Positions 1 through 64,000 of a stretch of DNA of 64,000 bases are shown one piece after another (the stretch's first letter is position 1; every line of letters begins with the position of its first letter). This DNA comes from Apteryx mantelli. Taxonomy: Eukaryota > Chordata > Aves > Apterygiformes > Apterygidae. Position numbers and translations under genes: made by a program. The notes under the pieces were generated by a model. It saw only the letters and a list, made by a program, of their open reading frames with translations. It was not told the DNA's origin and did not search any database. Location of the stretch: assembly GCF_036417845.1 (NCBI RefSeq), contig NC_089981.1, positions 24,386,001 through 24,450,000 on the forward strand, in the 5' to 3' direction.

Positions 1-3000
1 GGAGGAAAAAAAAAAAAGCCTGCGCAACCCTCACTCCCAAAGCTCTCTGGTGTATGTCTCAATCTCAAAATGAGATAGGAGACTGTGGGCAAGATTGACA
101 CTATCTCTCTTGAGTCCTCCCACAAGTTCCCCAAGTACACGATGTGGGTCTTGTGGCTCGTGGTTTTTTCGTGAGTGGCTAGCTGCATGTGGGGACTCCA
201 GTGGTCTTGCTTCCCACTGCGTTGCCTGAGAGGGTTAGAGGTGACACAGTAGTGGTGTTTGAGGATGCAGAGGCATGTTGGCATCGTGCATATCTATAAA
301 TTATTTGCTCGCTGTCATTGCTGCAGCTCTGGCTCCTGGGGCCACATTTGGAGCTTCATTTGGAGCAGGATTACTGTAGGCACTGCGCTTCGTTTTCTGT
401 ACCTCTCTGGTTTTGCTTTCTGTTTATGATGAACAGCATTTCTTATTTTAAAAACCCTGGAAAAGCTGTCATAAAAAAAAAAAAAAAAAAAAATTGGGAA
501 GTGCTATGTGACAGGCAGCTGGGGCTTTGCTCGCGCAGAGCCGTGCCAGCTAAAAGGGAGCCCTGGAGAAGCAGGTGCTTCTTCAGTGCCACGAAGAGTT
601 TCCGATCCACTCCAGGGTAACAGGGTTGTGTCGGGCTTTAAGGAAGGTATAGCGTGCCATTCGGGAGGAGCACGGCAGGTGTCCTGCTCAGAGACGCGGG
701 GGCCAAAGCCACGCTGGCAGTCGTCATCGCCGTCTGCCGGGAATGAAAGCTCAGCTGGCCCCTTTCTGGGAAAAGGGCCGGTTGTTCCCGGTTAGGCTGT
801 GACTGCTGTGAAATAGTCCCTCGGCCGCCTGGCACCCAGGCTGGAGAGCGAGACAGACTTCTGCCCTGAGGGGACGGATGGGCATGGGAAAACTCACCCG
901 ATCCAAAGGGTGCGGCTGGAAGTTTGGATTGTCTTTTGTTCTCTGTTGCAACCTTCGACATGGCATTTCCATGGAGAGATGCTGCTAGCTGTGGCACCCT
1001 CATTGTACAAGACTGTATTGTTGCGTTAAATATTTTGTGTTTGCTTTTAAATAAACTCCAGAGAAGAGCCCCACTTTATTGCCTCCCTGCAGGCAGCAGT
1101 GCTCTGCCTGGCACTGACAAAGGGAGACTCTATAAAGGCCACTTGTTTGTGCCTCCAAATGAAGCTGGCTTTGATCCCGAAAGCCTTCCAGGCTTTCTTT
1201 GGGTTTCTGAGTTCAGGCCAGTTGTCACAGCCCTCTCCCCCGCTTGGCTACGTATTCCTGCTTCTCCCACTGAACGACTTCCATCCGCTGGACTTGAGTC
1301 AGGAAATGCCAAGTGGGATGTAGGGTCAGTCGGGTTGGAAACCAGCTCGGCCAGAGCCGGAGCCCTTCTGCTGCCCGCTCGGCTGGGCCGGAGCATGGTC
1401 TGGGAGCTCCTCCGTCTCCTCCTTCTCTTCCGACCTCCTGTTTTGTTCCGTTTCTTTTACTGTAGAATTCAGCAGACTTTGTCTCCCTAGAAAACGTTGT
1501 GTTCTGTCCAGACTGCAAGCTTACAAACAGCTACATTGGGAACAGAAATCTGCTCCCCTGCTTTTACATACGTTTCCCTAAGTGTTCCCCCTGGACTTTT
1601 CCTCCCCTCTTGGGCTACACTTATGTTTTTGCTGAAGTATGAGGAAAGCAAAATCAGTTTTGATTATTTTGGGAGAAGAATTTGTCTGGGCAGCTTGGCA
1701 AACTTTGAAATCTTCTTCCCTTCCTTCCTTTCTTCAGTCTTATTTTTCCAGTGATGTTCACTGATATTCAGTGTTGGCTCTGGCAAGGAGTTGGCAAAGC
1801 ACTTGCAGGGAGAGAAGTAGGATGCCAGGACCTTGGTTGTCTGTCGGGGGTCTGGACGGCCTGTCTGGAATGGGATTTCAGCAGATGTTTTTTGTTCTGT
1901 TTTTTTCTTTTTAAAGCTGCACAAACACCAACAAAAAGCAAGTACAGAGAGGCATCTAAAAGACTTCTATAGCACAGCAGATGTCTGTTTCCTCTTAGTC
2001 ACCTCCCTCAGTTGAGGTTCTTGCTGGGCTTTGTACCTCCTAGTTTCCAGGCGGAAACTTTCCTAGTCTCTTAGTTGTCCTGGTGATCTCCTAGCTACTT
2101 GTTCAGTCTTGGAAGTTGCCTTCAATGTTTATTTTGAAGAATTTGAGAACCAAATTTTCTATCAATCCATGGAAGTGATCCAGCTGGTTGGGGTACCTGC
2201 AGCATCATGCTGCTCTGTCTCAAGATCTGTTGCATCTGCTTGTCACCCATCTACCAGTATGAATGTTGACTTCTCCAGCCATTGAAGCCCCCTCATGTTT
2301 CCAGCTTGGCTCTCTGTCTTCTCTCTGCTGATGGTAATAGGAGGAGAATTCAGAACCTGCTGTGCACAGGGGTGATCAAAATTGAGTTTCCTGGAGAAAT
2401 CTCTTGTGATCAAAACTCCTCAGTTGAGCCACCCAGACCTGTAAGATGCAAAATCTTGACCCTTTTTGGGTTGAAAACTTACAGCCAGCAGCAACGCTGA
2501 TAAAAGTCAGAGAGGGAAGAGAGCTGGTTCCTGGGCATTAGCATATTTTGGTGAAAATAAGCAGACCTTTTTCTGAGAGATCACTGATGATAATGTTGTT
2601 CTTCTTGAAACAGCAATTATGCAGCTTCTAAAATTCTTGATCAGTGTCTGTGGAGCTTGGCAGGTGTCCAGCAGACAGCCTTCACTTTACAGGATGCGTT
2701 AATGCCTTCCCATCACCCCTCGCCCCTTGGGAGCCTCCTTTCCCCATGCGCACCGCAGCCCACTGCCTGGCTGCGCTGGCTTTCGGCCAGCCTGCCACAG
2801 CCAGTTCCTCGGCGGATGTCTTCTCTCTCTGCCTCTCCTTCCACAGTCAACAACAGCGGGTTTTTAGCTGCTGGGGCAAAATCATCTAATTCCAGTTCAG
2901 GCAGGTCCACAAAACTTTCACTGCTGGCCTCTCCTTTCCAAGAAACTCTCCCTGAGTTTCTCCAGCTTATTTTTCCTTCTTCATCCACCTTTGTCCCTCT

Positions 3001-5238
3001 TTGCCTTCATGGACAACTGGTTACTCCAGTAACAGCTCCCAAGCTGCTGTTTGGATTTGTGGATACCATGTGCATCATGGTGAAGGCCCTTTGGTGGTCC
3101 CCAGAAGGTGCAGCTACTCCCTCTTGCTGACAGTGGCTAGACGGTGGGAGGATGTCGCTGGCTACAAGTCCCGCCAGGTTTCGCGAAGTGGAAGTTCCTC
3201 CTGGGTCAGCCTGCTCCATTGTGCCTTCATTTCCCCTCCATCTGGTTTCCTCCCTCTTGCTGTTGGCTAAATATAGCAGGAGTTATTGTATAAATGCACC
3301 GCTGGTGAGAAACACTGTCTCCTCGTCCTGGTGTTAGCAAAAATCCCAACGCAAAAGCTCCTCGCGCAGTATTTCCGTTGCCGCGCTTTGCCAAGTTGGC
3401 TGTTGCCTTCGTGCTTGCGCTACAGTGTGGAGGTGCCGATGTCTTTTCTTTTTAAAAGGGAAGAATTGAAGGAGCAAAAGTTGAACCTTTCCCAAGTTTG
3501 ATATATCTGTATGGGGTTTTTAAGCAAGTTGAAATTATTATATCTGGGTTTTTTTGAGGAGGGTTTGCATTGGTTTAACTTTGCTCTCAGGGAAGTCAGT
3601 AGGGGCAGTCGTATCAATGTTGCATGCTCTTTAGACTTTACACTAAAGTTATCAGATGATCGATTAAAAGCTACAAAAATAAGAGAAATCTTAATAAACA
3701 TGATAGGCATGTAAAAGCAGGTTTAATCTCAGGCTGTGTTTGTACTTTATTTTAGTTCTGTTCTTAAAGGGGAGTTGACTGACTGATAACTGCAAAAACA
3801 TTTTCACTTGTAGCTAAATAAAACCTGTAGTTGGAGGGATGTACCTCTTGGGAAGATTTGCTGAATTGCTGTTAAATACAAGGTGCTTAATGTATGTTTA
3901 TTCAGATTCTATTTTTTTTCATTGTAGTTTAAAAATGGTGACTGTAGTCTTGCCTCATTTTTAACCAGTTGTTTGCTTTGATTTTGCATGTCGAGTTGCT
4001 TTTGAATGGGAAGTAGAATTCACTTACAAAATAGTAGAACCCCAATACTTAAGAACGTTAACTAAAAATACACTATATGTGCATGATACATTAAAAAAGA
4101 AAGCTCTATTTTCAGAAAAGGAAACAATCTTAACTGAGCTACTGGCATTTAGCCATTAAGATTGGTAAGGGACTAGAACTGGCAGATCTGAGCCTCTTGC
4201 TAAGTTCTTTTTTCCTGAGTGAGTAAACTTTCATTCCTTTTGTTTTTTTGTCTTCCCCAAATGCCCAGTTTCCAAGCTTTGAACTAGTTATGGAATAAGT
4301 TGACTGATCAATTTTAATAAGTTAGATAAAAAATTCTTCTTCTCTGTAGAAGCAGCAAAAAAACCCAGAAGCTAGATTATATTTAATAAGATGCTGAAGC
4401 AGTGCTTTTCCCTTAGTCTTGTCACTTGTCTATCTTTAAAACATTAGCAGGAAAAAATGTTTGTATGTTATTTAATACAAATAAGCCATTAGTCTTATTG
4501 TTAATTTAAATAGATATATTAACCAACTGCTTTTATCTCCTCTGTTCAAACATTTAAAATAGTACACCATGGGAACTGCCATGGTACAGCATTCAGGACA
4601 CTGTAAAGCCTTTGTCTTCCTTGCTACACCCTTTTCCTATTATTGATCCAGCTCTGTGGATTTCCTGTGATTTGGGGGGGAGGATGGGCTTTGGGTGGTT
4701 GTTGTTGTTGTTTCCTTAAAAGCTTAACACAAGTCTTAAATTACTGGTTTTGAACACTTTGAGATCTGAGTTGTGTATGTTGTGTAGCTTGCATGGATGC
4801 TCTACTGCAGCAGCAGAATGATCGATCAGGTGTTGGCTTATGCAGAGAGGACACCTATGGGCAAATTCACCCCAAAATGAATTTGTCTAAGGTGATAATA
4901 TTTAGTTTAAAGGGGGGGATAATAGGAGTGCCCTGAAATACAGCCTGGACTTAACTAACAATTGATCATTTTTGTCAATGACATTCGTGTATTGTCAAAG
5001 AACATTAGTGTCAGCAGAAGAGGAGGGCAGGAGCAAGAAATAGATCAAGACATGGTGGTTTTATCTGCTGGTGGAAGCCCACACTAGGTCCGCAGCCACC
5101 TCTACTTCTGTATCTCTTAGGCCTTAATTATGCCCACCTGTAATTAGCTGTTGCAGGGAGCCAGCATGTCTGGCCGGATGCTTGGATGTGTCCATATACG
5201 GTTCTGCAGTAACGTTTGCTTCTCTCTTCCCCTCGCAG
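1..5238 (+). other. CD81 intron 2 (3' part), no exon recognised
   Basis: This precedes the exon 3 acceptor. No match to CD81 exon 1 or 2 is visible, so both lie to the left. The stretch holds a 21-base A run at about 473-493 and a moderately GC-rich part at about 500-1400. The remainder is AT-rich unique sequence. Open frames here are short and lack codon structure or splice support. Confidence 0.75.
473..493 (+). repeat. A-homopolymer in CD81 intron 2
   Basis: About 21 A residues in a row. No adjacent SINE body is recognised. Confidence 0.85.
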
Positions 5239-5336
5239 GGATCTACATCCTGATTGCGGTTGGTGCTGTCATGATGTTTGTGGGGTTCCTGGGATGCTAC
5301 GGCGCTATTCAGGAGTCGCAGTGCCTTCTGGGAACG
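5239..5336 (+). CDS. CD81: CD81 exon 3 (TM2 and inner loop)
   Basis: The acceptor is ctcgcag and the donor ACG|gtaag. The first two bases complete a glycine codon split with exon 2, then 32 codons follow. They encode TM2 ([19 protein letters not shown]) and the conserved inner-loop motif [11 protein letters not shown], whose juxtamembrane cysteines are palmitoylation sites in tetraspanins. The reading frame stays open well into the flanking introns, but the splice signals and homology fix the ends. Confidence 0.96.
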
Positions 5337-8300
5337 GTAAGAGGCACAAAACCTGGTGTCACGGTACCGTCCTTGTCCTTGCTGCAGGCGTTCGAGATGA
5401 ACAGAGCGTGGGAGAAAGCGGATGGGAAGTGGCTCGTGCCTGCGTCTGGCTGTGAGGGGCGATGCAGAGCTGTTTGGTGTCTCTGCCTCCCTGCTGCAGC
5501 TCTGGATGAGCCGGAGCGCGTGCCCCGAGCTCCCGCGCGTGCCTGGCCGCCGGACAGAGGCGGAAGCCAGCAGCGTAGCGGGAGAGGTGCGAATAGCAGG
5601 GTTCCCGGTGATTTGTGCTCTGCGTTGTACGTGCACCCCCCATGGTCTCTTTTTCCGTGGTCTGGCTGTCTTGTCAAGCAGTCACAAAACCCTCCCTCTT
5701 ACCGTATGTCCCCTACCGCTTCCCATGACCCCTCGCTGGAAGTCGGTCTCTGTTCCGAGCTGCCCACGGAGGTTCCAGTTCTTCTAAGGAATCATCTAAT
5801 TTTGATCTGGTTAAACTAGGAAGCAGGAAAGATTTTACACAATATTTTAGTGAGGATGTCAAGGTAAACCCTGGAAAATCCATTACTGAAGTGCTACAGG
5901 CACCCCTGATGGGAGGCAGCAGCTTGGGATTCCCAGCATGCGATGATCTTAACAATTGCACGAACTGCAGCCACACCAAAAGCCTTCGCCACGGGGGTAA
6001 GGGAGACCCATTTGTTCACAGCAAGTTCCCACATGTGGTCCAGCTGTAAGCCAGATTCCAGTCTCTTCTGGCTTTCCCTGTTCCATAACCACTGCCAGGC
6101 AGGGACTGCCAGCCTCGAGGGAGACGTTGGTGAGAAGGGGCGCTCTTGGTGTGGGCTTTGTGCAATACAACCCGTGGGTACTTGCGTTGTCGCCCTTGGA
6201 GCAAGCCTGTTTCTGTGGGGTTTTTTTTGTTTTGTTTTGTTTGTTTTGTTTTTCCCTCTGCCACCTCCTGTAGTGGAGTTGCCTGCAGAACAGCTGCTCC
6301 TCAGTGGAGGAGCACAGCACAGGCATGCAGCAGATGTGTTCACGGGCTCTTCTTAAAGTGTGTCAGTTTTTGGCATGTTGTGCTTGGAAAGGTCAGAAAT
6401 TGCAAAGGCCTCTGAAAAGAAAAAAAAAATAATAATAATAATTAGGAGGGTAAATAAAAAGAAGAAGGGTTGGGGGGACTTCTCAGCACTTGGCTTTTTG
6501 GGGCTGAAAAATTGTTTGTGGTACAGAGTGACCCATGGGCGTAGACTGGATTGGGGGACAGAGAAATGGAGCTTCTCTCTCTGACTCTTGCTCTCACCGT
6601 GAGCAGATTGCTTCACCTCTATGTGCTTCCGTTTCCATATCAGCAATAGGAAAGTGGTGTTTCTGAGCAACTTTTATAAAGCACGTTTGAGCATCAGTGG
6701 GTGAAAGCTGCTGCAAGAGTTTGCCGGTATTACCACTGCTGCTGAGCTGGGAGGAGCCCCTGCACAAATCTGACAGAGGTTGTTGTAGTGAAGGCCTGGC
6801 AGCTTTGGATTATTTATTTATTGATTGCTTTTGGTTAACACAAGCGATTACAGAACCTGAATTACCCTTCATTCCCTCTTGAAGTTGGAAAGAGGATTAG
6901 AAGGGCAGATGGTACAACATACCTGAGGCCTGACAGTGAAACCGGCTGCTTTGGCTAAAATTAGCGGTTCTAGCTGCTGTGCACTACCCATGTCTGTTTG
7001 CACCTCAGCTTGCCAAGAGCAGGCTTGAGACACCTTCTGCTGTCCGCCCTTGCGTTGGGAGGCCAAGGCTCCCACCACGCAGCAAGGACGTTTCTAGGCA
7101 GTGTACTCAACGTGGTGCAGGAAAGCAGTGGCTTTCTGCTGTGACCTCTCTTGCAGCTGGCTGAGGGCGTAAGTATTTACAGGGGAATGGACTTGCTGCA
7201 AAGGAGGAAGCACCAGGACCTTCACAGTAGCCAAATCCTCTGTAGAAGCCCATGTGCCAGCTGAGCAGCAAGATCCAAGCAATGTGGGAGGGAGTCGCTC
7301 AGCCTGCGACAGGAGATTTTCACCCTGGGGCAGATCGAAACGCCTGGCCAGGAGCACAGCAGCGTTCCTGCTGTGTAAAACTGCATCTTTGGTGTGTTGC
7401 AACCAACTAGCAAAACTAAATCCCTGCAAAATTGTATCTCTAAATCTGGAATAAACAAGCTATTCTTCGCTGGAGGGTAACCATTGCAAGAGCGTGCCCT
7501 AGTGCTTAACCAGGAAATTACATAGGCCTCGCACCTGCCGGGTAAGGGTGACATCCTTCCTTGGAGGGAAGTGGGACCCAGTTCCCCAAAGATGTCCATA
7601 GAAAGCCAATGATATACAGGTGTTTAAATGGGAGTTAGTTGCTCTGTGACTGGATAAGGATGTCTGAAGTCCTTTCCTGCAGGAGGTCAGTAGTCCTGTT
7701 TCTGTTTTCTTTTTGTGTCCCTTGCTCTTGCACATGAGAGTCTTCCAGCCCTGGAGGGCTAGAAGTAAAGCCACACAAAGCCAGCTTGCAGCGTAGTCCT
7801 GGAAACTCCCGTTTCTTCTGTTGAAGAAAATGTCTTGAGTGTGCCCAAAACAGAGTCTGCTGAGGAGCCAGGGGCTATCATCCAGCCCTGTATCATGTTC
7901 TTATGTCTTTCCCTGGCTGCATCCACTTCTTTTGCTTCTCTACTTCCATGGCACCTCTTACCAATTTGGGGGGTTTCCCAGAAAGAAATCATTGAGGACA
8001 ATGTTGTCACTGAGGTAATGTGGACTATGTGTGGAGCTCACCTGTCTTTGCTTTCCTACTTGTCTCTGATGTATGAGCTTTAAAGCTTTCCATTTCCAGT
8101 CGAAAAGACTGGCCATCGCAAAATGTTCCCAGGATATGAACAGAAAGATGGAGGAAGGCTTTGGGGTGGCAGAGAGGAGGAGGAGAAGTAGAAGTTTTAT
8201 AATTGCACCAACAGGGTGGGGCTGTGGGAAAACATCAGTATTAGTATTTATGCAAAAAACTGCAGTAGCCTTGCAGGGCTGTGAATGCCAAGAGCGCTGG

Positions 8301-11300
8301 CCATAAATCATACCCTGACACCCTGCTGCTCCTCAGCATCTGAAATGTGCTTTTAACCCTGCGCTGGCAGTTCCCATCCCTGGAGCAACTGAAGCAGAGC
8401 AGGAAGCTTGCCTGCATGTTCCTGCAGCCACATGAAGAGGAGCAATTTGTCTTTTGGTGCAGGCCATCCTCATACCTGCTTATCCCTGTGTTGGAAATGA
8501 TTCTGCTAATGCCTGCTTAAACATAGCAGCAGGAATCTTGGACATGGGAAGGCAGCAGATGACTTTTAGGAAAATGTATTTGGGTGAAGTATGTCTGTAT
8601 GAGAGAAAATGGTTTGCAGTCAGGCAACACCTTGTTCTGATCTCCTCCATCATTACAAATGCTGCTCCACACCCCTACTCACCTCATCGCTGCTTTTGCC
8701 TGTAACCAAATATGTTAAATGTCCTTCTCCTGATTTGTCTTCACAGTTCTTTACTTGCCTGGTGATCCTGTTCGCCTGCGAAGTTGCGGCTGGAATTTGG
8801 GGTTTTGTCAACAAAGACCAGGTAAGATGACTCTGAAACCTGAATTTGTGGGACTGGGAGACTGGACACAATTGATTGGACACAAGGATCTAGTGGATCC
8901 TTGTACAAGTTGTAATTAAGGTCCTGGACTGAGACATGGGAATTTGGACTAGCTGTGTGACCTGGGCAGGTCATTTAACTCCTCTTGGCCTGTCTGATGA
9001 ACCCTAAATGTGAACACTTGGTGGCAGAGACTGCCCCTTATGGTCTATAGTGCAATGTCTGGAATAAAGATCCCCGGGTCTCACCTGGGTCTCCTAGTTC
9101 CTACCACGCTGTCAGTCACAGCGTGAGTTGCTTCTTGTATGAAGTTGTGAAGTAAAGCCATCTGCACATCCTAGGTGCCAAAGAGAGGAGAGAAGGGGAT
9201 TTCTAGTGCTCAAAGCTAACATTAGGGTCTCTGGCAGAGTAGGAAATGTTGGCTTTATTAAGGAACATGAGTCAGCTACGTCAGTAGGTGGTGGCCTGCT
9301 CTGCTTTCAAATACGTTTAGGCCCCAGATGACCAGCTGGGTTGGGAATGGAAACACCCTTGTAGTGATTCGCAGGCAAGAGAGTGACTTCAGCAGAATAA
9401 ACTCTTCTGTGACCAAGCGTATTACTATGCAGGCAGGGTGCTGTTTCCTAGCAACTTTGGCGAGCTAATTAACCTTTCCAGAGGGGTGTGCCTCATGCAG
9501 ATGTTAGTTTGTGAATCTCCCACAGTCCTCGATGTGTAATTGAGCTGGTGCACAAAAACGAAGATCCCGAATGAGGAGGAATTTTCTGTGGCAGTTGTTC
9601 TCGAGTCTGGGGAGGAGGCACTTGGATGCCACAGCATAAAGCAGAGAAGTTTAGGATTTGCTAAGATAAGAACAATGACCCAAGCCAGTTAATTTTGCAG
9701 TTTAAAATGAGCGGTGGCAGTCTGTTGGCCTCGTCTGCTCTTTCAGCTTTGACGAATGGGCTGTTTGGAAGTCCCATTAATGGGGCACAGCTTGCGTCTC
9801 CCCTGCCTCTGCCTGATGCATCCTGTTGAGCAATGTGGGAAGGAAAAGCAAGTGCTGTGTGCTTGGAGCTGAGGAGAGTCAGCAGCAGTTGCTCATGGAG
9901 GTGTGATGAACCACGTGCGGGGAGAGGACACCTTACTAATAGTGTTCCCCCACCAGGCAGGCCCTGACGGTGGTGGATAAAGTGGAAATTACCCCTGCCT
10001 TCACAGCCCTCAATGATACCCTTGGGGAGGGGGGGGGGGTAGTTGTCTCCTGATGAAGCAGGTGTGGGATGCTGCTTCATGAAACTGGAGGCAGTCTTGC
10101 TCTGTCCCTGGTTTGCCTGAGCTCGTTTAGATGCAGGGAGGGAGGCAAGAAGTAGGATTCATTTGTCCCTGTACCAGAATCAAATGGTTTGTGAGCAGAG
10201 AATATTGCCCTCCAAAACAAAACTTTGGAGCAAAAATGGAGAAAGTGTGGGATAATTGATTGAAATCACTCTCTTTTTTACTGCAGTTTCTTTTTCATTT
10301 GCTGATCTAGCATGCGCTGCCAAGAGCAGATGTTCTGGAAAGCACTTTCCCCTTTAGTGACTCATATTTTTTCATCTTCTCTTGCATGTCCTCCTTTCCT
10401 CTGTCTTTCCCTAATTATTGGAAGCTGTTAAGAGAAGTTGCAAGTTCAGCTTTTCTGAACATGAGGTTTCCTTTTGCTCTGTGGAGCAGAGGCTGTTGCC
10501 ATGTTCCCCCACAAGTGGCTGCAGTTCACGGGAGCAGGTGGCAGAGTTAGAGCATGGTCGAGATTACTGATAAAACCATTTACAGGACAGGGGTGTCTAG
10601 ATCTGAAGCACCTAAGCTTCCTGACCTAAATGAGCTGTCTACCTAGGCTCAGTGTGTAATCTCTCTCAAATTCCTACCATTCCATGCCAGACTGTAAACG
10701 GGGGTGCCCATATCTACAAACTTCCTTGCTTGCCCACCCCAGCTCCTCCTGACTTTGCTACTGTGTCCTTCCTCTGCATCCTCAGTAGGAAGACTAATGC
10801 CCACTTGCTTCATTTCCAGGCACACTGTAGGTCAGAACAAGCTGTTTCTGAGAGCAATAACAAATCCATGCAGTCTGAAGACTATCTTGGATCTTGTGGT
10901 TCACCATCTATGACTTGGCTGGCTTTGCCTGCTATAGAGAGCTCAAAGCATTTGAATGATGTTGACTGAAACCTGCTAGCTGATAATGAGGTTCTTAATA
11001 GTTGCTCTTCATAATACTAGAAGAATTTGATCCCTATTTAAAAAAAAAAAAAGGCCTTTTTTACTGTGTGAATAATCAGGGTCCAAATCCATTAAAAACT
11101 GCTTATCTACCTGTGAGTGACATTAGAGAGAACCTGCTATATTCAGGCACATCTGCTGGATGGGTTTGCTTGTTGTCCTCTGGTTAAAAGGGATTTTTTT
11201 CTGCCTTCCCTAGATAGCGAAAGATGTGAAGCAGTTCTATGACCAAGCGTTTCAACAAGCACTCATGGCAGAATCGGACTCGAACAACGGGAAAGCAGTA

Positions 11301-13787
11301 GTGAAGACCTTCCATGAAACGGTAAGATGTTGGAGGCCTTATTGCACGCTCTGCTTAGGCCAAAGTGACCACTAATGAGCAGGATCCTGCGTGTTGTGAA
11401 GGGGCATGCAAAGTAGTGTGCCCCCCCCAACCCAAAATCGCTTCCTCCGTGTCAACTTGCAAAGGGCGAGAAGCGGCCGTCACTGCACACACACTGCTCC
11501 CCACAGAGGAGGAGGGAGCAAGTTTGAACTCCAAGTTTTTGGGCTAGGAGTGAAGACAACTCTGAAACTTTTGATGCTTAGGCTTGAACTGGGACAAAAA
11601 CGTTCTCAGCAAAGGGCTTTTGCTGCCTGTTCTCCAAGCTTTATGTAGAAATCTCCTCTTTGTAGGAATTATTTGTAGCAACAGGAGATGAGAATGTGGG
11701 AGAAAGGAGAAGAAATGGGGGTCAGGAAAATGAACGGGAAAACCATGGTCTAAAGCAGATGATGTTACATTCGAGTTAACCTGTGGAGTTCGCTGTTCTT
11801 AGATGACAAGTAACAGAGTTGCATCGCCTTAAATTATTGTCCTTTGTGCTGTGCTAGGAAGTCTGGCCTGAGCTGTAATTAAGTTGCTTTTCATTTACTT
11901 CAGTACCCCTGATTAAGTAAAATTCAATGGAAGAAAAATGATGCTCTAAGGAAATAATTCCAAGAGTACTTCCTCTGCTCAGCAGGAAGCAAGTCTCCAG
12001 AGAGAGTTGTGTTCTTTCTTTTCCAGGCTATCAAGGCCAGACATATGTATCTGCATTTATTGCAGGAAATAGCTGCATTGCATACAAATAAAAAATTGAA
12101 TTTGGAGAGTTAATTCCCCCCCCTTTTTTTTTCCTCCAAGATGACTCCTAGTCATGGGTGGCTTATGGGATGTTTAACGGTGGGGAGAGCATTGCAGGAG
12201 AGTGCTTGCAAGTCTACTAATGCTGTTTTTTCTCTCTCTGTGTAGCTGGACTGCTGTGGTCCTGGTGCTGGAGCAGCAGTTATCACTGCCTTATGGAAAG
12301 AAGAGCTCTGCCCGAAGAAGGACTCCTTCATGCAAAGCGCTACTCAGGTAGGCATGGCTGCTTTTCGCTCAGCACAGCTTTGGTGAGGAAACTCACCTGC
12401 CAGGGAAATCAATCTGGTTGCTTTGTTGAGGAGGAAGAAGGAAAATGACTGCTTTTGAAATCTGTCTGCCTATTTCTTCTGCCTTGGCGCATCCCTGGGG
12501 AAGCAGCACTGTGCGTCCCAGCTCACATGTGGCACCACCTGATGGAGGGACAACTGTGGGAAGGTGGGAAGAGCAAAGGAGCGGGGTAGGAGAGCCCTCC
12601 CCACAGCGAGAGAGCTGCTGGAAATGGAGGGGCTGTCCCAGAGCAGCAGAGACCTCTGCAGGGACCCGGGGCTTGGGAAAGGGCACTGGTCTTGCTCACT
12701 AGTGTAGCGAGGAACTAGCTAGCTGTTTTTCTTCCTTGTTTCGGGATTGTGTAGTGGGATGTCAGAGGTTCCCCATCTGTCCTTCCCTTGCTGTTTGAGC
12801 TTTTGGGGATGGAGGCACAGAGAGGTGAAATCCCCGGCCTCTGGCAGACTGGCATGAGTTCTTAAAGCCAGGTTTTTACCGCAAAACATAAACAGGACGT
12901 GGGGGAAAGCAGGAATCTCAGACCTGTCTTCTTCCAGTGTGGATGTCTGTGGAGGGTAAGAGAAAAGTAGGCTGCCTGACATTGGTTGTTCTCTGCTTCA
13001 GCTAACCTCGAGCTGTCACCAAAAAATTGATGAGCTGTTCTCTGGGAAGCTGTATCTGATCGGTATTGCTGCCATCGTGGTTGCCGTGATCATGGTAAGT
13101 GCAAGCGTGTGGGACAGGAGATCTGTGGCTTCAAAAGCCCAGATGGCCCTGAAGGCCAGCAGGGAGCTGTGAGCAGTGGCTGGGCTTACACAAGACTGGT
13201 CCTGCTTCACCCTGCTGGCACTGGTCTGAACCTCTTCTCTGACTTCCCTTGCGGGTCCCCTCCCCGCATCCAAACAGCTTGTTTCTCAGGCTGGGATGTC
13301 TGGTCTCTGCAGCGGGAAGGGGTTTGCTTTCTTCCCCACAAGATATTCCCCTGCTCCCTAGCGGTCTGTGGCATTCACTGGTAACCCCATGCTTCCTGTA
13401 GTGCCAAAGGCTGAGCTGAAATGTGAGAGATCTTGGAGCGTTTGCTGCATATCTGGCAGGCAGGAGGCTTACGATGTATGGTCACTGCTGCCAGAGAGAG
13501 GGGAGAACATGATCTTATCTTGAATTGGCCAGCTTCTAATAAAAACAGCGGCGAAAACCCAGCATCTCTGCCCTTATCGCTGGCATAAGGGTGTTTGGAA
13601 GAAAAGGAGGCCGGGGGAACAGCGCAGGACCATGGGACCTCCTAATCTGTAGCTGGGGAGAGGAGGTGGGATTCCCTTGTGTCACGAACCAAAGCCTCAC
13701 GGGTGGCCTTGTGTCTCCTTGCAGATCTTCGAAATGATCCTGAGCATGGTGTTGTGCTGCGGCATAAGGAACAGCTCCGTGTACTGA
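5239..13787 (+). CDS. CD81: CD81 tetraspanin, partial (exons 3-8; exons 1-2 lie left of the window)
   Basis: CD81 is a four-pass plasma-membrane tetraspanin that organises membrane microdomains and partners CD19, integrins and immunoglobulin-superfamily proteins. Six exons join in frame: 5239-5336, 8747-8821, 11214-11321, 12246-12347, 13002-13094 and 13725-13787, all flanked by AG/GT. They encode TM2, the small inner loop, TM3, the large extracellular loop with its CCG motif and two further cysteines, TM4, and the C-terminus [10 protein letters not shown]. About 179 residues are present of a family length near 236. The missing N-terminus (TM1 and small extracellular loop) belongs to exons 1-2, which are not found in 1-5238. 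The TM segments and tail match mammalian CD81 almost exactly, while the large loop diverges. Identity is secure from the tail and TM segments; CD9 is excluded by the NSSVY end and by overall match. Confidence 0.97.
5337..8746 (+). other. CD81 intron 3
   Basis: Unique intronic sequence with a TTTTG-type run at about 6222-6255, an AAT microsatellite at about 6428-6442 and a MIR-like relic near 6575-6690. Nothing else is recognised. Confidence 0.75.
6575..6690 (+). mobile_element. MIR-like SINE relic
   Basis: The tract with GAGCAGATTGCTTCACCTCT, GTGCTTCCGTTTCCATATC and GCAATAGGAAAGTGG follows the MIR core and 3' order (gcaagtcacttaacctct, gcctcagtttcc, tgtaaaatggg). It is diverged and its limits are approximate. 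Confidence 0.55.
8747..8821 (+). CDS. CD81: CD81 exon 4 (TM3)
   Basis: The exon is 75 bp, exactly 25 codons in phase 0. The acceptor is gtcttcacag and the donor CAG|gtaaga. It encodes the third membrane segment [20 protein letters not shown] followed by VNKDQ, essentially identical to mammalian CD81. Confidence 0.96.
8915..9060 (+). mobile_element. MIR-like SINE relic
   Basis: AGCTGTGTGACCTGGGCAGG and TCATTTAACTCCTCTTGGCCTG closely follow the MIR core (ctgtgtgaccttgggcaagtcacttaacctctctg). This is the best preserved MIR-like relic in the window. Confidence 0.65.
11214..11321 (+). CDS. CD81: CD81 exon 5 (start of large extracellular loop)
   Basis: The exon is 108 bp, 36 codons in phase 0, with acceptor ttccctag and donor ACG|gtaaga. 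It encodes [17 protein letters not shown], a variable stretch, then [10 protein letters not shown]. These are helices A and B of the large loop. The conserved ends flank a divergent middle (MAESDSNNG), as expected for this loop. Confidence 0.95.
12246..12347 (+). CDS. CD81: CD81 exon 6 (CCG motif, variable head of the loop)
   Basis: The exon is 102 bp, 34 codons in phase 0, with acceptor ctgtgtag and donor CAG|gtaggc. It opens with LDCCG, the tetraspanin signature whose two cysteines form the loop disulfides, and carries the third cysteine in EELCPKK. The rest is the variable head region and differs strongly from mammals. Confidence 0.95.
12790..12860 (-). mobile_element. MIR-like SINE relic, antisense
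   Basis: GGGGATGGAGGCACAGAGAG followed by GTGAAATCCCCGGCC resembles the reverse complement of the MIR core (gaaactgaggcacagagaggttaagt). It is short and tentative. Confidence 0.45.
13002..13094 (+). CDS. CD81: CD81 exon 7 (end of loop and TM4)
   Basis: The exon is 93 bp, 31 codons in phase 0, with acceptor ctgcttcag and donor ATG|gtaagt. It holds the fourth loop cysteine in [14 protein letters not shown], then TM4 ([15 protein letters not shown]). It is two codons longer than the human exon (29 codons), placing two extra residues before the fourth cysteine. Confidence 0.95.
13725..13787 (+). CDS. CD81: CD81 exon 8 (C-terminal tail and stop)
   Basis: The acceptor is tccttgcag. The exon encodes the end of TM4 and the cytoplasmic tail [20 protein letters not shown], then TGA at 13785-13787. 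The CC pair is a palmitoylation site and the SVY end resembles a PDZ ligand. The sequence is identical in form to mammalian CD81. Confidence 0.96.
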   Translation: MFEMILSMVLCCGIRNSSVY

Positions 13788-13990
13788 GATGTGAGAGCTG
13801 GGGAGGGGACGGGATGGGGAGCAGGGCGGACGGCGCTAGAGGGGACCCCAAGTGCCACCAAGTGACCAGGAGATATTTCAACAAAAGACAAAGAAAATTA
13901 TGTATATAAATACTTCCAATATTACCATACAGTACTTATCATTTTTATTTTGAAGTACTTTTTTTAATAAATAAAACTTTCCCCTATCCT
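13788..13990 (+). other. CD81: CD81 proximal 3' UTR with poly(A) signal
   Basis: After the stop codon about 200 bases run to two overlapping AATAAA hexamers at 13966-13971 and 13970-13975, preceded by an AU-rich stretch. This is the most likely main cleavage region. The exact end is inferred. Confidence 0.7.
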
Positions 13991-16900
13991 TGTGGCTGAG
14001 TTAGTTACACATCAGTTTTGTGTGATAGGGAAAGTTGCTGTAGCAGGAGTTTTAGTCCTTCCTACCCCTTCCCCACCGGAGAAATTCAGAGATAATGTTT
14101 GTGGAAGATGTACAGAGCAGAAGGCTGCAGCCTGTTATCAGAAATCTTTGCCTTGGTTTTTACTCTCTTTTTCAATACTGACTTTTGTTTTTTATATATA
14201 CGTAATTGGATGCTGAAGCGGGATTTAGCATTTTTTTGTTCATTTGTTCTCATCTTTTCCTTCCGTCACCCCAACTCCCTGGTGTTTCCAAGCTGTCGGT
14301 AGGGAAGTCTGGCTGTAACTGCTTGAAGTCTGGTAGAAAGGAGAGAAAACAGCCCCAGTCGCATAGGTGAGATGTACCCGGGGGATATGGGGATGGATTG
14401 TTCCTAGCAAACCTAGGTAAACTTGCTAGATAAACTATTAACAGAATGTTTAAAATTTTCAGCCTCTGAAGAGTGGGGATGTTTATGGCTTTATGTTTTC
14501 TTCTAGGGGCTGTAACTTTATAAATTGACTCATTTACATTGACTCATTACATTAAAGGGTCAGTGTCTGCGGTGAATTTAGTCTTAGTATTTCAGATTTA
14601 ACAAACCGAAAATTAAGTCACTTTTTTTAATGTCCTTGAATGTTTCTTTATAGACATATTATGTTTTTGGGAGAGTCTAGTGCTGTACTAAATTTTCACT
14701 GTTATGCTAATGCTTACATACAAATGATATTGGAAAAAAGAAAACTTCAAAAAAAAAAAGTCCTTAACCTTAAAAATAATACATTTATATTATACAGGAT
14801 GACTTTTGGGGGTTCCCTGCATATACATACACATTTAAAACTTAATCTTTGCATCAGTTTCTTGTTCAATTAAATTGTCCTTGCTTGTAGTATTTTGTCA
14901 CACACACTAACATTGTCAGGAAACTTTCATAACTTTGAAAAAATGTTTATTTTTAAGACCTTCCATTCCCAATGATATTAACAGCAGGAAATCAGCTTAT
15001 CAAAGCAAGGGAATTCAGGATTTTTGATGGCACCAGTTGAAACACTTTCTTGTGACCTGCTATGCTTTGATTGCCAATGAGATGTATGTGGCTTCTAGCA
15101 TGTGCCACCCTGGCGAGGTAGCACTATGTACACAGCTGCTACCGTGTACATAGAGGGGTAGAGTGGCCCAGGTTCTATGTATTAAAATTAGAGTGTCTCT
15201 AAAAAGATGATCTATATGTATAGTTCTATAGATATATATTTTTAAGCAAAGCCTTTTCCATACCTTATGGGCAGTTGAGCTGGAAATAGTAGCCTCTTTC
15301 AGCTCTTTGCCACATTGAAGCAGATAGGAGGAGTTAAAACTTGTGATCACCTTCCTCACTTCAGGAATATTTCTGTTTCTTAAAGCGTTTCGCTCTCCTC
15401 CTCACCTTAAAGTTGTGACGAAGAACACCAAATCAGATGGGGAGAGAGAACTGTGTTCATTTTAAGCTAGTACCTTGCCCATGGCACTTGGGTACCATAG
15501 CCTTTGCCAAAACAGGAGAGGAAATTCCTGCACTGGGGCAAACTGATCCTTTCAGAAGCTTTTCTCCCCTTCTACTCACCCCTTTCCTGTTCTTGCCTTT
15601 TAGTATATAGGGCCTTTAAAAAGTATATAGGTATATATATCAAGTTGTGCTAGGTAAGAGGAGGAAGTGCTTCAACAGACCTTCAGTTTGAGGGGGTTGG
15701 ACAAGAAATGATTCAGCCTTAGAAACAGCCTTAAAACAACACTGCCCTGAATGTCCACTTTGTGCACATTGAGAATGCGATTAGATTTCACAGTAGGTAA
15801 CCTCTTCCCCTGCTCCCCAGCGTAGGTCCTTCAGGTCATCTACTCTGCTATGTGGCTATATGTATATGCATCACCCAAGCATGTGTGTTTACATATACGT
15901 GCATCAGGATTGTTAGCATACAGAATGGATGTGTAACTTGCTGCCTTTTTTGTTGACTGTTGATAAATGTGTATAAATATGCCATTAAGCATTTCAATTG
16001 TTTTCTTTCCTTATACTGTATTTTTGATATTGTTCAGTGTTCAGCTGATGCTGTGTAAGTTGCTGAAGCTCTGTTTGAAGATGGATGGGGTCTCACCGCA
16101 AAGAATTTGATGCGGGTCAGGCATGTCTTTGGGCATTGTAGCTTCAGGAGTCTGGGTTGTCCCATGCAGGAGCAATGGGGAGAAGGTGCTTCGAGAGGTC
16201 TGACAGCCGAGGGAGGAAGAAGAGCAGGATGTTTGCTCAGCCTGTGTCCCGCCTGGGTGGGATTTGCTCTCTGGCCCCTTTCATGGGTGACTGGTGGCAC
16301 TTGCGGTGAGCCACACCAGCAGTTACCTCCTTCAGCGGGAACGTGCTGTGGGCACCTGGCGGCATGGGAGTGCGGAGAGGGCCTTCCAACGGGAGAGGGC
16401 TGGAGGAGGAGTCTTGCAGCAGGAGGGGTAATGCTGTCTTTGGGGTTGTTAGCTGAGAGTCCCTGTGTTCGACTGTGTGGTTGTCAGCCGGAGCAGGAGC
16501 AGGTCAGCAAGGGGAGAAGAGGGAGCTGGCTTGCTTAAGAGTGATGAAGTAGCTGAGAAACCAGCATGGAAAAACTACTCACATGGGTCTTCTCTAGCCT
16601 GACCTCCTGTGACAATGGATCTGAGTTAAAGCAAAGTCAAGGGGGGGCTTGCCCTTTAGCAAGAGCTCGAGATCCAAAAGTGACAGAGCTCTGCAGCCAG
16701 TCAGTCCCAAAGCTCGCCGAGGTGAAGGGGAAAAACACTGGATGGGTAGGGCTCCTAATCTCTTTCAGGTGCTGTCTTGCATAACTGTGCATTTGCGTGC
16801 ACAACATGGGGCCCTGTCCTGCCCCTCACTGTCCCACAGGTGGGCTAAGGGTCAAATTGTGAGCTGTAAATACAAACCCTCACTCTCCAGGGAAGCATCT

Positions 16901-19900
16901 TCCTGGAGCAAGTGACACCTGAGAAAATGGTTGTAAGCCTGAGTGGGGAGGATGAGAGTGACCAGTTGGGGGAGAGTGAACTGGCCAGGTCTGAGTTCAA
17001 AGACCACAGCACAAGGTCAAACAGAGCCGCTGACAGCTTAGCTGAATGCTTGGGATTCTCTTTGACTGTGGAGCATGCCACAAAGCAGTGTGTTTAACTT
17101 CCTTCTGCCCCCCCCCTTTTTTTTTAAGAAACAAAAGAAAAGTCAATTTAATAAACGTTTCTCATAGTGTGCATAGTGTGATGAACCACTGCAATCTACA
17201 ACCAGTTAACCTTAACACCAGGACGCTTTGTGAACCAGGCTTCAAGGGCACGGGTTTAGCAGCCTCCGGGACAGGGGAGGCGGGCAGGCTGGGGGGGCAT
17301 CCGCAGCGGCGCCGAGGGGAGGCAGACAGTGCTCGTCAGCAGTGGTGGCTGCTGCAGTTGTGCCCCCCTGGAGGGGCTGGGCGGGCACAGCAGTGGGGGA
17401 GCTAATATGTATTGCAAAATTTGGTGACCATGTTGAAATTTAGGTGGGGGGGCCTGTGGTGGCAATACTGTGCGTGCCCAAAGGGCTTCTCCTAAAGTGA
17501 TGGAGAACAGCCCCAAATGCCCTCTGCTGCCACTGTTGCTGCCACCGCCTGCCCCTCCACACCGTCGGGGAGAGCCCTGCTGAGAGGAGAGCCAGGGAGG
17601 AGGCCTAGCGCTGTGATCCCACAACTGCCTGCCTTTCTTTGCCCTGTCTGGGACTTTTCACTGCTTTTGTAGCATGGGTGTCCAGAGGCGGCCCCTAGCC
17701 TTCACCGCTGCTGGGATGGAGAGGGAGGGAGCGCTGGGCAAGGGAGAGCCATGTTCAGCTGCCTCAGAGGAAAGGCAAAAAGCCCTGCTCCCGATGGCTG
17801 CGCCTGTGCTAAGAGATCATGCCCATCTGTTGTTCTTTCGCTTGTTTACCTGAATGTTAATGGAGTCGGACATAATGACTTCTGGAAAGAAAAAAAGTGA
17901 TATTTAAAAACAATAAAAAGAAACAAAACAAAAACCCTTGCTAGTGGATTTTTAATGATGTGTTGTCAGAGCTTGTTTCTTTCCAATGCGAACAGATTTC
18001 TGCCACGTCTTCCAAGAGAACAGTGTTGCTGGTTCTTGTATTTGGACAAAACTTAGGCTTTAGGGAATGCAGTCCTTAGATGACCCTTGAGGTGGTTTCC
18101 CATGAATAAGATGTTCTTTGCTTCCTGCCTTAAAACATTTGGGTTGTGGTGCTGTGTTATTGCTCCAGATGGAGATACAATTATTCCTGCCTCTTTGGCA
18201 CTAGGATTAGCCTGATGTGAGTCACTGTCAGACTCAGGCTGGCATTCAACAGGGAGACAAATGATAGTGGAAACAAACCGGCAAAGCACAGTGCATGTTT
18301 GGCATCCGAGCTGCATGTGGGAACAGCAGTGCCTTGGGATGTTAGCCTCAAAGCCCAGCTGGGTTCTTAAACCCCCCCTGGCTAAATGTGATCCCCTCTG
18401 TTGGCACCTCAGGTCTGAATATTAACACTGATGTGTTCAAAACTGACGAGTCTTATGCAGTGCTCCATCTGAGATGCTGAGAGAGGAATCAGCAAACCAG
18501 GCCCCTTTAAGGTGCTGTTAAGCAAAGACACCGGTTATTCTTGGAAAATAGCAGCCCTGCTGTGTAGGAGCATGTGAGGCCGCCTGGATAAAGCCACTGT
18601 GAAGGGAAGGGGTGGGTGGAAAACTTGCAGCCTGCTTGTTCTCATATTACACTGACAGCAACGACTTGCTTTTTTTTTTTTTTTTTCTTTTTAACTTTCT
18701 TCTTTGGAGGCCTAGAGAGCTTAGAAAGGAAGGAGCAGTCGCTAGAGACATTGCTGTAAACTTTTGACTCCTACGAATATTTTTGTGCATCTTTTTTCTG
18801 TCAAAGAGCAGTTTTCACAGAAAACGTAAGTATGAATTTTTCTAAACTACAGCAAGTTGGACTTTTTTCAGTGAAATTCTTTCTCCCTTCCCCAGCTGGT
18901 TTAAAAAAAAAAAACTGTCTAAACTGTTTCTCTTTTTAATTAGAAGTTTGGGGGTTATTTTTGCTTTGGCCAGCTCTATTTCATAAGCTGATTCAAGACT
19001 GTTTTAAAAGCAGCAATGTGCCTAATTATTTCCTGCTAAGACAGGTGGGACCAACAGGAAAGGTATAAATTGCTGTGTCCCTTCCTTAAGAGGTTGTTTA
19101 AGCTCTAATCAGGTCTCACAACATTCCCACAGAGGGAAAACGGAGCCAGTCCTCCCATCGGAGAGCTGTTCAAGGCGGAGGTTGCTTTGTAGTAGAAGGG
19201 GGGGCAGCACCCTCCCTGCTGGGCTGCACAATCCCTCTTCCCTCGCTGCCAGCTCCACTTCCAAGGGTGGGTGGTCAAGAGCCTGTTACACAGTGGCTGT
19301 GCCCAAATTCCTGCTCTGCATCGTTGTTTCCTTTGCTGGACATGGCTGTGTGGCTCTTCCATTTGCAGGAGAGGAGGAGTTTCAGTTCCAGGGCAAGCTC
19401 AAGCTGAGGGAAACGTGACGGTGCAGGCATCAGGACGTTGGCTCTGTGGTGCGATTGAAGGTCTGAGGCTCACAGGGTCGGTCTCGCTGAAGATGCAGCC
19501 AGCAGTCTATCCCCTGCCAGTCACCAGCTCGCATTGCACCTTGGTGAAGGTTCAAGCTAGGTGAGACTTCACTGGAGGCTGTCTCAGCAGGGCATGAGCT
19601 CTGGCATCCAGCTGATGGATGCCCATGTGTTAGCAACACTGTTAAAACACATCCATGCTAGCAGTCTTAGCAGGGTGGAGACAAAATGCCAAAGCTGTGA
19701 GGGTGCAGGGAGGTAGCTTCTAAAGCAGAAAGAAAAAAAAACCTTGGCTTAGCTTCAGCATTGAACAAAGGCAGCTTGGAGAGTCCAAAAAAAGAAATCT
19801 GCTTGCCTGTGAAGCTGTTGTTGGGGCTGGGTGAGCTGCTGACAATCAAGGAGGCCTTTAGTAAAAAGCAGTCCTTTCAACAAGCTTGTTTGCTGGCAGA

Positions 19901-22900
19901 GCCACAGCAGGGCTGGGAACCGGCAGACGAGGTGAGTGGGAACGCAGCCCCGAGCAAGGAAACATCTGCCCTCAGTGAATGCTGAAAGGGAGATGCAAAC
20001 GCAATCAACTACATGACTAGGTCTGCAGTAAGTGGTAAAGACACAGGCTAGAAACCAAAAATCTCCAAGCACAAAGCTGCACAGTTTAGTAAAAGGTGTG
20101 ATGTTAATCCAAATCCAATATATTTTTGCCTGACCACTCTACCACTTTCAACCCAGGGAGCATCAGCTTACCTGGCACAGGGCATACCCTAAGCGGGAGG
20201 GTCCATATGCAAAGACGCACTGTTTCCATGCGAATGCTTTGGCCAGCCTCTGGCACTTGGTGTGTATGAAGCAGGCAGCTGGATGCTTTCACTTCAGAGA
20301 CCAAGGAACTTGGGCAAAAAGAAAACACCACCTAGCAGGCTGTGTTAATGTTTTCACACTTGCAGAAGTGTTACAGAGGGTACTTTTGCAGCTGGGCATG
20401 AGAATGCAGACTGACTGGTGTTTCCCCACTGGTTTTAGATGACCCAGCTCAAATGCCAGTGGTTGCAAGTAACATTTCTAATTAGAGGCTAATTACACTT
20501 TTTTTTTTTTAAGTGTTTCTTGGCCCTGCGTTTCTAGGGCATTAACTCATGTTAGAACACGGCTTTGCTGAGTACCAGTGAGGTGGTGTTAAGCCAGGCA
20601 CGACTGCTCATGTATAATACTGTAGTGCCTGCAGGCTGGGAGTAAGCTGGGGAGAGTCCTGCCAGCAAGGTTTAGTGGTGTTAAAGGCAAAGCTCGGTGT
20701 TGACTACAAAGCCACCTTAGTTAATGAGGTGTCTACAGGTCATGTTCTAACAGGAGGTTTGGGGAGTTTTAGGGTTTTGTGTTTTTTAATAAATACTAAC
20801 TTCAAGGCACTTGACTGGTTCAAACAATCTCTTTCAACCCTTCTCAACTGCTGTTAATATTAAATGCACTGGGGCCAATGATAGAAAAGAAAAAAAAGAG
20901 GCAAGAATTAGAAGGCGTTTTAGTAAAAATATTCTGTGGCTAAATCAAAATGAACAGAGCTCCCCAACTATTTTTTGTTTGTTTTTTAAATTTCAAATAA
21001 TTGCATAGCACATTAATTTGGTCTTGAACGACTTCAGCTTCCCCCAATCAAATGTGATGTTTGGCATCTCCTACACATACAGTGTCTCTAACAGAGCAAG
21101 GGATGCAGGTTCTCAGCACAGGTCCTCTCCAGGTCAGCAATAACATTGTTATTTGAAAGATCAGGTTGATGGAAGGTGGGGTTCGGAGCTTCCTGGTCTG
21201 CCCGCATTAAGACTAACTCCACGGTAACTACTTTCACGTAGTTACCTTAGGAAAAAAAAAAAAGCACCAAGATGGATAAACAGCACTGAAATAAATCAAA
21301 ACTGCTTTTAGGTGAGCCAAGTCCAAATGAAAGTGCAAAGCAAAACCAGTGAGCAAAGCTCTGTGTAGACAAGAGTGTCAAACCTCGAGCTCCTGGAAAC
21401 TCACCCAACAGGATTTCATGGCCTCTTGTAGACTTTCCTTCCTGCAAATAGGAGAAGGCAACTCTGATTATTTCCGTCAGCCATTACCTTTACCCCATTC
21501 TGCCTTAGTAACTGCATCCTCCCAGCACAGGAGAATATGGTCTTTGCAACTGTGCTATTATTGATTCTGGCTACAGGAAAACACTCCTTTCCCTCCCTGC
21601 TTCCCTTCAGGATCTACAGCATCGGTTGAGCACAGCCAGACCAGACTCACTTCCATCCCCCTTCCAGATGCATGACGAGGCTTCAAAAATGCATCTGCTT
21701 GCTCTGTCTGGCTTGCAGGATCTTAGTGGCTCTTTAGTGTCTGACAGATACTGTGCCACTGTCGCTTCCTCGTCCCCCACTGCAGAAACCTATAGCAACT
21801 GCTGCAGTCCCACGACGAGGTGCTTCCCCCATTCCCGGGAAACTGCCTGCCGCTTTCCAGGAGCCATGAGGAGAGGGGCAGGAGCTCCCTGCCGATGTCT
21901 ACCCTGGCCTCCAAGAGCAGAAGCAGCAGGAGCCTTCAGTGCGTAGACCAGGGCAGAAGCCTGCCACTTGAGTAGCAGAAACTGTTACCAGATGGGTGCC
22001 AAATGACGGATGTATTGGCAAGAAAGGAGCGTGAAGCTCCCGAAAGCAGGGCTGCGATGGGTACGCATTCACACACGCCACCCCCACGTGCAGGGACGCG
22101 CTGGTTTCCTGCAGGCGCACGGGGCCGTCTCCCCCAGGAAGCCCAGGCTGTGGCGGAGCCAGCCCTTTGCAGCCTGCGCGCAGGACACGCCGCGCTCGTT
22201 CGGATGATTTCCTGCACCGCAGCTTAGAGCCACGGTCCAACCCCCCGCTCCTCTTCAAGCCACCTTAGTTCATATTGGCTAGGGGAAAACACTTTACCAT
22301 CTGTTCATCTTCAGGGTCTGACTCATTATTTTTATTTCAGCTGTCGCCAAGCAATAGCAAAAAAACCCCAACACACCAGTGTATCCATCACTACAAACTG
22401 CCTTGTCCTCGGTCACCAGAAAAAGCAGCTCACCCCCAGTTCTCTGCAGTGTGTGGTACTAATCTTCTGCAAAAAGGCAGGAAGGAGAAAATGGGTACAG
22501 CCAGTTCTGAAGGTGACCTTGGCCACCAACAGACATAACGTCCAGGCAAAAACTGAGCAGGGACTAAGCCTAGCAATATCAGGGGCCTCCAGAAATCCAG
22601 GAATGGGGCTTGTCCCTGAAGGCACCCAGATTCATGGGTGATGGAGAGAGTGGAGATGGTGTAGCCCTTTTCCGCCCCTTTGAGCCGCTAACCTAGCATT
22701 AAAACCAGGTTTTAAAGAGTTTCATCCATTTGGACCAGACCCCGTTTGCCTCCACCCTTACAAAAATGGGACACGCCACTGCCTACTCCTCATCCTTTCC
22801 TCTCCTCCTCCTTTTTACTCTCAGAGATTCACTCCTGGTACGTCCCTGACGCTACACAGCGTTACACAGCAGGGGCAGACTTCACCCGTGTTTTATTCTT

Positions 22901-24100
22901 ATTTCCCCTTTCAAATGGCTTCCTTTGCCTGTTTACTACCCTCCCCATATCTGCTCCTGCTGATCTACCAGAGGACTCTTTTCCTCTCTTCCTCCCTCCA
23001 GCCAGAAAACCATTTTAATGTCTGTGACCACACACTATATATATATGTATATATTTTTCAAAAAAGATCACCAAATGGGGAAACACCTCCAGAACTGTTG
23101 ATTTAAAACTGCAGCACAGCTCCAGCCAGACGAAAGACATTTTGTGCTAACCTTGTTATTACTGCCAAATGTATTCCAAACACAGCTCACATCTCATAAA
23201 TTACTCATCTCATAAATTACTGTAGTTAACAACACTCCAGAAGGCAAAAGTATATATATATATTTAAAAACTGACAATGCAAATGGCTGCAGTTTATATT
23301 ACAGATGACTCACAGGCCCCTCTTGAAGGGCTTCAGTTAAGTCTTTTAGGACATAGACATAAACTTACCTTTTGGCAAAGAAACTGAGATGAAACAGGGT
23401 TCAGATGCCGTGGAGAAAAAGGTGCCTCCAAAATCCGATCTGGTGGGACTACGCAACAGTTCCATCTCTTGTTGCAAAATGATGGTATAAACAAGGAGCC
23501 TTGCTTATCTACAAGGCCTGGAGTAAGTCCTATGTTTCTCTTAATCCTTCAGCACTGGGTGACCTGATTAAGTAAAGGCCCGACCTTTAGCAGTTCAGAC
23601 CCTTTGTAGGCATTAACTTAATTCCATTTAATGACGAAGTGCAATCATGCAAGGCACATGCAAACACCGACTTCCCTGGGGAAGGGGTGGAGGAAAAAAA
23701 AAAGAAAAACCTGCAAACTTCTGTATGACATGCTGGTGGATCAACTCAAAGAACAAACTTTCCTCCCTTTTTTCCCCTGAACATATTGTAAATGAGCTAA
23801 ATATTAAAGCCACCTGAGAAGTTTATTTCCACTGGAAATTTAAACTTTTCACTGAACGAGGGGAAAAAATGAAGCCTCTTTGGCCAAAACCAGTAAAACA
23901 TTTTCAGAAAGAATTCCACTTTTCCAAGCACATGTATTATGTTCTTCTGGGACAGAAAATGGAAACTTTTCCTTTTTTTGGCTGAACACTGGTTTTATGC
24001 CCCTAGTGACTTGGGGTTTTCTGGTTAAAAAATAAATACAAACTTAAAAAAAAAAAAGGCAAGCATTTCCTCTGCCATTTTCACCGTGGCCAAACGCCTA
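13991..24100. other. CD81-TSSC4 intergenic region, no gene recognised
   Basis: About 10 kb with no reading frame showing homology or spliced structure on either strand. The first 4 kb may be an extended CD81 3' UTR. It contains T runs near 18669-18686, short TA repeats near 23037-23056 and 23249-23264, and a 16-bp tandem duplication near 23189-23221. A noncoding RNA cannot be excluded. Confidence 0.55.
17912..17917 (+). terminator. CD81: possible distal poly(A) signal of CD81
   Basis: An AATAAA in an A-rich context lies about 4.1 kb after the CD81 stop. The sequence between has no reading frame of note and is partly AU-rich, so a long alternative 3' UTR is possible. RNA evidence is lacking here. 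Confidence 0.3.
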
Positions 24101-24385
24101 CTTTTCTGATGAGAAAAAAGGCCCTGCTGGACGTGTTTTTGCCAGGCGGCTGCCAGGGACGCGCGGGAGGCGGCGGCGGCGCCCCTTGGGGGGCCCCGAG
24201 AGGCCGGCTCGCCGCGGGGCCCTTAGGCAGCGGGCTCGGCGCCTGCCGGGCAGGCGGGGGCAGGCAGGACCTCCTCGTCCCGCACACCACGACGGCGGGA
24301 CCATCGCTGTCCGGGCCGCAGGACAGGGGCCCGGCAGCCCCCACACCGCCTCCCCCTGCGGCACCCCCGTTTCCTCGCAGGCTGC

Positions 24386-24396
24386 AAAATGGCGGA
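24386..24396 (+). promoter_or_regulatory. YY1-like site
   Basis: The sequence AAAATGGCGGA matches the YY1 core (AAnATGGCGGC) in all but the last base. It lies in the CpG island upstream of the TSSC4 exon. YY1 sites of this type often sit near transcription starts. Confidence 0.6.
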
Positions 24397-24416
24397 GGCA
24401 GCGGCGCCGCTCGTGG

Positions 24417-24440
24417 TGCATCCTGGGAGCCGTAGTCCCG
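24417..24440 (-). promoter_or_regulatory. ZNF143/Staf-like element 1
   Basis: On the minus strand this reads ACTACGGCTCCCAGGATGCA, close to the ZNF143 (SBS) consensus ACTACAnnTCCCAGnATGC. It is the first of three such elements within 190 bp. Confidence 0.75.
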
Positions 24441-24504
24441 CCGTGCCGCGTTCGGCGGCGGTTCCCAGCTCTCAAAATGTCCCCCATGGGGGACAAGAGG
24501 TCGA

Positions 24505-24524
24505 ACTACAACTCCCAGGATGCA
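24505..24524 (+). promoter_or_regulatory. ZNF143/Staf-like element 2
   Basis: ACTACAACTCCCAGGATGCA is a near-perfect ZNF143 (SBS) element on the plus strand, in the direction of TSSC4. It is the best match of the three. Confidence 0.85.
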
Positions 24525-24580
24525 AAGGGGCGCGGCGGGGAGCTGCGTCCCTCCCTCTTCCCGCCCTTTCCGCGTCGCTT

Positions 24581-24605
24581 TGCCTGCTGGGGCTTGTAGT
24601 CCCAG
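24581..24605 (-). promoter_or_regulatory. ZNF143/Staf-like element 3
   Basis: On the minus strand this reads ACTACAAGCCCCAGCAGGCA, a good ZNF143-type match with a weaker 3' part. It lies about 290 bp before the exon 1 ATG. Confidence 0.65.
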
Positions 24606-24896
24606 ATCCCCTCGCCGCGGCGCCGCCGCCGCCGCCAGCGGGGACTCAGTGTCCCAGCGGGCTCCGCGCGGGCAGAACGCGGAAGGACGGCGGACGGTTG
24701 CTGTGAGGAGGCTCCGGGCCGTGTGGGGCCGGGGTAGGGCGCTGCGGGCCCGGGGGGGCGGCCGGGGCCGTTGGGAGAGGCCGGTGGGGGCCTGCCCCCC
24801 CCCGCGGCGAGGGGGGCTGCCGGCCACGGCGTGGGGTGATGGCGTCTGTGTTCTCCCGCGGCTGCAGGGGGACCGGCCTGCGTGAGCGGGAGCAGC

Positions 24897-24973
24897 ATGG
24901 AGGAGGCCGAGGGGGCCCTTCGCGCCCAGGGAGCCGACGGGCTGCGCCGGGCTCGCGCCGCCCTGACCGACCC
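24897..24973 (+). other. TSSC4: TSSC4 5' exon 1 (3' part), donor at 24974
   Basis: The exon ends GACCC|gtgagt. Its 5' end is unknown. A possible extra 5' UTR intron (donor at 24703, TTGCT|gtgagg; acceptor after 24867, ggctgcag) would place the exon start at 24868. It is noncoding with respect to TSSC4 itself. Confidence 0.6.
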
Positions 24974-26896
24974 GTGAGTCCGCCTGCGCCGCACTAGCGC
25001 TGTTAAGGTTAAAGCGTTTCCTTAGGAGCGGGATTTCTCCTTTCTGTGTCCCTGCCCGCAGGTAAGGGGTGCCGAGCTTCCCTGCCTGCGACAAACGCTT
25101 GCAGTGCCCCCGCAAGCAGTCCTTGCAGCCAGTTGTGCCTTTTACTGTCTCTTCGGGGTTGTAGCCATTCCTTTCACCTGCTATAAAACTGAACTGGAAG
25201 GGCGCAGGGTTTTTCTGCTGATTGTTTCCTGTGTAGTGGTTAAAATAGGGGTCATGTTTTCAAAAGCAGTCATCAGCTCCCCTTGTCAAAGACTGCTAGG
25301 CTGCACAAGCAACACAGCACTCGGTCTGTTGAATTCTCCAGAAGTTTCTCTGTATTTTAATGCCTAATGCAAATCTGGCCCGAACTGTGAATATGGCCTT
25401 TCTTTGAAAACACGGCCCTGGGCCGTCCCATGTCCGTGCGACGCGGCCCTGGGCCGTCCTTGGTCTCTTTTTTTTCCCTGCAGCATTTAGTGCTCGTAAT
25501 GCATAAGCATTTGTTTGATATTTTTCTTGGCCATATTTAATATAGTTCACTTCTTGATGGTTTACTGCATGTGACAATTACAGTGTTATTTTTTAAAGGG
25601 CTCTCTGCTGTTCTACAGACTCTAAGCATGGCAATGTGAATGTAGAGACTGAGTAAATGTAGTGGCGCCAGCCTTATTAGGGTTTTTTTTTTTGCCAAAA
25701 ATCCAGAAATATCTGCAGACTTTTGTATTAGCATGAGCTTATGTCAGATTTAGAAATCAGTTCTGCAGTTTTGGATGATTCAGAGAGAAGGAATTATTTT
25801 TAAAGCTCATTCTAAAACTACATTTCCAATATTGTAATGGAAATGTTTGTTTTTTAGGGTGGAAGCGTTTGTATCTTTGGTGGCTTTAACTGACCCTCAG
25901 GAGGGGAAGCTGACTCAGTCTCAAGAGAAAGTGAGTGACTAACAGACTTTCCATGTCTGTTACTGCACTGTTTGAAAAGATCCTATAATTATGTAGTTGA
26001 GCTTATTCTAATAATATACTATAACTATCTCCTTATTTCATGTTTTTGTGAGCTGAACTGAGGTGCATGTTCACCGACTCCACTTCTTACTGCTCAGCAA
26101 GTGGTAGTGTGAACATCAACCATCTTCGGTTATGGAGAGTTCCCTTCCATCGGATGACAGAGCGAATCTGGTATTCCAGCCTGTACTGGAACTCAGGCTT
26201 CGGTTTCACAGTTTGTTTTTACTGACTGAAGGGCTGGCTCTTGGTGACCCTCGGTTGCAGGCTCCCCTTGCTTCCACTGTGTTAGCACAAGCAAGGCATG
26301 TGTGGTTAGTTTTCCTAATCTGGTTGGACTGATTCCTTGAGCTAGCTCATCACACGATCCCAGAAACCTAGTAATGACATGACAGAGCTTCAAGCCAGGG
26401 AAGGAACGAAGCCTGTACTTTATATCAGCAAAGAAAAAATGAAACTATAGCCTTGATATCTTATAAACTTCTCTGCCACTGACCTCGGTCAGTGATAGTG
26501 TGCTTTGTAACAAGCAGTATAATGAATACGCTGATTATTGACACAAGACATAGTACTAACGCAGCAAAGGAAAATAGTGGCCAAAGAAAGTGAGAGATTA
26601 GGGTGTATTTCTGTTGATTTATACAGTATGGTAAACATAGGGTGTAGTCTGGACAAGTCATTGCTGGAAGAAGTGTATAAGACAGTTACGTGGATTTGCT
26701 CAAAAACTTGATGCTGATAATTGGTCCTGCTGTAACCATTATTTACATGGCACAGAATAACAGTCATATGTATGGTACTTGTATCACAGTTTAATTTTTG
26801 AACTCTTTTGCATTCTAGGCATTAAACTCATTGGGTATTTGGAAAACCATATCTGCTGCTGTTCCTGGACCTACATCAAAGACTTCACTGGAGTGA
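24897..26896 (+). CDS. 75-codon upstream reading frame spliced through TSSC4 5' exons (unrecognised small protein)
   Basis: A frame opens at ATG 24897 in strong context (agcagcATGG, A at -3 and G at +4). It runs 24897-24973, joins 25858-25930 and then 26819-26896, where TGA ends it 10 nt before the TSSC4 ATG. The splice donors gtgagt and acceptors ttttttag and cattctag keep this frame open, while the other two frames of the middle exon hit stops. The predicted 75-residue product begins MEEAEGALRAQG, is Ala/Arg/Glu-rich at the start and has no membrane segment or known domain that I recognise. The peptide ALTDP occurs near residues 22-26 and again at 35-39. It could be a regulatory uORF, a genuine small protein on a bicistronic mRNA, or chance. 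I lean to a real uORF. Confidence 0.5.
25412..25459. repeat. duplicated 15-16 bp palindrome in TSSC4 intron 1
   Basis: ACGGCCCTGGGCCGT at 25412-25426 is a perfect inverted repeat around one T. The core CGGCCCTGGGCCGTCC occurs at 25413-25428 and again at 25444-25459, while the flanks differ. Confidence 0.8.
25858..25930 (+). other. TSSC4: TSSC4 5' exon 2 (73 bp)
   Basis: Acceptor gtttttttag and donor AAA|gtgagt frame a 73-bp exon between the CpG island and the main coding exon. It continues the upstream reading frame from exon 1 and lies before the TSSC4 ATG. Confidence 0.6.
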
Positions 26897-26906
26897 TAGC
26901 CGAAAG

Positions 26907-27929
26907 ATGGGAGATCAAGATGCAGGTGAACCCTTTCTGGGTATAGTGGCTGGTGACTACGAAGGAGTTCTGCCCTCTGACACAGTGTCACTCAGCGATT
27001 CCGATTCCGATGACTTTGGATTAGCGGATGAAGCTGAAGTTGATACAATATCTCCTGAGGAGCCATCTGTAGATGATGGGGGTTGCAGATCAGGGGAGAC
27101 CTCTGACTCTTCAAACAGCAGTTGTAAATCTCCCATCCAGCCATTCCACTTGAGAGGCATGAGTTCTACCTTCTCTCTCCGTAGCCAGAGCATTTTTGAT
27201 TGCCTGGAAGAGGCAGTCAAACTGTCCGTGCCCTCAATGCCTGAAGATAATGTTGTTGATGGCAGGTTTAAACGTCCTTTGCCTCCAACTACTGTTTCAA
27301 GTAACATGGTTCCAGAAAGCCCTGGAAAGCAAACCAAACCAGTGCAGGCTCCCAAAATTTCTGCTGCAGTCCCTGACTATGTGGCACACCCAGAGCGCTG
27401 GACCAAGTATAGCCTAGATGGCGTTTCAGAGTCTAGTGACAAGACTAACAGGGCAGTGGCCATGGAATTTCTAGAGGGTTTGAAGAAAAGAGGAGAGGAA
27501 CAAAGCTTGGCTGCCCAAGATAGCTATACCCCATACTTCAACCAGGACCCCTCCAGCTGTGGCGCTGGAAGGATTGTCTTCACCAAACCAACTAAAAGGA
27601 GTGTTGATGGACTGGAAAAGAAAATGTCAGCAGGAGAGGATGATAAGAAACACACAAAACCAGATCTGAGAGGAAAATCTCCTAAGACTGATGACTTGAG
27701 AGAGGAGGATAAGGTAGAGTTGGAGCATTTAGATGGTGGAAGTGGGAAGGCAACAGAGGAGGAGGGGTGCCTGATGATGGGGGACCTAAATAGAGAAGGT
27801 AAACTTAGTGCAAGGTTTAGTGATGCAGATGAAGAGCCATTGGTGGAAACGGTTGGATTCCATTGCAGTAAGAAGAGGAACAGGAAAAATTTCCGACCTA
27901 AAGTAGACCATGAAGAGGAAGAGTCCTGA
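26907..27929 (+). CDS. TSSC4: TSSC4, U5 snRNP assembly factor (complete, single coding exon)
   Basis: TSSC4 is a nuclear protein shown in human cells to bind U5 snRNP and promote its assembly into the tri-snRNP. The 340-residue frame (human about 329) starts at ATG 26907 in context cgaaagATGG and ends TGA 27927-27929. Conserved blocks, in order, are PSDTVSLSDSDSD (residues 23-35), QPFHLRGMSSTF (78-89) continuing to IFDCLE, VPDYVAHPERWTKYSL (155-170), FNQDPSSCGAGRIVFTKP (211-228) and VETVGFHCSKKR (313-324). The rest is low-complexity, acidic and probably disordered, as in mammals. All coding sequence sits in one exon beginning 26819, after two small 5' exons. A 75-codon upstream frame ends 10 nt before this start. 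Identity is secure; the mechanism is inferred from the human protein. Confidence 0.97.
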   Translation: MGDQDAGEPFLGIVAGDYEGVLPSDTVSLSDSDSDDFGLADEAEVDTISPEEPSVDDGGCRSGETSDSSNSSCKSPIQPFHLRGMSSTFSLRSQSIFDCLEEAVKLSVPSMPEDNVVDGRFKRPLPPTTVSSNMVPESPGKQTKPVQAPKISAAVPDYVAHPERWTKYSLDGVSESSDKTNRAVAMEFLEGLKKRGEEQSLAAQDSYTPYFNQDPSSCGAGRIVFTKPTKRSVDGLEKKMSAGEDDKKHTKPDLRGKSPKTDDLREEDKVELEHLDGGSGKATEEEGCLMMGDLNREGKLSARFSDADEEPLVETVGFHCSKKRNRKNFRPKVDHEEEES

Positions 27930-28438
27930 AGGGTGGAGCAAAACTAGAGACATCCAAGGACTTGTATTGTTCTAGGAGATCACCTTTGGATATGTTTGCT
28001 TTTTCTTAGCCCATTTTTTTTGTCAGGAAAACAGGTGATAGCTTTTTATCTAACAGTTTGCATCACAGCCTCCAAGTCCACTTTATACTGTTAGAAATTA
28101 AGCTCCCCAAAGTTCATTCCAGACTTTTTGTTCTTAACTCTGGGCAAAGTAGTGTGCTTTGTTTACTTGAACAGCTCTCTGGGGCCTGTTCTGGAGCTAT
28201 GGAAGTCCTGGGCACCAAAGAAAAAAATGTTAGCTTAAAGGCTGCAAGGAGGATAACGAAAGAAAGAAAGTCATCCTACTCGGCCACAAATTCGAACTGT
28301 CCCCTAGTCCTGTAGACTTCTGGAACAAATGTCATGAGCTCATTAAGTCAAGATTTTTAAAGAATGAAAAAAACCCCCCAAAATCCTAGTCTTCCACTGG
28401 ATTTGATTTCTTCTGGCCCTGTCCTAGGAAGGAAAACC

Positions 28439-28441
<3 letters not shown>

Positions 28442-28467
<26 letters not shown>
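28442..28467 (+). repeat. 26-base T run in TSSC4 3' UTR
   Basis: Uninterrupted T homopolymer. No SINE body is seen beside it. Confidence 0.9.
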
Positions 28468-28472
<5 letters not shown>

Positions 28473-28920
28473 GTCCTTCCCCCATTGCCATTGGGAGTGA
28501 AAGCACAGTGGTGCCCAGTCATGAGTTTCCAGGGTACAGGTGGGAACTGGCAAATTGAATTTTTTTTTAAGGTGGTCTTACTATTTAACTTATCTAGTAG
28601 TGTTATATGACAAAGATATAAAAAAACCACAATCTCTCCTGGAGACAGGAACAACTTTGGAAACATCCTAGTGAAGACAGACTCAGGATGGCTTCGGCCA
28701 AGTCTCACCACATTGAGTAGGTTAGAATTTGCAGCAACTTTGGAATCAGTTGGGCAACAACTTTTCCTCTCAGTGGTATGGTATGGTGTGATGATTTTTG
28801 GCCTGTATATTTGTATATCTGTTCCAGGTGACACTGCTTACACATTGATTCCTTGTGTGGATTTGAATGAAATGAGGTACTTGTACCAGAAGTGAATACT
28901 TTTTTTGTTCCCTGGGTGTC

Positions 28921-28926
28921 AATAAA
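28921..28926 (+). terminator. TSSC4: TSSC4 poly(A) signal
   Basis: Canonical AATAAA about 1 kb after the stop, followed by a T/G-rich element. It is the first good signal downstream. Confidence 0.75.
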
Positions 28927-28945
28927 CTTTCAGTTGTAGCTTGAT

Positions 28946-31900
28946 TTCTGCATCTCTTTGAACCATATTGATATGCATGCAGCTATAGGAAGTTTTAACA
29001 AATATTCAGTTCATTGTACTTGAAAACTGTCTCAAAAATCTTCTAGAATGTTACTCTTAACTTATCCTCTGGTAACTTTTCCCTCAACTTCTTAAATTTG
29101 AGATTTTGAAATTGACATTTTTAACACTGAGATGATTTTACAATGTACAAAGAAAATAGCTTCACTGAATCACCTGCATAATGAACATCAAATGTAGTAG
29201 CTTTTCCCCACATAATGTTAATAAATGGTTAAGATTTTTTTTCTTTTATAAATGAGGTTGAAAGATTAAATTCTTTGAAAGGTTACATTATTTGAAACTC
29301 AGATTAATTCAGGATTCAGTTAGGACTGACATATTTTTTGCCAGTATACTGAATTAACCAGCCCCAGTATTAATACCTGTAATACCATAATGAAAGACTA
29401 CTTCTTTGGAATTTGATTTCTCTTTTAGGCTGCACTTGCTCAAATTCCTGAGGGTATTTGGGGAAGTAATTTTCTCCGTGGGGATGTCAGCATCTGATCA
29501 GAAACGGACTTGCAGGCCGGAATCGTCTGGGGTTTTGTGTTTGAACAGGTGCATTGTCTATCAGCAGAAAATAATGTAAAATGAGCCTGAGTGATGTTGC
29601 TCCATCTTTTGAAATTTATTTTTTAATTTTAAAAACAGTATGTGTGATCATGAGACTATGTTTCCACACACATTAATTAATGGGCCATTCCTAAATACAT
29701 CAGTTGTAGCAACTTATATGTATGGGACATACCAGAATTCCCAAAGAGATCATTTTGATTTCCAGTGGATAATGAGCGAGCTGATCAGAGTAAAAATAGT
29801 AGCTGTTTTGGAAGGGAAGCAATGGTGAAGAGTGTGTGTGCTGGTTGTAAGATATGTATTACTTCCTAAATGTAGCTCACTGCAAATTTACTCGTTCTGT
29901 AACTTCTCCTTCCTAAGGTGAAGAACAGCATAGAATGGTACCAAAATTCTGTCATTGTTAATAGGACCACAGAGGTCTGTGGCACAGCTGAACAAATACT
30001 TCTTTTATGAAGACATCATAAAAAGATTAATTTCTATTAATGGGACACTCATGTCTGAAAGGCATTTTGATCAGATCTGACTTTTTTTTCCCCCCATCTC
30101 TGTATTGACATATCTGGTAATGGAGAGAGCAAGTTTTAGTGCAGTCTTGTGTTGCATAGGAGTGGTGTTATGATATGCATGAGCAAAACAATTTCAGTTG
30201 AAGCTTAGTGTAAGAAAGACCATAATCCAGTGTTTTCCCCCTTCCAACACTATTTGTGCTAGTCCAAAGAAATTTCCCTATAAAGGATGGTAGTAATATT
30301 CATTTTATTTGTGTATCTTCTCAAAATTATAATAAAGCCAACCAGCTTTTGTATGCTAATAAGGACATGCTAGTTACAGTAATACAGAAAATGATAAACA
30401 ATCCAAATTCCTAGTTTTTAGGAAAACTCTTGCTACACATTCTTGTTTGAAAATCTCTGTTTAAGTGATTTTGCTGAGTCTTTGAAAGAGAAAAGTAGAA
30501 TGAAATCAGAAAACTGCATAAGATGTAGTTGTGCTGTTTCATGCATTGTGATACATATATAGCAAAGTCTCCTTTAATAGCAGCAAGCTGACAGCAGATA
30601 TGATCTGGCATTAAAACAAAAAGGCAAGCAACACAGGCCGGACCGTGGGAGGGTCACGTGCTGTGCATTTGGAAATTGAGAGCAAGCCACCAAAGGCCTG
30701 AGGACCATGTGGTGAGAGTCCAGTTTCTGGGGATGTGTGAAGAAGCCTCATTAAGGAACAGCCATAAAAGGAATACAGTACAGAAGCCAAAATGGGAAGA
30801 AAAGACGGTAGTGCAGTCATTTGAGGATTATGAGAACTCTAGGAACTGTATGAATTGTAATAGTTCAGAATCCCAGGCCCTTTCCAGTGGAAACTATTTC
30901 CTGAAATCCTTTTTAAAGAACCCAGAACATGAGTGTGCTTTCTTGGCCAAAGGAGGTGACATACATTTTTTAATGAGGAAATGATCGCTTTTCATCAGGG
31001 AAATTCCCTTGGATAGAAAACAAAAATGTGTGAATTGGTGATGGAGTTTGATTGAGGGTACAGTATTTGGAGAAATAAAGGCACATAGTGTTTAGAATAT
31101 AAGGTGGTAACCTCACTCTGGAGGGGGAAGTTGTTAGTGGGATTTGTGGAAGGGAGTTTTGCAGAAAGGACCAACCAGTGTAGGAGTAGGAGAGAAGAAA
31201 GGCAAAAAGAAATTGGAGTATGAAGACTGAGAAGTCCTCAGTAGTGTCAAACATTAACAGTTCTTGACATTAAGCTGAAGATATGTCTCCATCGAGGACT
31301 TTGAGAGTTGGGTCTTTGACCTTCATGAGACTAGGATTTTAGTTCGACAGAAATTCAGTAGAACAAAAAGCTTAATCTGGGAAAAATGAGAACATTTAAT
31401 TATCAATGTACATGATGTCAGTCTCAGACTGATCTGCACGCTGTTCTCTTTCACCTCTTTCTGGCAAAGGCACTTCAACATTGGCATTCATCAAACCTAA
31501 CAGGATTGTAAAAGCCATGTGTTTGTTAAAAGTGCTAGGACAAAGGGCACAAAATAGTAATTACTTAGGAAACTTAAAAATGATGAAAATAATCCACAAC
31601 AAGAAGTCGACAGTTGTTCTAATTTCCATTTTTTCAGTGAAGTCAATAAAACAGGTTTCTTTATTTTTCAGCTATTTAAGTTTCTGATTATCATGCAGTT
31701 ACAGTATTAAAATATCTGGAGAGCATATGCTGCAGGAAGGTTTTTCTTACTGGAATTTTTATAATGGAGCAATTTACCTATGTGTACATAAGTATGTTTA
31801 CTTAAGCTTCTAACATAATTAAGTTTGGGAGTCAAATTTGAGGTTAATGCTATCTTCTCAGACTAGATACTGCAAATTCTGTTGTAGGACAAAGATGCAA

Positions 31901-34087
31901 TTAGGATCAACTACCTGATTGTGTTTATCAGTGATCTTTACTTTTCCCTATAAACTAAACACTGCTACCTCCTTTGGTTATTTACAGAATATAATAGTGT
32001 GCTATGCATGCTGAGTTAGGATAAAATAAGCTGTCTTTCTAGCTTGGCTTTGCTATGACTAAGGTTTACAGTAAAAATTTTATGTCTGTTTTATGCCTGT
32101 GTTCATATTTCCTCTTATGTGGCTGGGAAAATGTCAAAATATTTGTGTTTATATTATATCTCTGTGATTTGCTATAGTAAACTGACATGGCTCATTCCAC
32201 CCTCCCCCCACCCCCAACCTCAGCACTGAAATCATTGCAAATGGACAGGGTAAAATGGACATATTTCATGATACTACCTTTGCAGACCTCAGTCTCTAAT
32301 AATGCTTTGAGCTTGCCCTGTCAAAGCTTTGCTGAGTTTTCAGCAACTTCTTTTTCCCATATAGTACCTATTTGTTCAGTTTACAGTTTTTGGAGGACTT
32401 TTTGTGTGATGGATATTAGATAGATATTGGAACAAATCATTAAGAAAAATATTCCCAGTATTGAGTCAGATACCCTGCAGTGGCTGAGTAGTAGTCTTTC
32501 TGTCTCTAATGTTTAAACCTCAACTAATGGAGCTTTGGGACCTGGGGGAAGATTTTTAACTGATATAAATAGTTGCAGCTCCAAAGGCATATGAACTGTG
32601 TTGATTAAGTGAAAGTAGGAGGCTTGCTCAATTTTTTATTATTATTATCCTTATTAAATAAAAGTTTTGATAGTAGTTGGTGCCTATCTCATTGACTCAA
32701 GAACTCATCAAGAAACAACCTTCTCAAGAAACCCCATGGCATATAGATTCTTGTTTACATGCTTAAAGTTAGGTGAGATCTTTCTAACCCACAATAAGCA
32801 ACGGTCCTTTCCCCAAAGCTTTTCTTAAATATATTTTGCAAAAGCTTTTTTCTTTTTTCCAGTTCTGAAGTATGAATACTGTTTCTTATTTATATTTCCA
32901 TTACTTCTAGGTATACCCCTCTATATCATCTTACATGATTCGTTTTCAATCTTTTTTTCTTGCCTTTTTTTTAAAAACTAAATCATTTAGCTGAGTTATT
33001 TAGCTTTTCTGTGATTATTTTCAATACTTACATTTATAGTTTGGAGGTGGTTGATTGCACAAGAGGTTATTTTTGGTTAAAACATCTGCCATTGAAGAGA
33101 TAACAGCTGTACAGTAGCAAATCTACAAAATAAGTAGTTGTTTCTACATCAGTTCATTTTTGTAGTATTTTAAATTATCCATTCTTAAACTTGCAAGAAA
33201 GATAATCTAGGCAGTAGCTTGATACAGCATCAGGAATAACACGTATGATATTTTCTTTTAAGAAATAGTGGGACAATCTGTATTAAATATCTTCTTTTTT
33301 TGTGAGTATATTACATTATCTCTAGCTGGCACAAACTTAAGGCATTTCTTGTGTATTCCTGTTGGACTTGTATTTGATGGCAACATTGTTCATTGAATAG
33401 TATGGCTTTTCTCAGGAAGCCATAAAATGCATTAAGAAGGGAAGGGGAAACTGCAATGGGAGCGTTAAGATAAGCAATTTTCAGCAAGGTTAGAATTCTA
33501 CCGGAGAGTTCTAGGAACAAAGAAAACAATAACAGCTGTACATAGCATATGGTAAGGCTGAGCGTTTTCATGCTGTTTAACAAATGTTTGTTTATATTCC
33601 ATGGGTTTGTCATCAAAAGCTCAAGATGGGATTTCCTTCTATTATTTATGTTGCACATTTGTATGGTAGACACTTCCCTTTGAAATCTTGTATCTGGTAT
33701 CCAAGAAAATCAGAAAATTTGGTATCCAAGAAAACTAGAAAATCCAAGAAAGTCTAGGTCATGTCAGATTAGACAGAATATGGGTAGTTTTGAAACTGTA
33801 ATTTTTAAGAAATAAAAGGTTAGGTGAAGGAAAAGAATGGAGGGGAAAGATCAAGCATTCACCTCCAGAAAGAGCCACACAGAAAGAAATAGACAGTGTT
33901 CAAGCAGACTAGCAAAGGGGGCAAGAAATGCTCTCTTACCCTTTCTCCTTTCTTATAGGAGATCGGAAAAGTTTCTTTTCATCATTATCACCAGAGATAA
34001 AGCAATAAGGAAACTGAAGCCATAATACAGATCCATTTTTCCTTCCCTTTATCCTTAAAGCACTCAATAGTGTCAGCCAAACCAGCC
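28946..34087. other. TSSC4-TRPM5 convergent intergenic region
   Basis: About 5 kb, AT-rich, between the 3' ends of two convergent genes. The terminal TRPM5 exon and its 3' UTR probably lie within it but are not recognised. A minus-strand AATAAA is seen near 32634 and another near 30304. Imperfect 20-bp repeats occur near 33697-33750. No other gene is seen. Confidence 0.5.
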
Positions 34088-34123
34088 TTAAATACTACCA
34101 TCACTGTTTAAAAATAGTCTAGG
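34088..34123 (-). CDS. TRPM5: candidate terminal TRPM5 exon (very uncertain)
   Basis: Minus-strand acceptor tttactctgcag at 34124-34125 would leave a 71-bp intron and add 11 residues (PRLFLNSDGSI) before TAA in phase 0. This does not resemble the mammalian tail, which continues with NYC...LLSS. Alternatives are readthrough of the 34195 donor to a stop near 34108, or a more distant exon. Confidence 0.15.
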   Translation of the reverse strand, partial: PRLFLNSDGSI

Positions 34124-34194
34124 CTGCAGAGTAAATGAAAGAAACATGGTGAAAGTTCAAAGCTGATATAAATGCTTATAAAACTATTACTTAC

Positions 34195-34267
34195 CTGGGA
34201 TTCTATAACTTTAAATCGCTTTTCTTGTTCTTTCAATCCACTAAAATATTTAGATAAACTATCCACC
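34195..34267 (-). CDS. TRPM5: TRPM5 exon, C-terminal coiled coil (last recognised exon)
   Basis: The exon is 73 bp with acceptor tttacacag and donor CAG|gtaagt. It encodes [20 protein letters not shown] and IESQ, the coiled coil that in human reads GLREQEKRIKCLESQ. A further exon is expected after ESQ. Confidence 0.93.
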
Positions 34268-37200
34268 CTGTGTAAACAGAACAGATGCAGTGAGCAAAAG
34301 GGAAAATCTTTAAAAGAAACCCTAGAACATGAAAACTGCATAACTTACTAGAATCATGACCCACAGCTGGCAGTTTTGCACTGCTGAGACATCACGGAGT
34401 CATGCACCCCTTGCCCAGGGAATTGTTATAAGCTCGCACAGATGAGAGAGCCCCTGTTCAGCTTGCGGTGTGGGCCACCTAGCCCCAGCTGCTGTGGACA
34501 TCAAGGACCAGAGAGAGGAGCAACAGATGAAGCGCTCGCTCTCTCTCTCTTTTCTCTTTCTCTGTCTCTCTCTCTCTTTTTTTTTCTCTCTTTCTCTCCA
34601 GCCACTCATGTCCCATCTATGCCAAATATAAATTGATCCCAGTGGGAGAACTGAGGCCACAGTATTTGCTCCATCAAGCCAGAGGTATAAACCACTAAAA
34701 AAATTATTCAAGGTTTTATTTTTGGAAACTGGTTTGATGTTCAAATCCCTTTCTCCATGCAGTCCAAAGGGACTGTGTATGGTACCCACATATGGTGCCT
34801 CCAAATCATTGCATCCCTCCCTGTCCATGCACTTTCTGCATCCTTCACCTATTCTCCCATCAACTCCTTTTTTCCTAGCACCTGATTCCCCATAGGGTCC
34901 TCAAATCCCTCTCTGCTTTGTCCTAACCACAGCTGTTTCAAAATTTCCCTCTAATTGGTTATATTCCATTCAGACCTCTGTAAAAAGGCTGCTGTTGGAT
35001 GTATCTAATGGTTTGTGGGGTTGTTTCAATTCAAAGTTCAAAGAATCACTTTCTGAAGGTTTCATAAGATTGCAAATACACAGGCAGGTCTGCTGCCATC
35101 CAAGAACTAAGGTAAAAAGCCACAGGTTTTGTGGTGTTTATCTGAACCTTTTCTATTCTCTTGCTGGCTCTGCTATAGCTGAGGTACTGTGAAGCTAGAC
35201 TAGTTCTTATTTACTTTTCCCCTCCAAGCAGTAACTTCATCTTCAATTTACCATCTATAAAGCTAGAGAAAATGTCATTGTGTCCTCTCCTTGGAAACAA
35301 TTATACATATATTTATTGTTTAGTCTCACAGCTATGGAGCTCTCACTTATTCTCAATGCCAAAATGCTGAAGTTTGTCAGTGACTTGCCTATGGGAATAA
35401 AGTTAAAACCAATACAATAATTCTAAATTACTATGAATTAAGAGTCTATGTAGATTTGAGGAAAGAGTAATTTCAAAGTATGTACTCAAGTAGGCTGGTC
35501 TGGACTCCAACTATTCTATGAATTAGAAAGGTGAAAGCTTGTTTTGAAAGACTGTGCACAATGGAAACATCAGACAGCACAGGAACATTTGTATTTCTTT
35601 ATGTCAGAACTCAAATTTCCATTGAACTTTCTTATTTTAATAACTCTTTCACACCCATTGTCTCTGTATTTGAAGACAGTTTTATCATAAGAGGAAACAC
35701 CTGAGATAGGTATTAAAAGCTTCTTTAAAGAAGGCTTTGCCATCTAGCTTTCAATATTGACTTGGATGTTTCAGTTTTCTGGCCCATATCTACCTTGTCT
35801 TTCATTTAAAGAGGTAAACCTGTGAGTAATACTTTAGCACTTTTGTTCTTCAGAATGCTAGACCAGTTTAACTGATATTCCTAGAGGGGAGATATTTTAC
35901 AGAAGTACTTAAATGGAGACTCAGTTAATTGGTTTATGCCAAGACCACAATTTTAGAGCCAATATCAGGAATTTCTTGAAAAAAGTTGTAGTCTTATGCC
36001 ATTAAGTCATAAACAGTTGTTCTTCTGCATCTGTGACCTGGGGGTAATTCAGAAGATCATAAACATTCATGCAAAAGTTTAAGCCTCTTTCTGGTTTGGA
36101 AAGGATAGTTTAGTCGGATTTTGATCAATGTTTTGTTTCCAGGTATGTTATAATTCCTCTAAGAGATGGAAGTACATGTGCTGCAGTAGAGCAAAAGAGC
36201 TATTCTTCCACCATTTCTTCATAAATGTGATTTTCATTTGAGCTTGACGAGCTTTCCAGCAGGTTTGGCTGGAGCTAACAGGTCTGTAATTGTGTATACT
36301 TCAAGAATGCCGGAAACTCTCCCAGTATTGTAGTGATGCTATCTTCTCACATTTTTCATGGAATGTGTATTTCCTAACTGCATTCTAGTTAGACTCTTCA
36401 TATAAGCTTTACAAGCACCTGAATGTTTATGTCATTCAAACCTGAAGACTTGCAAGGTTCACTTAATGTGAGTCAGAAATGTTGAAAATTAACATACTTA
36501 TTAGCTGTGACCTTCAGCCTTTCTTCATTGCTTTCTTTCCTCTCTTGTTCCAAGTTCACAAGATAATTTTCCTTTTGCACCAGCTCCCATGTTATGATTT
36601 TTTGATCTAGGCTATCTGGAAGATCTCTTTCTGTAAGAAAAGAAAGATATTAAGAATCATATTTTTCTCCCTTTTCCTCTATGCTGGTTTGAATAATGGG
36701 AGGCTGCTATGCTAAAGAAAAATTAAATAGTCTTGCTTTGCCATTGCAGGAGTGTCAGGTTATGAAAATTTAGTGTAAAAACAAGTATTTTCTACAGTTT
36801 TTTTCCTGTAATGGAATTCAAGAGACCTTATTGCAGTTGGGTATGAGTCCTGAGTTTTCTAAAGAACTGCCCAGACCTATTTCAGTGATTCAATTTAAGC
36901 TTATTTAGAAACTTACTGAATTTCTTATATATTGTAGACCCAAAGTATCTGTCTTTATTAGGCCAGTTATAAATAGGAAGTAAAAACTGTGAATAAATCC
37001 CTTCCCCTTAAAGTCTCATTTTAGAAGAAAAACTGTTGGCCTGGCTAACAAGCAGAGCTCAATTTCACAGAGGTATTTTAAATGTAACATACTAACCTTG
37101 TACCTCCCTAAAGCTTGGTGAAAGGATACACTTGCTGCCTGCTCCCAAACCCACTGAATCTAGGACCTGACCAGCCAGGTTCTTGCTTTCTTGAAAAAAA

Positions 37201-40200
37201 TTCAATCCTATTATTATTAATGTGTTTGTTTATTTTTGGAGATGCTTCAGCAGCATGCCTTGATAGCTAGGAGGAATGAGTGTAAGTGAGTGAGTGTAAA
37301 TATTCTCTCACCCTCTCTCTGTAATGGGCTATTCCACAGATCCTAGTAGATTTTACGTGTTTTTAGGGTTTTCCATGCTTAATAATTACTAAAATTCAGG
37401 AGCAAATGGAAATGACAATTATTCATTATTCATTAAACATATCCATTGTTATCTCTTCAGAAATTGAGCCACTTTACCTAGTTTTATATCAACACTTTTG
37501 TCCTTATAACTCTGTTGCATAAAGAAATGCATTGTGGAAAACTCTGTATATAGTACAGGCTACATTATAAGCCTTAATTTTTCATGTGTAGTCTTCTGGT
37601 GCTCTTTGTTAAAAATAATAAACTAGGGCCATTGTCTTATTGAAATTGTTTGCTCTTTTGGCGTTGCCTGCTATGAGAGTATCAGGGTCTCCAGTTGCTT
37701 GATCTTTGTTAACAGCTCACCCAGATGTTCCTTTGTGTGTTCCATTTTTCTGAAGATTCTTCTGAGAACCAGAGTTATGTGGCTAATAATGATAAATGGC
37801 GGTGCTAATGCAGGCCGTCCATGATATTCAACAATTAGGTTGTAGCGCTGAAGTTTCCAGAAGATGTCTGCATTTCCCTGAACAACTTGAAAAGTGTAAC
37901 TGTAGTTAGAAAAGAAAAAGGTTTTCTATTAATTGTTTTTATCTCAAGAAGCTAAAGCTGATCATTACAAAATATAGCCCTATGTTTACTTTAAATTAAC
38001 ACCACCTGCTGAACCTTGCTGTTCCTTTTTTTTTTTAACTGATGTGCATGCAAGTTGTCAGATATTAAAATAATTGCAGTTGCAGGCTTCAAATGGTAAA
38101 AAAATATATATATTTTTATATGTATATATATATTTTTTTAAAGAAGGGTAATTCCACTTTGCCCAGGCAAGATGGGCAAACATGCCAGATCCTTTCTTCA
38201 GCCAAATAAATCATTATTGGCTGCGTTAACATCAAGCAGTTCCCCTATGTGCAGATCATCCACTGTTAAGCCTGCCAAGTTTACAGCTGCTTTTGCACCT
38301 GCAGACTTGTGCTGCAACATGGCTGTGGATCCAGACCCTTCTATGTATGTTTATTGAATTTTTAGCAGTAAAAAAGGCTTCTTTTCTTCTTGTTTTTAAT
38401 GTGGCTACAGTAAGGATGAACTTAACAGCTATAAGATCGCAAAAGTCTACCAATCAACACCCAATTAATATTCATTAGCAAAATTACTGATGTATTCCAA
38501 AATGACTAGCCAAGAGCTATGTAGTATATGTGTGCATTCAGTTAAGCCTTTGCAGTCTCCCTCTTGATACTCATTGAAATGGCTCTTGCCTGAACATAGC
38601 AATCAGGAGATTCATAAGGAGAACATTCGTGACTAGTAGGAAAATGACCAACAGAAGTATGACGAGCCAGTTGGCATAGTTGTTAGGACATGATGGTGAA
38701 TTCTCCTGCTGAATCTGCAGTGGATTAAACGTGCAGTTCCTAGGATACATTTGGGATGCTGAAAAGGAAGATAGGGAAATAAAACAACAGTTTTGACATA
38801 TCCTACCACCCCATGTATTTATTAGCGTGGTGACAATAACTTTGTATTTTGGTGAGCAAGATCTTGTACTTTCAACAAAGAATGACAAGAATTACAAATT
38901 GTTCCTGGGGTTTCAGATACTGCATTTTATAGCAGTAAAAGTAAAATGCAAAGAAAAGCTGAATTAATATCTCTGAACATGTCATCTAATAATAAGAACT
39001 AATGACATGGATGGATGCAAATATTTAATACCTTTTCTGCTAAGATACAAATCAAGGCCAATGATGATACTGACTACTAAAATGAGATTTAATCTTGGCT
39101 ATGTATAGACAGCAGCACAATTTTATTCTGAATATTTTACAATTATTAGAATTCAAGCCCAATATTGTGGTAATATGTAAATTTCATACTGACCTTGCTT
39201 ATGAATAGCAGCAGGATTTTAAACGCAAGACTCTTAACACCAAGAGGACAGCTCTCTGACTACTGAGCTACTGAGCTCATTCTTGCAGTTGAAAGATCAT
39301 TTATGTGAACTAATATCCATGTCTTTAGTTTTATGAAAATGCAGATATTCAGGTTGTGTACATGAAGAGACATTGCTTTGGTGTGCAAGAGGTTTGCAAC
39401 TTTAGCAGGATAATGCAGACCTCCAGAACTTGGAGGAGATTTTTACATACTTGGAGGAGAATTTACAGGAGAAAACACGTTAAAGAGCTAAGAATGGGAT
39501 TCCTCATTCCAAATTTTAAAACCACTTTGTACATCTGAGCTAGCAGTTGAGGCTAATAAGAATAGTGGCACTGAGTCAGACTAGCAGTCCAGCTAGCTCT
39601 GTATCCTGTCTGCATCTATGGCCATAGCACATTCATAGAGCCGTGTGTAAGAACAGGAAAAGCACGTACTGACATTTCCCTGGGACATTCTTCCAGGTCC
39701 AGCAATTTATGGGTGAAGGACTTGCCCAGGCAGCAGTGGTATATTTACAGAGTAAAAATGTGGATTGTAAAAAACCATTAAACCTTTTCTGCTCCTATGA
39801 TTCCTTTGATTTCCCCCCCCACACTGAGTGGTTATATCTATCACAACCCCACAATCTTATTCTTTAGTGCAAGCAGTTATCTCAAAGCTCACCATAGTTG
39901 GGACTGCTTTCATCAAGTGCATTACTTTTTATTTTTCTAAACTGAATTCTGTTTAATGTTTTATCACTCATGAGGGTCTTCTGCAATGCTTAGGTGTCAG
40001 CTTTAGTCTTTACTACCCAGTAATGTAGTTTCATCTGCAAATGCTGTCACCCTCATTACTCATCTCCTTTCCCATATTGTTCACAGAGATGTTGAATAGA
40101 ACAAGCCCCAGAGGAGACCCAGGATAAGTGGCTCCCTTCTAGAAGTTGTCCATGTAATTCAATTTCTTTCCTATCTTTTAGCCAGTTATTTATCCAGGTG

Positions 40201-43200
40201 AGCATCCCATCCCTGCTCTCTTGCCTCATTCAATCTTTTTTTGTTTTTTCTAAGACATATACTTTTTCTATTAAGCAGAGTGAACATGAAAGAATGCTTT
40301 CTTGTTTGCTTCCGTCTATGGGATTTTCTGGTTCCATCTATATTATTTCAAGTTTAAACCCCGCTTCAGTATTGTCACTGACATTTAGCACAGTTACTGT
40401 GGTTAGGTTCTGTGGCATTATATCAGATATATCAATATATCAGTTATATCATTCTGTTCTTTGGGAGATGGCCTACCCTGTATTTTACCAACTTCTCTAT
40501 CAGAAATGTCACCTCTAAACCTTTATGGCTAAGTATTTCCATGTCTTATGATTATTTTTATTTTGTTTTGTTTGAAATGTGTCACATATGCAATTACTAG
40601 CTTTATTTAATTTGGTCAGCTTTACTTCCAAAGTAAAGACTCTAAAGAAATATTTATTTTAAAATACAAGTGTTTGCTTATGGGCATAGCTGTACTACTT
40701 TAACACTGTCATGTTAAACTGCTGCCAAAATGTATGTAGGTCCTGTTATTTCAGTTTACACAAGGCTTATTCGGGTCTAGGTTAAGTTGACCAGAAATGG
40801 ATTTAAGTGAAACAAAGTATGCCAACCTTTAAAACTGCAAATCCTTGTGTGACTGTTTCTTTCAACAGTTTGCTTAAATAGGGCCAACCCTGATGCTCTA
40901 GTGTAATTTCATACTGTACATTATCTCTCAGTGCAAAAAAAATTGTCACATCATTGTAATGTGAAAGCTTTGGCCTGCAGGACAGAGTTTAAAAAAAAAA
41001 AAAAAAAAAAAAGACAAGACAAACAAGACAATAGTGGGAAAGAATTCCATGTCCTGATCGGAAGTCTGTTTTCTAAAATGGCCAGGTTAGGAGGGGAAAA
41101 AAAAATGTTCTCACTGTCTATTTCATCCAGTGGAATCTGGCCAAATATCTGAAGGTAGGGACGATAAAGCACCCTTCTGAATATCCATTCCACTCGGCCA
41201 TCATCAGGATGAAGCAGAGCTTGAGTTGTCACACCATAGGCAATGAGCCACACACTCAAGAAAAACAGAAAGAAGAAAACATCCTTCATCTAAAAAAGAG
41301 GCGGGAGGGAAAAAAGGGAAGAGGTGACTGTAATAGAGTAACCAAAGAATAGCAGTCTTCCCAAACAAAAACTGTTCAGATAATTCTGTTTCTTTACAAG
41401 CTTATTCAGAATCCAGTAGGTGGGATAAGATACAATTCCGTGCACAAAATCTCTTGACTTCGCTGCTATCATATAGTTCTTGTTCTGTAATCAGCATTTT
41501 TCCTTGCTAGCTCATTTAGATAAAAGCATGTTTTAAATTAAAACCTTTAAATGCTTTTTGGTCATCTAGCATTTAAAAATGAGAGTCATTTAACCTTTTA
41601 GTGATGAATGCATCTCATGAATGAATGAATCTTATTCTACCTTTTAAATGCAGATTTTCTGTGAGATCTCACAGTACCATTGACTGCTTTACTGTGAATT
41701 ACAAGAGTTCTACTACAACGGCGAATCCCAGATGACACTGCTTGTTGATGAATTCTGATCCCCTGTTAGAGCAGACATTGAAGACTGCAAGGATCAGGTA
41801 GCTTCTCTCAGGTTTCCAAGCCAAGTAATGCATCTGGGGGATTGTTTTCAGGACTTCCTGCTTTTAAATATTGTGTTTCTCTACAGAAACAGAAGTAATT
41901 GAATCCTAAAACACTTAAAAAAAAAAATCAAATATATATTTCAGGTGCAATAATTTTCTCCCAGTGAAAGAGGAACAATTCATCCTCTTCCCATCTAATT
42001 TGGCAGAGTTCATTAGTGACTGTAGATTAGATCAATTACATTATATGATTGTGCAGTTATCCCAAAGCATAGGTATTTCAGTCCTGCAAGAGGTTACTTG
42101 AAGTTCCATTTGGTAACATGGTATCTAAGCCAGGAAAAAAGAGACAGTGGGTATATCTCTAACTTCCACCAATTTATTTTGTTTCCAGATGATTTCAAAT
42201 TTGGCAGTATTGCAGGACTGTAATAGGGTCATAGTTAAGAGAGAGCAGTGGCAAATCTAGAAATACTTTTTTCCAACCTGCAGTCTCTCTGCAAACTCCT
42301 TTAACTGGTATCCCATTTTAGCAGCTATCAAAGTTGTTTCAGCAATTCTTTAACAAGGTTAAAAAGGAGAAAGGCAGTAAGAGACAATCTTGAGTTGCTT
42401 CTTTATTCAAGCAAAATGATCTTGCTTGAACCCCCCTGATGAACCTTTCAAAGAAATATCATTTGCTGAAGTGAATTTCATTGTTGTTCTTTCCTTTGAT
42501 GTAAGGTTCAATCTTGTACCACCAAAGCCACAGCACTGTGTTGGCTTGGATGGGGGGAAGATGAAAGGTCCCATTTTATGGTTTTGTCTAGGCTGTTCTT
42601 TTTGTCCTTACTTGCATCTTCTTTATCTCTGTGTTGTCTCATGACTTTCAATGCTAACATAGTAGTCACATAACCATATTTGTTCAGGGTCCTGGTTGAG
42701 CTTGGTACAGAGCCAGGAGGAGTTAGGAACTGTAGATTTGACTTATTCTCTTACAGTAAAAGTCTACTACTGCTGTAGGTTAGATAATGTACAAGAACAA
42801 ATACTTATTTGCTATTTTGCTTTTGCTACTCCAAGTAAATGTCATGTCAGAGTTCCAGCTACAGTATTTGTAGACAGAACCAAATAGCTTAGTAGTTGTG
42901 TTTATTCAATGTAGAGGCTTGTTTAGACTGTAGGGCTTTTACTGAGCTCTGCTGTGAGTCACAACTCAAATATTTGTAGATTCTATGATAGCATTTGCAA
43001 TTAGATGAACTCCTATTAATCAGTTAAATGAGCTAATTGGCCTAGAGGATTAACATGCCTAAATAAAAAGCTACTTGAACGTACTGACACATACCCAAGC
43101 ATAATAACCATAGTCCTAATGTCTCGTTTCCTTCAGGAGTGCAGTAATAAATAAAAATCTTTTATCAAAATCTTCCAACACATGCTCACAAAGCACTAAT

Positions 43201-46200
43201 ATGTTTTTATTACAACTTATGGTTACAAAACACAAGTGAGAACAACTCCTGCAGGCAACTTAAAACTATCCTAGGCACTGAATCAGGCTATCTTCATAGA
43301 TTTTTTTTCATGTTTCTTGCAAATAACACAATCTGTTTCCCCCAGTGGAATAGTGTGTGTGAGTAAATGGCTTGTCCTTCAGTAAATGATCTGTCATCTG
43401 TCTGAGCTGTGTCCAAATGCACAGAGCTTCTGAAGTAAGAGGAAAAGCAGTGCATAAGCCAAAGCTCCTGTAGCCCTGATTTGCCAGATCTGGGGGTTAA
43501 TGATTATATAAGGTATAAGGAATAGTAAATCTGGCCCAAGTTATTACACTGCAGAGGTCTTTGGCAGGATCTATATTGAGCTCATCACATCTATTGCTAG
43601 TGATAAATAACACAGTATGTGCAAAATTTCAAGCTTAAAAATATAAAAATAAAAAAAGATTATAAACTGATTTCCTTTGTAAGGGCAAAGAAGAGATTTC
43701 CTGCTGTTTTTTAGAAGCACGAGTATTGATCTGAGAGGGACTGCACACTTACCATCCTTTCCACAATTATGATCTTTGGTCCAAGTTGTTTGTGAATGGC
43801 AAAAATATGTATGAGTCTAAGTGTAAACACCATGAAATCAATGGCAAGTATTGTACGGCCAGCTTGAAAAGCTGAGTTCAGCATCCTGCAAAACACATCA
43901 AATGAAATATCAAATCTCAGCAAATATTGCTAAGAAGTCTTTTCTCAATTACACTCAGTTTCCATGCATAGCCTAGTTAGGAAATGGCAGGTACTTCAGG
44001 GTTGTGGCCGCATGAGCCACAGTCATCACAGCTGTGAAAAGCAATGAGACATTAAAAAAAGAGGATATTATACTGTTGACTAAATGTGAATTCAAAAAAG
44101 AAGAGAAAAAACAAAACTTCTCTGTACAAGTGTTTGAATATACCAGTAAGTCTTTTTGTGGTGTCTAGAGCAGTATCTATGGTTCAACAGAAATTTAGAG
44201 GCTTTCATTGTAGAAACATGTCTCAAAACTTGTAAAAGTAAATGCCATAGCCTGTCCTCATGTGCACATGAGACTCTATCAACTGCCACACGTAACCCAT
44301 GTTACTAATGCTGACTGCATCACATGGAACAGATACATACCGGCAGGTCACTCCAATTATGAAGAGGAAAATGGTCACCATATCACATTTATTCCAGTTA
44401 TCCTCTACATACAGTTTAAATTTTTTCATTAAATTTGTGTCTTTATTTGTAAAGAAACTCTGTAAAAGAGAAATGATCATCATTATTGTTCTATTTCACA
44501 TTTCACTATTTCATTGTTTTAACATGATCCCCATTTCTCTTTATCTCTTTCATTGCAAAAAGCAAAACCAAATTTCTAGTGTAATAGAAAAAAAAGCTTG
44601 AAACCATGAGCTCAGCTTTTTGTCTTAAAATCCAGAAGTTGGGTGAAAAAGAAATAAATCCAAACTTATTTTTAATCTTGTGATATTAACCTTGTGAATT
44701 TTTAGGTCTGATTTAAAATTTTGTCAAAGCTCTGGCTGTTTAAAAAAAAAAAAGGAAAAATTCCAGAAAGAGTTCAGTTTGTGGACACTGCTATCTAAAC
44801 AGTACATGCAAATTAAGCATCCGTATACTTGAATTGTCAGTGAGTGCACATTTGAGGATTTAAACAAAGAGCTGTCCTAACTGGGTTTCAGCCTGGCACT
44901 CTTCATGTTTTACAGGTTTATAATGAAGTGTTCTTTGATCAAGATGTTTCCCCTCTGCTCCTGTTTACAGTCTTCCTGCAAATTTTCAAATAATTTGTAA
45001 CAAACTGGGATCCCTTACACTGTCCCTATTGCTTAAATAAAGAACACCTATTTGTTCTTCCAGAATAAGTGTTTATAACTGCTTTTTAGCCTAAAGAGGA
45101 CAAATAGTTCTATGCACCTACGGCTGGCAATGTAAAATAGCACTACTCACACATGATTTCAGTAGCTGAACTGAGGATATTCCGAAACCAATAACTGGAA
45201 GATTAATGGAGAAATCCTAAACCCATGCCTTTCCCCCACAAATAGAAAAGATCCATTAATGTTTTGAGTTGGGAAGTATTTTAGGAAAAATACAAATAGT
45301 CTGAATTCATCAACTCCTCTTTTTTATTTTTTAACAGTCCCAAGCAGGGGATGATTCTCCTAAAAGGATGTGGGGTTGAGTGCTGCACTTCAGGTGCAGA
45401 AGATAAGTTCCAGATTATCTTAATTGTGGTGGAAGGATCTGGTTCTCAGGAGTAAAATTAGATTAACCTGGCAAAGTAAAGGATATCTGAGTCTTAGCAA
45501 GCCCATTTGACTATTGACTATGGCTGGAGCAGGATGGAAAAACAGAGGGGGAGCTACAGATATATGGTGGAGGAAGACCTTGTTGTGGGAGAGATGAGTG
45601 GGGTGTTCTGGATAATGTAAGTTCTGTATTGCTTTTCTGTGCAAAACTGCTCCTGCCACTTGGTATCTTCTAGCCTATGTGATTATACAGATTATAAATC
45701 TACTCAAAATATTACCTCAAGATTCACTGTGTTACTGCTGAGATATATAGTATATTACTGACCTGTCGGATTTCTTCCAAGACGAGAGTAAAAACCCAGA
45801 AGTAAAGTATAATTTCTGTACTGGATGGACCCTCTGGGGGAGGTGGTTTAAAGTCCAGTAAAAGGACATAAGTAAACAGAAACAGAAAAGCAAAGTACAT
45901 TATAACATTGCCCATAAATACAGTTACAGGGGCACTCCAGAATTTTTTCCAACGAGTAAACATGAATGTTGCCCATGCTATGTTTTCAGAAGGGTTCTGC
46001 TTTTCCAATTTACCATTTCCTCTGGAAAACAAAAAGAACATAGTTTTGGTGACAATTTTCTAAAATTAGCTCATGGGAACAGGCCCAGTATTATTCAATA
46101 TAATGCTTCTTATAAGATAGTAATGGGCAGATGCTGGTGGGGGCATGAAGGAAGGCTGCAGAAGTCAGAGAGATCACATTACCATAGCAGAAATATTTCT

Positions 46201-49200
46201 AGTCAAAAACAGCAGTTTTGTAAAACAAAATCATATCAGGCTTAAATGTATGTTCTTGTTTCAGTTTTGTTCTGTTATTTTGATTTATAACTTCAGTGTG
46301 TTCCTGCATGTAGTACAAACGCTGTGCAAGTACACAAGGGGAGGGGGGAATCTGGTTAATTGCTATTTATCATCCGAAATAATAGACAAGAAAAACAAAT
46401 TGCCAGCTTAAGTTTGCAAGTCAGTTCCTAAAATTATTTTGGTGCTAAGTGCTATTTTGGTTCTAAACGCTTCTTGTAACATGCTCATAGAGACATCCTT
46501 GTTGTTGTTGCTATAACTTTAAAACATTCCTCTTTAGACCCAGAATGAAATGTGCTGGATCACGCTAAGTATGTATTTCTTGATTAGCTTTGCTGAAGTC
46601 TGTAAGAACTACTGAAGGGATGCTTTAGTCTCTGACACAATTATTGGCATTGCAATCTTGCCCTTTATGGTTAAATTAGAGTAAATTGCAAAAAAGAGTA
46701 TTGTAGAAGCCTTTTAGTAAAAAGTCGAGCTCAAAAGTTATTCATTAATGTAGTCTTTGTCTATTGTGGAATTACACAAGTATTTTGGTAACTGAAAGGA
46801 AACTTGGCCTGTACATCTGCAGTGGGTTTTGCAGCACTTCCAGAATTTGAAGTGCTATCTACTGGAAATGGAAATTATCCTGTGCAGAAAATATGACTTC
46901 CCTCAATTTGGCAGCAATCTGATCTTAGTGTGAGGCTTTGTTTCCATGTAAACTGCTTGGCTGTGTAAGCTAAGAATGTTATTGGATCTTTAATTTTGTG
47001 ATTCTGACACTGAGAGGTGTGCTCTGTAAGGAAGGATGTGCACTCTAGGGTATGTTTTCACAAAAAATAAAACAATGACTCTTTGCAAGTTTTTAATTTC
47101 CCTTGATATTCTTGCTAATTATTAACTATATTTGTTATAAAGAAGAGCTTCCCCAACAGCGAGCCTCTTCTCTGTGCTTGATTCTACACTACCTCTCAAT
47201 TTATGATATCATCAGAAACATTCTCATGGTAACAGACTAATATCATAAACGGACAACTGCAGCTTTACTGTAAGATTCTGAAGGCAAACTGTATCTCGGA
47301 GGGAGAGGGGCCCTTTGTTAAAATAAATCTCTGAGATAATAACAAGTGGAACACTCAAAATACTGACCAAGAGCCTTAAACCACATCTCATGCAGGATAT
47401 GAAAGCATTTTATGACATTATTTACAAATAGCCCCCAAGAGGCAGATGCTCTTAGACCTATTTTATAGGTTAGGGAGGGACAAAGAAGAACTAATGATTT
47501 TCTCTGACATACCAGCAGTTAAACACCAGAGCGTAAAACAGAACATAATAACTCTGGCTTGGTCCAGCACTCTGTACTGTGGATGACACTACCCCACTAC
47601 TGTTCAGATATTTCAGTAGTATTCTCCTTAAATCATTGAAAAGTATGTATTTAATACAAGTGGCTATTTAGCACTTGTTAGCCATTAAGAGAATTTTGTG
47701 CCAATCAAAAGTCTTCCTGTTCTAACTTAAATCCTTGTGACCTTCCAGGTCTTGGTGACGAGTTTGTGGTAGGGTTATAGGATGGGATTTACGAATTTTG
47801 AATCACAGATCTGTGAATGACCACGAGCAAGTGACAATCTTTGTGCTCAGTTCCCTCTTTCTGTAATGTTCCCTCTAACTCATAAGTCTGTTGCTATACT
47901 TCAGGTTCCTCAGGGCCTATCTTTTAAAATACATATGAAGAGCACTAGCATGATGGAAAACTCGCTTACCATAAATTTCCCAGGTGCTGCTGTTTGCAAA
48001 TATTATTTCTGGTGCAGCTTTCATAGGAAGATATGCAGTGGTAGACTCAAATAACATAAGGTTTATCTGAGTACCTTCTTTCTGCACAATTCAGTAATCC
48101 TACAGTGGATTAGATCTTAAATCCAAGGTATATCAGGCATCACCAGTTGAAAGGAATGTCAGGAAATTACTTCTGAGTTCCTGGGTAATAACCAGATTCC
48201 CTTTTTTGTTGAAATGACCTGTTCAGACCAAGTAAAGTTGTTGTATCTCTTTAAAAATGGTGCTATATCCCTGTGTATCATCTATATTCCTTTTACAGAG
48301 TAACAACAACAGTAATCAGAGGGCACAGCACTTCCTGAAGAGTAATGACCTTGGGTCCTTCAGCTGCTCCTTAGATCATTAGCTGGTTGCTAATCCTCAA
48401 GAAGTGTCCTGTTCTTTGATTTTTGTCACAAAAGTTGTGTTAAATGATCATTTTAAACTTACCTATCTTCTTCCTTGGAAAAAAACAAAGTCCTCTCTGT
48501 ATCTAAACTGTCCAGCTCTCTAAATGGCTCTGGCTCATTCTTTGATTGTTTTTCTTCCCTGTAAAGAAATAATCTCATTAATTGAAAGATGATGGATAGC
48601 AATTCTTCACTACTGAATTGGCATTCATACAGAATTGTTTGCATGTACTTGGCTTGGACTTGCTCTGCTGAGAAGCAATCAAATAAATAGAATTTACAGG
48701 GCTAAAGTTTATGTATATTTCTAAGGGGAAAACTGAAGCCAGCACAAGATTCAAAGAAGTGATCATTGACATCTGCTTCACAAAAATGGAGTAGGATGCT
48801 CAGTTTCCTCAAAATATTTAGGAAGGAATTTGAACAGTCAGTCCTAGAAGACAATACCTCAATGCTCCATTCCTGGCCGCGCTTAGTAGTAGTTAAGAAA
48901 GGAAATGCCAGAAGCAGGAGGGAACATGGTGTTCAGGTCTTGCATTTCTAGGAAAAGGAGGCAAAGATGTCCTCAAAAGAGCAAACATGGAACAGCTTAC
49001 TTTGCATATGAATCATAATTTAAACTCTTCCATGAAAATTTTGCTGAAACTCCACATTAAATTACTTGGATTTGTGAAGCTGGCACCCACTATGCTAAGA
49101 AGAAGCCATCTTTAATGATACTGGCAGAATGAGTCTGGAGTCAGTGATGGCAAACAAGCTTTCCTCTTGCTTTATAATTGGTTTAAGAGTTGAAAGAAAC

Positions 49201-52200
49201 ACACGTTCCAGAATAGCATGTTATTAACCTCACAATATTTGGAGGTTTTCTTAAAGTTTCAGTTCCTGGATTCTTATGATTCACTGAGCATCTTGGCTTT
49301 TTCTTTTTCTTTTTCTTTTTTTTTTTTTTTGAAAGTCTGAGATTCTAGCCATCTTCGTTGTGACAAAAGCAGAAAAGTATGAGCTCCAAAGGCTAGAAGA
49401 CTAACGAAGATATCCTATAGGATATTAAATTTTGAAATCTTAATTAATTTCATGTCAATCCTGTGTTTTTAAGCCCAACTTATGGTTCCAAACGCTTGTG
49501 GCTGATAATTGGTTGCTTTCCTTGATCAGGTACTGAGGTTTGAACCAGGCGTCTTGAAATCTAGAAGCAGAGGGTGCTATACCTGGAGCTAAAGCTGACA
49601 GAACTCCAATAGGCTTTTCTTTGGACTGGGCACAATAGAAGTGATCTGCATGAAGCTGTGTAGCATTCATGTTTTAAGCATTAGAATAGGTACTAGCACA
49701 GGATGCACAAATCACTAAGTTCCATATAAAAATGATTTAATAGTTGTGCAAGCCTTGTGTTAATAGTTGTGCAAGCCTTCTTTTGACCCTCAGAGGTGAT
49801 TTTATGATTCTCATGACTTACATGTGAAATTTTGAGCTTGGGTATTTTTCATGACTCATTTTCTTCCTTCAATCATCTTTTGCACCCAAATATTTAGGTT
49901 TGTACCTGAATGCTATTAAATTTGTGTAGATTAGGAGAGGACACCAGAATCCACAGATTAACTTCAAGATCTGTGTGCTTGTAGACATGTCTCCCCACCA
50001 TATTTTTGTCAGGAAGGCCTGAAAGTCAAGAAAACAGAGTGCAGAGATGACTTTGACACCACAAAAATACACACACAGCTCAAGTACAGCTATGTTTTGT
50101 GGCTCCGAAGACAGTGAAGATCAGGTAGTGCTCTGAAAACCGAGACAGCAGGCACACCTTCAGAGCAAACGGGCACTCTGCATCCTTCTGTAGGTTCTTC
50201 TGTGTACGCAAAAAGTTAGGAGAGGGCAGTGGAAAGAACAGCAATTCAAGTAGTATTAAGCATCATCTGTACTACTGAGAAATAGTACTCATCTGCTACT
50301 AAGAAAGTGTGAGCCAGCCATTGGGAGTTAAAAGCACCACCACTCTTAATTTAGTTCTGTGAATGTGGATAGATCTCAGGATGTGGGGGCAAGGCTGAAT
50401 AGTAACTTGATTTAACTTCTTATCAGTGAGGTCTTCTTTGGATCTAAACAAGCTCTGTAAAGGAGTTACCTAACATTTTGGAGCAGCTTCATTATGCCTA
50501 AGGCAAATCTAAAGTGCCTTCCTGATGCTTCTCTGTAAGCAAGGAAGGAGAAAAAGCACAGGATGAAATGAGGACTGTATCTTTCTCTCAGTGCACTTGT
50601 CTCAGTGCTAGCTGCATGAAAGGGAGGGGAAAGAGGGAACTGTGTAGTTTTGCCAAGGATGCAGCAGAATGTCCTCTTCGCCTGGTGCTAGGGAGAGGAA
50701 AGAATTCCTTCTCAGAAGAATGTCTCTGAGGGGAATGCGTTTCATGGGGTTGCTCAGTTGCTGCACCTACCCTCTTCTGTGTCCAACATGCTTCAAAGCC
50801 CTGGGGGCAGAGGTGGTGAGGGAAGTGTCTGTGGAGCTTACCTGGACACCATCATGTGCAAAGAAAGATTTTGCATCTGCTTCTGTAGCCAGCTGAAGGC
50901 AGGTGGTTTTGCTCCAATATTGATTTTTCCTCACCAGTAGAGCAAACGCTCTCTCCTCGCTGTTGTGATAGCATTCACTAAACAGTTCTGCCAAATGAAA
51001 GAAACATAGACAAATGGATCTTGTCATGAAAGATGAATGTGAGGGAAGAGGGTGATGTGTGTAGGGCACAATATGGTGGCACCCAAGCCAGAGCATTGCC
51101 AGATGCTGCTTACTGTCCTGGAGAAATCTGCAAGTACTTGAAAAGAGCCTGAGAAAGCTAAGAGAGGGAGAGAGGAATCATTCTGGACACAAGAATAACT
51201 CGATACAGCTTTATGCATGTGTGTATGCGTGTTGCAGCAGAGAGCAGATAAAATAGATTTGCCTAGGTGAAAGAATCACTGGAATTGTTGTAATTTTTAA
51301 ATTCTCACTATTTACAGGAAGGTATGGAGTGAATCTCTCAGTACCTCCCTCTCACCTCCTTCTATCTGCATGTTTCCTTCTCAACTCTGAGGCTCTTTAA
51401 TATTTTTTTTGCCCTCCTACTGCGAAGTATTTCCTTCTCAGTTCTTCTACAGACATGTCAATATGTTACAGTCCTTCTGTAGCTGCCTCGTGCAGTTTTA
51501 GGCAAAAAAAACAAATCTCTTGGGAGATTCCCTTAAACTTCGAAGTATGAGTCGCCAAGCTGCCCTCATTTGCCTGAATAGACTAAACAAAAGGAGCAGC
51601 TCAGCTTTGACTTGTAGCCAACAAATGCCTGGTTTTAAGTCATAGATGTTAGACATAAAATAATGTTAGACTTAGTAGGGTGTTGTGGCATAGTTCTTTC
51701 TTTCTATTTCAAGAAAAACTGGTGGTGGAGCTCAGAAATTGGGATGAACAGTGTGCCAAAAAGTCAAGGTTTGATCATTAGATTAGATCTGATTTCTTGT
51801 GTCAGCTTGTTTCATTGTGCTGATTCACTCAATTATCTTGGTACCTTTCCTAGTCCAGTCTACACCTTGTTGTTGCACTGTGATGACTGAGGGAAGGATC
51901 AAGATCACTTACAATAGGCTGATGCACAGATTTCTTTTGCAGTTGACAATGGTATTTATCATTTCTAAAGAATGCTCTCTCTAATTAATATTGACAGTGT
52001 TAACCAGGCCAGAAATGGAAACTGGGGATCCGATTTAATGCTTACCAAAGCCAAGGAGCAGACTTCTGTGTGTTGGATTAGGCCCTGTAATTCCATGACT
52101 AAATTACTAGAGCCCTATGATTATATTAGAACCTGACTCTTATACTTCACAAATAATAATGGCACTGTGAGAAGAGGGAAAAAATGTGATCTGTGTATAA

Positions 52201-55200
52201 ATGACAGCAAAGTCTGCATGAGCCTTCAGCAGCTTGATATATTAGGTTTAAGGGGAAAGAAGTAGCCTCTGCATTTCTACATGTGGTGTATTCTAATGTC
52301 TTCTGTTCACTGCACTGTTACCTTGAGGTACAAATTAGACTTGATGTCAAATTAGCAGAAAAACTCATATGCAAATGTGTTTTCACGCTGAGCAAAGGGG
52401 GAGAGGGGGGCTTGTCATTCCAGTGCTGCTGCTGTCTGAATGCCTAGCGCTGCAGGTAGGAGCTGCTTGTCAGCTGCCAAGCCAGTGAGTCTCACCTGGG
52501 AGTTCTGCAGTGTTTTGCAGTGCAGCTGGCCCTCCTTTGCATGAGGCAATCTTGAATTATCTTAAGCAGTGAAGACAAGCCTTAAAATTTGTTGCTCTAA
52601 TGGTTGTTACAGAATGAGCTTAATAGCATGGGAAAAACAGAGTGCTGTGAGCCTGGAAGTATTTTGGTTATTCTATCTTGCCCATCATTTTAATACATCT
52701 TGTTTTAAGAGCAGAAACTTAAAATAGCAACATGCAGCTTCTTCCATGCATACCAGGGACTGGTATTAGAACATGCTCCCCCTTTCTCCCCCCTTGCAAA
52801 TCAGCATTTGGAGTTTGTTTTTTTAAGTCCTACTTCTGTGATATTTGAATGGTTGGAAATGGCTGTGTTGCAAGAGTGTTAAATTATTCATGACAGTCGA
52901 CCTTTTACAACTTGAAGAGGATTTTTTCATTTGCTTTCCTTCCAGTGGTCGTCACCTCTTAAATTTTTGATGCTGTTAAAAAGCTGCTGTTACTTACCAA
53001 CAGCAAGTTGCTCATATTTGGCCTCTTTCATTATACATACTACTTCAGTCTCCATCTCCAGGTGGGACATTTCTTTAAGGATCTTGCAGGCTGCCAGAGC
53101 TGAAGCTACACCCTCCTGACCCTGTAAAGTTGAAAGGAGGGGCTGGTGTTACCATACACAGGTGGGCATTTCTGATCTGGTGAAGACTTCACTAACAAAC
53201 ACAGATAACCAAAAATATTTATGCATTTCTCCTCTTGCAAAAACCTTCCCTTAAATACAGACTTGAAAGTTTAAAACACTGATCAGAATGACAGTTTTGG
53301 TGATATCTGAGAGTCAAACCACTTATTGGTAGTTCTTGGTCTATACAAGGCTGGAGACCGCTGGGTATCCTGCTTACAATTCACATTAGAAGGGCCTGAT
53401 TTTTGGGTAGTGGTCAAGGACTGAGAGTAAAAAAATGGTCTGTGGAAATAGAGCAAAATACTCTTACAGTGCCCAGATCTCTTGAGCATGATTGTGTTGA
53501 GACCCTGTGTAAAGACATATGGGGATGGAGGGAGCACATCTGGCAGAGGTATAACAACAGCACACAGCTGAGAAACGTGCCTTCTAGTAGTGGGGCTGCG
53601 TTAAACACAAGACCATGCAAGGCGATGTGTCTGTATGCACATACACACTGGCTAAAGAGCCATGCCGCAGTTATCTCCCTTTCCACGACCCTCCCTGTGC
53701 CAGATGCAGTTAGCTGGAAGCTCACAGATGGAGCCTTATAGCAGGGCCTGGCCTTTCCATAGGGAAGGGAGAGGAGAGGGAAGCTATGGCATTGCACTGC
53801 AGATGGATGAGGTTGTGGAGGAGTGTAAAGCAGGTGCCAGTTATGCCAGTTTGAAGCTCAGCCCCTGAGACTTTGACACTGGTGTTCTCTACAGATACTG
53901 CACTTAAGCTAAAGATACATGACTGCAGTGTCTCCCCTCCTGACCACTCTAAGACCCAAACAAACAATTGACCTATTATAGAAGATACAAAATCCAGGGT
54001 CGAGAGCTGAGTCATCAGCAGCAAGGAGGACAAAGGCTCAGCTCTGCAGCTGATGTCAATCAGCAGAGCTTCAGCTGTGCTGATTTACACCCGCTGCTGC
54101 TCTGCCCTCCCTCTCTGTCAGGGCCTTTGGCCCTTATGGGCATGAGCCACTCTGAGATGAAAGGCCCTATAAATGCCACATCTAGCGTTTTAGAACTGAA
54201 CATATGTCATCTTAACTGCAAGGCTGAGCAAAAAAATCTCATATATATGAAATATGCCAATACTTCATCTGAAGCAGCTATAGCTCAAACCTTACCATAG
54301 CCCAGAAATAGTTTGCCATCTTGTGCCGGTTTTGAAGTACTGCCCATAAAAATAAATCCCTCCAAGGATTTTGGCTCTTCTGGTTCATATCCAAGGGCCC
54401 AGGTAATCGCTTTGTATTTGTTTTATCCTGAAATATGGTTTTGAAAAATTAAAACCTGCTTTGCAGTTTTTTTCCATGCAAATGACATGATCTAAGCAGC
54501 TCTCTGCCTTGCCAGCTACTTCATATTCTTTTAATTTTTTTTTTCCTTTAGGACTAAGAAGTAATTAGTTCATTCTGTACAGAATCAAAAGACCCTTGTT
54601 TCCCTGATATAACTCAATATGTGTGAGAACATTCTGGATGAAATCATGACTCCATTGAAGTCAATGGCAAAGCTCTCATTGACTTTATTAAGGCCAGGGT
54701 TTCACCACTGGTGTGTAATATCATACAAGACAAACCTGTGATTAACTAATCTGAGCCGGCCTTCAATTACATCAGATTCTGCTTAACAGCAGCAGAGGAC
54801 ATGGTTTCAGAGGAAGGGAACAAAAGGCATTTTATTTAAACACAAATAAGTCTCAGCAAGGCCCTGTACATGACAAGAATAGAGCACATCAATGCTCTCT
54901 TTTTAGTCTTTCCTCTGAGAAATCTCTTCCTCCTGCAGTGAGTACTTTAAGTAGAACACTGCTTGTTCCTTTAACATACAATAAAAACCTCTCTAGAGCA
55001 AGTATGGCAACTTAGGTCAAGTTCTGAGTTTTAAGTATACTTAAAATGCCTTTATATCCATTGTGTTAACTAAAAGCAGCCAGAATGTGTGTGTGTGTGT
55101 GGTGGGGGGGCGGATTATAAAACAAGTTTTCATGAGGATATTTTTTAAAATCACTTAACTATGGGGTTCTGTTCAAAAGTATTTGTATGGATTTTTTTCA

Positions 55201-58200
55201 TTTTTTAGTGAGCTATTCAATCTACTAAATTGCATTGAAAACCTTGCAGGAAACAAAGATATCCCAAAAGTCTCATCCATCTTAGAGCAGTCTGTGTAAC
55301 CACTAGATCCTAACCTGAAAAAAGATAATGGCATTGAGCCACTGATGGCAACCACAGGAAGAAGCATTTAAAGGAAAAGAGCTAGTAGGCAGCATGATCA
55401 CGTATCTGCATTGGGCCTTATTTATACCACTTGCTTTCAGCTAAGTAACTGCCAAATTCCACAAAGGAAATTTTCAGGCTTTCAGGGAGACTTCAGAGGC
55501 AGGTTTTGAATTTTGTAAAGTCTGTAAATCTGGAGTCTGCCTATTGACTTCAAAGCTATTACCCCAAATTGTCTTCATCTGCAAAAAAAGAAATCCTGCT
55601 CAGAGTCAAACTTTAGGTTTTTGTACTACCAATTTATTCAACAAAGCTTTATAAAAGCAAAAGTCACTGAAGTTCTCATGTGATGATTTATTTTGGAGTT
55701 TAAACAGTTTTAAAATGAAACCAGAATCTGGAAAATATCAAAAGATTTACTTGTTCAGTTACTCTAAAACTCTTGTGACCTTATCCAAGCTTCTGTGTAC
55801 ATCTCTGTTTGGAAGTAAGTTTGGACACGTGAATTCAAACGTGCTTGCAAGAATTTTGCTACTTCTGAGTTTCAGTGTGTTAAATATTCTGTCAAAATGC
55901 AAAAGTGATAAAATATTGCAAAAATGCAGACAGTTCACTACAGACATTCCATAGTGGTACCCATCACATGTTTTCATTATCATGTGTTGGTCAGGGTGCT
56001 TACCTGGGTCACTTCACACAATTGTTCTTATTTCTTGGTGTGCATCATGTCACTCAATAAGAAGATTAAAATGACCTAAAGGCAGTCACCATGCATTGCA
56101 CGTTATTGAATATCCAATCTGCTCCTATACAATATAAATCTATGAATAGCTTTACTCATAAAGGTTACCATTTTCAGCATTTAGTTTATATAAGTAATGC
56201 AGGCTCAGACCTGGGACTGAAAATGGCCATCACCTTTTTCTGTCTACTCCCTAGAAAATATTATCATTCAAGTATGTCTGCTTGAAGTTCCACTAGAGAA
56301 CTGCAGACTACTATTTCTATGGCCTAATTACTCCTTAGTAAACCTAAATCTGTCTCTTCATACTCCCCATGTTTCTTTCATAGAATCCATTCTTGTACAT
56401 GTCAGGCTAATAAGCTCAATCTGTTCTGCATGTGTAAGGTGCTGGAATGAGGAACAGTTTATGGAAATTGCACTACAAGGGTGTGAAAGACAGGCCTCTC
56501 TGCAAGAGGTCCTGAAACAGGAGCCATCTTCTAATTCTAGTTCAAGATACAGTAAAACCCTGAGTTTATTGAAAAAGCATGGCAGAGGGGGAGAGACAGA
56601 AATCACAGTCTGTAAATCTTAGAAATTCTTTCATTTTCTTTTTTAGCTTTGAAATTAAAAAGATCAGAACATTTTAACTGAAATAATAATGAGCTGAAAA
56701 AAGAGGAATGAGAAACTGAAGTAACTGTTTCTCATATTTTCCTTTCTCTCCCTGCTCCATCCCCTCAAAGATTAGACCAGGTCAGAATTTTTGATATTAG
56801 AAATTGCAGAAGAGCAGGACTATGATGGAGAGTTGTAACTTACAGATTTCTTCTTGCCTCCATGTCTTAGCTCTTGATAGAAACCTTTGCATGCATCATG
56901 GAGAAAATCCTTGAGAACTCTAGAGACCTCACTGAGACTGAAGAGTGGGCATGTCTCTTTCAGCTCCTTGTGCTGTTGACCAGTGAGCCCTGCCAAGGTT
57001 AGCTTGCTTTCCTCGTGTTTCCTCAGTAGAAGTTTGTAGAGGAGACACTTCTGAGAAATGGAACAGTAGAGTCTCTGCAGCCGACTATATGTCAGGAAGT
57101 CGGACATGTTGGCTCCGTTGTCAACAAATAATTTTACGAATTCTGGTTTGTCATTGACCAGAGCATCCATCATCACTTCCTCCAGGTCACAGGACTGTAA
57201 TTACACACAAAAAAAGTTTTTTGGGGGGTAATCATGGATCGCTGAGGAGTTGAGGTAGCATTTAGCATTAGGACATGCACATTTTGCCTGCGACCAGGTC
57301 AAGAGTGAGTGAAATAAGGAAGAGGGGTAGACCTCTTCTTGTTTCTCTGTGAGAAAGCAGCTATGTAAGCATTAATGTAAGAATATTAACACAAATAGCA
57401 TGCTGTAAGCGTTGTGGTGATGTTCAGGTACCCACTGCACTTGGTACAATACAGCAGCTAGCTAGGAAGAGTGAGTTTCTTCCTACCATCTTCCTGTAGT
57501 AACATCTGCATGCTGCTTTTGCTTTGTACACTCAACTTTGCACATACGCACTTTAAAGGTCTGTATAAAAGGAGAACAAGAAGAATGGCATTTGCCCCAA
57601 AAAGCTCTAGAGAGACACCAGTGGCCACTGAATTATTCCTCTATTGTTAGCCATTATCATTTGGGACTCCAGAAAGACAAACAGCATTAGGAAGCATACT
57701 GCCACTGCCTAATCCCTAAGTGGAGAATGCACTGGAGAATGAAAAAATTGGATTATGTACCAATTGTCCTTTAAACCAATAAAACCTAGTACCTTCCACT
57801 CCACATCACCATTGAATATTTCACTCTTAGCTATGTCCACTCTACTCCAGGCCACTGCCAGCTTCAGTTCATCCAGATATTCCTGGGCCTCCTGACTGTG
57901 GCTTTTACAGGCTGCCAAAAATAAGAAATACAAATAAACTCAGTACTTAACACTATTAAATTAAACATAACGTGTATGCAATCTGATTATCAAAATGAGC
58001 TCCCTTTATTCCGGTATCTCAGATTTGTGGGTCACTCATCCAGGAATCCTTCACAGTCATTTTTGGTTCTCCTAACTTAAGAAATAGTAATCTAAACACA
58101 TGTTAATTTTATTTTTTTGAATATTGTTTGCTAGCAGAATTCTGTATTAAAACATTAAGTTATACCATCTGTAATCTTTCAAGATGGATCCTGTTCTGCA

Positions 58201-61200
58201 GAAAGAGGTGGCTCTTGTTGTTTTTGTCTTGTTTTAATTAGCACACTAGATATGGAATGTCTTTTCCCCATGCTAAAATTAGTCTGGTCCAACACGAACT
58301 GAAATGGATGGCAGAATAACTGAAGTCATTTTTCAGGAGACACAGTGAAGGCTTTTTATAGGAGAACTGGACTGTTTCTGGAGCCAAAGCAGGTGTGGCT
58401 TTTTAAAATGCTTTTTAACATGGCTTATAATCAGAGTAACTGTTCCAGCATGTTTGTATTTCTTCTATTACTAGTAAGAGAAGCAAGCAGTGAAATAAAG
58501 GAGCTATTAAAATAGTACTGTATGACAGCATTAGATTAAAAAGCAAATATTATGCATAATTTGATGCAAGGTTACAAGAGCTATGGTAACTGCCCCAGTT
58601 TGTCAATGAGCAAGCATAAGAATTCTGCATCAGAAACGAAATCTGATCCAACAGCCAACCAAGCTTGCTCTGGTCGTCAAGAACAAAATACATCTGTGGC
58701 ACAGAAGTCATCAAATAAGATAAATATTGCATTGTGCTGTGTTTATTTGTTCTTACCTTTTACCAAAGCTTTTAAAATGACTGTGTCTAGTTCTTCTGAA
58801 TCTTCTTGCTCAAAGTTGTGCAGAGTTAGAAGATGTTGCTGTGAAATAATGTTCTGAATCTATTGGGAGTTGAAACAAAAATTGTTTTACTCATTGTCCT
58901 ACTGCTATACATTAATGACTAAAACCTCAGAGGAGATCACACCTACAGTGTGTCCCAAATAACTTATGCTCTAAATGTAAAACTGAGATTTGGCAAGAAG
59001 ACAAATGTTATTAGTTTCTCATATGTAAAAGAGCCCTAAGGCAAGGAAGGAGTAACTGTCTTGTCCAAAATCCCATAGCAGGATGGTAGGAATAGAACTC
59101 AGATATCCTGAGAACCAGACCAATGTTTTAATTAAAAGATCCTTTCTTATCTCCCATTCTTATTTGACTCTTAGTCATACTGGGGCTAGCATGAGACTAG
59201 GTCTGTTTTACCCTTTCCTGTTTTGACATTTAACTTTTCCCCTTGGAGTTGTTTATTTAAAAGCATGGTCTCTAAGTCTTCTTTGAGTAAAAGTCATCAA
59301 ATACTGATATATACAGTATTCTTTTTCCTTCTGCTTCTCTATTGAGTTTCCTTTCTCACAGTGCAGCTGCACCAAGACTTTTGTGAGCATCTTACAATAC
59401 TGCTTGTAGATATGCTTTCATCCCCTGGTGTCAATGATTTGGCAAAGCTCTCCCTAATGGAATTAGAAGTGGTTAGGATTACAGTGGGGACTGCAAGAAA
59501 TGAGTAGTGGGTCAGGCTGGGTGGACTTCATCTGTCTCGGAGGCACACGGTGTTCTTCAATATAATGATATGAAGACAATATCAAAGAGGTGGGGGGTTT
59601 TCTTAAACATTTATGTATAGTGGGTTAAGTCCAGTGAATGTGCCTCAAGACAAATGGTGAGGATACTATGAATCTGTTCTTTTTTTTTTTCTTTTTTAAA
59701 GAGGAATGCTTATAACTCAGAATAGTTGGAATAATGGGAATGAAGGGTGTTTAGAAGTTAATTTATTCATGCATATCCACAATTAGGCTTCATTTAACAG
59801 CTGTAGATCATGAATTAGATCTCTTCTTTCACAGCTGCAGAAGCTCCACAGCTGTGGAGGATGAATAATGCTTCATGTCCTCCAGAAGGAGTGTGAGGTT
59901 CCTGGGAGCTGGCTGTTACTTGAGGAAATAATTGAGGGAGGACAGAGCCCTAAGTGTTCAGCTGAATCACTAGGACAAAGTAGTTTGTATGATCTACTGA
60001 ACACTTGATTTTAATGTCAGATAGGTCTATGGCACTAGTGTTAGAGCACTGGAGTATCCAAAATTTTTGAGCAGCTTCCTGGCAAACCTGTACTGAATGG
60101 ACTACTGAAGCTAGTAATGGTAGGAGAGAGCTTGTGAACACAATGCGTGTAATCATCAAACATATGAGCTCACTGTTGCTGTCCATTGGAGAATGTCCTT
60201 CCACAAGAAGTTTTCTGCAGGGAATTTCTCTTTGAATTGCTTTTCAACAGCTTCTGGCATGATAAGCTGTGGCTCATTCATGAATGCAGCTAAGATGTCA
60301 GCTGTACCTCCAGATCCTGCTAAGATAAGCCAGGGAGCAGAATTTTCCAAACCGCTGCAAATTCTCTGTAGTTAAAAAATAATAATAATAAAAAAATATA
60401 TAGGATTCATACATGGAAGGAAAATTTTGATTAAGAGGAGGATTCCTCGCAAACTAGGAATAAATGTATACCTAAACCGGATTCATTCTGGAGTCAGTCC
60501 AGACTCCAGGCTATTGGGACTGCTCCAATTCTGTAGCAGATCACCCAGGTATAGGCCCCTGATTATACGGCTTTCCACAACACATCTGTCCAGTAGCTAA
60601 GCAACCTGATTTGGACAGACAATGCTTAAAATCTATTAATTCCTAACTTGCCCCCCCTTTCTCCCCACCCCCAGAAATCCATGGTTCAGCATAATCAAGT
60701 GAAAGAGGAGCACCATGTAGAAATTCTCAGAAGGCTTTTGTAGGTCACTAAACCTGACTGGTATGTTCTGAAATTCTCAAATTTACCTGTGGAAATACAG
60801 CATTGGGCCATGGAAAAAAACATGCTGAAGCACAGCAACTGAAAGAGTTAAACACTGCTAATTCTATTACTTATGCAGCTGCAAAGAGCAAGGCAGGTTG
60901 TTGGGAGGGAGGAAAGCAGAGGCATTGTAACTGCAATAATGACTATTTGCTACCAGTCTTTTTTTACTCTGGGGGTATGCAAGAAGCTGATGAGACTCTT
61001 AGGATCTCACTGTTAACTCTTTTGCTGAAGTTCTTTTTTTCTTTAATAAATCTTACAGTCCTTGGTGTGTATTATCAAATTTGTCTGTAAGAAATGGCAA
61101 TTCTGAGAAAGCACAATCAGCTATTCATTCCCCGCACATATGTGAACTTAGTTCCAGCCAGTAATTTTTGGTCTCCAAGTCACCTTGTACTCTAGAACTT

Positions 61201-62402
61201 TGAAAAGAAGAGTAATAGGTTGTGATATGTGATTTTCAACACCCAAGATACAAAAATTGCTGCCATATTTAGCCTCTAAAAGGAAAGTTCAAGAAGTGAC
61301 ATCATTATAGTTTAATGGCAAGAAGATTTCTAATACCAGAGGGTGTTTTAATCTAGCTGGCAAAGATATGACAAGATGCAGTGACTGGAAACTGAAACTG
61401 GAAAATGTAACCAGAAATGAGTCATTATTCTGAAAAAGAAAACAGATTACCAGATTGTGTAGCACAGTCTTGTCACATGGAACCTTTAAATTAAAGTTAA
61501 AAGCCTTTCTAAAGATAAGGTGCTCTCCTTTAGACACAGGCAGCTGGTCTCAAATTTGGAAATAACTAGCTGAAATTTCTTGTCTTTACAGTTTGTAGGT
61601 CAGATTAGATATTCTACAGTGCTTTAAGGCCTTGAAATTATACTATAGTGTATTCCTCTTCATCTAAGAATACTACCCCAAAAATGCCATTCAGACACAC
61701 AGGCTGCTACAAAGTATCACAATAAAATACCAGAAAAGGTAAAATACAAATCAAAGAGTGTCTCCTCATCAACAGGTTCCAGTCAACAGGTTCTTTAAGA
61801 TGTAGAAGTGCTCAAACGGATCAAAACTGATCCTTCACTGAAGAAAAGTGTTTGGAGTGTTAGCAGACAATTCTGAAGGATCTGCTATCCTACAAGGTAT
61901 TTGTTCTGTGGAAGTATGACACTATAGTTTGCAAATGGCTTATCTAGCAAACCTGGCTTTGTGTTTCCTTGGAGCTCTGTGAGAGACGATTGTCTCACTG
62001 TTGCTGGACAGCACTGAATGATTAACCTCCTTGTACGTGATCTTGATTAATAACACAGTATTTTTATTCCACTATATTTGGAGCTGGCTTCCTTCCCACT
62101 GTACTAGCTGGCAATCGAAGCATTAGTGATCTGGTGGCACCTATTCAAAATGAAGTATTTCTCACAAATACTGGCAACTTTAATATTAACAGAATTTAAT
62201 TCTTAAGTGGTATATAGGTGTGAGTTTTTACTTTATGTAAAGTGCTGATACATGTATTTATCCATCAATTTTACATCAATTGTTTAATACTCTTCACCAG
62301 CTGATTTTATTTTCTAACATTACAAGCAGCTTCTTACCTCAAGTGTGCTTGGTCCACCATTTACTAGTAAGCAAAGCACAGGGATCTCAATGCTACCTGT
62401 TC
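34195..62402 (-). CDS. TRPM5: TRPM5 calcium-activated cation channel, partial (18 exons; N-terminal exons right of the window)
   Basis: TRPM5 is a plasma-membrane channel opened by intracellular calcium. It passes monovalent cations and depolarises taste type II cells and other chemosensory cells downstream of PLC-beta2. Eighteen exons join in frame for about 890 residues (human protein about 1165). They encode the TRPM homology region, the calcium-site region before the membrane domain, S1-S6, pore filter [10 protein letters not shown], the TRP helix and the start of the C-terminal coiled coil. All splice sites are GT-AG except one GC-AG after S6. About 230 N-terminal residues are missing beyond 64000, and the last exon after ESQ is not identified. 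The pore filter and LDEID distinguish it from TRPM4. No frameshift or internal stop is seen, so the gene appears functional. Confidence 0.96.
34532..34600 (+). repeat. TC-rich microsatellite
   Basis: Interrupted run of CT, TCTT and T units in a TRPM5 intron. Read on the minus strand it is GA-rich. Confidence 0.85.
36498..36630 (-). CDS. TRPM5: TRPM5 exon, C-terminal cytoplasmic
   Basis: The exon is 133 bp with acceptor ttcttacag and donor AATAA|gtatgt. It encodes [20 protein letters not shown] then [20 protein letters not shown]. It matches human RDLPDPLDQKVVTWETVQKEN. Confidence 0.94.
37721..37899 (-). CDS. TRPM5: TRPM5 exon, TRP helix
   Basis: The exon is 179 bp with acceptor taactacag and donor CTGG|gtgagc. 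It encodes [20 protein letters not shown] then [20 protein letters not shown], the conserved TRP domain after S6, and ends KMEHTKEHL. It matches human nearly residue by residue. Confidence 0.97.
38590..38758 (-). CDS. TRPM5: TRPM5 exon, pore turret and S6, GC donor
   Basis: The exon is 169 bp with acceptor tccttttcag. It encodes [10 protein letters not shown], where NCT is a glycosylation sequon aligned with human NCS, and then SCPNNYANW and S6 ([20 protein letters not shown]). The exon ends ATGTTCAG and the intron begins gcaaga, a GC donor. Joining AG to T of the next exon gives the conserved serine of FSYTFQ, so the boundary is firm. Confidence 0.96.
39560..40320 (-). mobile_element. old CR1/L3-type LINE fragment in a TRPM5 intron
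   Basis: The plus strand reads like the antisense of amniote CR1-type LINEs. Landmarks are CATCTGCAAATGCTGTCACC, GTTGAATAGAACAAGCCCCAG, the following GGAGACCCAGG, and CTATCTTTTAGCCAGTTATTT. It opens with a diverged tract resembling the 3' segment (GTCCAGCTAGCTCTGTATCC). The copy is heavily mutated with no intact frame. The family assignment comes from remembered consensus, and the limits are approximate. Confidence 0.7.
40991..41012 (+). repeat. 22-base A run near the TRPM5 pore exon
   Basis: Uninterrupted A run (T run in the sense of TRPM5) about 100 bases into the intron after the pore exon. Confidence 0.9.
41115..41289 (-). CDS. TRPM5: TRPM5 exon, S5 and pore filter
   Basis: The exon is 175 bp with acceptor ctcttttttag and donor GACA|gtgaga. 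It encodes S5 ([20 protein letters not shown]) and, further on, the pore helix and filter [14 protein letters not shown]. The [10 protein letters not shown] signature is that of the monovalent-selective channel TRPM5. A 22-base A run lies about 100 bp into the following intron. Confidence 0.98.
43753..43885 (-). CDS. TRPM5: TRPM5 exon, S4 and S4-S5 linker
   Basis: The exon is 133 bp with acceptor ttttgcag and donor ATG|gtaagt. It encodes [20 protein letters not shown], then [20 protein letters not shown] and VERM. The S4 and linker are nearly identical to human. Confidence 0.97.
44341..44459 (-). CDS. TRPM5: TRPM5 exon, S2-S3 linker and S3
   Basis: The exon is 119 bp with acceptor cttttacag and donor TGCCG|gtatgt. 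It encodes [14 protein letters not shown], then [20 protein letters not shown]. The Asn and Asp in NWNKCDM are the S3 calcium ligands of TRPM4/5. Confidence 0.96.
45763..46021 (-). CDS. TRPM5: TRPM5 exon, S1 and S2
   Basis: The exon is 259 bp with acceptor gttttccag and donor CAG|gtcagt. It encodes [16 protein letters not shown]1 ([17 protein letters not shown]), the outer loop [12 protein letters not shown] and S2 ([14 protein letters not shown]). The Glu and Gln in LEEIRQ are the S2 ligands of the transmembrane calcium site. Confidence 0.97.
47440..47600 (-). mobile_element. MIR-like SINE relic, antisense
   Basis: GACCTATTTTATAGGTTAGG, GACAAAGAAGAACTAATGATT and the following CCAGCAGTTAAACACCAGAG keep the order of a reverse MIR (attttacagatgagg, gaggttaagtaacttgccc, cacagctagtaag). 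It is diverged. Confidence 0.5.
47790..47900 (+). mobile_element. MIR-like SINE relic
   Basis: GAATGACCACGAGCAAGTGA, CAATCTTTGTGCTCAGTTCC and CTGTAATG follow the MIR core order. It lies only about 200 bp from an antisense MIR-like relic. Confidence 0.55.
48463..48558 (-). CDS. TRPM5: TRPM5 exon, linker before S1
   Basis: The exon is 96 bp with acceptor tctttacag and donor GATAG|gtaagt. It encodes a charged, poorly conserved linker containing the anchor ELDSLDTE (human DLDSLDTE). It is identified by this anchor, by phase and by position. Confidence 0.88.
49906..50018 (-). CDS. TRPM5: TRPM5 exon, pre-membrane region
   Basis: The exon is 113 bp with acceptor tgactttcag and donor TTCAG|gtacaa. 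It encodes [20 protein letters not shown] and [17 protein letters not shown], the conserved IWWGDM region before S1. Confidence 0.94.
50842..50987 (-). CDS. TRPM5: TRPM5 exon, cytoplasmic
   Basis: The exon is 146 bp with acceptor catttggcag and donor CAG|gtaagc. It encodes [20 protein letters not shown] and then [20 protein letters not shown] with HDGVQ, nearly identical to human in the second half. Confidence 0.95.
52998..53121 (-). CDS. TRPM5: TRPM5 exon, cytoplasmic
   Basis: The exon is 124 bp with acceptor ctttacag and donor GTTG|gtaagt. It encodes [20 protein letters not shown] and then a diverged helix ending [10 protein letters not shown]. It matches the human segment [20 protein letters not shown]. 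Confidence 0.94.
54296..54427 (-). CDS. TRPM5: TRPM5 exon, cytoplasmic
   Basis: The exon is 132 bp, 44 codons in phase 0, with acceptor catatttcag and donor ATG|gtaagg. After a variable start it encodes [20 protein letters not shown] followed by YFWAM, strongly conserved across TRPM channels. Confidence 0.94.
54640..54720. repeat. possible ancient amniote interspersed repeat
   Basis: CTCCATTGAAGTCAATGGCA followed by CTCTCATTGACTTTATTAAG is an imperfect inverted pair typical of an old repeat widespread in reptiles and birds. The family is not certain. Confidence 0.4.
55086..55101 (+). repeat. GT microsatellite
   Basis: Short GT dinucleotide run in a TRPM5 intron, followed by a G run. Confidence 0.8.
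56844..57194 (-). CDS. TRPM5: TRPM5 exon, large cytoplasmic exon
   Basis: The exon is 351 bp, 117 codons in phase 0, with acceptor gtaattacag and donor TCT|gtaagt. It opens with [20 protein letters not shown] and carries [26 protein letters not shown] and [19 protein letters not shown], all clear TRPM5 segments. The basic end HGGKKKS is a variable linker. Confidence 0.96.
57793..57911 (-). CDS. TRPM5: TRPM5 exon, intracellular calcium-site region
   Basis: The exon is 119 bp with acceptor tttggcag and donor AAG|gtacta. It encodes [20 protein letters not shown] and then [19 protein letters not shown]. The acidic residues of [11 protein letters not shown] correspond to the intracellular-domain calcium site described for TRPM5 structures; this assignment is by alignment from memory. 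Confidence 0.95.
58757..58859 (-). CDS. TRPM5: TRPM5 exon, homology region
   Basis: The exon is 103 bp with acceptor ctcccaatag and donor AAAG|gtaaga. It encodes [20 protein letters not shown] followed by [12 protein letters not shown], collinear with human TRPM5. It is too short and too AT-rich to stand out as an open frame. Confidence 0.92.
58985..59150 (-). mobile_element. MIR-like SINE relic, antisense
   Basis: CTTGTCCAAAATCCCATAGC, AGGAATAGAACTCAGATATC and CTGAGAACCAGACCAATG resemble the reverse MIR segment (cttgcccaaggtcacacagc, gggattcgaacccag, ctgactcc). Confidence 0.5.
60174..60365 (-). CDS. TRPM5: TRPM5 exon, TRPM homology region
   Basis: The exon is 192 bp, 64 codons in phase 0, with acceptor aactacag and donor ACA|gtgagc. 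It encodes [19 protein letters not shown] and EKQFKEKFP, characteristic of the TRPM homology region. Its end WTAT aligns with human WTKL. Confidence 0.95.
62338..62402 (-). CDS. TRPM5: TRPM5 exon, N-terminal TRPM homology region (first exon in window)
   Basis: Acceptor tatttcacag and donor GAG|gtaaga. The exon is 65 bp: two bases complete a split glycine codon, then 21 codons. It encodes [20 protein letters not shown], matching the human segment with [14 protein letters not shown]. The next exon toward the N-terminus was not found up to 64000. Confidence 0.92.
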
Positions 62403-64000
62403 CTGTGAAATAGACGGTTTAAAAAAAAAAGTTAACAACTTTCACAAAACTATTGTGTTTCTGCTGTGTCCTTGAAATATTTGTCCTGTTATGTGCTGTT
62501 TCAGTATCTACGAGAACTTGAACCTGCAGGATTCAGGCAATTGCAGAAGCAGATGGCAAAGTAAGAGAATAACACTATAACCTAGCAGATAAGGTCTTAG
62601 TTTCAAGTTCAGGACCAAGGTATCTTTGCCACACGTCCTGCGTGATATTTTGGCAAGCAACTGAGCATCTTCTCACCACAGAACACCTCAGCTGCAAAAT
62701 ATGGATAGTGGTGCTTCTATATATCATAGCAACGTTGCATTTAATGTATTCATTTATCAGAAAGTAATCAGATAGTGGGGAAATAGCGTAACATTAAAAA
62801 AAACTCACAGCAAGTAACTAGGATGCAAATGCAAGACAAGACTGTTGTGTTTTCAGAGGGACAGCTGGCATTATTTATATTCAGATGCAGTTAGAAGTGA
62901 TAAGCTTTCAGTTTGGCCCAGGTGTTCGGGTGTGCTCCCCCCACACACACACACACTGCCCCTCATTTTGCAAATGTACCTAGTATGTGTGGGAAGGTAT
63001 AGCAGAATTCAGGAGAAAAGGTTGATAAAAGGTTTTAAAAATACCAAGAGCCAGGCTGTGTAAACCGGTTAGGGAGAGATGACCAAGATGTGAGCTGATA
63101 GGAACCATACACTCTATTATTCTGCTTAATCAGCCTAAAATGTGATTCAGTGCAGTCTAATGAGATGGTTATTAATAAAATAATCTTACATTTTTCAATA
63201 GTTCTACATTTGAAAGAAATGCTTATGAAATAGGTATTTAACTTCTGTCATGGCAGCAGGGAAGAAATGATGTAAGCATCCCTGCTTTTAGGCATCTTTC
63301 CACAGAGGTCCACTTATTCCTGGATAGTTTATACTGCAAAAGCTGAGCTCTGTATTCCAAAGGTGACTATACATGGCCTCAAAAGCTCCATCAAAATAGT
63401 AGCAGCATGAGATGAATGCCTCTTATCATTGGAAGATAAAAGGCATTTAGTTCAAATAGGGGTTTTTTTACATTTCCTTTTGTAGGTCTTCAAAAGCAGT
63501 GTACAGGTCACCAAATACTACTTTTGGGATCTGCAGGGGGATAGCTACAGAAATAAGGTAGAACTGAGCTGTAGTCTGGAGATGATTGGTAAGTAATTTC
63601 ATTTGTTTTCAGTGAATGGCACAGCACTGCCATACTTCTTTAAGATGATGTTCTAGTTTGAAGAGTGACCTCTGTGACTATGGGATCCTAAGGAAATGCG
63701 TTTATGGTTTCAAATCTTCTTCATTTATCTAGAGCCAGATGAAGTTTAGCCTGTTTTTCTTTGTTGTTTCAGGAAATTCTGACTTTATGAGGGGAAGGTG
63801 GGAAGCCCCTAACTGCAAAGAATATTGAATATATCAAAAATTTCATCTGAATGACTTCTAGGTATTTATTTATTTTTATATGGAAATTCTGCATGACCTT
63901 ATCAAAGCGTTTTGCATCAGTAAGGTTGAATAGCTTTGTTCAACTTGAATATAAATTAATTTAAATGAAGGACATTGCCTTTGTTTAAATGAATTGGCAT
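62403..64000 (-). other. TRPM5 intron running off the window
   Basis: No minus-strand exon matching the next N-terminal TRPM5 segment is visible. It holds a MIR-like relic near 62560-62720 and a short CA run near 62941-62955. Confidence 0.65.
62560..62720 (+). mobile_element. MIR-like SINE relic
   Basis: TCCTGCGTGATATTTTGGCA, AGCAACTGAGCATCTTCTC and CTCAGCTGCAAAATATGGAT follow the MIR core and 3' end (ctgtgtgaccttgggcaagtcac, cctcagtttccccatctgtaaaatggg). Confidence 0.6.

Follow-up and report, generated by a model that had tools for sequence, protein, structure and literature searches.

A 75-codon frame ahead of TSSC4 probably belongs to a minor splice form of a leader with ordinary uORFs

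The 5' leader of TSSC4 in the 64,000-nt window considered here, by which we mean the whole stretch of DNA that was analysed, probably carries ordinary cis-acting upstream open reading frames (uORFs), with a spliced 75-codon frame present in a minor splice form. The first-pass annotation of this DNA had proposed a bicistronic transcript, in which the 75-codon frame runs through three exons and ends 10 nt before the TSSC4 ATG; this observation is partly confirmed, as correct arithmetic resting on inferred introns. The sequence, the frames, the ATG contexts and the splice-site scores make up the observed part of the explanation we favour. Beyond these, transcription would begin in a CpG island near ZNF143-type sites, most transcripts would be spliced from a strong donor at 25061, and ribosomes would get to TSSC4 via resumed or leaky scanning, with a minority form spliced from donor 24973 carrying the 75-codon frame and yielding little TSSC4. 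The frame would act in cis on the amount of TSSC4, and its peptide would have no selected role.

Judged by its sequence, the downstream frame is certainly TSSC4. Its coding sequence (26907..27929, + strand) forms a single exon of 340 codons and was identified by translation, by a PF15264 domain (Pfam, E 2.7e-26, 92.7 bits against a cut-off of 27) and by a match to the solved chain 7px3_T, named Protein TSSC4, which we take to be the human protein (E 2.3e-56, query residues 6-337). The alignment to this chain begins at residue 6 in both proteins, which is consistent with a TSSC4 start at 26907. The first AATAAA past the TSSC4 stop, in a search of 27900-31000, lies at 28921..28926 (+ strand; the next one at 29220), suggesting that the exon holding TSSC4 (exon 3) is probably the last and that its end region would lie near 28921. 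Regarding the surroundings, a Pfam scan of six further reading frames in the window gave matches for two and none for the other four, and the window holds a tetraspanin exon (5148-5816, + strand; PF00335, E 1.7e-08), presumably CD81, and a TRPM2-like domain (56823-57200, - strand; PF25508, E 1.6e-32), presumably TRPM5, both named from synteny. TSSC4, TRPM5 and the neighbouring CD81 are treated for human and mouse in PMC3783845. Neither Rfam at gathering thresholds nor ARAGORN with bacterial settings gave a match anywhere in the window, and among the tandem and inverted repeats of the region none bears on the 75-codon frame. TSSC4 is an assembly factor of the U5 snRNP for the splicing machinery, and PMC8206348 describes it as a U5 snRNP component.

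Direct reading bears out the frame described in the first-pass annotation. The ATG at 24897 combines two features of a start context able to recruit ribosomes, a purine at -3 (A) and G at +4, either of which suffices, and the frame is open over 24897-24973, 25858-25930 and 26819-26896, which gives 75 codons in agreement with the translation. It ends with a TGA at 26894-26896, directly followed by a TAG, and 10 nt separate the TGA from the TSSC4 ATG at 26907. The first part (24897..24973, + strand), at the end of the exon 1 originally proposed, contributes 25 codons and 2 nt up to the donor CCC/GTGAGT. The 73-nt exon 2 (25858..25930, + strand; acceptor 9.78 bits, donor 8.98 bits) has stops in both other frames, and translation confirmed its single open phase, while the start of exon 3 (26819..26896, + strand; acceptor 8.92 bits) holds, by translation, the last 25 codons and the TGA. 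The identity of TSSC4, the splice sites of exons 2 and 3 and the frame arithmetic are upheld by Pfam, the solved chain, the site scores and translation.

The two splices that join these parts fare unequally when scored in bits with a vertebrate weight matrix: the second donor and both acceptors score well, but the first donor, 24973, is outscored by a neighbour. Donor 24973 reaches 5.94 bits, a value equalled or exceeded by 141 of the 3578 GT sites on the + strand, whereas donor 25061 (CAG/GTAAGG), its competitor 88 nt away, reaches 11.41 bits, the second-highest score of these 3578 and about 44-fold over donor 24973 by the weight matrix. Splicing from 25061, as its score suggests, would extend exon 1 by 88 nt (24974..25061, + strand), all of it ATG-free. 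Moreover, the CpG observed/expected ratio is 0.97 over 24900-25062 and 0.39 over 25062-25300, and this drop is compatible with 25061 closing exon 1, as our favoured explanation has it. On the other side, the splice sites of exons 2 and 3 are good, the frame crosses two introns in the sole open phase of exon 2, and donor 24973 is usable, because 22% of real donors simulated from the matrix score no higher.

The 3' end of the 88-nt extension can be read as an acceptor too (8.3 bits, with an exon start at 25062), and 25061 is one of the four single-mismatch cases of a recursive-splice motif that has 24 matches in the window at two mismatches or fewer, against 12.3 expected; one of 100 shuffles reached 24. 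As a speculation, two-step (recursive) splicing through the site 25061/25062, serving as both acceptor and donor, could produce the 75-codon form. A branch-point-like TTAAT lies at about 26791, upstream of the exon 3 acceptor; the 43 nt scanned before the exon 2 acceptor contained no branch-point-like yTnAy, and no such sequence was found upstream of 25062, but the motif is so degenerate that its presence or absence decides nothing.

The choice of donor determines which frame follows ATG 24897. When donor 24973 is unused, the ATG opens a 26-codon uORF (24897..24977, + strand), whose TGA at 24975-24977 sits within the bypassed donor, and with donor 25061 this uORF ends 245 nt before TSSC4. The 245-nt spacer contains no further ATG, which would ease the access of ribosomes to TSSC4. 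Skipping of exon 2 leaves a frame of 27 codons (donor 24973) or 26 codons (donor 25061), and use of donor 24973 together with retention of intron 2 leaves one of 53 codons. An upstream stop precedes the TSSC4 ATG in all five leader forms, each constructed to start at ATG 24897, but the bicistronic arrangement with its 10-nt spacing is present in one of the five, since donor 25061 or exon 2 skipping shortens the frame to 26-27 codons. The 26-codon frame given by the stronger donor weakens the bicistronic reading; the first-pass annotation had offered repression, a microprotein or downstream starts as options, and the short-uORF splice form now favoured by the donor scores was missing among them. 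Folding of the leader RNA predicts a stable GC-rich structure over the upstream ATG.

For TSSC4 itself, the two forms should differ in effect. According to PMC4705651, reinitiation varies with the length and spacing of the frame, and a prediction cited there has upstream frames of more than 55 codons blocking it; PMC10193022 links delayed reinitiation to small uORFs of fewer than 50 codons. By these limits on length and spacing, the 26-codon form should permit TSSC4 and the 75-codon form should largely not, barring leak past the first ATG. With respect to nonsense-mediated decay (NMD), 84 nt lie between the end of the 26-codon stop and the first exon junction, which could mean exposure under the 55-nt rule given in PMC3951408, a point against an ordinary uORF leader. 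In contrast, the 75-codon stop shares an exon with the whole of TSSC4. This exon (exon 3) is probably the last one, and if so the 75-codon form would be immune to NMD; the immune layout is absent from the donor 25061 form. The two donors lie 88 nt apart and have opposite outcomes: one would leave 75 codons, a 10-nt spacer and shelter from NMD, the other 26 codons, a 245-nt spacer and exposure to it. This would suit a splice-switched control, in which donor 24973 gives a blocking, NMD-immune 75-codon uORF and donor 25061 a reinitiation-permissive 26-codon uORF, perhaps with feedback from splicing capacity; in its favour, TSSC4 is itself a U5 snRNP component (PMC8206348). Such feedback is conjecture, however, and sites scoring at least as high as donor 24973 are frequent. 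We regard this control as unlikely.

On the promoter side, three matches to a motif that we take to be of the ZNF143/THAP11 type (SBS) lie in the probable TSSC4 promoter region at 24418-24436 (- strand), 24505-24523 (+ strand) and 24582-24600 (- strand). They are the only matches in the window at three mismatches or fewer (2, 0 and 3), against a mean expectation of 0.10, and three were reached in none of 100 shuffles. From these letters, the TSSC4 promoter probably lies near the ZNF143-type sites at 24418-24600. Four more ATGs at 24389-24520 probably lie upstream of transcription. We discarded a TISU start element at 24385-24396, since such elements have 10 window matches at two mismatches or fewer against 8.5 expected. 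The above-chance SBS motifs upstream argue against the view that the frame is missing from the mRNA, whether through transcripts that start downstream of 24897 or through splicing past it, for example from donor 24733, and the strong donor 25061 would likewise imply an exon around 24897. In favour of that view, a GT after 24733 (5.48 bits) and an AG before 24868 (5.81 bits) are present, but as the ends of a candidate small intron (24734-24867) these sites are weak, and we hold a leader lacking the frame to be still less likely than the splice-switched control.

An earlier upstream ATG, with G at both -3 and +4 and absent from the first-pass annotation, opens a frame at 24839..24996 (+ strand) that differs from that of 24897. 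It runs for 52 codons to a TAG at 24994-24996 with donor 25061, or for 56 codons into exon 2 with donor 24973, and overlaps the frame of ATG 24897 with either donor. If transcription begins upstream of 24839 and no intron removes this ATG, then ATG 24897 would not be the first, and the overlap of this earlier ATG weakens the bicistronic reading further.

The openness of the frame gives mild hints in the other direction. With the junctions given, exons 2-3 are open in phase with a probability of 0.067 by first-order Markov resampling of both exons and of 0.105 from GC-matched window stretches taken as non-coding (introns 1 and 2, 17700-24000 and 28500-37000), so the original estimate of about one in ten was roughly right. 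Among 40000 simulated leaders that kept exon 1, 68.8% stopped earlier than the exon 3 leader and 25.9% within it, including the 1.4% that reached at least 75 codons and stopped before the TSSC4 ATG, and 5.3% had no stop before this ATG. Exon 2 and the part of exon 3 before TSSC4 together comprise 161 nt without an ATG (chance 0.062). On a human codon table, exons 2-3 reach 0.06 bits per codon over their 49 codons, against -0.096 (sd 0.13) for GC-matched stop-free controls, and 9.7% of 4000 such controls equal or exceed this value. However, 49-codon windows of TSSC4 itself average -0.003 bits per codon (sd 0.155), close to the controls, so that the measure hardly separates coding from non-coding sequence here; by the same token, the frame scores no worse than windows of TSSC4. 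Of 403 overlapping stop-free windows drawn from the same CpG island, 13.6% match the score of the 25 codons of exon 1. For a frame chosen after looking, openness and codon scores are weak evidence, mild hints short of proof.

Searches for relatives of the 75-residue peptide gave no match in PDB at E up to 10, and no confirmed relative among 171 pattern matches in viral contigs or 594 in prokaryote genomes, collections with hardly any vertebrates. Two Pfam matches, HrpJ and DUF883 (both E 0.1, well under their cut-offs), were dismissed as chance. Within its own genome (1.504 Gb, 408 contigs) the peptide has no second copy among the candidates scored, the three matches being its own three exons. 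Searched as a marker of stray host DNA, TSSC4 gave one pattern match in viral contigs and 43 in prokaryote genomes, none confirmed, and a search for a retrocopy of the TSSC4 protein in the 1.504 Gb returned, among the best six candidates scored and at E up to 1, only the gene of the window, so that no retrocopy was found that could reveal the true junctions. We rejected a shared origin for the peptide and TSSC4, whose best local match covers 6 residues (E 0.31). In the literature, we found nothing that links TSSC4 with a uORF, a microprotein or ribosome profiling; the titles and abstract openings of TSSC4 papers, among the matches listed, make no mention of an upstream frame.

These results bear directly on a bicistronic mRNA of the SNURF-SNRPN kind, whose 75 codons would encode a conserved, translated microprotein while leaky scanning gives ribosomes access to TSSC4. 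Such an mRNA would account for a three-exon frame with a good start context and a stop in the probable last exon, an NMD-immune layout, as well as for the ATG-free 161 nt and for openness and codon scores that each have a chance of about one in ten. Yet it depends on the weak donor 24973, beaten by its neighbour 25061, and the overlapping ATG 24839 comes earlier; the codon score is indistinct from that of non-coding sequence, no relative turned up in the collections nearly without vertebrates, and in two human screens TSSC4 is named neither in Table 3 of PMC3951408 nor in the main text of PMC13303939. We consider the bicistronic mRNA doubtful, though the least so of the alternatives to an ordinary uORF leader.

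The leader shares with ordinary vertebrate uORFs an upstream ATG in good context, a stop before the main ATG and no homologue found. The 26-codon version is unremarkable, whereas the 75-codon version, with its two introns, exceeds the usual length. The nearest parallel to the latter is SNURF-SNRPN, with an upstream frame of similar size in the gene of an snRNP protein and an NMD-immune layout; SNURF comprises 71 codons in the first three exons of the SNRPN gene. That pair is called bicistronic in PMC4705651 and PMC3951408, and the latter uses the NMD-immune layout as a screening feature and quotes an average human uORF of 51.5 nt. In SNURF, 45 nt separate the end of the frame from a downstream exon junction (PMC3951408), whereas the predicted TSSC4 upstream frame ends inside the exon with the TSSC4 ATG. 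Similarly, in SLC35A4/STREMI, MIEF1/MIURF and ASNSD1/ASDURF a longer coding sequence has a microprotein frame in its leader, but STREMI, MIURF and ASDURF came through filters based on ribosome footprints and on purifying selection (PMC13303939), whereas the frame described here is a predicted one. Least probable of all, in our estimation, is a SNURF-SNRPN-like bicistronic TSSC4 combined with a splice switch, where donor 24973 would give the 75-residue microprotein from an NMD-immune, TSSC4-poor mRNA and donor 25061 the 26-codon uORF and more TSSC4.

If this last reading were true, a U5 snRNP assembly factor would be self-tuned by splice choice, and a translated and conserved 75-codon frame would make TSSC4 a further snRNP gene that shares its mRNA with a microprotein, beside SNURF-SNRPN. 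Should the 26-codon form prevail, which is likelier, the uORF in the leader of TSSC4 would be an ordinary one, with a possible role in tuning a U5 snRNP assembly factor.

Three promoter-type motifs lie upstream of TSSC4 at 24418-24600, against 0.10 expected in the window; their orientations alternate, one of the three is perfect, and we take them to be of the ZNF143/THAP11 type. The genome of Apteryx mantelli that contains them is 1.504 Gb in length (408 contigs) and rather large among bird genomes. Additionally, upstream of the likely transcription start site, we observed a 105-codon frame (24389-24706), which opens at an ATGGCGG motif, presumably YY1-like.

On the opposite strand, translation gave 392 codons without a stop (24084-25259, minus strand) spanning the CpG island, and this open stretch is probably a by-product of high GC content. 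In human, PMC3783845 reports an lncRNA that is antisense to TSSC4 and lies at the gene's 5' end.

Within intron 1, a GC-rich and in part palindromic 19-nt unit occurs twice at 25410-25459, the copies being 95% alike and spaced 31 nt from start to start. At 25034-25067, a pyrimidine-rich run terminates in CAG, immediately followed by GTAAGG, and splice-site scoring showed that a single site there reads two ways, as an acceptor (8.3 bits) and as a donor (11.41 bits). Judged by its sequence, this segment resembles a recursive splice site.
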